Positions 1-64,000 of a stretch of DNA of 64,000 nt are shown in pieces. A model generated the notes under the pieces. It was not told where the DNA came from. It saw only the letters and a program-made list of their open reading frames with translations, and made no database searches. Every line of letters begins with the position of its first letter. The stretch's first letter is position 1. This DNA is from Bacteroidetes bacterium GWC2_46_850 (GTDB taxonomy: Bacteria; Bacteroidota; Bacteroidia; Bacteroidales; Dysgonomonadaceae), in assembly GCA_001768325.1 (NCBI GenBank), contig MENQ01000021.1, forward strand, positions 310,001 through 374,000, in the 5' to 3' direction. A program made the translations under genes and the position numbers.

Positions 1-1868
1 TCTTCACCCGGTTGCACATGCTGTACATGATGATTCACTGTTAAATCCGCGACATCCATGCGCAAACCGATATTACCGGTAACATTGGAAAGTAACTGCC
101 ACCTTCCTTCCGCAAATCCGGAGTGGATGAATTTGGTCACCTCATATGAGTTTGTCTCACCAGTAGTCATCGCGAAAAGCCCAGCTTTCAGGTTCGCATC
201 GTTGTAAAAATCATCCAGTCTGAGCGGGTTCATGGGAATGGTACCCGGTACAGCCGTAAAATTATACTCAACGGCCTCGAAGTGGTCATTCACATACCGT
301 CCGGTATATCCGAACATGATAGACGACTTGCCACTGCCAAAGCGGTCGCTCAGCTTGTACTTAAAAATTGCTTTCGTATTGACATCATTCTCTTTCAGGG
401 TTGAGAAGAATCGCTTCTGCCGGTTACTCCCTGTAAGGATATAACTGCCATCGGTCATTCTGGAGAGATAGTTTTCACGTCGGTCGGGCTCCAGACCCTT
501 GATGTTGTTGTAAGAAACACCCAGTTCCAGATTCAGTTTATCCGTTAACTTCCAGTCTGTATTTAATTGATTGACGATAAGAAAATTATCGTTTGCCTGC
601 TGTCTGCGATGAAAACCCATGTAGTCCTCGCTGTCCTGATGCCGTTCGCCATGTTTACCTGAGTATTCACCCACATATTGGTTATTGGCGTGAATCAACA
701 TGAAATTATATGCTATATTGTGTTTACGGTTCAGGCCGTAATTCAGGTTTCCCAATACAAGCTGGTTGGTATTCTGTGAATATTTCTTTCCTTCCTGATC
801 CTGGTAGATCAGTCCGCTGGTGATGGAGTTGCGCACAATTTCCCGGGTATAGGAATGATCGGAACTGTGCGATGCGACCACAAAAAATGAAAGAGGATTG
901 TTGTTTTCACCCACACGAAACAGTTTTCCACCGGAAAAACCATAGCTGTGATTCATCGGCAGGGAAACCTGCGCAGGATCAAGACTATTGGGAAAATCAA
1001 ACTGATTGCTGACCGGTTGCCTTGTATTGGTAAATCCAAAATAATCTGCACCCTCCTGACGTAAAAAATTACTCCCGGTAGCAGCGCTGTTCAGACCGGC
1101 CGAAAGATCAATATTGAAAGCCCGATCCCCCACCAGTTCCTTTGAGGTGATGTCGATAATTGCGCCTCCCACATCAGCATAACTGCTTCCGCTAAAAACT
1201 TTGTTTACACCGATATTTTGTATAACATCAGTCCCAAAAAACTCTAACGCGATATTTTTATATTCCGGATCTTCCGAGAGAATAGGAAATCCGTTCAGGA
1301 GGGTAACATTGTACCGATCCCCTAATCCGCGGACAAACACGTTCTTCACACCTTCCTGGCGGGAAATGCCGGATACCTGCGCTACCGCAGCCCGGGCATC
1401 GCCAATGCCCTTTCTGGATAGTTCCCGGGCACCCACAGCCTGTGTTGCCACAAGTGCCTGCCGTTGCTCCATTAGCAGGATGTTCTCGCTTTCGCGGTTG
1501 GCCCTTGCCACGACTTCTACTTCTTCCAAACTAATATCGTCGGAAGTCATTTGAATGTCTACTACGATTTCCTGGTTGTTCTGCAATACGACACCTGCCT
1601 TGGTGACAGACTCGTACGCCACATAGGATACAACGAGTGAATGTGTGCCCGAAGGTACATTTTGAATGACATAATTGCCGTCTAGGTCGGCGGCCGCTCC
1701 GTGCGTGGTTCCCGCAATCAGTACCGATGCACCGATCAGCGGCTCATTGGTTTTTGCGTCGGTTATGGTTCCCCTGATAGTGCCAGTCTGTGCCTGGATC
1801 GTAAAAGAAAAGAACAGGAGAAGAAAAAATAAACCGATCTTTTTTGACAAATCTAATTTTTGTGTCAC
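1..1868 (-). CDS. TonB-dependent outer-membrane receptor, C-terminus beyond window
   Basis: Reading the minus strand from about 1868 to the window edge gives an uninterrupted frame of more than 620 residues. It begins with a hydrophobic signal peptide (KKIGLFFLLLFFSFTIQAQ), followed by a carboxypeptidase-regulatory-like beta-sandwich (GTIRGTITDAKTNEPLIGAS), a plug domain (NVFVRGLGDRYNVTLLNG) and the start of a beta-barrel. Proteins of this type import ligands across the outer membrane using TonB energy. It is not a SusC: the plug wording differs and no SusD adjoins it within the window. No ATG precedes the signal peptide; GTG at 1868, GTG at 1898, TTG at 1889 and TTG at 1850 are all in frame. 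GTG 1868 is chosen because it leaves a short basic n-region. The ligand cannot be told. Confidence 0.85.
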   Translation of the reverse strand, partial: MTQKLDLSKKIGLFFLLLFFSFTIQAQTGTIRGTITDAKTNEPLIGASVLIAGTTHGAAADLDGNYVIQNVPSGTHSLVVSYVAYESVTKAGVVLQNNQEIVVDIQMTSDDISLEEVEVVARANRESENILLMEQRQALVATQAVGARELSRKGIGDARAAVAQVSGISRQEGVKNVFVRGLGDRYNVTLLNGFPILSEDPEYKNIALEFFGTDVIQNIGVNKVFSGSSYADVGGAIIDITSKELVGDRAFNIDLSAGLNSAATGSNFLRQEGADYFGFTNTRQPVSNQFDFPNSLDPAQVSLPMNHSYGFSGGKLFRVGENNNPLSFFVVASHSSDHSYTREIVRNSITSGLIYQDQEGKKYSQNTNQLVLGNLNYGLNRKHNIAYNFMLIHANNQYVGEYSGKHGERHQDSEDYMGFHRRQQANDNFLIVNQLNTDWKLTDKLNLELGVSYNNIKGLEPDRRENYLSRMTDGSYILTGSNRQKRFFSTLKENDVNTKAIFKYKLSDRFGSGKSSIMFGYTGRYVNDHFEAVEYNFTAVPGTIPMNPLRLDDFYNDANLKAGLFAMTTGETNSYEVTKFIHSGFAEGRWQLLSNVTGNIGLRMDVADLTVNHHVQHVQPGE

Positions 1869-1960
1869 AAATTCAATATAAAATTTCAATTTCGCCACAA
1901 AGGTCTGTTATAAATGTTACAGACCGGTTACACTCAGGTTACGTTATTGTTAAGATTTAA

Positions 1961-1994
1961 GGCAATAAAAAAACGGGGCTGCTGACCCCGTTTT
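1961..1994 (-). terminator. Intrinsic terminator of the DEAD-box helicase gene
   Basis: A 9-bp perfect stem (AAAACGGGG / CCCCGTTTT, 1970-1978 with 1986-1994) encloses a 7-nt loop. On the minus strand it is followed by a run of T. It begins 5 bases past the helicase stop codon. Confidence 0.85.
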
Positions 1995-1998
1995 CCAG

Positions 1999-3723
1999 TT
2001 AATACCTGGCTTTCTTCTTTTTATTTTTCTTCCCGTACTCTTTCTCAAAGAATTTCTTCTTGTCCCGCTCGGGTCTCTCGGCATCCTGTGCCAGCTGCAC
2101 AACAAGCTTGCGGTCTTCAATATACATGCCCCGAAAGGAACTGACCACCTTGTTGGCAACCTCCTCGGGTACCTCAAAGAAGGAAAAACTTTTGAGCAGG
2201 TCGATACGTCCAATGGGAACTTTGCCCTTCACGTTGTCGTTGATAAAGCCCATGAGGGTGGCCGGGTTTACATTATCCATTTTTCCCACATTGATAAACA
2301 ATCGGGCATATCCTTTTTCTGCCTTGCGTGATCCATTATCCTGCCTCTCTCCTCTTTTCCCGCGAGATTCCTCTCTGCTGCGGCGAGACGATTCCTGCGG
2401 CTCATCAATCTCCTCTGCCTGCTGATAATAGTCAATCAACCGGTTAAACTCAAGTGAAACAATCCGTTTAATAACGTCTTCCTTTTCCAGCCATTCCAGT
2501 TTGCGAAAGATGGAAGGAAGCAACCGTTCTATCTCAGCCTCATTTACTTTTACCTTTTCAATTTTATCCACAAAGTTGAATAACTGCTTTTCACAGATTA
2601 CATCTCCCTTGGGTATCTCTCTTTTCTCGAATTGCTTGTTTATCAGTTTTTCAATCTGTGTGATTTTCCCTTTTTCTTTTGTATGGATGATGGAGATGGA
2701 TGTACCAGTCTTACCAGCCCTACCGGTCCTACCACTGCGGTGCGTGTAGATCTCGAAATCATCGGGCAACCCGAAGTTGATGATATGCGTCACATCGTCC
2801 ACATCCAATCCACGGGCAGCCACATCGGTAGCTACCAGCAGCTGAAGGTTGTGATTCCGGTATTTTGCCATCACAAAGTCACGCTGTGCCTGCGAGAGGT
2901 CGCCATGCAATGAATCGGCATCATAACCATCCTGCAGCAGCTTGTCTGCTATTTCCTGCGTCTCTTTCCGGGTTCGGCAAAAGATGATGCCGTAAATATT
3001 GGGATAGTAATCCACGATCCGTTTTAACGCCAGGTATTTGTCCTTTGCGTGCACCATGAAGTAGATGTGTCTCACATTTTGGGCTCCTTCATTCTTCCGG
3101 CCAATGGTGATCTCCATGGGATCACGCATATACTTCCGGGTGATTTTCTCAATCTCCCTCGGCATGGTTGCTGAGAACAGCAACATGCTCCGCTCTTCCG
3201 GCATGTAGGAGAGAATCTCATCGATATTCTCAGAGAAGCCCATGTTCAGCATTTCGTCGGCCTCATCCAGCACCACGGTATGTACGTTTCCCAGTGAAAC
3301 GGTTTTCCGTTTGATCAAGTCGATCAGCCTTCCCGGAGTAGCCACAATGATGTGGACCCCTCTTTTCAATGTGCGTATCTGACTTTCGATACTCGATCCA
3401 CCATATACCGGAAGAATCTTTATATCTTCCACGTAAGCTGAATAGTCGGTCAAATCACCTGCGATCTGCAGGCACAGTTCCCTGGTGGGGCAGAGAATGA
3501 GAGTCTGAGGAGATAACTGTTTGATATTTATCTTCTGAATGATGGGAATACCGAAAGCAGCAGTTTTGCCGGTTCCTGTTTGGGCGAGGGCGATGATGTC
3601 GCGTGTGTTTGCCAGTAATTGGGGAATCACTTCCGTTTGTACTGGCATGGGTTGTTCGAATCCCAATTCAGCAATAGCTTGCTGAATTTCGGGGATTACA
3701 CCCAGTTCTTGAAATGTACTCAT
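1999..3723 (-). CDS. deaD: DEAD-box ATP-dependent RNA helicase (DeaD/CsdA type)
   Basis: This 574-residue protein unwinds short RNA duplexes using ATP and probably acts in ribosome assembly or cold-stress mRNA handling. All helicase motifs are visible in order: Q motif (FEQPMPVQ), motif I AQTGTGKT, Ia PTRELCLQ, Ib TPGRL, II DEAD, III SAT, IV IIFCRT, V ATDVAARGLD and VI HRSGRTGRAG. After a charged linker (about residues 445-470) comes a DbpA-like RNA-binding domain (YARLFINVGKMDNVNP... to LVVQLAQ), then a basic Lys-rich tail typical of Bacteroidetes DeaD. The ATG at 3723 directly precedes the Q-motif region. It has its own terminator and a candidate promoter about 120 bp upstream, so it appears monocistronic. 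Confidence 0.95.
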   Translation of the reverse strand: MSTFQELGVIPEIQQAIAELGFEQPMPVQTEVIPQLLANTRDIIALAQTGTGKTAAFGIPIIQKINIKQLSPQTLILCPTRELCLQIAGDLTDYSAYVEDIKILPVYGGSSIESQIRTLKRGVHIIVATPGRLIDLIKRKTVSLGNVHTVVLDEADEMLNMGFSENIDEILSYMPEERSMLLFSATMPREIEKITRKYMRDPMEITIGRKNEGAQNVRHIYFMVHAKDKYLALKRIVDYYPNIYGIIFCRTRKETQEIADKLLQDGYDADSLHGDLSQAQRDFVMAKYRNHNLQLLVATDVAARGLDVDDVTHIINFGLPDDFEIYTHRSGRTGRAGKTGTSISIIHTKEKGKITQIEKLINKQFEKREIPKGDVICEKQLFNFVDKIEKVKVNEAEIERLLPSIFRKLEWLEKEDVIKRIVSLEFNRLIDYYQQAEEIDEPQESSRRSREESRGKRGERQDNGSRKAEKGYARLFINVGKMDNVNPATLMGFINDNVKGKVPIGRIDLLKSFSFFEVPEEVANKVVSSFRGMYIEDRKLVVQLAQDAERPERDKKKFFEKEYGKKNKKKKARY

Positions 3724-3839
3724 TTTTTATAATTGTTTAATGTGTAAGTATTGATCTTTCCCCTTACTCCACATAACCAATTTCATAAAGATGAGAGAAA
3801 ATTCAATGACAATCTGTGATTTTAAAAAAAAATCGGGTG

Positions 3840-3847
3840 CAAAGTTA
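3840..3847 (-). promoter_or_regulatory. Candidate -7 element for deaD
   Basis: The minus strand reads TAACTTTG, an exact fit to the Bacteroidetes -7 consensus TAnnTTTG, about 117 bp before the deaD start. No clear -33 TTTG lies at the expected distance, so support is partial. Confidence 0.4.
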
Positions 3848-3900
3848 TGAAAATAAATTGGATAATAAGAATATGATCACCCTCAGTGAAGAAATAAAGG

Positions 3901-4977
3901 TCAAAATTGATAAAGAAGATATTTTCTCAATAAATTCTTTTTACCACTGGTTACCCGGAGTTCCTTTTCCAGATAATTATCCACGGATCCATATTTGAGT
4001 TTAATGTAATCTATGGCATAATTCAGATAAGCCGTATTGACAGATAACATGGCAGTGACGGCCTCCTGCATTGATTCGGAAAGATTTCTGGCATCTATTT
4101 CCGCCTTTGCCGGATCGATATATTCATTGGACAGCATATAATCCTGCTCCAATATATTTTGAGGAATCCCAATGGCATATAAAATCAAATAAGTAGCTAT
4201 TCCAACGCCATCTTTACCCAATGAACCTGACAACAGAATAGGATAATTGCTGTCGTTAGCAAGCAGGTCGAACATGTCGGCGAATTGTGTTTTATGATTT
4301 TCTACCAGATTTACATACTCTTCCTGAACATAACGGATGGCATCGCTCCGGTCGAAATGCTCGTCCTTCATCTGTTCATCCAGTTTCACTGCATCCATGG
4401 GAGCCAGTGGTAAAGCTATTTTTCTGATGGAGGGATGAAGAAGAATGGGATACTTTCCAGCTGTCCTTTCCGAGCGGAAATCGATTACAGTTTTTATTCT
4501 CAATCGACGAATCCGCTCCTGATCATATAATGTGGCATTGCTGAGATTGCCGGAACGATAAACCTCACCCCACTTCACTTGTCGGTTATCAGTAGTAAAA
4601 TAGCCACCTGCATCGCGAAAGTTCTTGATGTTGTTCATGTCGATAACCCGATTGGCCACCACACCCGAGTGAACACCGGCCGTACGCAACATGAAATACT
4701 CCCTTAATCCGGAACCGGTGGGATTGACCCGCATTACCTGATCTGTAATTCTCGTTGTAGCCACCGGAGTAAAACTGTTCAATGAACTATCGGTGAGAGA
4801 AGAATAGATATCAATGTTTCCTTCCTGATCGGGACTTACCTCCCATTTGAGCAGAAAATCTCCTTCCCTGTTTTTCTCAACAACAGATGTAATCTTTACC
4901 GTTGACATACAGGAATATGTCAGAAAAACCAGTACGCAGACAGATAGTATGGAATATAGTTTTTTCACCTTCCCCAT
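3901..4977 (-). CDS. Tyrosine-phosphatase-fold lipoprotein, predicted catalytically dead
   Basis: The family wording of bacterial tyrosine/serine protein phosphatases (Y_phosphatase3 type) is clear: NFRDAGGY, VYRSGNLSNAT and IDFRSERT, then a P-loop-like segment. However, the signature HCxAGKDRTG is replaced by SGSLGKDGVG. Counted from an ATG at 4989, the catalytic Cys is Gly255 and the phosphate-binding Arg is Gly261 (subtract 4 for the start used here). A fibronectin-like segment (about residues 30-100) precedes the phosphatase fold. The N-terminus MGKVKKLYSILSVCVLVFLTYSC fits a signal peptide ending in a lipoprotein Cys, which favours ATG 4977 over ATG 4989. A TAnnTTTG element overlaps 4987-4994. 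Expected location: periplasm or outer membrane, acting as a binding protein rather than an enzyme (inference). Confidence 0.8.
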   Translation of the reverse strand: MGKVKKLYSILSVCVLVFLTYSCMSTVKITSVVEKNREGDFLLKWEVSPDQEGNIDIYSSLTDSSLNSFTPVATTRITDQVMRVNPTGSGLREYFMLRTAGVHSGVVANRVIDMNNIKNFRDAGGYFTTDNRQVKWGEVYRSGNLSNATLYDQERIRRLRIKTVIDFRSERTAGKYPILLHPSIRKIALPLAPMDAVKLDEQMKDEHFDRSDAIRYVQEEYVNLVENHKTQFADMFDLLANDSNYPILLSGSLGKDGVGIATYLILYAIGIPQNILEQDYMLSNEYIDPAKAEIDARNLSESMQEAVTAMLSVNTAYLNYAIDYIKLKYGSVDNYLEKELRVTSGKKNLLRKYLLYQF

Positions 4978-4989
4978 TATTAGGAACAA

Positions 4990-5511
4990 AAGTATAAAAA
5001 CTTTGTTCTAAAAAGAAAGACAAAAAAAGACTATTAACAATATATAATTATTCGTTCTCCTTTTTAATACTTTATTTTTAAGTTACTTGTGGTATTTTTT
5101 GAAGAAAGAGGTTTTGTTGATAACTTGTGAAGGAATTTATGAAAGAAATTGATAATTTGTTTTTTTTATTCAAAATGAGTTTTGGAATAACAATATTTTA
5201 CGAATAAACAAATTTATTACTTTTTCTTTGCATCAATGTTTCTGCATCTTTTCAACAGGTAGACTGTAACTAAAAAGAAATTAATTATTAACTTTGCCTT
5301 TTATCGACAGCTTTTGATAACTTTTTTATTCATTTGAAAATCAGCACTAAATAAAAATAAAAGCTGTTCATAACTAATGATAAGGAGCTTTTTGTATTTG
5401 AAAATGAAATATGCAAATTTTTTGATCAGAATTCATTGACAGTATCAACAGGCTATCATCACCATCATATTTCTTTTTATTTTTAAAAACTATATAAATA
5501 ATAAATAGGTT
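4990..5511. other. AT-rich non-coding region with DnaA-box-like motifs; possible replication origin
   Basis: No credible gene is seen in these 522 bp between divergent genes. Three exact TTATNNACA 9-mers occur: TTATCAACA (5115-5123, minus), TTATCGACA (5301-5309, plus) and TTATGAACA (5365-5373, minus). Two one-mismatch relatives lie at 5249-5257 (TTTTCAACA) and 5442-5450 (GTATCAACA). Long A/T runs surround them. Genes to the left run leftward and genes to the right run rightward. This is the composition of an oriC, but neither dnaA nor another origin marker is in the window, so the role is a hypothesis. The region must also hold the nadA promoter. Confidence 0.3.
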
Positions 5512-6456
5512 ATGACAAAAGAAGAAATCATCAAAAATATAAAAGCATTAAAGAAAGAGAAGAATGCCATTATTCTTGCACACTATTATCAGGAGTCAGA
5601 CATCCAGGATATCGCAGATTTTGTGGGTGACAGTCTTGCTTTGGCCCAATGGGCTTCAAAGACAACAGCAGACATAATCGTATTGTGTGGTGTACATTTT
5701 ATGGGAGAGACTGCCAAGATTTTAAGTCCTGGCAAGCGGGTATTTATTCCGGATCTTATGGCTGGTTGTTCTTTGGCCGAGAGTTGTCCTGCCGATGAGT
5801 TTGAGAAATTTGTACAGGCACATCCCGATCATACTGTGATCTCTTATGTGAATACAACTGCTGCCGTGAAAGCGTTGACCGACATCGTTGTCACCTCAAC
5901 CAACGCGAAACAGGTAGTCGAATCACTTCCAGAAGATGAAAAGATCATTTTCGGTCCCGATAAAAACCTGGGAGACTATATCAACAAGCTTACCGGTAGA
6001 AATATGCTGTTGTGGGATGGTGTTTGTCATGTACACGCACAATTTTCACTGGAGCGGATACTGGCATTGAAAAAGGAATATCCGGGAGCTTTGCTTCTCG
6101 CTCACCCTGAATGTCCGAAATATTTGCTTGAAGTGGCCGATCACATTGGTTCTACTTCATGCATACTTAAATTTGCCACTGAGTCTGACAAAAAACAGTT
6201 TATTGTTGCCACCGAAGCAGGGATATTGTATCAGATGCAAAAAGAAAACCCCAATAAACTGTTTATTCCGGCACCACCTGAGGATTCTACCTGCGCATGC
6301 AACGAATGTTTCTACATGAAAATGAATACATTGGAGAAGCTGTATTTGTGTCTGAAAAATGAAAAGCCAGAAATTTTCATCGATGAAGATATCAGACTGA
6401 AAGCGGTGAAACCAATTGAAAGAATGCTGGAAATTTCTGCAAGATATGGATTATAA
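5512..6456 (+). CDS. nadA: Quinolinate synthase A
   Basis: NadA condenses iminoaspartate with dihydroxyacetone phosphate to quinolinate in de novo NAD synthesis, in the cytoplasm. At 314 residues it has the usual length. It shows the N-terminal AIILAHYYQ motif, DFVGDSLALAQ, and the conserved cysteines of the oxygen-sensitive [4Fe-4S] cluster, in the CGVHFMGETAKILSP region, in GSTSC and in the C-terminal STCACNEC segment. The ATG at 5512 starts directly at the conserved MTKEEIIKNIKALKKE helix. nadB and nadC are not adjacent, so it is probably a single-gene transcript driven from the AT-rich region upstream. Confidence 0.95.
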   Translation: MTKEEIIKNIKALKKEKNAIILAHYYQESDIQDIADFVGDSLALAQWASKTTADIIVLCGVHFMGETAKILSPGKRVFIPDLMAGCSLAESCPADEFEKFVQAHPDHTVISYVNTTAAVKALTDIVVTSTNAKQVVESLPEDEKIIFGPDKNLGDYINKLTGRNMLLWDGVCHVHAQFSLERILALKKEYPGALLLAHPECPKYLLEVADHIGSTSCILKFATESDKKQFIVATEAGILYQMQKENPNKLFIPAPPEDSTCACNECFYMKMNTLEKLYLCLKNEKPEIFIDEDIRLKAVKPIERMLEISARYGL

Positions 6457-6510
6457 CCGGGTTGTTTTGGTAGAGGATTCGGGAGAATTGATAAACTGAT
6501 GCCTTTTTTA

Positions 6511-6518
6511 TACCTTTG
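6511..6518 (+). promoter_or_regulatory. Candidate -7 element for ychF
   Basis: TACCTTTG matches TAnnTTTG exactly and lies 97 bp before the ychF ATG. Only a partial -33 (ATTG, 6487-6490) is visible upstream. Confidence 0.45.
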
Positions 6519-6614
6519 CATCCGCAATAAAAAAAATTAAAAATATCAGCTTTGTCTCCTGTCCTGCATTCAATTTTGGTTCTTGTAGCGAAGCGTTCTT
6601 AAACTCATAAAGAA

Positions 6615-7718
6615 ATGGCTCTTCAATGTGGTATTGTGGGACTTCCCAACGTGGGAAAATCCACGCTTTTCAATTGTTTGTCGAATGCGAAAGCACAGGC
6701 GGCTAATTTTCCCTTTTGTACCATTGAACCGAATGTGGGTGTGATCACAGTGCCTGACGAAAGATTGAATAAGCTGGCAGAGCTTATTCATCCCCAAAAG
6801 ATCGTACCCACTACCGTGGAAATAGTGGATATTGCCGGCCTGGTGAAAGGTGCCAGCAAAGGGGAAGGACTTGGAAACAAGTTTCTGGCGAACATCCGGG
6901 AAACCGACGCCATATTGCACGTGTTGCGTTGTTTCGACGATGAGAACGTGACTCACGTGGATGGTCATATTGATCCGGTACGCGACAAAGAAATCATCGA
7001 TGCCGAGCTGCAGCTGAAAGATCTGGAGACAATCGAAGCCCGTATTGCCAAGGTGGAGAAGCAGGCCAAAACCGGGGGAGACAAAGAAGCCAAACTCGCC
7101 TTTGAAGTCTATTCAAAAATCCGTGAAGCGCTGTTACGCGGTGAATCGGCACGAACGGTCGCCTTTGATACCAAAGATGAAACAAAAGCAGCACAGGGAC
7201 TTTTTCTGCTTACTTCAAAACCGATCCTATATATATGCAACGTGGATGAAGCAAGTGCAAAGAATGGTAACCAGTATGTGGATGCAGTACGTGAGGCGGT
7301 AAAAAATGAAAATGCTCAAATACTGGTTGTCGCCGCAAAAATAGAATCAGAAATTGCAGAGTTTGATACCTACGAGGAGCGCCAAATGTTCCTGAATGAA
7401 ATTGGACTGGCAGAATCCGGCGTGAACAGGCTTATCAAATCTGCCTACCGACTGCTAAACCTCCAGACCTTTCTCACGGCCGGTGTGCAGGAGGTGCGGG
7501 CGTGGACTTTCCAGAAAGGATGGAAAGCCCCACAATGTGCCGGTGTGATTCATACCGATTTCGAGAAAGGATTTATCCGGGCTGAAGTGATAAAATACGA
7601 AGATTATATTGCCTATGGTTCTGAAAATTCCGTGAAAGAAGCGGGAAAAATGAGCGTGGAAGGCAAGGAGTATCTGGTGCAAGATGGCGATATCATGCAT
7701 TTCCGATTTAATGTGTAA
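6615..7718 (+). CDS. ychF: Redox-regulated ATPase YchF (OLA1 family)
   Basis: YchF is a ribosome-associated P-loop NTPase of the Obg group that prefers ATP. The 367-residue protein has the full domain set: G1 GLPNVGKST (residues 8-16), G3-like [17 protein letters not shown], a coiled-coil insertion (about 130-200) and a C-terminal TGS domain ending [13 protein letters not shown]. The family-typical end MHFRFNV is intact. The ATG at 6615 gives the canonical [16 protein letters not shown] start. It stands alone between nadA and the LacI regulator. Confidence 0.96.
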
Positions 7719-7808
7719 AAAAATTATACAAAAAGTTTTTACCCAAAATAATCATTTTTTCCCACTTTTTATAAAAATATGTTGTATAACATAGAGAAAT
7801 TTTTTTAA

Positions 7809-7820
7809 TTAATCGTTTAA
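7809..7820. promoter_or_regulatory. Candidate LacI-type operator upstream of its own regulator gene
   Basis: TTAATCGTTTAA differs by one base from the perfect palindrome found before fucI at 8944-8955. It has the central CG typical of LacI-family operators and lies 51 bp before the regulator ATG. A TTACTTTG -7-like element follows at 7826-7833. Autoregulation is inferred. Confidence 0.5.
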
Positions 7821-7870
7821 CCTGTTTACTTTGCATTAAAATCTGTTATTGGCATCAGATTTGTTTATAT

Positions 7871-8887
7871 ATGCAAAAGAGAGTATCACTGAAAACAATT
7901 GCCGATGAACTGAGTGTATCTTCCGCCACCGTTTCTCTGGTTTTGAACGGTAAGAACCAGAATGGAAGGGTAAGTAAGGAAATGTCTCAGAAGATATTGG
8001 ATAAGGCGGCTGAACTGAATTATATACCAAACAGTTTGGCAAAGGGTCTGAAAGTGGGCAAATCGCGTACGATAGGCTTAATCATCGCAGATATTTCCAA
8101 CCTTTTCTTTGGGGCATTAGCCCTGCATATACAAAATTTTGCCGAAGAAAAAGGATACACGGTGATTATTGGAAATACGAATGAGCAACTGGGCGAAATG
8201 GAAAAATTGATCAATTTTTTGTATGCCAGGCAAGTAGAAGGTCTGATTATCACTCCTACCGAAAAAAGCCAGATTCTGCTAAAAAAATTGTTTCATAATA
8301 AGATACCATTTGTCCTTGTGGATCGGACTTTTCCTGAGTTACCTGTCAATTCGGTACTGATTGACAATTATGAGATATCCTATCAAGCTACCCTGCAGCT
8401 GGTTAAAAGAGGTTGCAAGCGAATCGGGCTGGTTACCTATAAACAGGATCACTACCATATCAATGAACGCAGGCGTGGTTGTGAGGATGCATTAAAACAT
8501 ACCGGATTGTACAATCCGGATATCATGGAAGAGGTGCGGTATGATTTTCTGAAAAATGACATAAAAAGAGCTATTTTTAGCTTAATGTCAACGAAGGAAA
8601 GAATTGACGGCATCTTTTTCACAACCAATTCAATATCAATTAACGGAGTAAAGGAACTGATCAAAAATAATATCAACATTCAGAAGGATATCCAGATTAT
8701 GTGTTTCGATGAGAATGATGCTTTCTATATCCTTCCCTACACGGTACCTTTTATCAGACAACCCATCAAAGAGATGGCACAAAAAGCAGTTGACCTCTTG
8801 ATCGATCAGATTGAAATGAAAGATGAAGAAAACCAAAAAATTGTCATTTGTGCTGAGTTGGTATTAAGTGAAAATAGGATGTTTTAA
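7871..8887 (+). CDS. LacI-family transcriptional regulator
   Basis: This 338-residue regulator has an N-terminal LacI helix-turn-helix (VSLKTIADELSVSSATVSLVLNG, residues 5-27) and the hinge-helix region ending NYIPNSLAKGLKVGKS. A periplasmic-binding-protein-like sensor domain follows (TIGLIIADISNLFFGAL to the C-terminus). Such proteins bind palindromic operators and release, or are activated, on sugar binding. It directly precedes fucI and the GH172 locus, with near-identical palindromes in front of both genes, so it most likely controls this locus. The effector (a pentose, fucose or an oligosaccharide) cannot be read from the sequence. Confidence 0.93.
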   Translation: MQKRVSLKTIADELSVSSATVSLVLNGKNQNGRVSKEMSQKILDKAAELNYIPNSLAKGLKVGKSRTIGLIIADISNLFFGALALHIQNFAEEKGYTVIIGNTNEQLGEMEKLINFLYARQVEGLIITPTEKSQILLKKLFHNKIPFVLVDRTFPELPVNSVLIDNYEISYQATLQLVKRGCKRIGLVTYKQDHYHINERRRGCEDALKHTGLYNPDIMEEVRYDFLKNDIKRAIFSLMSTKERIDGIFFTTNSISINGVKELIKNNINIQKDIQIMCFDENDAFYILPYTVPFIRQPIKEMAQKAVDLLIDQIEMKDEENQKIVICAELVLSENRMF

Positions 8888-8943
8888 TTGATTGCTCTTT
8901 TTTTGTTACCATTAAAGGAGAAGACATGATATTTTCGATATAG

Positions 8944-8955
8944 TTAAACGTTTAA
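8944..8955. promoter_or_regulatory. Perfect palindromic operator before fucI
   Basis: TTAAACGTTTAA is a perfect 12-bp palindrome with a central CG, as expected for a LacI-family site. It lies 31 bp upstream of the fucI start in the 99-bp gap after the regulator gene. Confidence 0.6.
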
Positions 8956-8986
8956 TTAAAATTTATAACCTATTAAATTGTTTTGA

Positions 8987-10762
8987 ATGAAACAAGTGTA
9001 TCCTAAAATTGGCATCCGCCCCATTATCGACGGTCGTCGCGGAGGCATCAGGGAGTCGTTGGAAGAAACGACGATGAATCTTGCTTTAAGTGCAGCCAGG
9101 TTGTACAGCGAAAATCTCAGGTATCCCGATGGAACACCTGTTGAATGTGTGATTGCAGATACCTGCATTGGCGGAGTGAAAGAAGCGGCCCTATGTGCCG
9201 AAAAGTTTGAACGTGAAAACGTTGGCCTCTCGCTTTCGGTCACTCCTTGCTGGTGCTACGGATCAGAGACAATTGACATGAATCCTGTTATCCCAAAAGC
9301 AATATGGGGATTTAATGGTACAGAACGTCCCGGTGCTGTATATCTTTCAGCTGCTTTGGCAGTACATAACCAAAAAGGCCTACCTGCCTTCGGGATTTAT
9401 GGTAAAGATGTGCAGGATGTGGGAGATAATACCATACCGGAAGATGTACGGGAGAAGCTACTGCGTTTCGCAAAAGCGGGACTGGCTGTGGCGATCATGC
9501 GCGGAAAATCATATCTCTCCATTGGTTCCGTTTCGATGGGAATCGGGGGGTCCATGACAAATCCCGACTTCCTGCAGGAATATTTGGGTATGCGAACAGA
9601 ATTTGTGGATGCAACCGAAATATTGCGTCGTATTCAGCTTGGAATTTATGATCATGCAGAATTTGAGAAAGCGATGGCGTGGACCAAAGAAAAATGCATG
9701 AGCCGCGAAGGCGAAGATTATAATCCCGCCCATCTGAAGCATAATCGTGAACAGAAGGATAAAGACTGGGAATTCGTGGTGAAGATGACGCTGATCTTCC
9801 GTGATCTGATGATTGGGAATCAGGTACTTGATCGTATGAATTTTGGGGAAGAAGCACTGGGTCATAACGCCATTGCCGGTGGTTTCCAGGGTCAGCGACA
9901 GTGGACTGACTTTCTACCCGATGGTGATTTTTCAGAAGCAATTCTTAATTCTTCATTCGACTGGAACGGAATCCGCAAACCATTCACCTTTGCCACCGAA
10001 GACGATCACCTGAATGGAATCAGCATGCTGTTCAATCAGTTACTGACCAACAGATCCCAAATTTTTGCCGATGTGCGTACTTACTGGAGCCCTGAAGCCA
10101 TTGAAAGGGTCAGTGGATGGAAGCCCGAAGGCTTGTTGGAGCATGGAGCTATTTTCCTTAAAAACTCAGGCTCGTGCACCCTCGATGGTACCGGACAGCA
10201 ATCCGATACCAATGGAAATCCGGTGATGAAGCCTTTTTGGGAGATCAGGGAGGAAGAAGTGGACAAAATGCTGGAAGCTACAACCTGGTATCCCGCATCG
10301 CTGGAATACATGCGTGGGGGTGGCTACTCTTCCCAATTTCTGACCAAACCGGGCATACCGGTCACCATGAGCCGCATCAACCTGATCAAGGGTTTGGGGC
10401 CGGTATTGCAGATTGCAGAAGGTTGGACGGCTACCTTCCCCGACCATGTGTTCCGGTTGATTGACGGGCGTACCGACAAAACATGGCCCTCTACCTTCTT
10501 TGTGCCCCGCATAACAGGCAAAGGTCGTTTTACCGACGTCTATGAAGTAATGAACTATTGGGGTGCAAACCACGGAGCCATCAGCTATGGGCATATTGGC
10601 GCCGATCTGATTACGCTCGCATCGGCATTGTCAATTCCGGTAAATATGCACAATGTGGATGAGACGAAGATCTTCCGTCCCGATGCATGGTCTGCTTTCG
10701 GTTCCGATCACGAAGGATCCGACTATCGGGCTTGTGCCACCTACGGACCCCTGTATCGTTAA
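8987..10762 (+). CDS. fucI: L-fucose isomerase / D-arabinose isomerase
   Basis: This enzyme interconverts L-fucose with L-fuculose and, in known family members, D-arabinose with D-ribulose, using Mn2+ in the cytoplasm. The 591-residue length is normal. The three metal ligands of the E. coli enzyme (Glu337, Asp361, His528) correspond to Glu338 in [10 protein letters not shown], Asp362 in FADVRTYW and His529 in [11 protein letters not shown], each with the same +1 offset, so the active site is intact. The N-terminus [20 protein letters not shown] is canonical. It is the first enzyme gene after the LacI regulator. No fuculokinase or fuculose-phosphate aldolase accompanies it, which leaves the D-arabinose reading open. 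Confidence 0.96.
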
Positions 10763-10832
10763 ATTCAGAAGGAACGTTGCAACCGGATCTTCTGAAAAAG
10801 TATTTTATTGAACCGAATAAATACACAACATT

Positions 10833-12029
10833 ATGGAAAATGATCGTAATTTATTAAAAGTAAGCACACTCATGTTGGCTGTCTTACTGTGCATTCCACT
10901 GTTCTCTCAGACAGAATCAATGGGAGAAATGTTTGCACTGGCAAAAATGAAATCGGGTGTGAAGAACAGGAGGATTTCCAGTACCGACCCGACAGGAGGG
11001 AACAGGGATCACCTGGAGCCTTTCAAACCGGGTGAAAAGCGAACAATAGCTGAAATTAAAGGCACCGGGGTCATCAATCATATCTGGATAACCATTGCCC
11101 CACCACCGGATGAACTGAGCAGAAACGATATCATTATCCGGATGTACTGGGACGGAAATGACCATCCCTCTGTGGAGTCTCCCATTGGCCCTTTTTTTGG
11201 ACAGGGATGGGACGAACGTTACAATTATGCTGCTTTGCCGCTTTCTGCAGGACCCGAGAATGGTACGGGGATGAGCAGCTACTTTGCCATGCCTTTCGAG
11301 AAAGGAGCCCGAATAGAGATTGAAAATCAGACAGACAGAACGATTAATGCCTTCTATTTCTATGTCGATTATCTGGAGATGAATCAATTACCGAAAGATA
11401 TGGGTCGTTTCCATGCCTGGTATAATCATACGCTCTCCGAAGCCTTGCCTGAAGGTGAAACAGAATGGGCACTTACTGCTCCGCAGCAGCCCAACAAGAA
11501 AGGTGACAGAAACTATGCTTTTATCGATACCAAAGGGAAAGGCCATTTTGTGGGTATCAACTATTACATGCACTCGCCCACCCCGATGTGGTACGGCGAG
11601 GGTGACGACATGTGGTTTATCGACGGGGAGGAGCAGCCCCGGCTGATCGGTACCGGTACGGAAGATTTCTTCAACACCTCCTGGTGTCCGAAAGAACCCT
11701 TTTCACACCCTCATTTTGGTTATCCGCGGGTAAACAATGATATCGGCTGGCTGGGAAGAACGCACGTATACCGCTTTTTCATCAACGATCCCATATTCTT
11801 TGAGACATCCGTGAAAGGAACCATCGAGACCGGTCACAACAACAACCTGACTCTTGATCTCTCCACTGTGGCCTATTGGTATCAGGACAAAGCCGTGATG
11901 CTCCCTCCGGCACCCACCAAAGACCAGCGGAAGCCCAAACCTTTTATAAACCACATGGATATGCACCGCTGGCGTGATGCATGGCGAAAAACAAAAGGGA
12001 ATGATCCCCATCTATGGGGAAATGAGTAA
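10833..12029 (+). CDS. GH172 (DUF2961) glycoside hydrolase, secreted, copy 1
   Basis: This 398-residue protein carries a signal peptide (about residues 1-26, ending CIPLFSQ) and a single DUF2961 jelly-roll domain, the GH172 family. Known members include difructose-dianhydride I synthase/hydrolase and exo-D-arabinofuranosidases. The two family carboxylates are visible as Glu256 in WYGEGDDM and Glu277 in GTGTEDFF. Their 21-residue spacing matches that recalled for characterised members. GTGVINHIWIT and DGNDHPSVESPIGPFFG are further family blocks. It follows fucI by 70 bp, probably in one transcript. The substrate is not proven; a terminal alpha-linked furanoside is the best guess. Confidence 0.88.
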   Translation: MENDRNLLKVSTLMLAVLLCIPLFSQTESMGEMFALAKMKSGVKNRRISSTDPTGGNRDHLEPFKPGEKRTIAEIKGTGVINHIWITIAPPPDELSRNDIIIRMYWDGNDHPSVESPIGPFFGQGWDERYNYAALPLSAGPENGTGMSSYFAMPFEKGARIEIENQTDRTINAFYFYVDYLEMNQLPKDMGRFHAWYNHTLSEALPEGETEWALTAPQQPNKKGDRNYAFIDTKGKGHFVGINYYMHSPTPMWYGEGDDMWFIDGEEQPRLIGTGTEDFFNTSWCPKEPFSHPHFGYPRVNNDIGWLGRTHVYRFFINDPIFFETSVKGTIETGHNNNLTLDLSTVAYWYQDKAVMLPPAPTKDQRKPKPFINHMDMHRWRDAWRKTKGNDPHLWGNE

Positions 12030-12078
12030 AAAAATATTAAAAGTTACACATGAAAATTACTTAACAATGTAGAGAAAC

Positions 12079-12549
12079 ATGAAAAAAAGAAAATTGACGT
12101 TCCTGTTCCTGATGCTGTTGTGTATTGGAAACATTGGTTGGGCGATGGCAGACAATTTGGAAGTACTGCAATCGCAGCGAAAGATTACCGGTAGGGTTAT
12201 GGATGAACAAGGCGAATTGCTCATTGGTGTCAACGTGACAGAATCGGGGACAACAAACGGTACTGTGACCGACATCAATGGTACTTATTCGATTACGCTG
12301 ACTACATCTTCGCCGATGTTAAGATTCACCTACGTGGGGTTTAAAGAGCAAGAGGTAGCTGTCGGAAACCGGGGTATATTGGATGTAACCCTGGAGGAAG
12401 ACGTGGAGGCACTGGATGAAGTGGTGGTTGTGGGTTATGGTACCCAAAAGAAAGCTTCTGTGGTGGGTTCTATCACCAACGTGGAACCGTCGAGCCTTTC
12501 CATCACACCTACCCGATCGCTGAGTAACAATCTTGCCGGTATGGTATGA
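12079..12549 (+). pseudogene. SusC/RagA-type receptor, N-terminal remnant only
   Basis: The 156-residue frame starts as a normal SusC: signal peptide (MKKRKLTFLFLMLLCIGNIGWA), carboxypeptidase-regulatory domain (ITGRVMDEQGELLIGVNV) and the first part of the plug (VVVVGYGTQKKASVVGSI ... LSNNLAGMV). It then stops at TGA 12547-12549. Normal SusC proteins are about 1000 residues, so over 80 percent is missing. The next bases continue in another frame with the tail of an esterase gene, so the remnant marks a deletion that also removed any susD. The product could not form a barrel. An assembly chimera is the alternative explanation. Confidence 0.85.
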
Positions 12550-14009
12550 CCATGTATAATGCCATTGTGGATGCGGTGTGGAAAGCGAAAGAACTGGCCG
12601 GTATCGACATGGTCGTTCCCAGCGGAACCGCCATTCAAAACGGAAGAACATCTTACATTGGCGACAAGTTTACCCGCGACGGTTATCACCTGAATCTGAG
12701 CATCGGTCGTTTCACTGCCGCCAGCGCCTGGTTTGAATCCATCTTCGGGAACGTACTGAATAATACCTTTGTTCCCAATATGTTTTCAGAATATGACGCT
12801 TTGCTGGCGAAGACCGCCGCATCAGAAGCGGTAAAGACCCCTAAGTCGGTTACCCAGTTAACAGATTTCAAATATCCGGAACCGAATGAATTTGTCTTGA
12901 CCGCTCCCCTGTTTATCGATTTTGGAGGAGTGGAAAGCCCTGCTCCGTTTAATAATTTCAGGCATCCGAATGATCAGAAGATAGGGGGACTAATGGATGC
13001 AGCGGGGAATAACTCCAATTTTGCCATTGAGATTGCCCAAAGCTTTACAGGAACCTTGTCGAGAGGCTTACAAAATGTGCTGGGATTACCCAGATCGGCC
13101 TCTGAAGATATGTTTTTTAGTGATGGTAAGTTTGTGCCTCAGAGCGGGTTGACTCTGTCGAACCTGAACCGGGACCAAAAATACACCCTTGTATTCTATG
13201 GATCCATCAACGACAACAGAACAGAAACCGAGTTTCATGCCGTCGGCCAAAACGAAGGGATAGGATATCTTGACAATGACAACAATTTAGGAAAACTGGT
13301 TGTGATTAAGAATATCCAGCCTGCCGAAGATGCCACCATTTCTATCCGGATAAAACCAGGCCCCAACAACGAGCACTGGAATCTGTTCTTCGGAGTAAAT
13401 GTGTTGATGGTCTTGCCGGAGGGAATGCCCGTTCCGGTACAACCCAGCAGTTTCGAGCTGCTGCGTCCCGTTTACATAGATTTGGGGTTACGCTTGTCAG
13501 CAGCACCGTTCTATAATATTGAACGACCCAACAATGATCCCCACTTTGATCTTCCGGATGATTCAGGAACCAAAACAGGTATTGCGCTGAGTTTCACTGC
13601 TGCTTTTAACGGTGAAAATCAGTCCGGAGCCTTTACCAATACATTGGGTCTGCCCGGTGAGGTGACGGTTGATGCAATCTGGAGCGACAACGCCAACCAG
13701 AGAAGTGGACTTACGCTTTATAGGCTGAATCCGAACAAAAAGTATCAGTTTGTCTTCTTTGGCTCCAGAAACGGAGTGACTGACAACAGGGAGACGCGAT
13801 ACGAAGTAATCGGTTCAAATTCCGGAGAGGCTCTCCTCAATGCGTCGAACAACAATTCGAAGACAGTCGTCGTCAGCGGCATTCAACCAACAGTAGATGG
13901 AATCGTTGATATCAGGGTATCTGCCGGACCCAACAACAACAACGGAAGTAAATTTTATTATCTTAACTCATTGTTTATTGCGCCCGACGGATATAACTTT
14001 GCGCAATAA
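12546..14009 (+). pseudogene. C-terminal part of a DUF4886/SGNH-type esterase with two repeated beta-sandwich domains, N-terminus deleted
   Basis: The frame opens inside an SGNH-hydrolase domain: MYNAIVDAVWKAKE, VVPSGTAIQNGR and the Asp-His block DGYHLN are the C-terminal motifs of DUF4886-like acyl esterases. The nucleophile block (GDS-like) and any signal peptide are absent. Two copies of a domain of about 170 residues follow (starting FIDFGGVESPAPFNNF and YIDLGLRLSAAPFYNI). Each carries SGLTLxxLNxxxKYxxVFxGS and ends in a GPNN...N motif. The first in-frame ATG overlaps the SusC-remnant stop (ATGA), which is probably accidental. If translated it would be cytoplasmic and non-catalytic. Confidence 0.75.
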
Positions 14010-14023
14010 AATAGTGGATGCAC

Positions 14024-14060
14024 AAAATACAAGTTCCCGTAAGGGGACTTGTATTTTATT
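14024..14060 (+). terminator. Intrinsic terminator after the truncated esterase gene
   Basis: An 11-bp stem (AAAATACAAGT 14024-14034 with ACTTGTATTTT 14046-14056), extended by an inner CCC/GGG pairing, is followed by a short T-rich stretch. It lies 15 bp after the stop codon and may reduce read-through into the second GH172 gene. Confidence 0.75.
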
Positions 14061-14096
14061 GAGAATGAGATACAAAAATATTTATAATACACCACG

Positions 14097-15269
14097 ATGA
14101 TAAAGCAATTGAAATCAAAAATCTTCACGGTACTCATTTTAATTTTTACCGTGACTTCGTTTGCGCAGAACCGTTCTTTCAACGGCCTCGACATGAACAT
14201 GGGAAATTTGTATCGTCTCTCCGATGCAGAGACAAGATCAATTAGTCCCGAAAATTTTACCGGTGAAAAAGGAAAAGGGGGAATAGCCGTGCCCGATTCG
14301 AAGGCACCACGCAACACGGCCAATGCAACAAATGCAGCACGCGATCTGGGGCAAGGATGGAAGGTGAACCCTTATGTGCGCATTGAACCGGGTGAAACCT
14401 TCACCATGGCAGAAATAGAAGGGCCCGGTGCCATCCAGCATATCTGGATGACCCCCACGGGGAACTGGCGCTTCTCCATCATCCGCATATATTGGGATGA
14501 TGAAAAAGAACCCTCCGTGGAAGTGCCGGTCGGCCACTTTTTCGGTATGGGTTGGAACGAATATGCACACCTGAATTCACTTCCCGTTACGGTGAACCCC
14601 GGGAGTGCTTTTAACTGTTACTGGGTGATGCCCTTCCGCAAAAAGGCAAGGATTACCATGACCAACATCAACGACGCAGATGCAATGAATCTCTACTATC
14701 AGATCGACTATACACTGACCGATGTGCCGGATGATGCTGCCTATTTTCATGCTCAGTTTCGCCGGACGAAAGTGAACAAGACGTCCGATTATACCCTTGT
14801 AGACGGTATCAGGGGTGAGGGGCAGTATGTGGGCGTATACATGGCCTGGCAGGTAAATAACAATGGCTGGTGGGGCGAAGGTGAAATTAAGTTTTTCATG
14901 GACGGCGATAAACAGTTCCCGACAATCATCGGTACCGGTACGGAAGATTATTTCTGCGGTTCCTATAACTTTGACCGTAATGGAAAATACGTTACTTTTA
15001 CCACCCCATATGCCGGACTGGTGCAGGTTCTTCCAGCCGATCAAACCTATAAAGCGGGACAACGGTTTGGTCTTTACCGCTGGCATGTGATGGATCCGAT
15101 CCGTTTTAAGAAGGATCTGAAGATCACCATCCAGGATCTCGGCTGGCGTCATGGCGGCCGCTACCTGCCCCAACAATCTGATATCTCATCCGCGGTATTC
15201 TGGTATCAGACCGAGCCACACGCCAGTTTCCCTGCTTTATCGCAGTGGGAAGAACTGGAAATGAACTAA
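14097..15269 (+). CDS. GH172 (DUF2961) glycoside hydrolase, secreted, copy 2
   Basis: This 390-residue protein has a signal peptide (MIKQLKSKIFTVLILIFTVTSFAQ) and one GH172 domain. Candidate catalytic glutamates are Glu261 in WWGEGEIKFF and Glu283 in GTGTEDYF, 22 residues apart. Family blocks GPGAIQHIWMTPTG and DDEKEPSVEVPVGHFFG are present. It is distinctly diverged from the first copy and lacks extra domains, so the copies are paralogues rather than recent duplicates and may act on different linkages of one substrate. It is separated from upstream genes by a terminator and precedes the third GH172 gene by 16 bp. Confidence 0.88.
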   Translation: MIKQLKSKIFTVLILIFTVTSFAQNRSFNGLDMNMGNLYRLSDAETRSISPENFTGEKGKGGIAVPDSKAPRNTANATNAARDLGQGWKVNPYVRIEPGETFTMAEIEGPGAIQHIWMTPTGNWRFSIIRIYWDDEKEPSVEVPVGHFFGMGWNEYAHLNSLPVTVNPGSAFNCYWVMPFRKKARITMTNINDADAMNLYYQIDYTLTDVPDDAAYFHAQFRRTKVNKTSDYTLVDGIRGEGQYVGVYMAWQVNNNGWWGEGEIKFFMDGDKQFPTIIGTGTEDYFCGSYNFDRNGKYVTFTTPYAGLVQVLPADQTYKAGQRFGLYRWHVMDPIRFKKDLKITIQDLGWRHGGRYLPQQSDISSAVFWYQTEPHASFPALSQWEELEMN

Positions 15270-15285
15270 TGAAAAATCAAAAGCA

Positions 15286-17226
15286 ATGGGAAGAATTTCA
15301 ATCAGAATTTTAGGGATCACACTGTTATTTTTTGTCTTTTTTCAGGCACAGAGTCAAAACAAAACCTACCGTTGGGCCGATGAGGTACAACAGTTGTACC
15401 GCGTGGACCAATTGCCCCGATACAGGCACGGCCAGTTCATTGAACAAGAGTCGAGCTACGACAGGACAGGCGGTAACGACGATGGATTCTCGGGAAAATA
15501 CTCCTATATCCGGAAGGAGAATGGAAGCCTGGTGCTGGCTGAGTTTGAAGGTCCGGGTGTGGTGAACCGGATATGGACCCCCACCCCCACAGAAGACACG
15601 CTGCTGTTCTTTTTCGACGGAGAAAAAACGGCCCGCCTGAAAATCAAGTTTATAGATCTTTTCTCGGGCAAGGTGTTTCCTTTCGTCAAACCGGTTTGTG
15701 GTAATGAGATTGGTGGTTACTACTGCTACATCCCCATCCCCTTTCAGAAATCGCTGAAGATCGTGTTTCAGGGTGAGAAGATCATGTTTCACCAGATACA
15801 GTACCGTAAACTTACGGGTATGGACGTGGAGAGCTGGACCGGAAACTTTTCCGCATCAGACAAGCAGTTGTTGTCAGAGGTAACTGCACTCTGGAGTAAC
15901 ATCTCACCCACCATCGGCCAATACACGACCGGTTCCTCAGATAAAATCCGTACAGAAGAAAAAACATTTACAATTCAACCGGGAGAGGAAGTGGCTTTTT
16001 TTGAAAAGAATGCCGGTGGCCGCATTGTCGGTTTCGATATTGATGGCGGGACTTCATTTGAAGATCTGTATAAAGATATCATCCTTTCAGCCAAATGGGA
16101 CAATGAGCCGGTAGCGGCAATTTATGCCCCCCTCGCCGATTACTTTGGATACGCCTATGGAAAGCCTGCGATGCGCAGCATCCTGATGGGCAGATATGGA
16201 ACCACCCATTACAGTTACCTGCCGATGCCCTATGACCGGTCGGCCGAAATGAAACTGATCTACAAAAAAAGGGAAGGAGCCCGGCAGAATCAAATTTCTG
16301 TGACTGCGAAAGTCTATTTCAACGACAATCCTCGTGATAAAAAGGAGGAGGGAAAGCTCTACACCGTATGGAGGCGTGAAAAGCCCGAAACAGGGCAGTT
16401 TTATACTTTTCTGCAAACAAAGGGTAAAGGTCACTACGTGGGCACCATCCACAGCGCCCAAGGACTCCGCCCCGGTATGACGCTCTTCTTTGAAGGTGAC
16501 GATTCCACCTATGTGGATGGAAAGATGCGGATGCACGGCACCGGCTCGGAGGATTATTACAACGGCGGCTGGTATGCCCTGCTTGATCGCTGGGATCGTG
16601 GCATCAGCATGCCAATCCATGGCTCCCTCGATTACTCCCTCCCGATGAATCGTACAGGCGCATACCGCTTTTTCCTCTCCGACAAACTATCTTTCGAAAA
16701 TGAGATCTATCACGCCATGGAACATGGAGAGGTAGGAAACAATTTCCCCGTGGACTACACCTCTGTGGCTTTCTATTATGCCGATCGACCGTTGGAAAAA
16801 CGGATGGAGCCAACAGAAGCATTGCGGGAAGTATACCTGCCATCCAAACATGTCTATTTTCCCCAGTTGATGGAGATTACCCTGGAGAAAGGAATTCAGG
16901 TGATCTTCGACAGAGGGCTTGCGCTCACCTCTTTTGGAAAAGGTGCCGTGAGGGTGATGCTGCGTGATGTTCCGGAGGGTAAATACAGGGTACTGCTTAA
17001 TTATCACGAGAGTCCAAAAGGTGCCGACTTCCAGATATGGCAGCGTCAGAAGCAACTATCAGACTGGATATCCACAAAGGCAGGAAAGGACGGGTACAGG
17101 GAGAATGTACATGTGGGAGATATACAACTCACTTCCCAGACAAACTCCATCACGGTGCATGTCAGAGACAATGGGAAAGCCAATCTCTTCGAACTCACAC
17201 TGATCACGCTTGAACGGATTGAGTAA
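15286..17226 (+). CDS. GH172-like (DUF2961) protein with extra central and C-terminal domains, copy 3
   Basis: At 646 residues this is much longer than the other two GH172 proteins. After a signal peptide (ending FFQAQSQ) come the GH172 blocks GPGVVNRIWTPTPTED and, after an insert from about residue 180 to 390, Glu403 in FFEGDDSTYVDG and Glu422 in GTGSEDYYNGGWY. Their spacing of 19 residues is shorter than in copies 1 and 2. A C-terminal beta-sandwich of about 100 residues (MEITLEKGIQVIFDRG to the end) may bind carbohydrate. The duplicated arrangement suggests a two-jelly-roll subfamily, where activity or linkage preference may differ. It is operonic with copy 2. Confidence 0.82.
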   Translation: MGRISIRILGITLLFFVFFQAQSQNKTYRWADEVQQLYRVDQLPRYRHGQFIEQESSYDRTGGNDDGFSGKYSYIRKENGSLVLAEFEGPGVVNRIWTPTPTEDTLLFFFDGEKTARLKIKFIDLFSGKVFPFVKPVCGNEIGGYYCYIPIPFQKSLKIVFQGEKIMFHQIQYRKLTGMDVESWTGNFSASDKQLLSEVTALWSNISPTIGQYTTGSSDKIRTEEKTFTIQPGEEVAFFEKNAGGRIVGFDIDGGTSFEDLYKDIILSAKWDNEPVAAIYAPLADYFGYAYGKPAMRSILMGRYGTTHYSYLPMPYDRSAEMKLIYKKREGARQNQISVTAKVYFNDNPRDKKEEGKLYTVWRREKPETGQFYTFLQTKGKGHYVGTIHSAQGLRPGMTLFFEGDDSTYVDGKMRMHGTGSEDYYNGGWYALLDRWDRGISMPIHGSLDYSLPMNRTGAYRFFLSDKLSFENEIYHAMEHGEVGNNFPVDYTSVAFYYADRPLEKRMEPTEALREVYLPSKHVYFPQLMEITLEKGIQVIFDRGLALTSFGKGAVRVMLRDVPEGKYRVLLNYHESPKGADFQIWQRQKQLSDWISTKAGKDGYRENVHVGDIQLTSQTNSITVHVRDNGKANLFELTLITLERIE

Positions 17227-17232
17227 ATTGAT

Positions 17233-17264
17233 GTGATGATTGGATGATGTGGTGATTGGATGAT
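17233..17264 (+). repeat. Two tandem 16-bp repeats abutting a start codon
   Basis: GTGATGATTGGATGAT (17233-17248) is followed directly by GTGGTGATTGGATGAT (17249-17264), differing at one base. The ATG of the next gene starts at 17265, so the repeat forms its whole leader. Confidence 0.7.
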
Positions 17265-19367
17265 ATGGAAAAAAAGCTGATTAAAAGTGTATTGTTTTTA
17301 TACATTGTCTTCTCTTCCCTGTTACAGGCCCATGAGCCGGGGAGAGGGAATCAGACTTCATCGGTCGTGGTGAAGCTACCTCATTCATTCGAGAATGAGA
17401 TAGGGAAAATTCAGTATGACCTGCTCGGAAATGAAAAGGGAACCTGCAGGATTGAGGTTTTGAGCGACAGTTGCCTGCATGTGAAGATCAGTTTTAAGCT
17501 TGATGAGCAGTTGAGGCAGGACGACTGGCAGCTAACCCTTCATCCCGGTTTTACGCCCTCATTTCACTGGTCGCCACATCTCACCCCCACCCCGCGTCAC
17601 GTCATCGATCAACACGTATTCCGCTCTCCTGCCCTCATCGTCTCTGATGAACAACAGATGCTGGCGTTGATACCCGATCTCGATATAATGGGCTTGGGAA
17701 CACCGGTGAGATGGTACCTAGATATGGATGCACAGCAAAACCGGCTGATCCTCGGAATGGGCAACAGCAGCGTGGATGACCATGTGCTGTTTCGTCATGA
17801 ACCCGGGGCGGTATATCCCGCCGGTGAGGTGGAAATCGGTTTTTATCTGCTTCGCTCCAGTGAAGTTGAGACAATCGGAAATCCTTTCCGAAAACCGCTT
17901 GAGTTTATGTGGAGCCGTTGGGGAGGACCGCTGTACAAAAACGGCAATCCCCTGGATGGTTTATTGAAACCTTATGTGGAACATACGTACCACTGGGCAT
18001 TCAACAGCTGGTCAGATGCTGTCTGGCAGGAGTTCACGCTTCACGGCACGAAGGTAGGTGCTCCAACCTTTATTGTCAATGTCACACAGAGTCCCAACTA
18101 TCCGGGTGAGGTGAACGAGCGGGAGTTCCGCTCCGTCTGGAACCAGGCGTGGTTCAGTTCCCTGCGCTCAGCAAGCGGACTCTATCGTTATGCGAGGCGT
18201 ACCGGAAATGATCGTTTAATGGAAAAAGCCTTGCTGACCAAAGAACTGGCATTGTGTTTTCCACAGCGGGATGGTTTTTTCTACGGCCTTATTGGTACGG
18301 AAATGGAAGAAGTAGAGAGAGAGGGAAAAAAATATAGCAAGAGCAAAGGATGGGAAACCCGTTTCTGGGGAAATTCCAACAGGAATCCGTACACCTGGAA
18401 TCCGCGCGAATCCCCTTTTCATGTTCTCGATATGAGCTGGACCGCCCTGCTGATGCTGAGATGGTATGAAGAACTGGAAAAGGATGAACGTTTGTTGCAG
18501 TATGCGCAGGCTTACGGTGAGTCGTTGTTACAACTTCAGTCGGTGAACGGTTTTTTCCCCGCTTGGCTCAATCTGCAGACGCTTGAACCCTTGCCTCACC
18601 TCGACGAATCTCCGGAGACTTCCATGTCGGCCACTTTCCTGTTGAAATTGTATGAACTGACCGGAAAAGAGGCTTACAAAAAAGCCGCACTCAAGGCCAT
18701 AGATGCCGTGATCGCCGAAATTATTCCTTCGGGGAGATGGGAGGATTTTGAGACCTATTGGTCCTGTTCCCGTTACGGATCGGAAGATTTGGTGGGAAAA
18801 AAGGAGGTGAGAAACAACATGCACAAGCAGAATAATTTTTCCATGTTCTGGACTGCGGAAGCACTGCTTGAGGGTTTCAGAATGACCGGTGAAAAACGTT
18901 ACCTCGAGTATGGACAACGCACACTCGACGAATTGCTGATGACACAGGCTTCGTGGCAGCCACCCTATATTTACGTGCACGTGCTGGGCGGCTTCGGCGT
19001 GATGAATGCCGACGGAGAGTGGAACGATGCACGGCAGAGCCTCTTTGCGGAACTGATTCTCCGATATGGGCAGCTGCTTGGGATTCAGGAGTACCGTGAA
19101 CGGGGTGTGGCCGCCCTGAAAGCCTCCTTTGTGATGATGTACGCACCCGAAAACCCGGTCACGCGGAGGCAGTGGGAAAAGGTTTATCCTTTTTTTGGCT
19201 CCGCAGATTATGGATTCACCATGGAGAACTACGGACACGGTGGACACACAAGTCCCGGGGGTGAGGGAATGGGTGAGTTTACGATCTACGACTGGGGAAA
19301 CGGCGCGGCCGCCGAAGCATACAACCGCATCCTGGATCATTTTTCGGAAATGGAGGAAATCAGATAA
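17265..19367 (+). CDS. Secreted protein with N-terminal beta-domain and (alpha/alpha) toroid, family not recognised
   Basis: This protein has about 700 residues. ATG 17265 is preferred to the in-frame TTG at 17256 because MEKKLIKSVLFLYIVFSSLL is a clean signal peptide. Residues about 30-270 look like a beta-sandwich. Residues about 290-690 are rich in paired helices typical of the six-hairpin glycosidase fold (LRSASGLYRYARRTGN, YAQAYGESLLQLQSVNG, SMSATFLLKLYELTG, TAEALLEGFRMTGEKRYLEYG), with acidic and aromatic residues in loops (DFETYWSC, NMHKQNNFSMFW, GEWNDARQS). It could be a glycoside hydrolase or lyase of the same locus. I cannot assign a CAZy family. It follows the GH172 genes by 38 bp. 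Confidence 0.7.
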   Translation: MEKKLIKSVLFLYIVFSSLLQAHEPGRGNQTSSVVVKLPHSFENEIGKIQYDLLGNEKGTCRIEVLSDSCLHVKISFKLDEQLRQDDWQLTLHPGFTPSFHWSPHLTPTPRHVIDQHVFRSPALIVSDEQQMLALIPDLDIMGLGTPVRWYLDMDAQQNRLILGMGNSSVDDHVLFRHEPGAVYPAGEVEIGFYLLRSSEVETIGNPFRKPLEFMWSRWGGPLYKNGNPLDGLLKPYVEHTYHWAFNSWSDAVWQEFTLHGTKVGAPTFIVNVTQSPNYPGEVNEREFRSVWNQAWFSSLRSASGLYRYARRTGNDRLMEKALLTKELALCFPQRDGFFYGLIGTEMEEVEREGKKYSKSKGWETRFWGNSNRNPYTWNPRESPFHVLDMSWTALLMLRWYEELEKDERLLQYAQAYGESLLQLQSVNGFFPAWLNLQTLEPLPHLDESPETSMSATFLLKLYELTGKEAYKKAALKAIDAVIAEIIPSGRWEDFETYWSCSRYGSEDLVGKKEVRNNMHKQNNFSMFWTAEALLEGFRMTGEKRYLEYGQRTLDELLMTQASWQPPYIYVHVLGGFGVMNADGEWNDARQSLFAELILRYGQLLGIQEYRERGVAALKASFVMMYAPENPVTRRQWEKVYPFFGSADYGFTMENYGHGGHTSPGGEGMGEFTIYDWGNGAAAEAYNRILDHFSEMEEIR

Positions 19368-19447
19368 GGGAAATGAACGCGACAGACGGATATATTTTCT
19401 GGCTTTAAATTAGAAAAAGAACTGGATGAAAAATAATATTTAATCAC

Positions 19448-20704
19448 ATGATGAAACGAAATCAATTCAAAGGAATCGTCGCCGCCATGCTAATCGGGGG
19501 AGCTTTTACGCTTTCCTGCAGCGGTAACAGAAAAACATCGGAATCTATGGAAGAGAACTACGAAAAAGGAACATTCGGGTACGACCTGAACTATCTTTCC
19601 GAAAAAGACAGCCTGATCGTGCTGAAATCGGATGACGAAAAAGCACAGGTCATTCTTTCGGCCAAATACCAGGCCAAGGTGTTTACATCTACAGCCAACG
19701 GTCTGGAAGGAAAGAGTCACGGGTTTGTAAATTATAACTTCTTTGATGCCGGCATCGTGGATGAACACATGAACGGCTTTGGCGGAGAAAACCGTTTGTG
19801 GCTGGGTCCTGAAGGAGGAAAATATTCCATCTTTTTTGAACCCGGAAAAGAACAGGTGTATGACAACTGGCACACACCCAAAGGAATTGACATTGCAGCA
19901 TGGGAAGTGAAAGATGTCACCACAAAGCGCGCCAAATTTATCAAAGAAATGGAATTGCAGAATTACCTGGGCCATAACCTGCTTGTTGCTGTGGAACGCA
20001 CCGTGTCGCTCATCGCCGACAGTGAAATTGCCACTTCATTGGGTGTTGTCATGCCAAAAAACGTACACGCCGTGGCTTACGCAACCGAGAACAGGATTAC
20101 CAATCGAAATGATTACGAATGGAGCCCGGAGACCGGTACAGTCTGTATCTGGATGCTTGACATGTTTATGCCCTCCGACTCGGCGGTGACGGTTATCCCA
20201 TACCACACCGGTGATGAAAGCGATCTGGGGCGGGTGGTTACTTCCGATTATTTCGGTGAGATACCCTCCGACCGGCTAATCGACGAAAACGGGATTCTTT
20301 ATTTTAAAACGGATGGCAAGTCAAGAGGAAAACTGGGCATGAATGCAAAACGGACAACCACCCTCGCCGGAAATTATGATCCTATCTCACAACGACTGAC
20401 CATTGTCACCTTCAATGCAGATCCGGACGCGATCTATCTGAATCAGGAGTGGAATCCGGAAAAGAATCCCCTGACAGGAGATGCGCTCAATGCGTACAAC
20501 GACGGACCGCTGGAGGACGGAAGTATCATGGGTCCCTTTCTGGAACTGGAAAGCAGCTCGCCTGCTGCCTTTCTGAAACCGGGTGAATCACGCTCACACC
20601 AGCACAACGTCTATCATTTCGTGGGAAATGAAGCCGACCTCTCCCCCATCGCAGAAGAATTATTGGGTGTGGACCTCGGCAAAGCAAAAAATATTTTTAA
20701 TTAG
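19448..20704 (+). CDS. DUF6786-like lipoprotein
   Basis: This 418-residue protein has a lipoprotein signal (MLIGGAFTLSCSG) placing it at the membrane, probably facing the periplasm or surface. The body is beta-rich with conserved-looking blocks FGYDLNYLSEKDSLIVLKS, VILSAKYQAKVFTSTA, NGFGGENRLWLGPEGG and EPGESRSHQHN-like residues near the C-terminus (KPGESRSHQHNVYHF). From memory this resembles DUF6786, a Bacteroidetes family without a known reaction; the fold hints at a galactose-mutarotase or glycosidase-like beta-sandwich, which is only an impression. It sits between the toroid protein and the sugar symporter and ends 18 bp before the latter, so the two are probably co-expressed. Confidence 0.7.
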   Translation: MMKRNQFKGIVAAMLIGGAFTLSCSGNRKTSESMEENYEKGTFGYDLNYLSEKDSLIVLKSDDEKAQVILSAKYQAKVFTSTANGLEGKSHGFVNYNFFDAGIVDEHMNGFGGENRLWLGPEGGKYSIFFEPGKEQVYDNWHTPKGIDIAAWEVKDVTTKRAKFIKEMELQNYLGHNLLVAVERTVSLIADSEIATSLGVVMPKNVHAVAYATENRITNRNDYEWSPETGTVCIWMLDMFMPSDSAVTVIPYHTGDESDLGRVVTSDYFGEIPSDRLIDENGILYFKTDGKSRGKLGMNAKRTTTLAGNYDPISQRLTIVTFNADPDAIYLNQEWNPEKNPLTGDALNAYNDGPLEDGSIMGPFLELESSSPAAFLKPGESRSHQHNVYHFVGNEADLSPIAEELLGVDLGKAKNIFN

Positions 20705-20722
20705 TACCGACAACTGAAGTAT

Positions 20723-22198
20723 ATGAATTCAAACGTAGTAAAACACCGTCTGGTCCCTGCCGGGATTGTATTTCCTTTTTTTCTGCTCACAGCCCTGTTT
20801 TTTATCTGGGCTGTGCCCAATAACATGACAGACACCATGCTGGCGGCATTCAAACGCATCATGAGCCTCTCAGATACGCAGACTGCCTGGATACAGGTTG
20901 TCTGCTATTTATTGGGTTATGGCTTTTTCGCACTGCCCGGTGCCATCTTTATCAAAAAACATACCTACAAATCGGGGGTGTTGCTCGGCCTGGGCCTGTG
21001 CATATCCGGTACCCTGCTCTTCTATCCTGCCATGTTGGCAAACAGCGTGAGCTCACCGCTGAGTTTTGCTACCTATCTGTTTGCAATCTTTGTGCTGTTT
21101 GCGGGACTGTCGGTTCTTGAAACATCGGCAAACGCCTATGTGTATTCACTGGGTGATCCGGTTACCGCAACCCGGCGCCTCAATTTTTCCCAATCCTTCA
21201 ACCCTTTTGGTGCCCTTACCGGGGTTTTGGTGAGCCAGATTTTCGTGCTGTCACAACTCAATACCATGACCGCTTCACAGAGAGAGGCACTGAGTGCTTC
21301 GGAGCTGGTTTCCATACAAAACGGGGAGCTGAATGCAGTGACCACAGCCTATATGATTCTGGGATTCGTGATGCTGGTGTTGTTCCTCCTGATTTTTTTT
21401 ACCACAATGCCCAAAGCACAGGATGAAGACAAGAGCCTCAATCTGAAAGCCACCTGGGGGCGGTTGAAGAAGAACAAAAATTACGTGTGGGGGGTGATTG
21501 CCCAGTTTTTCTATGTGGGTGCACAGATTGCGGTCTGGTCGTTTATCATCCGCTACGCGATGCAGCAGCTCGATTTCGACACGGTCATCGCACGTCTGGG
21601 TGATAATCCATCTCAGGAAGCAATCATTGGTGCGTTGCGCGGCGTGGAACCCCTGGCGGGAGGCTTTTATTCTGTGAGTGAATTTCTGGGGTTGAATGAA
21701 TTGCTGCCCCGTACGTCTGAACAGGCCGGGGCAACCTATTATATTCTTTCGCTGGTATTGTTTGTATTGGGGCGTTTTATTTCTACCTGGCTGATGAAAT
21801 ATACCCGACCGGTCAATATCCTTTCGGGTCTGGGTATTCTGGCCGTGATCTGCTCCATTTTGACCATCTACGGAGAAGGATTTGCGGGTATTTATGCGCT
21901 GATGGGAATTTCAGGTTGCATGTCGGCCATGTTTCCCACCATCTACGGATTGGGAATGAGGGGACTGGGAGAGGATACCAAAATCGCCGGCTCCGGTATG
22001 GTCATGGCCATCGCGGGGGCGGCACTGCTCACGCAGTTGCAGGGCATACTCTCTGACCAGGCCGGGAGCATTAAATTTGCTTATTGGGTTCCGGCTATCG
22101 CGTTTATGATCATTACTTTGTATAGTTTTACCGTCGCACGGAGCAAAAAGCTGGGCAATGGAAATTTTTTATCCGGCCACGTTGGTCTTGATGCCTGA
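20723..22198 (+). CDS. FucP-type sugar:H+ symporter (FHS family MFS)
   Basis: This 491-residue inner-membrane MFS protein has about 12 predicted helices. The two residues essential for proton coupling and sugar binding in E. coli FucP are conserved: Asp37 in PNNMTDTML (Asp46 in FucP) and Glu133 in GLSVLETSANAYV (Glu135). FucP accepts L-fucose and also D-arabinose, which fits its place at the end of a locus with fucI. A long central loop with an extra segment (about residues 225-330) is wider than in E. coli. The gene ends tail-to-tail inside the radical SAM gene, overlapping it by 30 bp. Confidence 0.88.
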   Translation: MNSNVVKHRLVPAGIVFPFFLLTALFFIWAVPNNMTDTMLAAFKRIMSLSDTQTAWIQVVCYLLGYGFFALPGAIFIKKHTYKSGVLLGLGLCISGTLLFYPAMLANSVSSPLSFATYLFAIFVLFAGLSVLETSANAYVYSLGDPVTATRRLNFSQSFNPFGALTGVLVSQIFVLSQLNTMTASQREALSASELVSIQNGELNAVTTAYMILGFVMLVLFLLIFFTTMPKAQDEDKSLNLKATWGRLKKNKNYVWGVIAQFFYVGAQIAVWSFIIRYAMQQLDFDTVIARLGDNPSQEAIIGALRGVEPLAGGFYSVSEFLGLNELLPRTSEQAGATYYILSLVLFVLGRFISTWLMKYTRPVNILSGLGILAVICSILTIYGEGFAGIYALMGISGCMSAMFPTIYGLGMRGLGEDTKIAGSGMVMAIAGAALLTQLQGILSDQAGSIKFAYWVPAIAFMIITLYSFTVARSKKLGNGNFLSGHVGLDA

Positions 22199-22945
22199 TT
22201 CGGATACACGCGCAGCAATAGTTTGAAGCACTGCCAGCGGTATCTTTTCAAGCCCGCTGGCGGGCGTTTCCCTGTCGATGGTGTAGATCATCACTTCGCG
22301 CGGCTGAAGTGCTTTAACGAGCTCCAACCAGGCTGAAATCTCCTCTTCTGTGGTGTTGTCGATTTCTTTCCCTTCGAACACCCCTTTTAGAAACATCGTC
22401 TGGAGGATGAAATTACCCTGAAATTTTTTGTATTGTGCAACCTGTTTTGCCACACGATAGGATGGTGCATTGGGCCGATCGATCAGCCGGACGGTTTCGT
22501 CGAAGGCAGAATCCAGTTTCAAAATGGGATTGTCCACTTTTCTCAGGGCGTCGAAGACCGCTTTTTTGGATATATGCATGCCGTTGGAGAGTACGCTTAT
22601 CCCTGTTTCGGGATAATACCGATTCCGCATTTCTAGGGTATCAGCAATGATTCCGGCGAATTCGGGATGCATGGTTGGTTCGCCGTTTCCGGCAAAAGTA
22701 ATCACATCGAGCTTTACTCCCTCTTCCCGGAGTAACTGCAGCTTGTCAGCCAGGGCTGCCTTCACAAGCTTCCTGTCCGGTAATTTCGTTTTGGTGCGAA
22801 AATCTTTGTTGAAACCACATTCGCAGTAGATACAATCGAAGGAGCATAGTTTGCCATCATAAGGCAGCAGATTCACACCCAATGAACTCCCCATTCTCCT
22901 GCTATGTAGCGGGCCGTATACTATTTCATGAAAAAGAATCGTCAT
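22169..22945 (-). CDS. Radical SAM protein (COG0731-like)
   Basis: This 258-residue protein has the radical SAM motif CSFDCIYC (CxxxCxxC; the spacing is canonical) for a [4Fe-4S] cluster. The GNGEPTMHPEF segment follows, as in the GGE motif that binds S-adenosylmethionine, then LSNGMHISKK. It belongs to the group related to wybutosine-synthesis-like radical SAM proteins found in many Bacteroidales, with an unknown substrate. The ATG at 22945 starts MTILFHEIVYGPLHSRR, the usual family start. The 3' end overlaps the symporter gene on the other strand by 30 bp, so transcription converges here with no visible terminator. Confidence 0.85.
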   Translation of the reverse strand: MTILFHEIVYGPLHSRRMGSSLGVNLLPYDGKLCSFDCIYCECGFNKDFRTKTKLPDRKLVKAALADKLQLLREEGVKLDVITFAGNGEPTMHPEFAGIIADTLEMRNRYYPETGISVLSNGMHISKKAVFDALRKVDNPILKLDSAFDETVRLIDRPNAPSYRVAKQVAQYKKFQGNFILQTMFLKGVFEGKEIDNTTEEEISAWLELVKALQPREVMIYTIDRETPASGLEKIPLAVLQTIAARVSESGIKTNVAG

Positions 22946-23019
22946 ATCTGTTTAAATTAAGAAGCAAGACAAAAGAAGGAAGACAAAACCGCTGCAGGAA
23001 ACAACGTTGCTTCTAAAAA

Positions 23020-23075
23020 CCTGATCCCTGAAACCTGATCCCTGACTCCTGACTCCTGATCCTTGACCCCTGAAA
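23020..23075. repeat. Eight tandem copies of a CCTGANN heptamer
   Basis: Units are CCTGATC, CCTGAAA, CCTGATC, CCTGACT, CCTGACT, CCTGATC, CTTGACC, CCTGAAA. The array fills most of the 131-bp gap between the radical SAM and YqaA-like genes and ends one base from the latter's stop codon. Confidence 0.9.
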
Positions 23076-23076
23076 A

Positions 23077-23529
23077 TCAAAACCAAGAAATTATCCGTTC
23101 CGTACCGAATCCGACAAGCAGATAACGCAAAAACTTGCCCATGGTCATCGAGATCATCACCACGGGCACATTGGCCCGCATGAAACCCAATGCCACCAAC
23201 ATCACGTCACCCACTGCCGGCAGAAATCCAAAAAAACCCATCACGGCCCCTTTGCCATGCAACCATTGAATGGTTTTGTCGATCTTTTCGGGTTTTATTC
23301 CGAACCATCTTACCAGCCATTCTGTTTTTCCCAGCTTTCCCAGATAGTAGCAGGTAGCTCCCCCGGCGGCATTTCCGGCAGTGGCACATAAAATGCCGGT
23401 CCATATGTCAATTCCTGCGGCAATCAACGCGGCAAAAACTACTTCTGAGCTGAATGGAAGGACAGTTGCTGCCAGAAATGAAGCCAGCAGCAAACCCCAG
23501 TAACCATATTCCGCCAATCCGTCGAGCAT
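23077..23529 (-). CDS. YqaA-like membrane protein of the DedA/VTT superfamily
   Basis: About 150 residues with four to five hydrophobic segments (GYWGLLLASFLAATVLPF, VVFAALIAAGI, ILCATAGNAAGGATCYYLG, VMGFFGFLPAVGDVMLVALG). The family signature G(N)xxGxxxxYxxG is seen as GNAAGGATCYYLGKLG. Such inner-membrane proteins are linked to membrane lipid or ion handling, but the exact role of YqaA is unsettled. The ATG at 23529 (MLDGLAEYGYWG) is preferred. An upstream ATG at 23571 would overlap the end of polA and translate a tandem repeat. Confidence 0.8.
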   Translation of the reverse strand: MLDGLAEYGYWGLLLASFLAATVLPFSSEVVFAALIAAGIDIWTGILCATAGNAAGGATCYYLGKLGKTEWLVRWFGIKPEKIDKTIQWLHGKGAVMGFFGFLPAVGDVMLVALGFMRANVPVVMISMTMGKFLRYLLVGFGTERIISWF

Positions 23530-23538
23530 AAAATTAAT

Positions 23539-23570
23539 GTGCCAATGTGCCAATGGACTAATGGGCCACA
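23539..23570. repeat. Octamer repeat (GTGCCAAT / ATTGGCAC family) at the polA 3' end
   Basis: Units read GTGCCAAT, GTGCCAAT, GGACTAAT, GGGCCACA, the last two degenerate. The array overlaps the last polA codons and its stop (23558-23560). The same unit, on the other strand, builds the array at 55823-55910. Confidence 0.7.
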
Positions 23571-26365
23571 AGCCAGTTCTCCCCTACTCCCAAATCCGTT
23601 TTCAACGGAACCCGCAGTTCGCAGGCATGTTCCATCTCTTCCGTCACCAGTTGCCGGAGTACTGGAAGTTCATCGGGAAAAGCGTTGAAATTAAGTTCGT
23701 CGTGTACCTGGAGAATCATCTTTGAACGCAACTTCTCTTTCTCAAGTCGTTCACAAATCCGTACCATGGCCACCTTGATGATATCTGCCGCACTCCCCTG
23801 AATGGGAGCATTGATGGCATTGCGTTCCGCGTAACCGCGCACGGTGGCATTGCGGGAGTTGATATCCGGCAGAAAACGTTTTCTGCCAAATATGGTTTCC
23901 ACATAACCTTGTGAGCGCGCCCTGGCAATACTTTCATCCATATAGTTTTTCACATCGGGGAAGGTCGCAAAATATTCGTCGATCAGATCTTTTGCTTCGG
24001 TGCGGGAGATGGTCAATCTTTCCGACAGGCCAAAGGGAGTAATGCCGTAAATGATCCCGAAATTGGCTGTCTTGGCTTTCCTGCGCATATCACCCGTCAC
24101 CTCCTCGAGGGGGACTTTAAAAATTTTAGCCGCAGTGGCAGCATGGATATCCTGCCCTTTGTTGAATGCCTCCACCATATTTTGGTCGTTGCTCAGGTGG
24201 GCCATGATGCGCAGTTCGATCTGAGAATAGTCCGATGAAACAAAAAGACAACCTTCATCGGGGATGAACACCTTGCGCATCTCCTTGCCCCGTTCGTCGC
24301 GGATGGGGATGTTCTGTAGATTCGGGTTGGTACTGCTCAGGCGACCTGTTGCTGCCACAGTCTGGTTGAAGGAGGTGTGTATTTTTCCTGTTCTCGGGTT
24401 GATAAGCAGCGGAAAGGCATCGACATAGGTGCTCAACAGTTTTTTTAGTCCTCTCTGCTCCAGTATTTTGTCTATTACTGGATGTCTCGACCGCAATTTC
24501 TCGAGCTCCTCCTCACTGGTTTTATATTGTCCCGTTTTGGTTTTCTTCGGTTTATCGGCAATCCGCATCCTGTCGAACAGCACTTCTCCGATCTGCTTGG
24601 GCGAGTTGATGTTGAATTCGATGCCGGCCATCGTGCTGATCTCTTTCTCAATCTGAATCAGTTGCTGGGTATATTGCACCGAAAGGTCTTCCAGCGCATT
24701 CAAATCTAGGCGTACACCTGTCCATTCCATTTCTGCGAGCACGTAGATCAAGGGTGCCTCCACCCGATAATACAGGTCATCGAGCCGGTTCACATGAATC
24801 TCTTTCTCCAGTATATTTTTTAATTTGAGCGTGATATCTGCATCCTCGGCTGCATAGTCTGTCACAACAGCCGGATCCACATCGCGCATGTTTCCCTGAT
24901 TTTTCCCCTTTGCTCCAATCAGTTCCTCTATGTGAATCGTTTTATAGCTCAGATAGATTTCTGCCATATAATCCATCCCGTGGCGAATTTCAGGATTTAA
25001 CAGGTAGTGGGCAATCATGGTATCGAAGAGGCGCCCCTGAACCCTGATGTCATAATTTCGGAGTTCCAGGATATCATACTTGAGATTTTGACCGACCTTT
25101 TCGATGCTTCCATCCTCAAAAAAAGGACGGAATATGGCTACCTGTCGCTGTGCCTCAGTGCGATCTGCCGAGATTGGCACATAGAAAGCCTCTCCCTCCC
25201 TGTATGCAAAAGAGAGCCCTACCAGTTCGCTCAGCAGCGGGTCTACTCCTGTGGTCTCGGTATCGAAGCAGACAGCTTGTTGTGTGCACAACAACCTGCT
25301 AAGTACCATCATTTCTTCCTCTGTCTGCACCATGGTGTATTGATGCGGCGTGGAGTGAATATCTGTAAAATCAGCTGGCAATACGGGAGAGACATTTTTT
25401 TCCGGTTCAGACGGTCCAACCGGTTCTACCTGATCAAAAAGATCAAAAAGATTGCCTTGTGCGGGTCTTTTTGGCGGTGTGTTAACTGGCTCCAGCTTCA
25501 AAACGCGGGTGAGCAGGGTGCGAAATTCCAGCTCCTCGAAGAGCTCCCTGATGGCGGTCTGATCGATCTCCTTGCGTAAGAAATCATCCTCCACCACCTC
25601 GATCGGAACATCGGTTTTGATGGTCGCCAGAAACTTGGAGAAACGAATCTGCTCGTCGTTTTCTTCTATCTTTGTTTTCAATGCCCCCTTCAGGCGATGA
25701 CTGTCTTGCAGCAGGTTCTCTATCGATCCGAACTCCTGCAGCAGTTTTACAGCGGTTTTTTCACCTACTCCGGGGCAGCCGGGGATATTATCGGAAGCAT
25801 CACCCATCAATCCCAGCAAATCGATCATCTGAGAGGGGTGATTGATCTGATATTTTTCCATCACCTTTTTGTCATCCAGTACATCAAAATCGTTGCTCCC
25901 ATATTTGGGCTTATAGATGAAAATATGAGGTTCAGCCAACTGTCCGTAATCCTTGTCCGGCGTCATCATATATACATCAAAACGCTCTTTGTCGGCTCTT
26001 TTGGCAATGGTGCCGATCACATCGTCGGCTTCGTAGCCGGGCACTTCAAGTACCGGCATGTTGTAAGCCCTGATGATGTTTTTGATGATGGGAACAGATG
26101 ATTTAATCACTTCCGGTGTGGCTTCACGTTGCGCCTTGTATTCTTCATACGCGGTATGCCGAAAGGTGGGTCCCGGGGGATCAAAGGCGACGGCTATGTG
26201 GGTTGGGTTCTCCTTTCGCAAAACCTCTTCCAGTGTATTGACAAACCCAAAAATTGCGGATGTATTCCTACCTTTGGAGTCTATTCTCGGGTTTTTGATA
26301 AACGCGTAATACGATCTGTAAATGAGGGCGTATGCATCGAGAAGAAATAACTTATTTTTATTCAT
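23558..26365 (-). CDS. polA: DNA polymerase I
   Basis: This protein of about 935 residues has all three modules. The 5' nuclease begins KLFLLDAYALIYRSYYAF and holds GYEADDVIGT. The 3'-5' exonuclease shows CFDTETTGVDPL with both metal-binding carboxylates, so proofreading is likely active. The polymerase domain has motif A SSDYSQIELRIMAHLS, motif B RRKAKTANFGIIYG and motif C QVHDELNF. It fills gaps in repair and removes Okazaki primers. ATG 26365 (MNKNKLFLLD) matches the family start; ATG 26383 adds six unneeded residues. The C-terminus GENWLVAH is normal although its DNA lies in a tandem repeat. It is divergent from the polyprenyl synthase gene. Confidence 0.97.
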   Translation of the reverse strand: MNKNKLFLLDAYALIYRSYYAFIKNPRIDSKGRNTSAIFGFVNTLEEVLRKENPTHIAVAFDPPGPTFRHTAYEEYKAQREATPEVIKSSVPIIKNIIRAYNMPVLEVPGYEADDVIGTIAKRADKERFDVYMMTPDKDYGQLAEPHIFIYKPKYGSNDFDVLDDKKVMEKYQINHPSQMIDLLGLMGDASDNIPGCPGVGEKTAVKLLQEFGSIENLLQDSHRLKGALKTKIEENDEQIRFSKFLATIKTDVPIEVVEDDFLRKEIDQTAIRELFEELEFRTLLTRVLKLEPVNTPPKRPAQGNLFDLFDQVEPVGPSEPEKNVSPVLPADFTDIHSTPHQYTMVQTEEEMMVLSRLLCTQQAVCFDTETTGVDPLLSELVGLSFAYREGEAFYVPISADRTEAQRQVAIFRPFFEDGSIEKVGQNLKYDILELRNYDIRVQGRLFDTMIAHYLLNPEIRHGMDYMAEIYLSYKTIHIEELIGAKGKNQGNMRDVDPAVVTDYAAEDADITLKLKNILEKEIHVNRLDDLYYRVEAPLIYVLAEMEWTGVRLDLNALEDLSVQYTQQLIQIEKEISTMAGIEFNINSPKQIGEVLFDRMRIADKPKKTKTGQYKTSEEELEKLRSRHPVIDKILEQRGLKKLLSTYVDAFPLLINPRTGKIHTSFNQTVAATGRLSSTNPNLQNIPIRDERGKEMRKVFIPDEGCLFVSSDYSQIELRIMAHLSNDQNMVEAFNKGQDIHAATAAKIFKVPLEEVTGDMRRKAKTANFGIIYGITPFGLSERLTISRTEAKDLIDEYFATFPDVKNYMDESIARARSQGYVETIFGRKRFLPDINSRNATVRGYAERNAINAPIQGSAADIIKVAMVRICERLEKEKLRSKMILQVHDELNFNAFPDELPVLRQLVTEEMEHACELRVPLKTDLGVGENWLVAH

Positions 26366-26409
26366 GACGGAGCCTGCAATCAAATTTTGAAAATGTAAAG
26401 TTACAAATA

Positions 26410-26444
26410 TTTGTTGCGAACAGGAGAATTTATATTTACTTTTG
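26410..26444 (+). promoter_or_regulatory. Candidate promoter of the polyprenyl synthase gene
   Basis: TACTTTTG (26437-26444) fits the -7 consensus TAnnTTTG. A TTTG (26410-26413) lies upstream with a 23-bp spacer, slightly longer than usual. The start codon follows 20 bp later. Confidence 0.5.
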
Positions 26445-26463
26445 TAATTAATATACAGGTAGA

Positions 26464-27438
26464 ATGGATCAAAGTCAGATAATAAAGGATTTTCTACGGG
26501 AAGAGCTCCTACTTTTCGATGAATATCTGCGTGATGCGGTTAAGAGTAGCAATCCGCGTGTGTCGGAGATGATTGGCTATATATTTAACGCAGCGGGTAA
26601 ACGGCTGAGACCCACGCTTGTGCTGTTGACCGCAAAAGCTTGTGGGCGCATTGTTCCAGAGACTTATCACGGCGCAGTGACGGTGGAGCTGTTGCATACC
26701 GCCACGCTGATACACGACGACGTGATCGACAAATCTGACATACGACGGGGAAAGCGATCTGTAAATGCTGTGTACGACAATACCAAAGCAGTGCTCATAG
26801 GCGATTACCTTTTGTCTACCGCACTCATGGAAAGTGTGAAAACAAATGATCTTGCTATCGTCAGCATCATGTCGGAACTGGGTCAAAATCTTTCAGAGGG
26901 TGAACTGAATCAGTATTCTCTGGCCAGTGAAGTCATCATAGACGAAGATGCCTATTTCGAAGTGATCGACAAGAAAACAGCATCGTTGATGCGTGCCAGC
27001 ATCGTCATCGGTGCCATCACAGGCGGTGCGGGAAAAGAAACGATTGATAAATTCAGTAGGCTTGGAAAACTGCTGGGCATCTGTTTCCAGATCAGGGATG
27101 ATATTTTTGATTACTTCCAGGCCGACGTCGGTAAACCGACCGGTAACGATATCCGGGAGGGAAAGATCACACTTCCGCTCATATATGCCTTGCAAAACAG
27201 TCCCGATGGCGTGAGCGAGGAGATGAAAAGGATCATCGGATCACATGACTACAGCGAGGAGAACATCAGGAAGTTGCTGGCTTTCGCCAAAGCGTATCAT
27301 GGTGTGGAGTATGCCTATAAAAAAATGAATCAGTTTCTTTCAGAAGCGGAAACAATCATCACCGAATTTGCATTCGATGGTGGTATCAAATCATTGATGC
27401 AACTTTTCCTGACCTATTTGAAAGAACGTCTCTATTAA
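26464..27438 (+). CDS. ispB: Trans-polyprenyl diphosphate synthase (octaprenyl-type)
   Basis: This 324-residue enzyme elongates allylic diphosphates with isopentenyl diphosphate to make the menaquinone side chain. Visible motifs are AAGKRLRPTLVLL (substrate-binding Lys/Arg), the first Asp-rich motif LIHDDVIDKSDIRRG (DDxxD) and the second DDIFDYF, with KTASLMRAS between them. The chain length cannot be fixed from sequence alone; octaprenyl-type is the usual Bacteroidales assignment. It is transcribed alone, divergent from polA, and ends at a strong terminator facing the Hsp20 gene. Confidence 0.93.
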   Translation: MDQSQIIKDFLREELLLFDEYLRDAVKSSNPRVSEMIGYIFNAAGKRLRPTLVLLTAKACGRIVPETYHGAVTVELLHTATLIHDDVIDKSDIRRGKRSVNAVYDNTKAVLIGDYLLSTALMESVKTNDLAIVSIMSELGQNLSEGELNQYSLASEVIIDEDAYFEVIDKKTASLMRASIVIGAITGGAGKETIDKFSRLGKLLGICFQIRDDIFDYFQADVGKPTGNDIREGKITLPLIYALQNSPDGVSEEMKRIIGSHDYSEENIRKLLAFAKAYHGVEYAYKKMNQFLSEAETIITEFAFDGGIKSLMQLFLTYLKERLY

Positions 27439-27441
27439 AAA

Positions 27442-27478
27442 AGATATCACTCCGTGGGGGAGTGATATCTGACTTTTT
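27442..27478. terminator. Bidirectional intrinsic terminator between ispB and the Hsp20 gene
   Basis: A perfect 12-bp stem (AGATATCACTCC 27442-27453 with GGAGTGATATCT 27459-27470) has a 5-nt loop. T-rich sequence follows on the plus strand, and the A run before it serves as T-tail on the minus strand. It sits between two convergent genes. Confidence 0.9.
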
Positions 27479-27491
27479 CAACCTTTTTCTT

Positions 27492-27920
27492 TTATTGAAT
27501 CTCAATCTGTCTGGTGTTCGGTTTTACTTCTTCCTTCACAGTGGGTATTTCCACGGTCAATACACCGTTTTCAACCTTGGCAGAAATTTGATCCTTTATC
27601 ACATTATCGGGGAGGATCATCCTCCTTTGAAACTGTGCATAGGAAAATTCACGTCTCAGGTATGAACCTTTCTGGTCTTTTTCCTCGGTTTGATTTTTTT
27701 TCTCGAATTCAATCACCAGATTGTTTGACTCATCCAGTCTCACCTTGCAATCTTCACGGGTCATCCCGGGAGCCGCTACTTCTACGGTAAAACCGTTGTC
27801 ATTTTGCTGAATGTTTATCGCGGGAACCGATTTGTTGCTCTGTTCCATCCATTCATTGCCGAAGAAATCATTGAAGACACTCGGCAGCCAGTTGTTGTTG
27901 CTTCGTCTGATTATTGCCAT
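27492..27920 (-). CDS. Small heat-shock protein (Hsp20 / alpha-crystallin family)
   Basis: This 142-residue ATP-independent chaperone holds unfolding proteins. The alpha-crystallin domain covers about residues 35-135: FTVEVAAPGMTREDCKVRLDESNNLVIEFEKK, the conserved FSYAQFQRRMILPDNV block, and the AxxxNGVLTV motif seen as AKVENGVLTVEIP. The end PNTRQIEIQ is typical. ATG 27920 (MAIIRRSNNNWLP) is chosen because a Shine-Dalgarno-like AAAGGA lies 7 nt before it. The longer frame from 28016 would add 32 residues unlike the family. Confidence 0.94.
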   Translation of the reverse strand: MAIIRRSNNNWLPSVFNDFFGNEWMEQSNKSVPAINIQQNDNGFTVEVAAPGMTREDCKVRLDESNNLVIEFEKKNQTEEKDQKGSYLRREFSYAQFQRRMILPDNVIKDQISAKVENGVLTVEIPTVKEEVKPNTRQIEIQ

Positions 27921-27927
27921 AATTTTA

Positions 27928-27933
27928 TCCTTT
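27928..27933 (-). promoter_or_regulatory. Ribosome-binding site of the Hsp20 gene
   Basis: The minus strand reads AAAGGA 7 nt before the ATG at 27920. Such sites are uncommon in this window, and this one decides the start. Confidence 0.55.
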
Positions 27934-28099
27934 CTTTGATTATTATTATTTTTTCGTTTACAACGATGAAAGGACAAATTGTGTGCCGATTCATTTTCAG
28001 ACTCAATTGCGCACACAATACGACAAAATGGCGCATTTTTTCGCTAAATTTGCGGACAAATGAACAAAAAGTGGACAGATTGGCATGACTTGTCGGACT

Positions 28100-29668
28100 C
28101 TATTCCAATATGCGATAGACCCGTTTTCCAAAATGGTACTTCCCATAGCGGTCAGTTGCTTTCACTTCGATGGTGTGTTCGCCAGGAGCGAGGTCTAGAC
28201 TGAGTGCTCCACTCCATAGGTGGGTGCTGTTTACCGCATTGGAAGGACGACGCCCCGGTAGCAGTTTGTCGGTCACGTCCCATTCATATAATTTGGCATA
28301 ATAACTCGGATCAATGGCCTCAATATAGTTCATCTTACGCCATCTGCCCTGATCAATCCGGTATTCAACCAAATCGTTTTTGCTTCCCATAAAGAAATTG
28401 ACGACTATTTGTGAGGTGGTTCTGCCTTTAAAAGGTACAACCTTGGGTGCGTATATGTTCATCTGATATTCTTCCTCTCTTCCGGCAACCTTGTAATCCA
28501 CGGCATATTGATTGCCCTGAACATTCAGAAAGACATATCCCTGTGGCGTGCCGTCGCGCATGGTTGCATCTGGTAGGCCGTTTGCATCGAGTTTACCCGA
28601 ATACCAGTCGCCAGAAGTAGTTCCCACGTTATATTCATGCAAGGGTTTGCTTCCTTTCCAGCCATTGACTTCCGTGTATTCAATCTGATCCTGATAATGG
28701 GTATGTGCCGACATGATCAGTACATTTTCATAAGGCTTCAGTAGGTCGAAAACCCGCTGCCGGTCCTCCAGACGAAACGATCCTCCTGTATTGTCCTTCA
28801 TTTGAATGTGTTGCGACAAGACGACAAGCTTGTCGGCAGGAACGTGTTTCAGGTCGTTTTCCAGAAATCGCAGCTGATCTTCGCGATAACCTCCCCAGTA
28901 ACCTTTGCCGTCCCGCGGGTCTGGGTACAGGATGTCGTCGAGTATGATGAAATGGGCATCCCCGTAGTTGAACGAATAGTTGGCACTACCGAAGTTCTTT
29001 TCGAAAGTCTCATCAGAAAGCAGGTCTGTGGGTGCATCGTAGTTCATGTCGTGGTTTCCCATTACATTGTACCAGGGTAGTTGCAGCTGACGCATTCTTT
29101 CTTTGTAATCTGGATGCAGGTCGAGATTGTCACCCACGATATCGCCCAGGCTGATTCCGAAGAGCGTATTCTTCTTTTTCTTTACGTCTTCAACGATCTT
29201 TTTTGTGAAATAATCCAGATCCTGGATAGAGTAGGGTTGTGGATCACCAAAGATGATGGCGGAGAAATTATCCGGTTCCTCTTGTTTGAAAAGGGCAAAA
29301 TTTACCGATTTGGGCAACTTCCCTGTCGGCGATACACCCTTGTATTTGAGCGAGTCGGGCGATCCTTCCGGTTTGTAGTGATGGTAAAACTGTGGGATGA
29401 AATCTTCATCCACAGTTAGGCCATAACCTTTTGGTTTGATCACGAAGATGGTATTTCCCGCTTCTACCGGGATTGTGTAGAAACCATTCCTGTCGGTGAG
29501 TACCACCTCTGTTCCGTTGGACAGGGCCACGTTTGCAATGCCGGTCTCACGACGGTCTTTCTTTCCGTTTTTGTTGATATCCTCATAGACATAACCTCGT
29601 GCCGATTGCTGTGAGTAGGCCGTGATTGCAACAATGAGTAAAATTAAGGAGAGTAGATTTTTCTTCAT
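28100..29668 (-). CDS. Secreted calcineurin-like metallophosphoesterase with SdrD-like N-terminal domain
   Basis: After a signal peptide (MKKNLLSLILLIVAITAYSQ) comes a Cna/SdrD B-like repeat (GYVYEDINKNGKKDRRETGI). The metallophosphoesterase core follows with GDPQPY, LGDIVGDN, GNHDMNY, SQHIQM and SAHTHYQDQ supplying the metal ligands, and then a C-terminal beta-domain (about residues 400-520). This three-part layout is common for Bacteroidetes calcineurin-like phosphoesterases. The substrate (phosphomonoester, phosphodiester or glycan-linked phosphate) is unknown. ATG 29668 is chosen over 29713 for the signal peptide. It has a good -7 element upstream and stands outside the operon at 42-64 kb. 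Confidence 0.9.
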   Translation of the reverse strand: MKKNLLSLILLIVAITAYSQQSARGYVYEDINKNGKKDRRETGIANVALSNGTEVVLTDRNGFYTIPVEAGNTIFVIKPKGYGLTVDEDFIPQFYHHYKPEGSPDSLKYKGVSPTGKLPKSVNFALFKQEEPDNFSAIIFGDPQPYSIQDLDYFTKKIVEDVKKKKNTLFGISLGDIVGDNLDLHPDYKERMRQLQLPWYNVMGNHDMNYDAPTDLLSDETFEKNFGSANYSFNYGDAHFIILDDILYPDPRDGKGYWGGYREDQLRFLENDLKHVPADKLVVLSQHIQMKDNTGGSFRLEDRQRVFDLLKPYENVLIMSAHTHYQDQIEYTEVNGWKGSKPLHEYNVGTTSGDWYSGKLDANGLPDATMRDGTPQGYVFLNVQGNQYAVDYKVAGREEEYQMNIYAPKVVPFKGRTTSQIVVNFFMGSKNDLVEYRIDQGRWRKMNYIEAIDPSYYAKLYEWDVTDKLLPGRRPSNAVNSTHLWSGALSLDLAPGEHTIEVKATDRYGKYHFGKRVYRILE

Positions 29669-29733
29669 ATGAATTTGTAATATTTTATTGTACCGGCATG
29701 CATGATTGTTCATCAGCTTGTTATCTTCTGGCG

Positions 29734-29741
29734 CAAAAGTA
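29734..29741 (-). promoter_or_regulatory. Candidate -7 element of the metallophosphoesterase gene
   Basis: The minus strand reads TACTTTTG (TAnnTTTG), 66 bp before the start codon. A TTTG lies at 29767-29770, with a 25-bp spacer that is a little long. Confidence 0.45.
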
Positions 29742-29789
29742 TGTTTTTTATTTTACTTTTCCGTTACAAAAAAATGAAGTTTGCCAAAT

Positions 29790-29821
29790 AGAAAAGGCGG
29801 AACGCAATGTCCGCCTTTTAA
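29790..29821 (-). terminator. Intrinsic terminator of the beta-galactosidase gene
   Basis: A perfect 10-bp stem (AAAAGGCGGA 29792-29801 with TCCGCCTTTT 29810-29819) with an 8-nt loop lies 28 bp past the stop codon. The minus-strand end is U-rich. Confidence 0.85.
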
Positions 29822-29848
29822 CCAGTTGTATGCTTCATTAACCGGATA

Positions 29849-33256
<3,408 letters not shown>

Positions 33257-33276
33257 TCATGCAAAATGGATGTTAT

Positions 33277-34146
33277 TTAGATGGTTTGTATTTCAGATAA
33301 TAGGGTATCTGCAAGACGGCTCGTTCCAATCCTAAACAGGGTGGGTGTGCACCACTCTTCACCCAGTAGTTCCTTGACCAGGGTATAGTACTTGACGGCG
33401 TCTGTGGTTGTGGACACACCGCCGGAGACCTTCAGGCCGATTTTACGCCCTGTCTTCTCATGATAGGATTTGATGGCATGACACATCACCCAGGCCGCTT
33501 CCAGCGTTGCTCCGGGAAATCCCTTTCCGGTAGAGGTCTTCAAAAAATCGGCACCCGAATAAAGCGCCAGGATGGCTGCATTGTGTATCAATGATCCGGT
33601 CTTCAATGCTCCTGTTTCGAGGATGACCTTGAGTGTTGCATCCCGGCAGGCCTCTTTAATTTCAGACAACTCCTCGCACAGTTCCTCATATTCTTCTCCC
33701 AGGAACAATCCCACATTGAGGACCACGTCAATTTCGTCTGCACCGTCCGCCACTGCCAACGCTGTCTCAGCTACCTTCACCTCTGTAAAGGTTTGTGATG
33801 AGGGAAAACCAGCCGACACGCAGGCAATCTTTACGTCGGCGGTCAATGCTTCCTTTGCGGTATGTGCGAAATTGGGATATACACAGATGGCCGCCACGTT
33901 GTCCACTTCCGGCGTGGAGCCTTCGAAACTGTTCACCTTCTCAACGAACTTCCAGACACTTTCCCGGGTGTCCGTGGTGTTGAGCGTGGTAAGATCAATG
34001 CAGGCATAGATTTTTTTATAGACTTCCTTGTTGTTGTTCTCTTCAAATTTTTCTGCAATAATCTTTTCTGCCTTCTCTGTTATATCACTGTCTGTCAGGT
34101 TTATAGGATGATTCCTGAGGGCTTTTAAGTATTTGTCCGATTCCAT
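33277..34146 (-). CDS. deoC: Deoxyribose-phosphate aldolase
   Basis: DeoC cleaves 2-deoxyribose 5-phosphate to glyceraldehyde 3-phosphate and acetaldehyde in deoxynucleoside breakdown. The 289-residue protein is of the longer Bacteroidales type. Visible are CIDLTTLNTTDT near residue 49, ADEIDVVLNVG, the Schiff-base lysine in FLKTSTGKG and the second active-site lysine in LKVSGGV. It is the fifth gene of the mnmG-apt-uvrC-dtd-mazG-deoC string, 38 bp after the MazG-like gene. Confidence 0.94.
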   Translation of the reverse strand: MESDKYLKALRNHPINLTDSDITEKAEKIIAEKFEENNNKEVYKKIYACIDLTTLNTTDTRESVWKFVEKVNSFEGSTPEVDNVAAICVYPNFAHTAKEALTADVKIACVSAGFPSSQTFTEVKVAETALAVADGADEIDVVLNVGLFLGEEYEELCEELSEIKEACRDATLKVILETGALKTGSLIHNAAILALYSGADFLKTSTGKGFPGATLEAAWVMCHAIKSYHEKTGRKIGLKVSGGVSTTTDAVKYYTLVKELLGEEWCTPTLFRIGTSRLADTLLSEIQTI

Positions 34147-34184
34147 TTGTTACATTTGTTATTATGTAGTTATTCAATTGTTAT

Positions 34185-34511
34185 TCAAAAAAGCGATTCA
34201 TTGTTCCGATGCCTTGTGCCATCTCTTGCTGTTTTCTTTTCAATATTTTTTTGAAGTGCGTCTTCCAGATCAACTCCTGTCTGATTTGCAAGGCAAAGGA
34301 GCACCCAGAGCACATCGGCTATCTCGTCAGGTAGGTTTCCCGAGAGATCGGATTCCTTGAAGGACTGTTCTCCGTAGGTTCGTGCCATGATGCGTGCGAG
34401 TTCGCCTACCTCCTCCATCAGGATGGTCATGTTGGTCAGTTCGCTGAAATAGCGTACGCCATATTGATGAATCCATTGGTCTACCTGTTCCTGTGCGTCT
34501 TTTATTGTCAT
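34185..34511 (-). CDS. MazG-like nucleotide pyrophosphohydrolase
   Basis: A short 108-residue single-domain MazG-type protein. The metal-binding pattern ExxE...ExxD is seen as LMEEVGELAR followed by PDEIADVLWVLLCLANQTG. Such enzymes hydrolyse NTPs or dNTPs, often non-canonical ones, to monophosphate and diphosphate. The physiological substrate is not determinable here. It lies 39 bp after dtd in the housekeeping operon. Confidence 0.9.
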   Translation of the reverse strand: MTIKDAQEQVDQWIHQYGVRYFSELTNMTILMEEVGELARIMARTYGEQSFKESDLSGNLPDEIADVLWVLLCLANQTGVDLEDALQKNIEKKTARDGTRHRNNESLF

Positions 34512-34550
34512 TATGCTTTAAATATCAATGTGATAATAAAAATATATCTG

Positions 34551-35006
34551 TTAATACTCTCTGTTTTTCGAGTCGATCCAAATGGTGACTGGTCCGTCGT
34601 TTACCAGATGCACCTGCATGTCGGCACCGAATTCACCAGTTTCAACCGGCTTTTCAAACAAGAGAGACAACGTTTTGCAAAATTGCTCGTATAAAGGTAT
34701 TGATATTTCCGGTCCGGCCGATCTGATGTAGGAGGGACGGTTTCCCTTTTTTGTGCTGGCATGCAGTGTGAACTGAGAAACGACCAGAATCTCTCCACCA
34801 ATTTCCATGACAGACTTGTTCATCACTCCATTCTCATCATCAAAAATACGTACATTCACGGTTTTCCTGCACAACATGGCTATGTCCTCTTCCGTGTCGG
34901 TAGCCTCAATTCCAACAAACAGAAGGAGTCCTTTTCCGATTCTGCTTTTTTCGACACTGTCAATCTGCACACTTGCCTGGGTGACTCGCTGTATCAACAA
35001 TCTCAT
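34551..35006 (-). CDS. dtd: D-aminoacyl-tRNA deacylase
   Basis: Dtd removes D-amino acids (and misacylated glycine) from tRNA. At 151 residues it has the standard length. Both family signatures are visible: VSQFTL (residues about 76-81) and the cross-subunit GPVTIWIDS motif near the C-terminus. The N-terminus MRLLIQRVTQASVQID is canonical. It begins 3 bp after the uvrC stop, so translation is probably coupled. Confidence 0.95.
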   Translation of the reverse strand: MRLLIQRVTQASVQIDSVEKSRIGKGLLLFVGIEATDTEEDIAMLCRKTVNVRIFDDENGVMNKSVMEIGGEILVVSQFTLHASTKKGNRPSYIRSAGPEISIPLYEQFCKTLSLLFEKPVETGEFGADMQVHLVNDGPVTIWIDSKNREY

Positions 35007-35009
35007 ACT

Positions 35010-36848
35010 TTAAAATTTGTCTGGCGTACTTCTTTCCGTTTTTCCGGGAGTCGCTTTTTCTTCTGTAATCCAGTTCATGAGGATGCCAGCTTTATTTTTT
35101 CCCGCGATCACGGCAATCTCTTCCTCATTTGCCTCCTTGAGACGCTTGATGCTCTTAAAATGGGTGAGCAGCTTTTTTTTCGTTTCCGGACCAATTCCTT
35201 TTACCCCGTCGAGTTCCGACACCAATTGCGACTTGCTTCTTTTTTGACGGTGAAATGTAATGCCAAAACGATGTGCTTCGTCACGAAGTTGCTGTATGAG
35301 TTTTAACGTTTCAGAATTTTTGTCGATGTAGAGCGGAACGGAATCCCCCGGGTAATAAATTTCTTCCAGACGCTTCGCAATCCCAATCACTGCAATTTTT
35401 CCGTAGAGTCCGATTTTCTGAAGCGATTCCACAGCAGCGTGCAATTGGCCTTTACCGCCGTCAATCACAATTAGTTGGGGCAGGGGAGAGCCTTCTTTAA
35501 GCAGCCGAGCATAACGTCTTTCCACAATTTCGCGCATCGATGCGTAATCATCGGGTCCTGTGACACTCTTTATATTGAAGTGACGGTAATCTTTTTTCGA
35601 GGGCTTTGCTTTTTTAAAGACCACGCATGCTGCGACCGGATTTGTCCCTTGAATATTGGAATTATCGAAACATTCGATATGCCAGGGCAGCTCTTTCAAC
35701 CGAAGATCTTTTTGTACCGTTTTTAAAATTCGTGTGGTGCGTTGTTCGGGATTTAACATCTCCGCTCTTTTCAGTTTATCAATTTTATACTGCTTCACAT
35801 TTTTTTCCGATAGCGACAAGAGACTTCTTTTTTCGCCGCGCTGCGGAACCATAAATTCTACGCCCTGCATTTTCAATTCCGGTATAAACGGTACAATGAT
35901 TTCTTTCGAATCGCTACCGAACCGTTGTCGCATTTCCAGTATTCCCATCCCGAGCAATTCTTCCGGTGTTTCATCGAGTTTCTTCCTGTACTCAAAGGTG
36001 TATGCCTGATTGATTGCACCGTTTACGACATGAAGATAATTGATAAATGCAGCATGTTCATCTTCTTCAATTGAGAAAACGTCCAGATTGTAATTTATAT
36101 TGCTGATAACCTGCGATTTCTCTCTGAAGTTTTGAATCAGCAGCATTTTTTCCTTCAATTCATGCGCTTCTTCATATCGCATCTCCTGAGATAACAGCTG
36201 CATCTTCTCTTCAATCTGTTTCTCGATAAGATTGATGTTTCCTTTCAGGATTTCTGTAATTTCGCCAATATTCTTTTGGTAACTTTCCATTGATTGAAGC
36301 CCTTCACAAGGCCCTTCGCAACGCTTGATGTGATACTCGAGACAGACTTTGAATTTGCCGGCCGCAATATTTTCGGGTGAGAGATTCAATCGGCATGTTC
36401 TCACTTTGTATATCCTTCGAATAAGTTCCAGGAGTGCGTTGACCGACAGCACCGATGTGTAGGGTCCATAATACTTTGACCCGTCTTTTACTATATTTCG
36501 GGTTTTATATACACGGGGGAAAAATTCATTTTTAATCACAATGGATGGATACGATTTATCGTCTTTCAGCATCACATTGTAGCGTGGTTTCAGTTGCTTG
36601 ATCAGATTATTCTCCAGCAGGAACGTATCTTCCTCGGTGTTGACAACAATGTATTTAATCTTGTTTATCTTCCTGACCAGGATCCTTGTCTTGGGATGCT
36701 CCTGAACCTTATTGAAATAAGAAGAGACTCTTTTCTTCAGATCTTTCGCTTTTCCGACATAAATGACCGTACCCTTTTCATCCAGGAACTGGTAGCAGCC
36801 TGGTTGATGGGGTATCACGGCGAGTGTATTTTTTATTTCGTCAGTCAT
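35010..36848 (-). CDS. uvrC: Excinuclease ABC subunit C
   Basis: UvrC makes both incisions in nucleotide excision repair. The 612-residue protein has the N-terminal GIY-YIG nuclease (GCYQFLDEKGTVIYVGKAK, residues about 16-34), a cysteine-bearing linker (CRLNLSPENIAAGKFKVCLEYHIKRCEGPCEG, shown here only to name the Cys cluster region), a UVR motif (about 205-240), the RNase H-like second nuclease (ECFDNSNIQGTNPVA, VIDGGKGQL) and C-terminal helix-hairpin-helix motifs (LDGVKGIGPETKKKLL). The start ATG 36848 precedes the GIY-YIG domain directly. It is co-transcribed with dtd. Confidence 0.96.
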   Translation of the reverse strand: MTDEIKNTLAVIPHQPGCYQFLDEKGTVIYVGKAKDLKKRVSSYFNKVQEHPKTRILVRKINKIKYIVVNTEEDTFLLENNLIKQLKPRYNVMLKDDKSYPSIVIKNEFFPRVYKTRNIVKDGSKYYGPYTSVLSVNALLELIRRIYKVRTCRLNLSPENIAAGKFKVCLEYHIKRCEGPCEGLQSMESYQKNIGEITEILKGNINLIEKQIEEKMQLLSQEMRYEEAHELKEKMLLIQNFREKSQVISNINYNLDVFSIEEDEHAAFINYLHVVNGAINQAYTFEYRKKLDETPEELLGMGILEMRQRFGSDSKEIIVPFIPELKMQGVEFMVPQRGEKRSLLSLSEKNVKQYKIDKLKRAEMLNPEQRTTRILKTVQKDLRLKELPWHIECFDNSNIQGTNPVAACVVFKKAKPSKKDYRHFNIKSVTGPDDYASMREIVERRYARLLKEGSPLPQLIVIDGGKGQLHAAVESLQKIGLYGKIAVIGIAKRLEEIYYPGDSVPLYIDKNSETLKLIQQLRDEAHRFGITFHRQKRSKSQLVSELDGVKGIGPETKKKLLTHFKSIKRLKEANEEEIAVIAGKNKAGILMNWITEEKATPGKTERSTPDKF

Positions 36849-36875
36849 TTTTATTCCAGGAAATTTTAATACTTA

Positions 36876-36883
36876 CAAAAATA
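36876..36883 (-). promoter_or_regulatory. Candidate -7 element of the uvrC-dtd-mazG-deoC string
   Basis: The minus strand reads TATTTTTG (TAnnTTTG), 28 bp before the uvrC start, in the 139-bp gap after apt. The surroundings are AT-rich and no clear -33 is seen, so chance is possible. Confidence 0.35.
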
Positions 36884-36987
36884 CAAAATAAAACCCATTT
36901 CTGCCTACGATGCGTTCATGGCAAAAATGAGTCTATTCTTGGGTAAGGGTCTTGAAGCAGAAGTATCGGGGAGAATCAGTAATTTTT

Positions 36988-37518
36988 TTAAACTGAGAAT
37001 TTCAGGACGGTATCTATTTCAACCTCTTCAGGGAATAAATCCCGCGCTTTCAGGTCTTCCAATTCGATCAGGAAGTTGATCAGAATTTTCTTTACGCCCA
37101 TTTTCCTGATCAGATTGTAAGCAGCAAACATCGTACCACCGGTAGCGAGCAAGTCATCGTGAATTAACACCACATCCTCTTCATTCAGTGCATCGGCATG
37201 AATTTGTATGGCATCGTCGCCATATTCTTTGGTGTAGGTCTCTTCGATAACGTTAAAGGGTAATTTGCCTGGCTTGCGGATAGGAACAAATCCTGCACCC
37301 AGCTGAATGGCCAGTGCCGGTCCCATAAAAAAACCACGTGACTCTATGCCCACGACCTTTGTAATTCCTCTGTTGCGATATCTTTCGACCAGGATATCGG
37401 AAAGTTCTTTCAGATGCTCCGGCGATTGAAAAAGGGTCGTGATGTCTTTAAACTGGATGCCCGGAATTGGAAAGTCGGGAATATTCCTGACTGCTGAAGT
37501 TAGTGATTCGATACTCAT
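36988..37518 (-). CDS. apt: Adenine phosphoribosyltransferase
   Basis: Apt salvages adenine with PRPP to form AMP. The 176-residue protein shows FPIPGIQFKDITTLF, the GIESRGFFMGPALA block and the PRPP-binding loop VVLIHDDLLATGGTM. Its start, MSIESLTSAVRNIPDFPIPG, is typical. It lies 47 bp after mnmG and before uvrC, the conserved Bacteroidales order. Confidence 0.96.
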   Translation of the reverse strand: MSIESLTSAVRNIPDFPIPGIQFKDITTLFQSPEHLKELSDILVERYRNRGITKVVGIESRGFFMGPALAIQLGAGFVPIRKPGKLPFNVIEETYTKEYGDDAIQIHADALNEEDVVLIHDDLLATGGTMFAAYNLIRKMGVKKILINFLIELEDLKARDLFPEEVEIDTVLKFSV

Positions 37519-37565
37519 TTTTCTATTTATGTTTTCTGAATTGTTCCACGTGAAACATAGTCGTT

Positions 37566-39440
37566 TTATCGTCCCAGCAGGATCAATAAAACGGAGATGT
37601 CGTTGGGCGACACGCCTGGGATTCTGCTCGCCTGGGCAATTGTTTCGGGATTGATATTCGTGAGTTTCTGTCGTGCCTCGGTCGACAGTGACTGTATCTC
37701 GTTGTAATTAAATTTATCTTTGATGCGAATGTCTTCCAGACGGGTTATCTTGTCGGCCATGATCCGTTCCCGTTTGATGTATCCGCTATATTTTATTTCG
37801 ATATCGGCCGATTCAATAATCTCTTCTTTCCGTTCCGTTACCTGTTGCAACAACTCATTGAGGGGGGCAACCTCGCCGGCCATCAACTGAAGATCGATAT
37901 GAGGACGTGTGAGCAGGTCCATCAGTTTCACACCATGTTTCAACGGGGCCGTGCCGATCCTTTCCAGAAATGGATTTATTCGTTCTGCCTTGATTGAAAA
38001 GTTGCGGGCAAAGTGGATTATTTCTGCTACTTTTTCTTCTTTCCGGGCGAGCAACTGAAGTCTGTGCTCCTTTGCCAATCCCAGTTCACCCGCTTTGCGG
38101 GTAAGTCTTTCGTCGGCATTGTCCTGGCGGAGAAGTATGCGGTATTCCGCGCGGGAAGTAAACATCCGATAGGGCTCATCCACACCTTTTGTAACCAGAT
38201 CATCGATCAGTACCCCAATATAGGCTTCGTCCCTGTGCAGAACAAAGGGACTCCCTCCATGGCAATTGATGTGTGCGTTGATGCCTGCCATGATGCCTTG
38301 TCCAGCTGCTTCTTCATAACCTGTGGTTCCGTTGATTTGTCCCGCAAAGAAGAGGTTTTTCACCTGTTTTGTTTCGAGGGTAGGGTGGAGTTGGGTGGGA
38401 TCGAAGAAGTCATATTCTATGGCATAACCGGGACGGAATATATGCACATTCCGGAAGGCCGGAACCCGTTGCAGCGCCTTTAACTGTGTTTCCAGAGGCA
38501 GTGAAGAGGAGAATCCGTTGAGATAATATTCGTGGGTTGTCTCTCCCTCCGGCTCAAGAAAGAGCTGATGACTGGTCTTGTCGGCAAATGTAACAATCTT
38601 CGTTTCGATGCTGGGACAGTAGCGGGGACCTATGCTTTTAATCTGTCCGTTATAAAGGGGAGAATCTTGCAGCCCTTCACGCAGCATCTCGTGGACCTCC
38701 TCCGATGTATAGGCTATCCAGCAGCTGCGTTGCCGCAGAATTCGAGCTGCTTCCGGTAGATAGGAAAATTTATGGAAATCTTCTTCCCCTTTTTGTTCTT
38801 CAAGAAGGGAGAAGTCCACGCTTCTGGCGTCTATCCTGACCGGTGTTCCGGTCTTCATGCGGTCGGTCCTGAATCCCTGGTCTCTCAGTTGCTCGGTCAT
38901 GCCAAATGAAGCTGGCTCGCCGATGCGCCCTCCTCCAATCTGTACTTTTCCGATATGAATCAATCCGTTTAAAAAGGTACCATTTGTCAGGATAACCGCT
39001 TTTGCCGAAAATTCAACACCCATGCGGGTTTTTACTCCGGTGACGATCCCCTTACCAAGTATCAGTTCGATGACCATGTCCTGCCACATATCCAGATTGG
39101 ATGTGTTCTCTATGATCTCCCGCCATGTTTCAATGAATTTCATCCGGTCACTCTGTACGCGGGGGCTCCACATGGCGGGTCCTTTGGAACGGTTCAGCAT
39201 CCGGAACTGAATGGCTGTTTTATCGCTCACAATCCCGGTCTGACCTCCCAAAGCATCAATTTCACGTACAATCTGCCCTTTTGCAATACCACCCACGGCA
39301 GGATTGCAACTCATTTGGGCAATTTTGTTCATGTCCATTGTGATAAGCAGCGTCCGGGAACCAAGATTGGCAGCTGCCACAGCAGCTTCACATCCGGCAT
39401 GCCCCGCACCTACTACAATGATGTCGTAATTGAAAGTCAT
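37566..39440 (-). CDS. mnmG: tRNA uridine-5-carboxymethylaminomethyl modification enzyme MnmG
   Basis: MnmG with MnmE modifies U34 of certain tRNAs using FAD and methylene-THF or glycine. The 624-residue length is normal. The FAD-binding GxGxxG is VVGAGHAGCEAA at residues 10-21. Also visible are CNPAVGGIAKGQ, the GPRYCPSIETK block, the GTTGYEEAAGQG segment and the C-terminal helical domain that binds MnmE (SLSTEARQKL...). It heads the housekeeping run and has a good -7 element upstream. Confidence 0.97.
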   Translation of the reverse strand: MTFNYDIIVVGAGHAGCEAAVAAANLGSRTLLITMDMNKIAQMSCNPAVGGIAKGQIVREIDALGGQTGIVSDKTAIQFRMLNRSKGPAMWSPRVQSDRMKFIETWREIIENTSNLDMWQDMVIELILGKGIVTGVKTRMGVEFSAKAVILTNGTFLNGLIHIGKVQIGGGRIGEPASFGMTEQLRDQGFRTDRMKTGTPVRIDARSVDFSLLEEQKGEEDFHKFSYLPEAARILRQRSCWIAYTSEEVHEMLREGLQDSPLYNGQIKSIGPRYCPSIETKIVTFADKTSHQLFLEPEGETTHEYYLNGFSSSLPLETQLKALQRVPAFRNVHIFRPGYAIEYDFFDPTQLHPTLETKQVKNLFFAGQINGTTGYEEAAGQGIMAGINAHINCHGGSPFVLHRDEAYIGVLIDDLVTKGVDEPYRMFTSRAEYRILLRQDNADERLTRKAGELGLAKEHRLQLLARKEEKVAEIIHFARNFSIKAERINPFLERIGTAPLKHGVKLMDLLTRPHIDLQLMAGEVAPLNELLQQVTERKEEIIESADIEIKYSGYIKRERIMADKITRLEDIRIKDKFNYNEIQSLSTEARQKLTNINPETIAQASRIPGVSPNDISVLLILLGR

Positions 39441-39458
39441 TTTTATATTTTAAGGTTG

Positions 39459-39466
39459 CAAAGATA
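39459..39466 (-). promoter_or_regulatory. Candidate -7 element of mnmG
   Basis: The minus strand reads TATCTTTG (TAnnTTTG), 18 bp before the mnmG ATG. No TTTG is found at the -33 distance. Confidence 0.4.
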
Positions 39467-39530
39467 CTAAAAAAGAAAAAGTTACGACTAATCAGGATGT
39501 TAATTCCAAATAATAGAAGAAAAACGATCT

Positions 39531-40481
39531 TTATTTTAAGTAGATACGGAGGTATATCGGGAGGTGATCGCTGTAACCCCCTGTATAACTCCCACTGTAG
39601 GTGCGGTTAGGACGTATCCGGTTATACCTGTCACTGTGGAGCAGATAACGGGCGTTGAATATGTCGGCATATTCCGGCTTGCAATCAATCTTGTCAGACA
39701 ACAACAGGCTCCCCGAGACAATGAATTGATCAAAGAGCAGCCAACGCTTGTGAAACGTGGTTCCTAGCCCTCTTTCAAAACGTGGATAGAGCAGATTATA
39801 CAAATTTTTATTTACGATATTGGTAAATTTTTTTTCGGCTGCGAGAATTTCGTCGATGCTGTTGTCATCGGGAGTGTCATTGAAATCACCCATGATGAGT
39901 ATCTTTTCGTCGGGATTTTTATCCTGAATTTTGCGTACAGCATTTCGTAATTCACTTGCAACAAAATAACGTCTCCGTTCCGATACTTCTGTTCCGGCAT
40001 TGCGTGAGGGGAAGTGCACCACATAGAGATGCAGAATCTCTCCGTTCACCGTCTTTCCTTTCACATAAAGGATATCCCGTGTCCTGTCTTCAATTCCCGG
40101 CAGATGGACCAGGATGGGACTTGACTCAAGGACGATCCATGTTTGGGTATTGTATATCAGTGCCACATCCGATCCTCTTTCATCGGGGCTGTCATAATGG
40201 ACGAAGCTATACCGGCAGATTCCTTTGCGGTTCATTTCATCCAGAATGCTCTCCATCACCCACTTGTTTTCTATCTCAGCCAAACCGATTATATCCGGAT
40301 GGTCGGGTTGCACAATCTCTCCGATTACTTTTGTTAATTTGCCTACTTTATTGTTGAATCGTTCCATGGTCCATTTTCTGAAACCTTCGGGTGTGTAATC
40401 ATCATCCATGGTGGCCGGATCATTCACGGTATCATAAAAATTCTCGGTATTGTAAAACATAAAGGAAAAAGGATGTAGCAT
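39531..40481 (-). CDS. Endonuclease/exonuclease/phosphatase-family protein
   Basis: This 316-residue EEP-fold protein has YNTENFYD (catalytic Asn/Glu region), AEIENKWV (metal-binding Glu), HFPSRNAG, MGDFNDTPDD (active-site Asp/Asn) and the terminal SDHLPIYLRI (catalytic Asp-His). Similar Bacteroidales proteins are annotated as endonuclease or hydrolase without a tested substrate. No signal peptide is seen, which suggests a cytoplasmic protein, unless a start further upstream is used. It precedes mnmG by 90 bp and has a TAnnTTTG element close to its start. Confidence 0.88.
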   Translation of the reverse strand: MLHPFSFMFYNTENFYDTVNDPATMDDDYTPEGFRKWTMERFNNKVGKLTKVIGEIVQPDHPDIIGLAEIENKWVMESILDEMNRKGICRYSFVHYDSPDERGSDVALIYNTQTWIVLESSPILVHLPGIEDRTRDILYVKGKTVNGEILHLYVVHFPSRNAGTEVSERRRYFVASELRNAVRKIQDKNPDEKILIMGDFNDTPDDNSIDEILAAEKKFTNIVNKNLYNLLYPRFERGLGTTFHKRWLLFDQFIVSGSLLLSDKIDCKPEYADIFNARYLLHSDRYNRIRPNRTYSGSYTGGYSDHLPIYLRIYLK

Positions 40482-40500
40482 GACGAAAGGTAGCAGTTTA

Positions 40501-40508
40501 CAAATGTA
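40501..40508 (-). promoter_or_regulatory. Candidate -7 element of the EEP-family gene
   Basis: The minus strand reads TACATTTG (TAnnTTTG), 20 bp before the ATG at 40481. No -33 element is evident. Confidence 0.35.
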
Positions 40509-40542
40509 AATAATGTGCTTTATTTCAGTAATTTGATCTGAA

Positions 40543-40971
40543 TTATTGGAAGGTATTTCTCAGAATGAGCAGTGCCGTGTTTTCTGCGATGCGCATTGCT
40601 TCTTGCTCTGAGTTGGAATGGTCGTCTAAACCGCAAAGATGAAGGATGCCATGAATGATGACACGATTCAGTTCATCTGTAAATTCCGTTTGGTACTTTT
40701 GTGAATTGGAGCGTACCGTATCGAGACTGATGGAGATGTCACCCGAAATCACATTATTTTCAGAGTAGTCGAATGTGATGATGTCTGTATAAAAATCATG
40801 CTGCAGATATTGTCGGTTTATCTCCAGAATTTTTGCGTCGTCGCAGAAAAGATAGGATATCTCACCCACACGTCTGCCATGATTTTCAGCAACTGTTTTA
40901 ATCCAGTTCGCCGTTGCTCTTTTTTTAATTGGTGGAAAATCCACATTTTCCGAATGAAAACTGACTGCCAT
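40543..40971 (-). CDS. ybeY: Endoribonuclease YbeY (16S rRNA maturation)
   Basis: YbeY is a zinc-dependent RNase for 16S rRNA 3' processing and ribosome quality control. The 142-residue protein carries the family zinc motif HGxLHLxGxDH, seen as IHGILHLCGLDDH at residues about 110-122. SYLFCDDAKILEINRQYL lies in the N-terminal half. The length is at the short end but normal for Bacteroidales. It lies 61 bp upstream of the EEP gene on the same strand. Confidence 0.95.
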   Translation of the reverse strand: MAVSFHSENVDFPPIKKRATANWIKTVAENHGRRVGEISYLFCDDAKILEINRQYLQHDFYTDIITFDYSENNVISGDISISLDTVRSNSQKYQTEFTDELNRVIIHGILHLCGLDDHSNSEQEAMRIAENTALLILRNTFQ

Positions 40972-41009
40972 ATATTTAACATTTATTTACCTGGAGAATC
41001 GCCTATTTT

Positions 41010-42242
41010 TTATCCGAAAAAGAGATAGGCCACAAAAATTGCCGCAATCACCCCTGCCAAATCTGCCAAAAGCGCATAGGGAACGGTGTAGCGCGAATTT
41101 TTGATGTTCACGGCACCGTAGTAAACAGCTACGATATAGAAAGTGGTATCTGTGGCACCCTGTAGAACGCTTGACAGCCGACCTGTGAATGAGTCGGCCC
41201 CAAAAGTTTTCATCGCGTCGATCATCATGCCCCGGGCGCCGCTGCCGCTTAATGGTTTCATCAGGGCGGTGGGTAACCCATCCACCCATCGTGTATCCGC
41301 ACCGGTAAATGAAACCAGGTTGCGTGCACCTTCCATCAGGAAATCCATGGCTCCTGAAGCACGGAAAACGCCGATCCCCACCAGAATGGCAATGAGGTAA
41401 GGGATGATGGTGACAGCTGTTTTAAAACCATCCTTTGCGCCGTCGATGAACGCTTCGAAGATATTGATCTTTCGTTTCAGCGCTTTGACAATAAAAAGCA
41501 CGATGATGGTAAACAGGATGATGTTTGCCGTGAGGCTCGACACAATGTTGATCTTCTCCTGTGGCATCGACTGAAAAATCAATATGGTTCCGGCAATAAT
41601 AGCTGCCATGGCAAGCACAAAACCCATAATTGATCGTTGGAATATATTGATACCCTGCTTCAGACAGACTGCGATCATTCCCACGAGGGTGGCGACGAAT
41701 GTGGCGATCATGATGGGAATAAAGACATCTGCTGGATTGGCAGCTCCCAGCTGGGCACGATACACCATGACGGTGACCGGAATGAGGGTCAGTCCGGATG
41801 CGTTTAACACCAGAAACATGATCATCGGGTTCGACGCTTCCTCTTTCTTTGTATTAATCTCCTGGAGTTCCTGCATCGCTTTCAGTCCGAAGGGAGTCGC
41901 TGCATTGTCGAGCCCCAGCATATTTGCGGAAATGTTCATCAGCATGGATCCTGCGGCAGGATGGTTTTTAGGCATTTCGGGAAATAGTTTTGAAAACAGG
42001 GGAGCTACTGTCCTGGAGAACATCTCAACCATGCCGCCACGTTCACCAATCTTCATCACGCCGAGCCACAGCGAAAGTACACCCGTTAGTCCGAGTGATA
42101 TTTCAAAGCCTGTTCTGGCCGTATCGTAGGTAGAATTCATGATGTCGGTAAATACCTGCAAATCGCCAAAGAAAAGCAGCTTTACCAACGCCACGATGAA
42201 AGCGATCAGAAAAAAAGCGACCCAGATATAATTCAATACCAT
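41010..42242 (-). CDS. Nucleoside-recognition (Gate) domain membrane protein, SpmA-SpmB fusion
   Basis: This 410-residue integral membrane protein has two Gate domains, one matching SpmA (residues about 1-200, MLGLDNAATPFGLKAM) and one matching SpmB (about 230-410, GATDTTFYIVAVYYG). These are separate in Bacillus but fused in many Bacteroidetes. The name spore maturation is historical; this organism is not expected to sporulate. The function is probably transport of a nucleoside-like or other small solute, unproven. It precedes ybeY by 38 bp. Confidence 0.88.
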   Translation of the reverse strand: MVLNYIWVAFFLIAFIVALVKLLFFGDLQVFTDIMNSTYDTARTGFEISLGLTGVLSLWLGVMKIGERGGMVEMFSRTVAPLFSKLFPEMPKNHPAAGSMLMNISANMLGLDNAATPFGLKAMQELQEINTKKEEASNPMIMFLVLNASGLTLIPVTVMVYRAQLGAANPADVFIPIMIATFVATLVGMIAVCLKQGINIFQRSIMGFVLAMAAIIAGTILIFQSMPQEKINIVSSLTANIILFTIIVLFIVKALKRKINIFEAFIDGAKDGFKTAVTIIPYLIAILVGIGVFRASGAMDFLMEGARNLVSFTGADTRWVDGLPTALMKPLSGSGARGMMIDAMKTFGADSFTGRLSSVLQGATDTTFYIVAVYYGAVNIKNSRYTVPYALLADLAGVIAAIFVAYLFFG

Positions 42243-42267
42243 AAAATGCAGAAGTCATGGATGAAAA

Positions 42268-42290
42268 TGAGTTTCCATCTGGAAACGGAC
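42268..42290 (-). terminator. Weak hairpin between the PUL operon and the SpmAB-like gene
   Basis: A 6-bp stem (GTTTCC 42271-42276 with GGAAAC 42281-42286) with a 4-nt loop and modest T content downstream on the minus strand. It lies between the MFS stop and the next ATG and could end the long operon, but it is short. Confidence 0.3.
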
Positions 42291-42349
42291 CGATCAAAGA
42301 TACAATTAAATGAGAAAAGAGCAAAAAGAGATGGATTTTTTAATGCAGA

Positions 42350-43642
42350 TCAGCGTACGGAATTCTGCCTCTTTATGAACAATGCGTCGGTCATATCCAC
42401 TGTTTTTGGTTTCAACACAACCAGCTGAAGAACGATGGCCAGCAGTACGGCACCCATCATCACGATGAACACCGAAGTCATGTGACCGGCATCCAATGCC
42501 TTTCCCAGTTCGTTGGTAATGATGGCTCCAGCCGATATCCCGGCCAGGTTCATGAATCCATAACCGGTTGCACGATAGCGTGAAGGAACAAACTGGCATA
42601 GTATGGGCATGTTATTCACATCGAAGATTCCAAATCCCAAACCGAATAAAAGAGCTCCTGTAATTACCGTGGACAATCCGCTGCCATAGCCAATCAGCAC
42701 CAGAGCAGGTATGGTAAGACCCAGGCCGATGACCCCGGTATAAATTCTTCCCTTCAGATGCTTCGTTACCCACCGGTCTGACAGGTACCCTCCTGCAATT
42801 ACACCGAACAAAGATGCCATCGCCAATGTCATGGTCGATAGCGGTCCCGCCCGTTCCATTCCCATATTCAGGGATTCAGAAAACAGTGTGGGCAGCCAGT
42901 TTTTAGTCGCCCACCCGGGTAAGCTGGGGGCGGAAAAGTAAAAGAGGATCACCCAGAATGCAATGTTGGAGAAAAGCAAGGACAATCCTTTTCCCATTGT
43001 GGTCAACTCCTGCGCGAATGATCTTTTTTGATTTGTAGTTACGTGATAGGTTTTCTTTTCACGAAGAAATGCAATTAAAATCAAGCTATAGATCATGCCG
43101 ATCATGCCGAAGGAATGGAAGGTAAACTGCCACGTAGTTCCAGCCGCCAGCGTAGCGCCAAACCCTCCAAATGCCTGTCCCAGGTAGATGCCCGACGTGT
43201 GAAAGCCAATGGCCAATGACCGTGTTTTCCCCTGATGATAGTCGGCAATAAGCGACAAGGCTGCCGGCACATAAAAGGCTTCACTGATCCCCATGGCGGC
43301 TCTCAGGATATACAGCTGATCAATATTTTTGGCATATCCCATCGAGAGGGTCACGGCAGACCAGACAAACAAACTGATTACGATCAGCCATTTGCGGTTG
43401 AGCCGGTCGGCGATCATACCTGAGAGTGGACTCATGAAGGCGTATATCCAGAGAAATATGGCCATTAACCGTCCGAAATTGGTTGCCGTGACCAATTCGG
43501 CAATATCCACCTCCATGAACGGCTTCATGGTGGCAAGCATCTGACGGTCGAGGTAGTTCAAAAGTGCCACGAACCATAGTATGCCAACTACCACCCAGGG
43601 GTATTTTTTTTCCCCGGTGAATGTTGATATAAGATTCATCAA
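42350..43642 (-). CDS. MFS transporter (anion:cation symporter-like), last gene of the PUL operon
   Basis: This 430-residue inner-membrane protein has about 12 helices. The MFS signature between helices 2 and 3 is GMIADRLNRKW, repeated in the second half as GGYLSDRWVTKHLKGR. NYLDRQMLA in helix 1 resembles the ACS family (hexuronate, glucarate or other organic-anion uptake). As the last gene of the operon, 1 bp after the BNR protein, it likely imports the released monomer, perhaps an acidic sugar or a dephosphorylated product (inference). Confidence 0.88.
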   Translation of the reverse strand: MMNLISTFTGEKKYPWVVVGILWFVALLNYLDRQMLATMKPFMEVDIAELVTATNFGRLMAIFLWIYAFMSPLSGMIADRLNRKWLIVISLFVWSAVTLSMGYAKNIDQLYILRAAMGISEAFYVPAALSLIADYHQGKTRSLAIGFHTSGIYLGQAFGGFGATLAAGTTWQFTFHSFGMIGMIYSLILIAFLREKKTYHVTTNQKRSFAQELTTMGKGLSLLFSNIAFWVILFYFSAPSLPGWATKNWLPTLFSESLNMGMERAGPLSTMTLAMASLFGVIAGGYLSDRWVTKHLKGRIYTGVIGLGLTIPALVLIGYGSGLSTVITGALLFGLGFGIFDVNNMPILCQFVPSRYRATGYGFMNLAGISAGAIITNELGKALDAGHMTSVFIVMMGAVLLAIVLQLVVLKPKTVDMTDALFIKRQNSVR

Positions 43643-43643
43643 T

Positions 43644-44702
43644 TTAAAACTTCAATTGCACGTATTTGATTTTTTCGCGATTGTAGGTATAGGTAACATG
43701 TACTGTTCCCTTTTTATCCTGTAATATGGCAGGGTAACTGAATTCACCCGAGGTGTGATCCTCTAAGTCAATTAGTTTTTCCCATGTTTTCCCATCATAT
43801 GACCCGGCTATTGCCAGTTTATTTCTACCCGAAGTGATTGGATTGTAAATGATCAGTTGTAGACCATTGGATAAGGTTACCGCATCGGTACCCGAATTGT
43901 TGTTGGGTAAATCTGTAGGCAAGAGTTTGGACCATGTTTTGCCATTGTCGTGCGACCAGGATTCCACTACCCTTTCATTTTTCGATCGACAGAGAATTTG
44001 CAGGGCACCCCCCTCATGAAACAATACGGAAGGCTGAATTGCATCAAAACCGTTGTTGTCGATCTCAATTTTTTTCCAGTCGGTCAGCTCCTGATTCGAC
44101 ATCTCCATGTAGACATTCCATTTACCGACAATCTCGATGCTTGTGGGGTAAAGTATTTTGCCACCGGGTATGATGACCGGTTTGTTTTTGACCGGCCCCA
44201 GGCATCCACGTGGAATCATTTCACGGACAGTCCAGGTCTCACCCTCATCGTTGGATACCTTATACTCTCCCCACCAGGTACTGGGACTGGGTCCCACCTT
44301 ATAGTAAAGAATCAGGTCGCCATTTTCCCGCTTAAACAACACAGGGTTCCAGCAGGGAAATCTCTGCGATTCATTCTGCACACCATCTGCAACCATGACC
44401 GGATCGCTCCACCGGCCCTCTTTAAATCTGGAGGTATAAATACTCACATTGGGGTGCCGTTCGTAGGTACCTCCAAACCATGCCACAAGTAAGCCATTGT
44501 CTGTCTCCACAATGGTGGAGGCGTGTGCCGATGGCACCGAAACAGGGCCCTTGATTATTTCAGCATGAACCACGATGGGGTTGATGGAACGTAATCTCTC
44601 CCTATCCGATTCTCCCTTACCTGCGTTACCGGCAGAGATACCACTGGAAAAAAGCATCAACAGGCAGCATAACAAGTTGATGTTGTTATTTTTCAAAGCC
44701 AT
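43644..44702 (-). CDS. BNR/Asp-box beta-propeller protein (sialidase-like)
   Basis: This 352-residue secreted protein (signal peptide ending SSGISAGNA) has the six-bladed sialidase-superfamily propeller with Asp-boxes SNDEGETWT, SHDNGKTWS and SYDGKTWE. AWFGGTYERHPNVSIYTSRF resembles the BNR_2 group. The FRIP/YRIP motif of classical GH33 sialidases is not found: the matching region reads VPSAHASTI, and a catalytic triad cannot be assigned by eye. It may therefore cleave another sugar, such as a uronic acid or rhamnose, rather than sialic acid. It overlaps the TIM-barrel/AlkP gene by 17 bp. Confidence 0.82.
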   Translation of the reverse strand: MALKNNNINLLCCLLMLFSSGISAGNAGKGESDRERLRSINPIVVHAEIIKGPVSVPSAHASTIVETDNGLLVAWFGGTYERHPNVSIYTSRFKEGRWSDPVMVADGVQNESQRFPCWNPVLFKRENGDLILYYKVGPSPSTWWGEYKVSNDEGETWTVREMIPRGCLGPVKNKPVIIPGGKILYPTSIEIVGKWNVYMEMSNQELTDWKKIEIDNNGFDAIQPSVLFHEGGALQILCRSKNERVVESWSHDNGKTWSKLLPTDLPNNNSGTDAVTLSNGLQLIIYNPITSGRNKLAIAGSYDGKTWEKLIDLEDHTSGEFSYPAILQDKKGTVHVTYTYNREKIKYVQLKF

Positions 44703-46557
44703 ACAAATTCAGGATTTTAGTAAATAAATGGGTATTCTCATAGATGCCGGCAAAATCTTGAGCTCCTGTCCCATATGCAAATACCGGGACCATGACTGAG
44801 GTGTGCCCTTTGGAGACAAAGGTTCCCTCAACTTTTCCGTTCTGTAGATCTCCTCCGGTAAGCGCCATACCTCCTGTTTCATGGTCTGCCGTGACAATCA
44901 CCAGTGTATTTGGGTTCAGCTCCGCATAATCAAAGGCTGCTTTTATGGCCCTGTCAAAATCCAGCATCTCGTTCACGATGGCTTCCGTGTCGTTCGCATG
45001 GCCGGCCCAGTCAATTTGTGAACTTTCTACCATCAGGAAGAACCCTTCTTTGTTGTCATTCAGTATGTTGATTGCTGTATGCATGCTTTCAGAAAGAAAT
45101 TCGCCCCTTTCAGGATAGGGAGCTGGATGTTCGGCTGCCACGAGTCCTGCCAGCTTACCCGTGGAGATGTTCCTGATATCGTCCATCGTAAACGCAAGCT
45201 GGAAACCTTTTGATTTCAGTTTATCCAACAGGTTCTCATTATCAGAACGGGCATCAAAATATTTTTTTCCACCTCCGATAAAGACGGTAATGTCTGAGTT
45301 TACAAAATCTGCCGCAATCTCCTCTTCCATTTTCCGGCTGGGCTGATGTGCGACAAAGGATGCCGGTGTAGCATGCGTGACGGCGCAGCTGGCGACAACT
45401 CCTGTTGAGAGGCCGTTTTCTATGGCATACTCAAGGAGTGATTTAACCGGCTTCCCATTTGTATCCACACCAATGGCTCCATTATTTGTTTTGGTTCCAC
45501 ATGCAATGGCTGTGCCGCCTGCAGCAGAATCCGTTATGTAGCTACTCGCAGAATAGGTTTTTGTGAAACCAACAAATTGACACTGTTCAAGATGGAGTAC
45601 TCCCTTATTTGCTGTCATCCCGGCATATACCTGACTGACCCCCATTCCGTCTCCAATCATTAAAATTACGTTCTTTACCTGCGGAGTTTTCCCTTGTCCG
45701 GTTTTGTTCGCATGATCTGCCCATTGCTCCTGCATATAGGTGAGAGCAGGTTTTATTTCATTGTTAAAGTCATGCCACCTGCTTTCGATAGAGATACATC
45801 CCTTGTATCCGATCTCTTTCAACGCGCTGAAATAGAGCCTGAAATCATCACCCTTTGTACCCGGGGAAGAGCGTTCCTCTCTTTCGGCAATATGACAATG
45901 ACGGATATACGTACCGTATTTTACTATTTCTGAAGCAGGTTCGTTTTCCCGCATCATGTGGTATATATCGCATAACAACTGCACATGGGGATGACCGACT
46001 GCTTCCACGATCGCGGCACCCTCCTCCAGGGAATTGATCAGATTGGTTTCAGACCTGTTCAATGGTTCAATGACGATGGTTACATCATACTTTTCGGCCA
46101 ACAGAGCGACCTGCTTGCAGAAAGAGATAAATTGTTCTGTAGCCTGTTCTTTGCTGAAGTCTTCAGGTACATTCCGGGCTTTGCCGCTTCCGAAAACAAT
46201 GTATGGTATTTTGGCCATACCGGCTCTACGCAGCGCAGATTCGGCCCACGCCAATGCTTCGTCCTGTTTGGTTTCAGTACCGGTAAGAGGTAAGCTGCCG
46301 GGAATAAAGCTGGTGCAGGAAATAATTCTCGCGTTTGAGTTCTTTATTTCATCGAGATGCACCTGAAATTCAGCGTCGCTCTTATCAGGCATCAGGTAGG
46401 CCACGTTCGATTCCACGTAGTCGTATCCTGTTGATTTTGTCAACGGGTAGTTGGATACGTTTGTACAAACGGCATACTCCGGCTGATTGGGGTAAGTATG
46501 GAATGCCATTACCAGCATGATAGATGCCAGCATGATACTGTAATTGAAAGGTTTCAT
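44686..46557 (-). CDS. Fusion of a xylose-isomerase-like TIM barrel and an alkaline phosphatase
   Basis: This 623-residue exported protein has two complete enzymes. Residues about 35-285 form a sugar-epimerase/isomerase TIM barrel with metal ligands apparently intact: Glu164 (IEPLNR), Asp197 (CDIYH), His222 (HCHIAE) and Glu258 (SIES). Residues about 295-623 are an alkaline phosphatase with GDGMG (Asp303), nucleophile Ser344 in ITDSAAGGTA, SQIDWAGHAND and TADHETGG. The start ATG 46557 is chosen because MKPFNYSIMLASIMLVMAFH is a signal sequence and begins 4 bp after the preceding gene; ATG 46689 would overlap that gene. The pairing suggests sequential dephosphorylation and isomerisation of one sugar phosphate, which is an inference. 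Confidence 0.88.
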   Translation of the reverse strand: MKPFNYSIMLASIMLVMAFHTYPNQPEYAVCTNVSNYPLTKSTGYDYVESNVAYLMPDKSDAEFQVHLDEIKNSNARIISCTSFIPGSLPLTGTETKQDEALAWAESALRRAGMAKIPYIVFGSGKARNVPEDFSKEQATEQFISFCKQVALLAEKYDVTIVIEPLNRSETNLINSLEEGAAIVEAVGHPHVQLLCDIYHMMRENEPASEIVKYGTYIRHCHIAEREERSSPGTKGDDFRLYFSALKEIGYKGCISIESRWHDFNNEIKPALTYMQEQWADHANKTGQGKTPQVKNVILMIGDGMGVSQVYAGMTANKGVLHLEQCQFVGFTKTYSASSYITDSAAGGTAIACGTKTNNGAIGVDTNGKPVKSLLEYAIENGLSTGVVASCAVTHATPASFVAHQPSRKMEEEIAADFVNSDITVFIGGGKKYFDARSDNENLLDKLKSKGFQLAFTMDDIRNISTGKLAGLVAAEHPAPYPERGEFLSESMHTAINILNDNKEGFFLMVESSQIDWAGHANDTEAIVNEMLDFDRAIKAAFDYAELNPNTLVIVTADHETGGMALTGGDLQNGKVEGTFVSKGHTSVMVPVFAYGTGAQDFAGIYENTHLFTKILNLYGFEK

Positions 46558-46561
46558 ACGA

Positions 46562-47920
46562 TTAATATTTAAATATTTTACCGCCTGCCATGATCTGTTG
46601 CGTTTTCGCATCGTACGTCGCACGCATGCCGGTCCGGTAGGCCGCATTTGCCATTGCGCAGGCAATTGTGTGGCTGTGTCCTGCTTCAACCGGACAATTG
46701 GTGGTCACATTTCTTTCCCGCACACATTCCATCCAGTTCCGCATATGGGCCGATGTGAGGGAATCACCCCCGGTATTGGCTTCGGCTTCCACGGTGATGC
46801 TGGGTAAGGTAAACTTGTCAAGCAGGTTGGCCTTTAATCCCATGGAGGATGCCTCGCGCTCGCGCAGCCCACCCTCGGGCGTAATTTCGTTGGTATCGAG
46901 GTTTAACATTCCGCCATTTGCATAGTAAAGTTCCTTTGTGCCTCCTGCCGAATTGCTGAAGCGGGAAGAGTAGACTACTTGAAAGCCCTTTTCCAGGTTA
47001 TCCAGTGGCCCATAATCGAATACCGAGGTGAGTGTATCGGCATTGGTGCGACCGTCTTTCCACTGGTAAATACCTCCGTTGGATACCACACTGCGGGGAT
47101 AGGGGAAGCCTGTGAACCAGTGTACTGTGTCGATCTGGTGGCACATCCATTGTCCGGGTATGCCGGAGGAATAGGGCCAGAACAGGCGGTATTCAAGGTA
47201 TTTGCGTGGGTCCCATGCTACTTTGGGGCGGTTCATCAGGAATCGGTTCCAGTCCACATCATTCTCTCTGATAGTAGCACAGAGCTCCGGCCTGCGCCAG
47301 CGTCCCGGCTGGTTCACATTCCAGCACATCTCGGCCATCACGATGTCACCAAATTTTCCCGAACGGATGTAGTCGTGTGCTGCACGGTAATTTGCCCCAC
47401 TGCGGCGCTGGGATCCAATCTGCACTATGATGCCGCTTTCTTTACAGGCTTTTAGCGCGGCATTGGCATCATCCAGCGTTTCTGCGAATGGTTTTTCACA
47501 ATAAGCATCCTTCCCCGCCCTGGCAGCTTCTACCAGATGCAGCGCGTGTTGGAAATCGGCGGTGCTGATGATGACCGCATCGATGTCGTTTCGGGCATAC
47601 AGCTCTTCGTTGTTGCGGCACAAGTCAACATCCCATCCGGTTTTCTGCCTGATGTAGGCTTTTCCCTCCTCGCGGCGTCGGTTCCAGATATCCGAGAGCG
47701 ACACCAGCTCGAAATTTAACTTTTCGGCATGGTCCATAAAACTGGGTAGTAATGAACTCCGAAACCTGTCGGAAAAACCGACAACCCCCACGCGGATCTT
47801 TTCGTTTGCGCCGGGGATGCGTGAATAACTTCTGGCACTCAAATCAAAACGGGTGCCTCCAATGGCCACGGCAGCCATGCCGGCCGATACTTTTTTAATG
47901 AACTCTCTTCTATTTTCCAT
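46562..47920 (-). CDS. Gfo/Idh/MocA-family oxidoreductase with Tat signal
   Basis: This 452-residue protein begins MENRREFIKKVSAGMAAVAIGG, a twin-arginine (RREFIKK) export signal, so it should fold with NAD(P) in the cytoplasm and act in the periplasm. The Rossmann domain shows RVGVVGFSDR, DAVIISTADFQH and the EKP motif CEKPFAET. The C-terminal alpha/beta domain follows (about residues 180-450, PGQWMCHQIDTVHWF). Exported members can oxidise sugars or drive retaining glycoside hydrolysis by transient oxidation (GH109/GH179-like chemistry), but the activity here is unknown. It is 51 bp after the glycosidase-like gene and 4 bp before the fusion gene. Confidence 0.9.
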   Translation of the reverse strand: MENRREFIKKVSAGMAAVAIGGTRFDLSARSYSRIPGANEKIRVGVVGFSDRFRSSLLPSFMDHAEKLNFELVSLSDIWNRRREEGKAYIRQKTGWDVDLCRNNEELYARNDIDAVIISTADFQHALHLVEAARAGKDAYCEKPFAETLDDANAALKACKESGIIVQIGSQRRSGANYRAAHDYIRSGKFGDIVMAEMCWNVNQPGRWRRPELCATIRENDVDWNRFLMNRPKVAWDPRKYLEYRLFWPYSSGIPGQWMCHQIDTVHWFTGFPYPRSVVSNGGIYQWKDGRTNADTLTSVFDYGPLDNLEKGFQVVYSSRFSNSAGGTKELYYANGGMLNLDTNEITPEGGLREREASSMGLKANLLDKFTLPSITVEAEANTGGDSLTSAHMRNWMECVRERNVTTNCPVEAGHSHTIACAMANAAYRTGMRATYDAKTQQIMAGGKIFKY

Positions 47921-47971
47921 GACAAAATATAATTGTTTTGCAGCTGCATACAGCCGATAAAAAGCTCGACG

Positions 47972-50305
47972 TTATTCTCTCTTTATCAGCCAAATATCAC
48001 ATACTTTGGAATGCTGACGCCAATTCATGTGTGACTCTTCCGGTTCATCGAATGAGACATCCAATTTGCCATCCTGAAAGTACCTTCTATCTACTGGAAA
48101 CTCTTTGAACTCCTCCAGTTCTTTTGGGTACCGAGTTGGGGATACTCGTTCTCCATCCACCCTGAGCAATGCATCACCATACCCGGCAACGCGGATCAGG
48201 TAGCGGGCATTGGGATCAAGATCCTCGTATACCAGAGACGGAAAATTCTGAAATAACTGGGTTGATAATCTCTTTCTGCTCTTTCCGCTATCCCACCAGG
48301 CCACATCGGTGGCATCGTAGACAGTGGATTTCACCCGTGGACTTTGGCTGATATTCGATACATTGTCGTAATAGCTCCCTTTTCCGGGATTCTCCCATCT
48401 GGCAATCACTTCAATTGCGGTCAGTTTTTCAGCTTCGGTTCCCATTTGTGTTATCTTTTCAAACTGGTCTGACAACCACCAGCGATTATTTAGCGGATAG
48501 TCCACAAAATCAAGTACACAACCTCGCTCCGGGCCGCTGGCACCATACTTCTCCATGCTGGTTTGCAGACCTATGGAGTAGTATAACGCTTCACAATAAT
48601 CATCGATTTTCTTTCTTAACCCGGGAGCAATATTGAGACGGTCGGCTCCGTTTACTTTTTCCAAAGCCAACTTCATTGCTTTTTCAGCGCCAATCCCCGG
48701 AGCCTGTTCAAGCAATAGATTTGCTTCCTGCTCAAGCCCTTGTTCGTATAGCTTCCGCCGCTTCGTATAGATATCATAGTAAGCACGAAGCAACAGCATT
48801 TGCCAGCGCCAATCCTTTTGGAGAAAGGAATAGGCTTGCTCTAATTGCTGCCAGCGGGCAAACGTCATTTCGATCCCTCCGTTTGCCTCTACCGGGCCAT
48901 CCCAGTTGCGCTCCAATCCCAATATGGCATCCGCAACGTGGTCGTTGGGGTGGGTGCCAAAAAAGAAACGTACGTATTGTTCCGTAATGCCAATGGCAGT
49001 TTCCTTGTCACTCCACCCCTTTCGGCTCCAGATAAACTTGTTCACGTCATCGTGAGCTCCGTCGGAGTAGGTGATGAAACCGTCGGTGAAGGGAGCATAC
49101 CGGTCGTGTATTTCAGCATAATAGAAGGGTTGTGGATTGATCGGCTCCCGACCCAATGTGAGTGCGAACGCCTGATCCCATCTGGGCACAGGGTAGGAAC
49201 AGCGGACGGTATGCGTGATATCGGCATAATGCCTGTGCATGTACTTCCTGGGAAGACGATAGCGTGTGTCGGACAGTGGAGGACTTCCCGGTCCGCTTAC
49301 CACACCCCGTAACCAGTCCGGGTTCTCCGTTTCCAGGAAATGATAGAAATAATCGATCTGCTCATCACTGAAGCCTTGCAGGGAGACCCAGACACCGGCT
49401 GTGGGGTGTTGTTTTTGCAGCGCTGCAGCGATGGCTTTGAGGAAAGGCATCACGTATCGTGGATGATTTTCTCCCGGGTCTCCGCCCGGCACAAAAACAT
49501 GGCTCAGATGCGGGCACTTCCGGTAGTAATCGGCATGCTTCTTCACTTCTGCCTCAAACTGCTCCTTATTCGACAAGTCAACCCTGACCGGTGTCCACAC
49601 CCAGTGGGCCAAACCGTACTCTTTACAAACCTGGCTGATATGGCTGTTCATTATTTCCCTGGTTACTTTCATGTGCGGACTGGGTGTATCATCAAAAGGA
49701 ATGGTCTCAATGGCATTGGTGCCAAACAGAGCCAATTCCCGGATGTATTGTTCGTATTGTTCCTTTGTCCAGGCATCGTAGGAGTTCGCAGTATTGCGGT
49801 AACCGAGCTGATGGCCCCGGATGGGGTAATCCGGTTCACTTTGTATGGCATTTGAAGCGTTAAAAAGCATTTGCTTTTCGGCAAACAAGGATGTACGGAG
49901 CAGATGCCCCGCAGCATACAAGAGGCCCCGCTCGTCACTTCCGATCAGCCACATGATTGTTTGATCAGCGTCTTCTTCCACCGCCACGTTGAACGATTCG
50001 GACGGCAGGGAGTGATTGCTTTTCTCCGGGAGTGGCCTGCTATGGAGGCTTTCATCGGAAGTAAGTGCCAGAGCGATGATTCGATGGTGACTCCATCCGT
50101 TTGTCACCTTCAGGCTAAGATGGCTACGCCGGGCAGCCTCCTCCTGCAGTACCTTGATGATGGTTTCTTTTAAAGGTGATTGAACAGACGAAGAGATTAT
50201 CAATTGACTTTCGGAGAGGTCAATCTCACCGGCGTTGAGGGTCGAAGAGAAGAATAGAAGGGCGATGCATGCGGTCAGCACAACACGCCATCTGCCTATG
50301 ATCAT
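47972..50305 (-). CDS. Glycoside hydrolase-like protein with GH67/GH20b-type N-terminal domain, family unassigned
   Basis: A secreted protein of about 777 residues. ATG 50305 (MIIGRWRVVLTACIALLFFSS) is chosen because it overlaps the preceding stop as ATGA, indicating coupled translation; ATG 50317 is the alternative. Residues about 30-150 form an alpha/beta domain (WLIGSDERGLLYAAGHLLR) like those before the barrel in GH20, GH67 and GH84 enzymes. A TIM barrel follows (RGHQLGYRNTANSYD, FGTNAIETIPFDD, HVFVPGGDPGENHP, WVSLQGFSDEQ), then helices and a C-terminal beta-domain. Candidate acids lie in GGDPGENH and in YYAEIHDRY, but none can be assigned firmly. An alpha-glucuronidase- or hexosaminidase-like role is possible. 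Confidence 0.72.
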   Translation of the reverse strand: MIIGRWRVVLTACIALLFFSSTLNAGEIDLSESQLIISSSVQSPLKETIIKVLQEEAARRSHLSLKVTNGWSHHRIIALALTSDESLHSRPLPEKSNHSLPSESFNVAVEEDADQTIMWLIGSDERGLLYAAGHLLRTSLFAEKQMLFNASNAIQSEPDYPIRGHQLGYRNTANSYDAWTKEQYEQYIRELALFGTNAIETIPFDDTPSPHMKVTREIMNSHISQVCKEYGLAHWVWTPVRVDLSNKEQFEAEVKKHADYYRKCPHLSHVFVPGGDPGENHPRYVMPFLKAIAAALQKQHPTAGVWVSLQGFSDEQIDYFYHFLETENPDWLRGVVSGPGSPPLSDTRYRLPRKYMHRHYADITHTVRCSYPVPRWDQAFALTLGREPINPQPFYYAEIHDRYAPFTDGFITYSDGAHDDVNKFIWSRKGWSDKETAIGITEQYVRFFFGTHPNDHVADAILGLERNWDGPVEANGGIEMTFARWQQLEQAYSFLQKDWRWQMLLLRAYYDIYTKRRKLYEQGLEQEANLLLEQAPGIGAEKAMKLALEKVNGADRLNIAPGLRKKIDDYCEALYYSIGLQTSMEKYGASGPERGCVLDFVDYPLNNRWWLSDQFEKITQMGTEAEKLTAIEVIARWENPGKGSYYDNVSNISQSPRVKSTVYDATDVAWWDSGKSRKRLSTQLFQNFPSLVYEDLDPNARYLIRVAGYGDALLRVDGERVSPTRYPKELEEFKEFPVDRRYFQDGKLDVSFDEPEESHMNWRQHSKVCDIWLIKRE

Positions 50306-51597
50306 GGCTCTGTACATGGTAGGTGATCGTTATTTTTCAAAGATACACAATTATTTAAATTGTTGATTGTTGCATCGGTAAAATACGCACGAAGCAGATT
50401 TCTCTCTCCTTCCTGCTTTTCAAGCTCAAACTTGTCGTATAACCTGCCTGTAGCGGTATAGGTTTCAAGCGTCAACAGATCGGCGTTGACCCGGATAATC
50501 TGATAGAGTTGTATTTCTGCGGCAGAGCGGTGCATCCATTTCTGCTTGTTGAGTTTGTAAAACTTCGATCCGCTGACAGACACCATATATGCGGTTCCCT
50601 CACTGTGGGTGCGGGCATAGGTGTGGTCATGCCCTGTGAGTACCAGGTCTACTTTATGTTTTTCGAACAGTGGTTTCCACAAGTCTCGCAGTGCCTCATT
50701 GTCACGGAGCACAGCCGATGAATATATCGGGTGATGAAAGGTGATGATGGTCCACAGTTGCGGATTATGGGAAAGTACTTCCTCCAACCATTGCTTTTGC
50801 TCCTCTTGCTTCTCATTCGAATTGAGTGAGATGATCCGCACCCCTTGGTAATCGATATAATAACAACTCTCTTTCACCCCTTCCGGACCGTTTTGGGGGA
50901 AGGTGAACTGTGGTTGCCAGAATCTGCTTAAATGCCGCACGTCCTGATCTCTGAAATATTCATGATTCCCTGGGGTGGCGATGACGGGAATTGTGGCATT
51001 CACCCATCCTGGGGCGTTGAACCACTCCCCCCATTGTTCGTCGTTCTCAGCTCTGTTAATCAGATCTCCGGCATGAAGCGTGAAGGACGCATCTGCTGCA
51101 TGACGAAAGGCCTGGCGAAAGAGGCGAGACCAGTTTTCTTTAATATCATTCTGTGCATCACCAAAGTAAATAAAAGAAAAAGGAACAGCCTCCAGGGCGG
51201 CGGTTTTGAAATGAAACCATTCCGTCCAGTTTTTCCCGTCGCCAACGCGGTACGTGTAGGTAGTTGCGGGAGCGAGGCCCTCAAAGTTGACACTGTGATA
51301 ATTCACCTTTCCACCCAGTTCACTGTGCAGAGGCGTTGTAACAGCCATCCTCTCTTCGTATCTGGTGTCATGCCCGTTATCTTGTGCTACACCTATCTGT
51401 GCCACTGCTCGTTCAACAGAACGGTCTGTACGCCAGGTGACTGCCTGCGAATGGGCGGGATCATCGGCCCAGGTAAGCACAATTCTGTCCGGATAGGGTG
51501 ATGCAGCAACAAAAGTGAAAGTAACCAGGCAGAAAAGTATTCTACAGGAAAACCTGTATAGCTTTGCATAAAATGCAGCGAGTTGTTTATTTTTCAT
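50302..51597 (-). CDS. Purple-acid-phosphatase-like metallophosphoesterase, short form
   Basis: This 431-residue exported protein has an N-terminal fibronectin-like domain of the purple acid phosphatase family (DRIVLTWADDPAHSQAVTWR). The metallophosphoesterase core shows GDAQND, HAGDLINRAEND, GNHEYF, FHHPIY and GHDHTYAR. The tyrosine ligand of true purple enzymes (GDxxY) is replaced by Asn (GDLIN), so the metal centre should differ from the coloured Fe(III) type. It probably cleaves phosphomonoesters or diesters. It is adjacent to a paralogue (12 bp upstream) and coupled to the downstream glycosidase-like gene. Confidence 0.88.
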   Translation of the reverse strand: MKNKQLAAFYAKLYRFSCRILFCLVTFTFVAASPYPDRIVLTWADDPAHSQAVTWRTDRSVERAVAQIGVAQDNGHDTRYEERMAVTTPLHSELGGKVNYHSVNFEGLAPATTYTYRVGDGKNWTEWFHFKTAALEAVPFSFIYFGDAQNDIKENWSRLFRQAFRHAADASFTLHAGDLINRAENDEQWGEWFNAPGWVNATIPVIATPGNHEYFRDQDVRHLSRFWQPQFTFPQNGPEGVKESCYYIDYQGVRIISLNSNEKQEEQKQWLEEVLSHNPQLWTIITFHHPIYSSAVLRDNEALRDLWKPLFEKHKVDLVLTGHDHTYARTHSEGTAYMVSVSGSKFYKLNKQKWMHRSAAEIQLYQIIRVNADLLTLETYTATGRLYDKFELEKQEGERNLLRAYFTDATINNLNNCVSLKNNDHLPCTEP

Positions 51598-51609
51598 AAA
51601 ATTGCTTAC

Positions 51610-53427
51610 TTATTTGTACAGTAAGAACTGATCATTCATTGTGTCATCAACCCGTTTTGAAATAAAGCGAAGGGTATCGTGATCGATCTCGATTATCTGG
51701 AATAAGCCGCCTATGTTGGCATACACTTCGTTGTAGGTGGGTGAAGCGGGTTCGGGTTCGCGGGGTTCCACAGTGACGGACGAAACATAGATGGTACCCT
51801 TTGTCGGCTTTGATACGACCCGCTCGTTATGAATGGGGAAAGAGCGGAAATATTGATGAATATGGCCCGACAACACCAGGTCGACCTGATACTTGTCGAA
51901 GAGAGAACCCCACAAACGGCGTATCTCTGGATAGGCGTCATCCGTTGCATAGGGAGGGAAATGGGTCACGGCGATCTTCCACTTCTCTTTGGTCTGTTTG
52001 AGTTCTTTCTCGAGCCAATAGGCGATCTTCTGTAAATCACCGGTAGCGTCGAGCATATAGAAACGTGCATCACCGTATGAAACAGCATAATTTCGTTCGG
52101 GTACAAGGCCGCTGGCTTCTTCCCGGGGTAACATGAAGAGTTGTGTATAGAGGGTGGGGGGCAGGCCGTCTTGACTGTCGTGATTACCCAAGGTAGGGAG
52201 AAAGGGCAGCCGGGGAAAAATATCCCTTGCCGCGTGCATATATTGATCCCAATGGTCCCTGAAAAGGCCGCTATTGACGTGATCACCCGAATGTACCAGG
52301 AATGCAGCATCGGGCGCATCTTTCAGAGCCTGTCTGAGTACCGGCTCCACGATGTCGTCGTTGTGCGTATCACCCAGGTAGATAAAGCGAAAAGCTCTTT
52401 TTCCCTGCGGTGCGGTACGGAAAGAGTGGGTAACACCCTCCATATTATTTTCAGAGTTGTAAATCAAATAATTATACTCTGTGTCTGGTTGTAGTCCGGA
52501 GATATTTACCTCCCAGTGCTTCACCATGGGATCATTGATAATATAAGGATCGCTCAGGATTTGGACTTCAGCTGCTCTCTCCGACAGCCTCCCTTTGGGT
52601 TTGTTCATCGGCCAGTAGCGGAGGCTCATTTTGTTCGCAGAAGTGTCGCTTCTCCACTGTATCGCCTGTGTTGTACGCGGGTCGTCACACCAGGTAAGCA
52701 TGATTTGGTCTGCCAGTGGTGAAGCGGGATAAGCAGTTTTCCGGAATGATTTCAGTATGGCGGCTTCGCGTGCCCGGCCGCGGATGGTGGTAAATAGCGT
52801 ATGCCCTTCCAGTTCTTCAGGAAGTTGTTCGATTACCAATTCATCCCAGTCGTTGTAGGTATAGGCTCCTTTCCCCATCGCGATCACAGGCCAATTGTCG
52901 GGGGAGTGATGCAGTATCCTGGGTGCCGGTTTACCGGGCAGGGGTCCTATTGTGACGAAATATACCACCCGGTGCAGATCGAATCCATTGATCCCCAGTC
53001 TGATTTCTCCGGCGGGATACTCTTTCTGCCATACTTCATAGGTATAGTTTGCGTTGGAAACTGTCAAACCGCTCTTTCGGAATCCCTTCTCCACGAACCA
53101 AAACGGAACGGTTTCCTGTTGTTCATGACGCATGACGGATACCAAGGCAGGCGCATCGACGGTAAAACGCCAATGATCACCGGCAAAGATATCTTTTTCC
53201 TCTTCACGGATCACACCCATCAGTTGTTGGTGGGTAAGCTGATTTAGCTTCTCTGCCGTTATCGTGGAAATGATCCGCTCCAGGACACTGTTTCTGGCTT
53301 GTTCTGTTTTCGAACGGAGTGGGACACCGGTTTCTTTGCTGCGGTCATGCAGGTTATTGTATGCAAACAAACAGGCGACGGCAATCACCGCCAGGAGCGT
53401 GATTCCTGTGATCTTTATTAGCTTCAT
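51610..53427 (-). CDS. Purple-acid-phosphatase-like metallophosphoesterase, long form
   Basis: A 605-residue protein with the same core as its neighbour (DQIMLTWCDDPRTTQAIQWR; LGDTHNDD; HSGDHVNSG; GNHDSQDG; VTHFPPY; SGHIHQYF) plus about 210 extra N-terminal residues that look beta-rich. The N-terminus ITLLAVIAVACLF could be an uncleaved anchor or a lipoprotein signal with Cys19. As in the short form, Asn replaces the Tyr ligand (GDHVN). Two unlike paralogues side by side suggest different phosphate linkages of one substrate. The gene ends 12 bp before the short form. Confidence 0.88.
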   Translation of the reverse strand: MKLIKITGITLLAVIAVACLFAYNNLHDRSKETGVPLRSKTEQARNSVLERIISTITAEKLNQLTHQQLMGVIREEEKDIFAGDHWRFTVDAPALVSVMRHEQQETVPFWFVEKGFRKSGLTVSNANYTYEVWQKEYPAGEIRLGINGFDLHRVVYFVTIGPLPGKPAPRILHHSPDNWPVIAMGKGAYTYNDWDELVIEQLPEELEGHTLFTTIRGRAREAAILKSFRKTAYPASPLADQIMLTWCDDPRTTQAIQWRSDTSANKMSLRYWPMNKPKGRLSERAAEVQILSDPYIINDPMVKHWEVNISGLQPDTEYNYLIYNSENNMEGVTHSFRTAPQGKRAFRFIYLGDTHNDDIVEPVLRQALKDAPDAAFLVHSGDHVNSGLFRDHWDQYMHAARDIFPRLPFLPTLGNHDSQDGLPPTLYTQLFMLPREEASGLVPERNYAVSYGDARFYMLDATGDLQKIAYWLEKELKQTKEKWKIAVTHFPPYATDDAYPEIRRLWGSLFDKYQVDLVLSGHIHQYFRSFPIHNERVVSKPTKGTIYVSSVTVEPREPEPASPTYNEVYANIGGLFQIIEIDHDTLRFISKRVDDTMNDQFLLYK

Positions 53428-53438
53428 TTAAAATCAGT

Positions 53439-54356
53439 TTACATTTCTCTTTGTAGCTCGAACAGAGGCCGATAACTGATCAGAATGATCCCTTCATCTT
53501 CCAGCAATTGCTTTATCTTTTCATCGGTGAAGAAGTCCAGCTCCTTGATCCGTTTCGAAGCAGAGCCTGTGATTGCCCGTATTTCATCACTCTCTGTTGC
53601 GGCATGAATGTATATTTCCGTCACTCCCGGTTGCAGGTTTTTGATGTAATTGGTCCAGAATGCTTCCAGATTCTCTGCTTTGTAATCTTCCAGCTCTTCG
53701 TGGATGAAGTAGTCGGGATGAATGATTCCTTTCTCTTTGCAAAGATCCCGAAAAGAAGGGGCACCCATATTCTCCAGCGTGGCCTGTGACGGCATGCGTG
53801 CCGGCAGATCGAACTCCTCGGCTAGTTGCAGATAGATATGCATGTAATCGGGCGAGTACTGATAAGTTCCCATGTGGGAGTCGATGTGTGTTATCGGCAC
53901 GCCCGCATCGAGCGCCTTGCGAATCTGCGCCCTGCCCTCTGTCAGTGCTTCCTGGGTGTTGGATGCGTGATACACCTCCATGACCCCTTTCCACATATAA
54001 CCCTGCTCATCGTATAACCCCGGTACATCGTTGCGGGGAGCAATCGTACCCCATCGGTAGTTTTTCCATTCGGAAGTGAGTGTGAGGTGTACGCCGAATC
54101 CCTTTTCCGGATTCTCCTTTGCATATTTCACGATCTCATTCGACCAGGGACAGGGAATCATGATGGTGGCAGAGCTGATCAACCCTTTCTCCATCCCTTC
54201 CATGGTAGCGCTGTTGGCTGCGTGACACATGCCGGCATCGTCATTGTTGATAATCAGTAGCTTATCCGTTTTTTTATAACCCAGACGTTCTGCCAATGTT
54301 TGGGCGGTGAGGCTCCCCGCCAGCAGTAAAAAGCTTAATAGGAAAATAGTCTTCAT
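53439..54356 (-). CDS. YdjC/ChbG-family carbohydrate deacetylase, secreted
   Basis: A protein of about 305 residues; ATG 54356 (MKTIFLLSFLLLAGSLTAQ) gives a clean signal peptide, whereas 54503 adds a stretch that overlaps the preceding gene. YdjC motifs are clear: IINNDDAGMCHAAN with the metal Asp, FGVHLTLTSEW with a metal His, and ITHIDSHMGTYQ with the second His. Family members remove N-acetyl groups from chito-oligosaccharides; related exported Bacteroidetes forms have untested substrates. Its place in this operon suggests the target glycan carries acetylated amino sugars (inference). It ends 11 bp before the long phosphatase gene. Confidence 0.88.
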   Translation of the reverse strand: MKTIFLLSFLLLAGSLTAQTLAERLGYKKTDKLLIINNDDAGMCHAANSATMEGMEKGLISSATIMIPCPWSNEIVKYAKENPEKGFGVHLTLTSEWKNYRWGTIAPRNDVPGLYDEQGYMWKGVMEVYHASNTQEALTEGRAQIRKALDAGVPITHIDSHMGTYQYSPDYMHIYLQLAEEFDLPARMPSQATLENMGAPSFRDLCKEKGIIHPDYFIHEELEDYKAENLEAFWTNYIKNLQPGVTEIYIHAATESDEIRAITGSASKRIKELDFFTDEKIKQLLEDEGIILISYRPLFELQREM

Positions 54357-54435
54357 CCGTTTATTTTTTTGAGATGATGGTTTATGCAATTCACTTTCAA
54401 TCAATTTCATGTTCATAATGAGGTGGGTACTTGTT

Positions 54436-55797
54436 TCAATCGACAAAAACTTTTTTATGATCCGACACGTAGGTGCGTGTGCTGATCGAATAGATATCGC
54501 CATGGGTATCTTTGTAGAGCATATCCACGTAAAAAGCCTGAAACCCTTTCTTGGGATATTTTATCCTTGCATTGGTTGCAGTCCTGCCTGGCTCATGGAT
54601 CGGCAGATCACTGTGGGTCCATGTGGCCTGCCGAAAATCACGGGTGTCGGAGACTGATTGCCAGAGACGGGCACCGACCAGATTATCGGGAGAAGCGGTT
54701 ACCTGCAGATTGATATTTTTGCCTTTCTCTGCCAGTTTCCACGCTACATCGGGATAATCGCCTCCTTCCAGCATATGTGAGAAAAAGGCTCCCAGTGCGC
54801 CGAATGCTCCTTTTTTATCACCCAGATTGTGACCTGCATTGGGTGCATAATGGAGCAGGTTGTGTCCGGGAATTTCGTTGATATAATGTTTGATGGCGTC
54901 CACCGTCCAATAGGGATCGTTTGTACCCATGATGATGAGCTTGGGTGTTGTCAGCTTCTCCCGATAGGAGTAGGGATCGATCATCTGCACGGCTGCGCTT
55001 CCGAATTCACTGTGAATGGCCTGCGGGATCTCCAGATTCACGTAATCCTGGATCTCCTCGCTGTATGCTCCGTAAAGCTGTTTCTGGTAATCGAGGCTGA
55101 CGGGCATATTCAGCATTTCAATCACCATGGGTGCGATGGCTGTCACCCGCTGATCCTGCAGTGCACCGGTCAACCACGTCGTCCATCCTCTTTTTGAAGC
55201 TCCGGTGACGAGGAACCGGTTTATTTGCCTATCCAGTTTTTGTGCCGCAAATTCCTGTATCGCATCCATCGCTTTGTAGGCTGTTTTTGTCATGGGAAAG
55301 AGCAAAGGCCAAGAGAAATCGTTGTCTTTTTTGAACTCATTGAGGGTGTAAGAGATCAATGCATCCTCTTTCAGGCCACCATAAAGGGGTTGGTTTGGTA
55401 CCTGCCTCAAGATACAGACCAGGGCGTTGTTTTGGTCTGCCAGTCCTGCCAGCACCAACGAAGTTTCATCGTCGGGATCAGCGAATCGAGGCATGCCGTC
55501 ACTGATCGATCCTCCAGTGATAAACAGCATCGCTCCGTCTTGTTTTACCGACTGTGGAACAAATACAATCAATTCATGTTTCCACAGGATTCCATGCCAT
55601 TTCTGTGAGATGAACAGCAGGGAATAGGCTTTGGTTTGGTTGGTCTGATATGTGTTGCGTATCTCCCAACCCCATGTAGGGTCATTGTTGTGTATATAGG
55701 CATTCAATGCCGTTTCGGGCGTAATTGTCTCTTGCGCATAAACTGCCGCAATAAAACAACAATAAGCAATTAAAATTAAAAATAGGTTTCGTCTCAT
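54436..55797 (-). CDS. PhoPQ-activated pathogenicity-related (PqaA) family hydrolase
   Basis: A secreted alpha/beta-hydrolase of about 453 residues. ATG 55797 (MRRNLFLILIAYCCFIAAVYAQ) gives the signal peptide; ATGs at 55821 and 55830 are also in frame. Family blocks include TPETALNAYIHNNDPTWGWE and FLVTGASKRGWTTWL, with the Ser of GASKRG as likely nucleophile, then GTNDPYW with the Asp and NAGHNLGD with the His, completing a triad. The PqaA family has no well-defined substrate; an esterase role on a substituted glycan is plausible. The 5' end abuts a tandem octamer repeat. Confidence 0.88.
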   Translation of the reverse strand: MRRNLFLILIAYCCFIAAVYAQETITPETALNAYIHNNDPTWGWEIRNTYQTNQTKAYSLLFISQKWHGILWKHELIVFVPQSVKQDGAMLFITGGSISDGMPRFADPDDETSLVLAGLADQNNALVCILRQVPNQPLYGGLKEDALISYTLNEFKKDNDFSWPLLFPMTKTAYKAMDAIQEFAAQKLDRQINRFLVTGASKRGWTTWLTGALQDQRVTAIAPMVIEMLNMPVSLDYQKQLYGAYSEEIQDYVNLEIPQAIHSEFGSAAVQMIDPYSYREKLTTPKLIIMGTNDPYWTVDAIKHYINEIPGHNLLHYAPNAGHNLGDKKGAFGALGAFFSHMLEGGDYPDVAWKLAEKGKNINLQVTASPDNLVGARLWQSVSDTRDFRQATWTHSDLPIHEPGRTATNARIKYPKKGFQAFYVDMLYKDTHGDIYSISTRTYVSDHKKVFVD

Positions 55798-55822
55798 CGT
55801 AATTTTATTTATTTTCTTCATT

Positions 55823-55910
55823 ATTATCACATTATCACATTATCACATTATCACATTGGCACATTATCACATTATCACATTGGCACATTGGCACATTAGC
55901 ATATTGGCAC
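55823..55910. repeat. Eleven tandem copies of an 8-bp unit (ATTATCAC / ATTGGCAC)
   Basis: In order, the units are ATTATCAC x4, ATTGGCAC, ATTATCAC x2, ATTGGCAC x2, ATTAGCAT, ATTGGCAC. The array fills the 114-bp gap between two operon genes. The ATTGGCAC unit recurs (opposite strand) at the polA end, 23539-23570. Confidence 0.93.
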
Positions 55911-55911
55911 A

Positions 55912-58092
55912 TTATTCAATCACCTTCAGATAACGTGCCATCCAATAGGGTAACAGAAATTCGTCTCCGGTGAGGGTTTGATCCGCGCCACTTCCGCCGT
56001 CAATTAGAAATTCATTGTTGTTGTGTCTGTTCAGGGGCCGTTCCATTTTGGGAATCAACTCCGTGGTTGTTTGCTCCCTGAAATTGGTAAGCGGATCCAT
56101 GGGTAGAAACTCCAGGTCTTTTCTGTGGGAATTCTGCACACGATAGCGGTTTCTATCTTTTGGAAATCCTTGCAGATACCAGATTGTGGACTTCAGGTCA
56201 ATCTCTCCCGATGTTCCGAAGGTGAGGAGGTTCCACAATGCGTTTCGTTCCGGCTTTTCTATTTCCCAGTGATCGCGGATCATCGCTGCGTATTCCACTT
56301 TCAAGGGATCATCGAACGCATAGTGGTACAATACCCAGTAGGTGAGGAAAGCCATCTCATCGTCGGAGTGATTCCAATCTTCACCCATGGTGATTCCCTG
56401 GTGCTGAAATCCGGTGGTGAACCGGATATGGGACATGGGTATTTTCATGTTATCCAGATAACCGTGTTCCCGCATCATCCGGAAGGCTTCCGTTTTGTAA
56501 ATCTCCTTCCCGGTGAGCCGATAGGCGAGCTGCAACCCTGTGATGGTCAGTGTACTGTTCAGGCGTCGGTCGAACTGGGTGGTCGCAAAAGAATTTACAT
56601 ATTCAGGGTTCCATCTGCCCCAGAGTGTGGGTTTCCCATCATAGTCGATAAAATAATAATCGTTGGTGATGATGTGGGTCATGATGGCATCGAAATAGTC
56701 CGCCACCCTTTTTTTTTCTTCTGCTGTTTGTGCAACAAACTGATCCATGACCGCAGTCACAAACAGGTAAGCCACAAACTCATCGGTGCTGGTGGTTCCT
56801 TTCCACCACCAGTCCTTATCAGGTGCCGGCCTCCAAGGGATTGTATCTCCGGCAATATAACCGGTTCGTTCAAACGTTCTTGCCGAAAACCCTGGAAGGG
56901 GATGAATGGTGAGAAGTCTTTCAAATGCCTCAAACGACTCCCATACATATTCCCGGGCTTTCTCCTCTTTGGTGGCGGCGTAGCGGAATGCCTGGCTGCC
57001 CAGATAAAAGGATGTCCACAAGCCGTCGTTGTCGTTATCGTCGAGGCGCATGGTTGTGGGATCGCCAGGATCGGTCAGCCTGGAGGCGGCAGAGAACCCG
57101 TAACGCAAGTGATACTTACGCAGGTTCTCTTGCAGGAACGCTGCTTTTTCGGCCAGCGTCTCCTGCATAAACTGCACTTTGTTCAATCCGGCAGGTGTGA
57201 GGAAGTAAAGGTTTCCGTCGTTATCGGCAGCCATGTCGATGATGCTATCCTGGTCGAGCCAGCGTTGCGAGGCATAATAGTCGTATCGTTCGGGTTGTTT
57301 TACAAAGGCGCCTTTGTTGGTAGCAAACCAATATTTGCCATCCACAGCCAGCATTCGGTTAATCGCGTTTACAGGGAGTCTTTGGTTGCGTGGTTCAACG
57401 ATCTGCCCGTTGATATCCATCACGTAGTAGCCGTCGTTCGTGGCTGCTGCCATCTGATCTCCGTTGAAGGCCAGGGCTGTAAGATTCTTCCCCGAATGGA
57501 TTTGCATCCATTTATCCCCCTTGAGCAGATAGATACCGGTAGAGGATAGATACCAGAACTGGCGCCCCGAAACGTACAATCCGACGAATTGACCGCCAGG
57601 GACATCCAGCTCCTTCACCTTCCTGCTCCTGTTATAGACCCGAGCACCTTGCTTTCCAGTCAGCAGGACATCGTCATCTGCATTGATTGCCATATGGGTA
57701 TACTCGTTTTCGGGCAGATGGCCGGATATCGTTCCTGCATGTTTGTTGGTCAGGAAGCGATCGGAGTACAGGTAATAGAGATAGCCCGTTCCCTCCTGCA
57801 CGGCAATGTCGACCGGATATTTATTGGCCAGTGAGGCGTAGCGGAGGTCCTTTGAGAGTATTTCATCGTGAAAATCACGAAACAGTCCGGCATTGGTCAA
57901 TACAAAGATGCTGTTATCACCGTCTACGACGATCTTTTTAAACGTTACATCTTTCCATTTCGGAGATAATCTGTATTTGACCGATACCGGCGCCCTGTAA
58001 GGCAAGTCCTTAACCGGCGGATTTTCTGTTTTTGCAAAAACAGGCATGATCAACAGGAGGCATAAGAAGATGCCTATTTGGCTTGGTTTCAT
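55912..58092 (-). CDS. Secreted beta-propeller plus (alpha/alpha) toroid protein, family not recognised
   Basis: A 726-residue protein with signal peptide (MKPSQIGIFLCLLLIMPVFA). Residues about 45-300 contain repeated propeller-like blades of the two-component-regulator kind (DGDNSIFVLTNAGLFRD, GDQMAAATNDGYYVMD, GKYWFATNKGAFVKQ, DNDGNLYFLTPAGLNKV). Residues about 310-726 are helix-paired and aromatic-rich (DDNDNDGLWTSFYLGSQAF, RWNPEYVNSFATTQFDRR, LTITGLQLAYRLTG, GEDWNHSDDEMAFLTYW), as in six-hairpin glycosidases or lyases. This pairing is unfamiliar. It is encoded directly after susD, the usual place for a surface glycan-binding protein or the key enzyme. Confidence 0.72.
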   Translation of the reverse strand: MKPSQIGIFLCLLLIMPVFAKTENPPVKDLPYRAPVSVKYRLSPKWKDVTFKKIVVDGDNSIFVLTNAGLFRDFHDEILSKDLRYASLANKYPVDIAVQEGTGYLYYLYSDRFLTNKHAGTISGHLPENEYTHMAINADDDVLLTGKQGARVYNRSRKVKELDVPGGQFVGLYVSGRQFWYLSSTGIYLLKGDKWMQIHSGKNLTALAFNGDQMAAATNDGYYVMDINGQIVEPRNQRLPVNAINRMLAVDGKYWFATNKGAFVKQPERYDYYASQRWLDQDSIIDMAADNDGNLYFLTPAGLNKVQFMQETLAEKAAFLQENLRKYHLRYGFSAASRLTDPGDPTTMRLDDNDNDGLWTSFYLGSQAFRYAATKEEKAREYVWESFEAFERLLTIHPLPGFSARTFERTGYIAGDTIPWRPAPDKDWWWKGTTSTDEFVAYLFVTAVMDQFVAQTAEEKKRVADYFDAIMTHIITNDYYFIDYDGKPTLWGRWNPEYVNSFATTQFDRRLNSTLTITGLQLAYRLTGKEIYKTEAFRMMREHGYLDNMKIPMSHIRFTTGFQHQGITMGEDWNHSDDEMAFLTYWVLYHYAFDDPLKVEYAAMIRDHWEIEKPERNALWNLLTFGTSGEIDLKSTIWYLQGFPKDRNRYRVQNSHRKDLEFLPMDPLTNFREQTTTELIPKMERPLNRHNNNEFLIDGGSGADQTLTGDEFLLPYWMARYLKVIE

Positions 58093-58120
58093 ATTTCATT
58101 CTTTTGTCGTTCTATTTATC

Positions 58121-59779
58121 TTACCATGGTTTTCCTGTTCCCTGAAGGAGCCACATTTTTGACCAGGCACTGTTCTTCGATTGGTCCGTACCCTGCTGGT
58201 AAGGCGTTGCTTCCAGTCTTTCGATGGCTGCCTCGGCATTGGCTCTGTTTTTGTTGATTTCATCGCTGGTATGGTAATACCACCGCAGGGGTAACACAGG
58301 ACGTACAGCCGCTGGACCGGCCTGCAATGCCGGTAGTGCGGTTCTCCGCCAGTCGAACCACGACTCGTGTGCGGTGGTCCAGTGGGCGATCCATTTTTGT
58401 TCCATAATGCTTTCCAGCCCGTTATAGGGAGCCCGTACGATATACTCCTCGAATTCAGCGCCCACGCCCCAGGCATTGAGAGATTCCCGCACGCCGGCCG
58501 CATAATAGTCGGCGGGGTCGCCCTCGATCCATCCCCTGAATGCCGCTTCAGCCAGGATCAGGTTTGTTTCGGCTGCAGAGATCAATCGCATCAGCACCAG
58601 CGGGTCGGTCGTCAGTTTATATCGGTTGTTCAGGTGTGATGCATGTCGGTTTACCGTTCCCTGCGCCGAATTGGCGTTGTTCATATTGAAGAGCTGCACC
58701 AGCGGGTGTGAGATGGTCACTCCCGCGTAGTCCGGATGAAAATCAACCTTCATGCCATTGGCTTCAAAAGCGGTCACCAGATCCTGTGACACTTCCCGCT
58801 CTCCATTGGCGTTCATTCGGTCAATGTCGCTTCCCGAAACCAGTTTCAACGGTATTTCTATCTTATTGGCCCAGATGCCCAGGCGCGGATCATCGTTTTC
58901 ACGCATCACATCGACCAGTGTCTTGCCCATTTTCACCCGCATATAAGCTCCGGCCGGATCCACATCATACACCGTATTTAGGGGGTTGGACACGGCATTT
59001 GATGTGCCTGGATAGCTTATGTTCGCATCGTCGCTCGCCGCGCGGATCAACGGGTAGCGGGCAGGGTTCCCGACAATTCTTTTAATACCCTCCTCGGCAA
59101 AGGCAGGTTCTTTGGCCTGCAGCCTCATATAGTACCGCAAGGCCAGTGAATTGGCATACTTCTGCCATTTGGTCACATCACCCCTGTAAATAACATCCTG
59201 TTTGGAGACAATGTTGCGATACTCATTGGCACTTTTCGACAAGAGCACATTGGCCGTATCCAGATCGGCAAGGATGCCGTGGTAAATCTCTTGTTGCGGA
59301 TCGAAAACCGGCATAAAATGGGTAGACCCTTGCTCAGCCCTGAGCGCCTCTTTGTAAGGTGCATCGCCCCATATATCGGTAATCAGACCGAAGAGGTTGG
59401 CCCGCATGATCCGGGCCACGCCTTCGTGAAAATCATAACCTGCCTTTGCAGACTTGTTGAAATACTCCTCGTTGTTCATCAGGATGCTGTAGTAATCATT
59501 CCAGCTATGGGAAAGGGAGGTCCATTCGTAATTGTTGTAGCTGCTGAACCATCCGGTCTGCTGTGTGTGCTGCATGATCCCGGAGAAGGTGCCGAATCCC
59601 GTGTTGTACACTGTTTGGCCAAGACCTGTTTCTATGGTGGGCAACAGGAAGTTCACATCTGCTATTGCCGGATCAACCCCGTTGGGATTGATGTTGAGTT
59701 CTTCCAAGTCCCTGCATGAAACAACCAACACACTTAGCAGTGTCAAAATGAGGATAAAACTATTTTTTAATTGATACAT
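58121..59779 (-). CDS. SusD/RagB-family nutrient-binding lipoprotein
   Basis: This 552-residue surface lipoprotein has the signal and lipobox VLSVLVVSCRD. NINPNGVDPAIADVNFLLP and the TPR-like helices that follow match the SusD-like_2 group. It forms the lid over the partner SusC and binds the glycan at the cell surface. It starts 12 bp after susC, as in nearly all Sus systems. The C-terminal WFDWRRT and QNSAW-like segments (DQSKNSAWSKMW) are typical of the group. The ligand is unknown. Confidence 0.93.
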   Translation of the reverse strand: MYQLKNSFILILTLLSVLVVSCRDLEELNINPNGVDPAIADVNFLLPTIETGLGQTVYNTGFGTFSGIMQHTQQTGWFSSYNNYEWTSLSHSWNDYYSILMNNEEYFNKSAKAGYDFHEGVARIMRANLFGLITDIWGDAPYKEALRAEQGSTHFMPVFDPQQEIYHGILADLDTANVLLSKSANEYRNIVSKQDVIYRGDVTKWQKYANSLALRYYMRLQAKEPAFAEEGIKRIVGNPARYPLIRAASDDANISYPGTSNAVSNPLNTVYDVDPAGAYMRVKMGKTLVDVMRENDDPRLGIWANKIEIPLKLVSGSDIDRMNANGEREVSQDLVTAFEANGMKVDFHPDYAGVTISHPLVQLFNMNNANSAQGTVNRHASHLNNRYKLTTDPLVLMRLISAAETNLILAEAAFRGWIEGDPADYYAAGVRESLNAWGVGAEFEEYIVRAPYNGLESIMEQKWIAHWTTAHESWFDWRRTALPALQAGPAAVRPVLPLRWYYHTSDEINKNRANAEAAIERLEATPYQQGTDQSKNSAWSKMWLLQGTGKPW

Positions 59780-59791
59780 GACCTTATTTCA

Positions 59792-62700
59792 TTAAAATGT
59801 AAAACCTAATTTAAACCCGACCGGTACAACCCAGGGCTCCGCGTTAAAACGCTCTACCCCTTGTTTAAACCCTCCGTTACTCCCCGATTGATAGGCTCTT
59901 TCGGGATCGATACCCATACCGGCACTTTTTGCCCACAGCATGATGTTCCTGCTATAAACGGAGATGTTCAAGTCACTCATTCTTAGTCTTTTGGCTACCT
60001 TTTCCGGAACGTTATAGTTGAGCGATATCTCTCTCAGTTTCACATAATCCGCGTCGAAGATGTTTGCTTCTCCAATATCCCACGGATAGCTCATCACATA
60101 GGGTCTGAATTCTGTTCCCTCATTACCCAGGTTTTCTTTGATCAGTATAAAATTACCGTTATCGTCGTACCGGCCGTATACACCAGGGGCAAATACGCCG
60201 TCATAGGCACCGACGCCGGTATAGAAATCGTTCCAGAATCCGCCAAAATCGGGCGTGGGGCCGCCCACAGGTCTTGGATTATTGGTGTAAATCAACGCAT
60301 CTGCATTTGTTAGCACCCAGTCGCGCAGCGCGTCACCGGGAGAGCCTCCAAGACCCACGGGGGGGGTAACCAGCTGATTAAGCCAGGTGTTTGAGACCAC
60401 ACCCTCTGTGAGATAGCGCCAGGTCTGTGACACATACTGTCCACCGGAGCGCCAGTCGAACGTCATGCTCAACGTGAAGTTTTTGAAGGTAAGCGAAGTT
60501 TGTAAGCCCATGATAAAGTCGGGGTTATAGTTACCCACTTTGCTGTAATCGTCCTCCGACTGCCATTCGGCGTCTTCGCTGTTCTCCGGCAACAGCGGAT
60601 AACCGTAGTACTTTGATTTTTTGTCTGTCACCCTCAGTATTTTTCGGGTGTACAGGTTGCCAATCAACCCATCCCTGTTGAGGGATTCATCTTTGGCATA
60701 AGCGATATTTTTCACCCTGGCTTCATTCCAGAACTCTACAAAGTCGGTTCCCTCCGAGAGCTCAAGCAGCCAGGTCTGATTTTTCGTGAAATTCAGATTC
60801 AAATCCCAGACCCAGTCCTTCGTTTCGATGGGAGTAAAGCCAAGCATCAGCTCCACACCCCTGCTTTGCAGTAATCCGGCGTTGATCTTGATGCTGTTGA
60901 ATCCGGTCGACCCGGCGAGGGGTACACCGAGTATCTGATTGCGGTTGTCTGCCCGGTAGTAGGTTCCTTCAAGCCGCAGCCTGTTGTTGAACATCTTCAG
61001 GTCCATTCCCACTTCGTATGAGGTAGATTTTTCAGGAAGCAGGATCGGGTTTAACAGATTATCCGGTTTCCCAAGGCGGATGGCCTCACCCCATTGTCCC
61101 GCATCGTAATAGGTTGCGTAAAGGCTGTAAGGAGACGTATCATTTCCTACCTGGGCAATGCCTCCCCTGATTTTGAAGAGATTGATATTTCTACCCATAT
61201 CAATCATGTTATTCAACAAAATACTTATCGAGGCGGAAGGGTAAAAATAGGGTATATTTTCCTTTGGTAGCGTGCTGGCCCAGTCGTTTCTACCCGTCAG
61301 ATCGAGATAAATTCTGTCTGCCCATCCCAGGTTAGCCATCGCGTAAAGGCTGTTGATGGCTCTTTCATAACGGGCATTGGCATAATTCAGTGAACCGCTT
61401 TCGATATTCTGAATCGTATACAAATAGGGGATAATTAATCCGGATCCCGCTTTTGATGAGTTGCTTACATGCGACCAGCGGGAATAGAGCAGGTTCCCTC
61501 CGGCAGAAGCCGTCAGGGAGAACTTGCCCCAATTGTTTTTGTAGGTCGCCAGCAGATCGGCATTTGTCTCGGTGCTTTCACTTGCCACGATGCCGTAGGC
61601 GCCGTTGTTGGGTTCTCCCGAATAGCCGGGATCGATCTTTGTTTCCCTTGTCTCGTCAGACCTGTTCAGCGCATATCTTCCCATGATATTCAGCTGCGGA
61701 GTCAACGCCCAGGTAGCTGAGACATTTCCGATGAGCCTGTTTCTTTTAAAACTGTTGTTGATACCGTATGCAAGGAAATATGGGTTTTCCCATCCATCCC
61801 CAATGGTCAGCACCTCACCACCGCCAAGGGCATATTGCTCCATTTTGCGGATATCCACATTGGGTGGTGTCCATGCCGCCCACTGCAGTGGGTTTGCGCC
61901 CCGTTCCTGTGTGGCGGGCCTGTTGTCTGCCCAGTTTTGGGTGTAGTTGATGTCTGTACTTACCGTCAGTGTTTCAGTGACATCCGACGTGGCAGAAAGT
62001 GTCAGATTGTTTCTGTTGAGGTCGGAGTTGGGTACCAACCCTTTGTTGGTCATATTAGAAAGCCCAAGTCGATAATTCACCTTTTCACTACTGCTCGATA
62101 TGGCGACGCTGTTGGTTGTTGTGATGGCACTGCCCTTGATGAAATTTTTGTAGTTATCGGGATAGGAAACCAATTCGGTCGGTATTGCCACACCGTTGGC
62201 GTCAAGTGGCGCAAAAGGTTGAACCTGCCAGTAGCCCTTATTCAGTTCCGGTCCTGCGCCGGCTTGTTCAGCTGCATTATAAGCAGGAATGATTTTACCT
62301 GGAAAGGTTGTATCGGTATAGCTTCTGGCCCCAAATCCAAAACGGTTTTGAACGTCTAAGTATTTTGACGGCATATCGAAGACAGTATTTGAGACAACAT
62401 CCACTTTCATACCCCCTTTGCGATCGGATTTCTTTGTGGTAATCAGTACAACCCCATTACCGGCACGTGTGCCATACAGCGCCGCCGCACTGGGTCCTTT
62501 CAGAATGGAAACGCTTTCGATGCTCTCGGGATCGATGTCAGAGATGGCATTCCCGTAATCGACAAGATTGCCTCTCCCAAATCCACCCACATTATTTACT
62601 GAACTGGTCATGGGCACCCCATCAATCACGAACAAGGGCTGATTGTCGGTGCTCATGGAGGTGGCTCCCCGGATGATCATGCTGACGGTGGAGCCAGTGC

Positions 62701-63220
62701 CGCCGGTGGCGTTGATGGTCACTCCTGTTACTTTTCCAGCCATTGACGTAAGTACATTTTCGTGGACTACTTTGGCAATTTCTTCTGATCCGAGTTTCCC
62801 CACGGCATAGCCGAGGGATTTTTCTTCACGTCCTATGCCGAGAGCGGTAACCACGACCTCTCCCAATGTTTCGGTACTCTCCTGCATAACCACATTGATG
62901 CTGCTTTGTCCGGCCACCATGATCTCTTGTGTGATATATCCTATATAAGAAAAAACAAGTGTTGAATTTGCGGAGACAAGCATGGAATAATTTCCATCCA
63001 CATCGGAGACTGTACCCTCCGCTGTGCCCTTCACCACAACACTGACTCCGATAAGGGACATCCCGTCAACTGCCGATGTGACGTTGCCAGTAACAGTAAT
63101 CCTGTTTTGCCTGGTATCGGTTGTCTCAGCATAACCACTCCCCACAAAGAAGAAAAGCAGCACAGAAGAGATTATCACGCTGGACAGTCCTTTTTTTATA
63201 TTCTTTTGCAAAATTTTCAT
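59792..63220 (-). CDS. SusC/RagA-family TonB-linked outer-membrane protein
   Basis: This 1142-residue glycan importer is complete. It has a signal peptide (ending FFFVGSGYAE), a carboxypeptidase-regulatory domain (ITVTGNVTSAVDGMSLIGVS), a TonB box/plug start (LGEVVVTALGIGREEKSLGY) and plug segment GTRAGNGVVLITTKK. The 22-strand barrel ends VVPVGFKLGFTF with the C-terminal Phe needed for outer-membrane insertion. No STN signalling domain is present, so regulation is not by the classical anti-sigma relay through this protein. It is paired with SusD, unlike the truncated SusC at 12 kb. Confidence 0.96.
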   Translation of the reverse strand: MKILQKNIKKGLSSVIISSVLLFFFVGSGYAETTDTRQNRITVTGNVTSAVDGMSLIGVSVVVKGTAEGTVSDVDGNYSMLVSANSTLVFSYIGYITQEIMVAGQSSINVVMQESTETLGEVVVTALGIGREEKSLGYAVGKLGSEEIAKVVHENVLTSMAGKVTGVTINATGGTGSTVSMIIRGATSMSTDNQPLFVIDGVPMTSSVNNVGGFGRGNLVDYGNAISDIDPESIESVSILKGPSAAALYGTRAGNGVVLITTKKSDRKGGMKVDVVSNTVFDMPSKYLDVQNRFGFGARSYTDTTFPGKIIPAYNAAEQAGAGPELNKGYWQVQPFAPLDANGVAIPTELVSYPDNYKNFIKGSAITTTNSVAISSSSEKVNYRLGLSNMTNKGLVPNSDLNRNNLTLSATSDVTETLTVSTDINYTQNWADNRPATQERGANPLQWAAWTPPNVDIRKMEQYALGGGEVLTIGDGWENPYFLAYGINNSFKRNRLIGNVSATWALTPQLNIMGRYALNRSDETRETKIDPGYSGEPNNGAYGIVASESTETNADLLATYKNNWGKFSLTASAGGNLLYSRWSHVSNSSKAGSGLIIPYLYTIQNIESGSLNYANARYERAINSLYAMANLGWADRIYLDLTGRNDWASTLPKENIPYFYPSASISILLNNMIDMGRNINLFKIRGGIAQVGNDTSPYSLYATYYDAGQWGEAIRLGKPDNLLNPILLPEKSTSYEVGMDLKMFNNRLRLEGTYYRADNRNQILGVPLAGSTGFNSIKINAGLLQSRGVELMLGFTPIETKDWVWDLNLNFTKNQTWLLELSEGTDFVEFWNEARVKNIAYAKDESLNRDGLIGNLYTRKILRVTDKKSKYYGYPLLPENSEDAEWQSEDDYSKVGNYNPDFIMGLQTSLTFKNFTLSMTFDWRSGGQYVSQTWRYLTEGVVSNTWLNQLVTPPVGLGGSPGDALRDWVLTNADALIYTNNPRPVGGPTPDFGGFWNDFYTGVGAYDGVFAPGVYGRYDDNGNFILIKENLGNEGTEFRPYVMSYPWDIGEANIFDADYVKLREISLNYNVPEKVAKRLRMSDLNISVYSRNIMLWAKSAGMGIDPERAYQSGSNGGFKQGVERFNAEPWVVPVGFKLGFTF

Positions 63221-63242
63221 TTTAAATTTTTTTGAATAAGTT

Positions 63243-64000
63243 TTAATTTACTGCTTCTAAAGTGAGTATTGCCGCGGTAGTGCTTAAGGCAATCAATGGA
63301 TTCTGGCTGACGATTGCTCTCGGGTCCAAAGTCATGAACATCACCACCCTCATGGAGTTGCTGGTTATTTTCTGCACAATGACTTTTCGATGAAAGTCCC
63401 GTATGCCGATAAATTCATTTGAATTGGGAAAACCGAGGGTCATCACACCCGGATAGGTGACAACCGGTATACCCGGAGGTTGTGTGCCCGTCGCAAAATT
63501 TGGAATGGTGGGGATGATGAAATGATCATTTTCATTCAATATAAATGTCGCATTTTCAACTGGGGAGTAGGTGGTCAATGCAAATACATCCTGACCGAAC
63601 ACTGCTTTACCACCTGTTTTGGTTATCTGTGCCTGTCCCGTCTGCTGCAATAACATTGCATAGACAATACCTCCAAAGGAAGATCCGTCGGTTGTTTTAT
63701 GCTTGAAGCGGCCATCATGATAAAATGTAAATTCATCGTTATAGGCTTCCTTCAAGCCGACATATACATCGAAGGCGCCGGCTGGTAACGAAGGAATGTC
63801 GTCATCGAGTAATGAGAAATTTGCATCGGAGTTTACCAGCTGATCGTTTACCGTATGCGACATGGTCAGCTTCCAGGTCTTCCCGTCATAACCTTCCGCT
63901 GTGTGATTTCCGGTGAGGAGGGCATACGGTGTGAGTGCCACTGCCAGGCTCACCTTTGTGTCTACCGATTTGCCGGACTGATCTTTTGCAGTTAAGGTGG
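63243..64000 (-). CDS. Surface-type beta-rich protein of the PUL, N-terminus beyond window
   Basis: The frame stays open to the window end (the text before residue SLAVALTPY reads TLTAKDQSGKSVDTKV), so the GTG at 63953 is internal. The upstream part looks like a PKD or Ig-like domain. The visible C-terminal domain of about 225 residues starts ALLTGNHTAEGYDGKTWKLT and resembles the last domain of Bacteroidetes PUL lipoproteins that report LTG...KTW near their carbohydrate-binding part. Function is probably glycan binding at the surface. Its stop lies 22 bp before susC, so it is the first visible gene of the operon. Confidence 0.65.
   Translation of the reverse strand, partial: TLTAKDQSGKSVDTKVSLAVALTPYALLTGNHTAEGYDGKTWKLTMSHTVNDQLVNSDANFSLLDDDIPSLPAGAFDVYVGLKEAYNDEFTFYHDGRFKHKTTDGSSFGGIVYAMLLQQTGQAQITKTGGKAVFGQDVFALTTYSPVENATFILNENDHFIIPTIPNFATGTQPPGIPVVTYPGVMTLGFPNSNEFIGIRDFHRKVIVQKITSNSMRVVMFMTLDPRAIVSQNPLIALSTTAAILTLEAVN

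Follow-up and report, generated by a model that had tools for sequence, protein, structure and literature searches.

Which sugar is served by an operon that joins a FucI isomerase and a FucP-like symporter to three GH172 proteins, and can it still degrade D-arabinan? The window, a 64,000-nucleotide stretch of a contig of Bacteroidetes bacterium GWC2_46_850, carries on one strand (+, positions 7871-22198) the genes for a LacI-family regulator, FucI, three GH172 proteins, a toroid protein, a DUF6786 protein and FucP (Table 1). A sequence-only reading had proposed that the locus degrades D-arabinan, not fucosides. Its gene list was confirmed, all named genes being found on the plus strand with the active-site residues that it had given. 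In the same span, truncated frames for SusC and a DUF4886 protein had been overlooked.

Gene inventory

With 1046 and 1025 bits, the isomerase exceeded the cut-offs of two NCBIfam equivalogs. As claimed earlier, its metal ligands are intact: E338, D362 and H529 aligned with E337, D361 and H528 of E. coli 1FUI, which we take to be the metal ligands of that enzyme. The three GH172 proteins, described as carrying both family glutamates, scored 270, 319 and 175 bits with DUF2961/GH172 (gathering score 27), and motif and alignment placed the catalytic pairs at E256/E277, E261/E283 and E403/E422. A genome search with DUF2961 gave four matches, all within these three frames. The symporter reached 389 bits to TIGR00885 and indeed has both acids attributed to it, with D37 and E133 aligned to D46 and E135 of 3O7Q, presumably the key acids of FucP. 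The proteins scanned in the locus included no fuculokinase, fuculose aldolase or fucosidase, in agreement with the earlier reading.

The DUF6786-like lipoprotein was also recovered (511 bits). Its predicted model (pLDDT 88) showed a galactose-mutarotase-like fold, with 3k25 as the best match (E 2.6e-11, TM 0.48/0.67). Its dN/dS against the sister genome G071 (0.31) was set aside, as the G071 frame has only 341 aa. The toroid protein had no Pfam match above cut-off; its low-confidence model (mean pLDDT 70) combines a beta-sandwich with an alpha-helical barrel, and the best fold match of that model was a polysaccharide lyase (TM 0.24/0.25). The distribution of the two proteins in 19 spanned relatives did not support a role of the toroid protein as a stand-in for GH116: nine had both, six the toroid alone, one GH116 alone and three neither.

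Table 1. Features of the locus and their positions in the window.
Feature	Position	Strand	Basis
Candidate LacI operator TTAATCGTTTAA before lacI	7809..7820		exact match to TTAAWCGWTTAA
LacI-family regulator	7871..8887	+	profile matches
Candidate LacI operator TTAAACGTTTAA before fucI	8944..8955		2 places in genome, control 0
FucI, D-arabinan-locus paralogue (proposed D-arabinose isomerase)	8987..10762	+	NCBIfam, alignment, tree
GH172, relative of DgGH172c (8AH3) and BACUNI_00161 (4KQ7)	10833..12029	+	profile, tree
SusC remnant, 156 N-terminal residues then stop	12079..12549	+	profile, sister comparison
First deletion joint; 5.39 kb extra in two sister genomes, 2 bp common to ends	12546..12549		sister comparison
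DUF4886 protein remnant without front part	12546..14009	+	profile, sister comparison
GH172, relative of ExoMA1 (8IC8) and 'a' enzyme of D. gadei-like genome	14097..15269	+	profile, tree
Large GH172 with a whole and a partial DUF2961 match; relative of 'b' enzyme of D. gadei-like genome	15286..17226	+	profile, tree
Toroid protein; frame opens TTG 17256, ATG 17265	17265..19367	+	model
DUF6786 protein, mutarotase-like fold, lipobox-like start (judged by eye)	19448..20704	+	profile, model
FucP-like symporter, C-terminal tail altered at second deletion	20723..22198	+	NCBIfam, alignment
Second deletion joint, where sister G071 has a ribulokinase gene (1.6 kb)	22164..22170		sister comparison

Relatives of the enzymes and the sugar assignment

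A D-arabinan locus, PUL42, is described for Dysgonomonas gadei (PMC10115798). The D. gadei-like genome G025 encodes a protein 98% identical to 8AH3, and its gene order fits the published locus numbers. A comparison with this PUL had been advised earlier, and it showed likeness: in the GH172 tree, the window proteins fell into three separate supported groups, each with a different PUL42-type GH172 of G025. Two of these groups also contained 8IC8 or 8AH3/4KQ7, and the nearest solved relative of the GH172 starting at 14097 was the exo-alpha enzyme ExoMA1. The placement on which the D-arabinan claim had been staked came out in its favor, with fructan-acting 7V1V outside all three groups, in a tree that has long branches and drew long-branch warnings.

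The FucI paralogues formed two clades, and the genome has one of each; the window FucI sits in the D-arabinan-locus clade, while its counterpart in the genome's fucose operon, GntR-FucI-FucU-FucP on contig C16, belongs to the other. A third Fucose_iso_C match in the genome reached 40.5 bits in a 498-aa frame. An exact search for the operator preceding fucI gave a single further genome copy, within an unrelated gene. GTTAAACGTTTAAY precedes FucI in 13 of 38 distinct upstream stretches. With two mismatches allowed, TTAAWCGWTTAA occurred 13 times in the window versus 11.7 in shuffles, which is no excess. A fucosidase/fuculokinase operon under the same operator elsewhere had been named as evidence against the D-arabinan claim: a fucose operon does exist, yet no exact copy of the operator was found with it. 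On these sequence comparisons, the assignment to D-arabinose and alpha-D-arabinofuranosides over fucosides is well supported, since the GH172 pairings, the separate FucI clade and the operator with its one unrelated second copy all point to it.

An operon for L-fucose or alpha-fructan would suit the names of FucI and FucP and the eight GH29 matches elsewhere in the genome; alphaFFase1, of the same GH family as the GH172 proteins, acts on alpha-D-fructofuranosides according to PMC8605356. We consider such an operon very improbable. L-fucose use was set aside in view of the separate operon on C16 and fructan use in view of the position of 7V1V, and of the three FGGY kinases that scored above the Pfam cut-off, none reached the cut-off for fuculokinase (a fourth match falls under the Pfam cut-off, and the scan took in the other three).

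Some points count against the assignment to D-arabinose. DgGH172b was weak, and GH172c often stands without a neighboring FucI: of 79 loci, 34 had FucI within the flanks that were fetched, as did 19 of the 41 with a fetched length of at least 21 kb. With eight GH29 matches in the genome, FucI and FucP could here serve L-fucose too. According to PMC10509167, DgGH172c closely resembles alphaFFase1, an alpha-fructofuranosidase, and PMC10115798 calls the role of Bacteroides GH172 enzymes unclear, alpha-fructans possibly included.

Two deletions and the missing functions

At 12546, the 156 N-terminal codons of SusC are joined, in a different frame, to the rear portion of a DUF4886 gene, and two sister genomes keep SusC-SusD-DUF4886 whole at this site. 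The ribulokinase gene behind FucP is missing as well (1.6 kb, relative to the one sister G071). FucI and several GH172 genes share one locus, as in PUL42-type loci; of the SusC/SusD pair that belongs to that type, SusC is truncated and SusD absent. A whole-genome search for the GH183 (DUF4185) endo-D-arabinanase gave no match, and for the GH116 exo-beta-D-arabinofuranosidase nothing in the genome exceeded the cut-off (one match, in another gene, had 22.7 versus 26.3 bits). Loss of GH183 and GH116 within the window itself was considered and dropped, as the mapped loci of G071 and G098 are also without both; hence only the losses of SusC/SusD/DUF4886 and ribulokinase are specific to this genome. 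In the sister G076, SusC'-SusD'-GH116 follows GH172c on one contig, and the SusC2 module follows a GH172c end on a second contig; this may reflect two copies, with a second block after GH172c, or two strains.

Both joints are known from assembled contigs alone, and the sister contigs themselves break inside GH172c, so the deletions might be assembly or mixed-strain artefacts in an operon that is whole. We regard this as highly unlikely: the 2 bp common at the first joint would be too little for the usual repeat-driven misjoin, the missing SusC/SusD stretch occurs elsewhere in the assembly only as six short matches, and completeness of the assembly was put at 100%, with contamination at 0.16%.

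What is left of SusC and DUF4886 persists as open frames (dN/dS 0.08-0.14), and for this reason the deletion event looks recent. Together with the two deletions that cut SusC, SusD, DUF4886 and the kinase gene, this would fit a dying D-arabinan PUL, its remaining operon under no selection and bound to decay. Such decay is possible, though in our judgement unlikely, because LacI, FucI, the three GH172 proteins, the toroid protein, DUF6786 and FucP are intact, and because the core is kept in relatives with similar gaps: among the 19 spanned, SusC/SusD is also absent from the locus in four and ribulokinase in two.

The explanation that we favor, and hold to be likely, is a LacI-controlled operon of the PUL42 kind for D-arabinose in alpha-D-arabinofuranosides, trimmed by two deletions and probably scavenging the fragments of others. 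The sugar named by the sequence-only reading stood, through the GH172 groups, the FucI clade and the operator. Degradation of the polymer proved too strong a claim, since SusC and DUF4886 are truncated, SusD is gone, neither GH183 nor a GH116 over cut-off was found and the operon kinase is lost. No means of its own for attack on, or import of, the polymer are visible in the gene complement. Because the outer-membrane import genes for SusC and SusD are cut, as is DUF4886, and the search for GH183 was negative, the bacterium probably feeds on fragments that others free, or loss of the pathway has begun.

Proposed pathway and known systems

Gene content, orthology groups, both deletions and the separate fucose operon were observed; the steps that follow are predicted. 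The remaining enzymes could release D-arabinose from small alpha-D-arabinofuranosides and use it. To judge by relatives tested elsewhere, the GH172 enzymes, once exported, would remove terminal alpha-D-Araf from short oligosaccharides; DUF6786, from its fold, may shift the freed sugar to another ring form or anomer. FucP would import D-arabinose, and FucI would turn it into D-ribulose. AraB is a loose kinase, and the kinase step would fall to the AraB of an araBAD operon found on another contig. A bolder proposal is that FucI, GH172, DUF6786 and FucP form a recurrent import-free 'cheater' core living on neighbor-released D-arabinofuranosides, with the toroid protein as a new GH family and DUF6786 as an exported D-arabinose mutarotase; taken together, this seems distinctly doubtful.

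D-arabinan is a scaffold of the mycobacterial cell wall, and its recycling in communities is little known. Among Dysgonomonadaceae, the operon combines a core with modules for import and endo-enzymes that can be exchanged, often in the same chromosomal slot, and the window holds a natural deletion form of it. This form separates polymer capture from monomer use and makes D-arabinan cross-feeding testable in harmless bacteria.

PUL42 of D. gadei has FucI, DUF6786 and the toroid protein in common with the window, and its three GH172s belong to the same three groups. LacI and FucP-like genes are also present in G025, yet only 39% and 27% identical to those of the window. Compared with PUL42, the window locus is without GH183, GH116, SusC1/SusD1/DUF4945 and ribulokinase and has no whole SusC/SusD; of the SusC2/DUF4886 module found in the PUL42-type locus, it has remnants only. 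Petrimonas sp. IBARAKI and Proteiniphilum acetatigenes show the order LacI-FucI-GH172c ... GH172a-GH172b-toroid-DUF6786-FucP and the upstream neighbors nadA/ychF, as in the window, but keep SusC1-SusD1-DUF4945-GH183, a 393-aa protein, GH116 and ribulokinase. The sister G071, with most locus proteins 87-98% identical, is likewise of the SusC2-SusD2-DUF4886 type and has no GH183/GH116 in its mapped contigs, whereas its SusC, SusD, DUF4886 and ribulokinase are whole. The D-arabinan cluster of Microbacterium arabinogalactanolyticum, described in PMC10509167, differs in ABC import, exo-enzymes without signal sequence and the presence of GH183 and GH116; it resembles the window in its GH172 exo-alpha enzyme (ExoMA1) and in an isomerase and kinase step. 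Altogether, the locus is a variant form of an already known D-arabinan system, with predicted catalysis and transport.

The operon and its closest described relatives

SusC and the DUF4886 protein survive in the operon only as pieces, of 156 and 487 residues, respectively. The active-site features claimed for the locus proteins in the sequence-only reading were borne out on re-examination. On visual inspection, signal-peptide-like stretches open all three GH172s as well as the toroid protein, and a lipobox-like one opens DUF6786. FucP contains approximately 50 residues (near 284-333) more than E. coli FucP. The whole-genome search gave no GH172 match outside the three window genes; the genome (3.75 Mb, 32 contigs) was scored 100% complete with 0.16% contamination.

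Features of the operon and of the second polysaccharide utilization locus (PUL) in the window
Feature	Position	Strand
LacI, FucI, GH172, SusC piece, DUF4886 piece, GH172, larger GH172, toroid, DUF6786, FucP (in order)	7871-22198	+
FucP	20723-22198	+
Second PUL	42350-63220	-
667-aa two-domain frame	44686-46689	-
781-aa protein	47972-50317	-
726-aa protein	55912-58092	-
SusD of second PUL	58124-59779	-
SusC of second PUL	59795-63220	-

A GH172 tree of 65 rows was built from four solved references and selected fetched loci (frames >250 aa), with a program warning on long branches, including 8IC8 and 7V1V. The window proteins fell into three separate supported groups: one with ExoMA1 (8IC8) and the "a" protein of the D. 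gadei-like genome G025 (support 100/99), one with the G025 "b" protein (99/98), and one with DgGH172c (8AH3), BACUNI_00161 (4KQ7) and the G025 "c" protein (100/97). Clustering with a fructan-acting member, named beforehand as a point against a D-arabinan locus, was not seen, AlphaFFase1 (7V1V, in pieces only) lying outside all three groups. PMC10509167 calls DgGH172c "highly similar" to alphaFFase1, which advises caution about firm sequence-based assignment.

One G025 protein is 98% identical to 8AH3. The gene spacing of G025 agrees with the D. gadei locus numbers 02467, 02468, 02471, 02479, 02480 and 02481 published in PMC10115798 and PMC10509167; we therefore infer that G025 is D. gadei or a near relative. 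Its order is LacI, FucP-like, GH172a, GH116, DUF6786, toroid, GH172b, FucI, SusC1, SusD1, DUF4945, SusC2, SusD2, DUF4886, GH172c, GH183, GH183 and ribulokinase. GH116 is given as the exo-beta-D-arabinofuranosidase family, with 02468 named, in PMC10509167.

Deletions in the window and variants of the locus among relatives

A 171-base query spanning 12547, searched in 39 genomes of the genus, matched three besides the window genome. In the sister genomes G071 and G076, its halves were 93-97% identical and lay 5.39 kb apart, with 2 query bases common to both; G078 matched one half only (76%). In the sisters, the gap contains SusC and SusD as complete frames together with the first part of DUF4886, and the window SusC frame ends in a stop at this joint. 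Elsewhere in the window genome, a 4.5 kb sister SusC/SusD piece found only six matches of 34-104 bases. At the second joint, the ribulokinase gene of G071 (1.6 kb) is absent between FucP and the radical-SAM gene, and the FucP tail has been replaced by a new one.

Compared with the two sisters, dN/dS was 0.08 and 0.14 for the SusC piece and 0.08 and 0.09 for the DUF4886 piece; the whole SusC and DUF4886 genes gave 0.04 and 0.09 sister versus sister. The remnant frames show no clear sign of decay yet; therefore, the deletion is probably young. Identity to G071 at the DNA level was ~75-80% for ychF, FucI and GH172c (7000-12000) versus 91-96% for SusC, GH172a and FucP (12079-22160), a split hinting that part of the operon was exchanged between lineages. 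DUF6786 of G071 (fetched locus L185, 3625-4647) is shortened to a 341-aa frame, with ~115 bases fewer than in the window.

GH172c-like matches at 1e-60 were present in 30 of the 101 family genomes searched, the window genome counted. Twenty-five relatives were mapped, and the stretch from GH172c to FucP was spanned in 19 but not in six, owing to a contig end (G076, G103, G054) or to GH172c without the surrounding operon (G016, G053, G027). Among the 19, eight had ychF upstream and the radical-SAM gene downstream as in the window, four ychF alone, two the radical-SAM gene alone, and five neither in the stretch read; G066, G069 and G078 have a different regulator and PUL downstream instead. GH183 was present in 11 and GH116 in 10. 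SusC/SusD were absent inside the locus in four (G072, G086, G095, G115), G086 also being without FucI there; ribulokinase was absent in two (G089, G090) and a fragment in one (G095). G071 and G098 carry the SusC2-SusD2-DUF4886 module but neither GH183 nor GH116 in the locus, and the window remnants are of this type. A 393-aa protein (fetched locus L107, 163-1344) with no Pfam or NCBIfam match adjoins GH116 in several fuller operons. GH172c by itself is a poor marker of the locus because FucI lies within the fetched flanks in only 34 of 79 loci (19 of the 41 of at least 21 kb).

D-arabinose or L-fucose as the sugar of the operon

Two FucI matches were obtained in the window genome at 1e-100. 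The locus FucI groups with 13 others (support 96/96), namely FucI proteins from D-arabinan-type loci plus two copies (G009, G025) placed by sequence alone. The FucI on another contig, C16, clusters with the second FucI copies of seven further genomes (99/97) and sits in a GntR-FucI-FucU-FucP row; the FucP there has 441 aa only. The exact palindrome TTAAACGTTTAA upstream of fucI occurs at two places genome-wide (control 0). The second copy lies within a sugar-transferase gene. The same exact operator on a fucose operon elsewhere, raised earlier as an objection, was not found. GTTAAACGTTTAAY precedes FucI in 13 of 38 distinct upstream stretches. Five of the eight GH29 matches in the genome are on C16. 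Of four FGGY kinase matches, the three that exceed the Pfam cut-off were scanned, and none passed the fuculokinase cut-off. Altogether, D-arabinose is favoured over L-fucose as the sugar of the operon.

The GH172s would act outside the inner membrane and free D-arabinose from small alpha-D-arabinofuranosides. FucP would bring this sugar in, FucI would convert it to D-ribulose, and AraB, from the araBAD operon on contig C1, would phosphorylate the D-ribulose; AraB is loose towards pentuloses. The galactose-mutarotase-like fold of the DUF6786 model (pLDDT 88) suggests that this protein might convert the sugar set free by the GH172s to another form. For the toroid protein, the model (pLDDT 70) combines a beta-sandwich with an alpha/alpha barrel. 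Its fold hits, each with a low TM across the full query, were a polysaccharide lyase, GH116, GH52, GH76 and sugar epimerases.

The whole-genome search found no GH183 and no GH116 over the cut-off, which argues against attack on intact D-arabinan. The proposal that the locus degrades D-arabinan is supported as regards kinship to the D-arabinan PUL, seen in the GH172 and FucI trees, but goes too far as regards attack on the intact polymer.

The second PUL and comparison with known systems

Besides SusC and SusD, the second PUL encodes two purple-acid-phosphatase-like proteins, PhoPQ-related and YdjC proteins, a BNR protein, an MFS transporter and an oxidoreductase, and it appears to target a phosphorylated glycan. 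A single frame unusually pairs a sugar-isomerase/epimerase-like TIM barrel (AP_endonuc_2) with an alkaline phosphatase domain. The 781-aa and 726-aa proteins had no Pfam match at 1e-3.

Among the open-licence papers searched, judged by title and abstract start, none was found on a D-arabinan locus in Proteiniphilum or on SusC/SusD-free locus forms, and none in which the term DUF6786 appears. Systems of this kind are already known; what the present analysis adds is the mapping of the slot, the two middle modules, an import-free form that recurs, and the natural deletion carried by the window genome.
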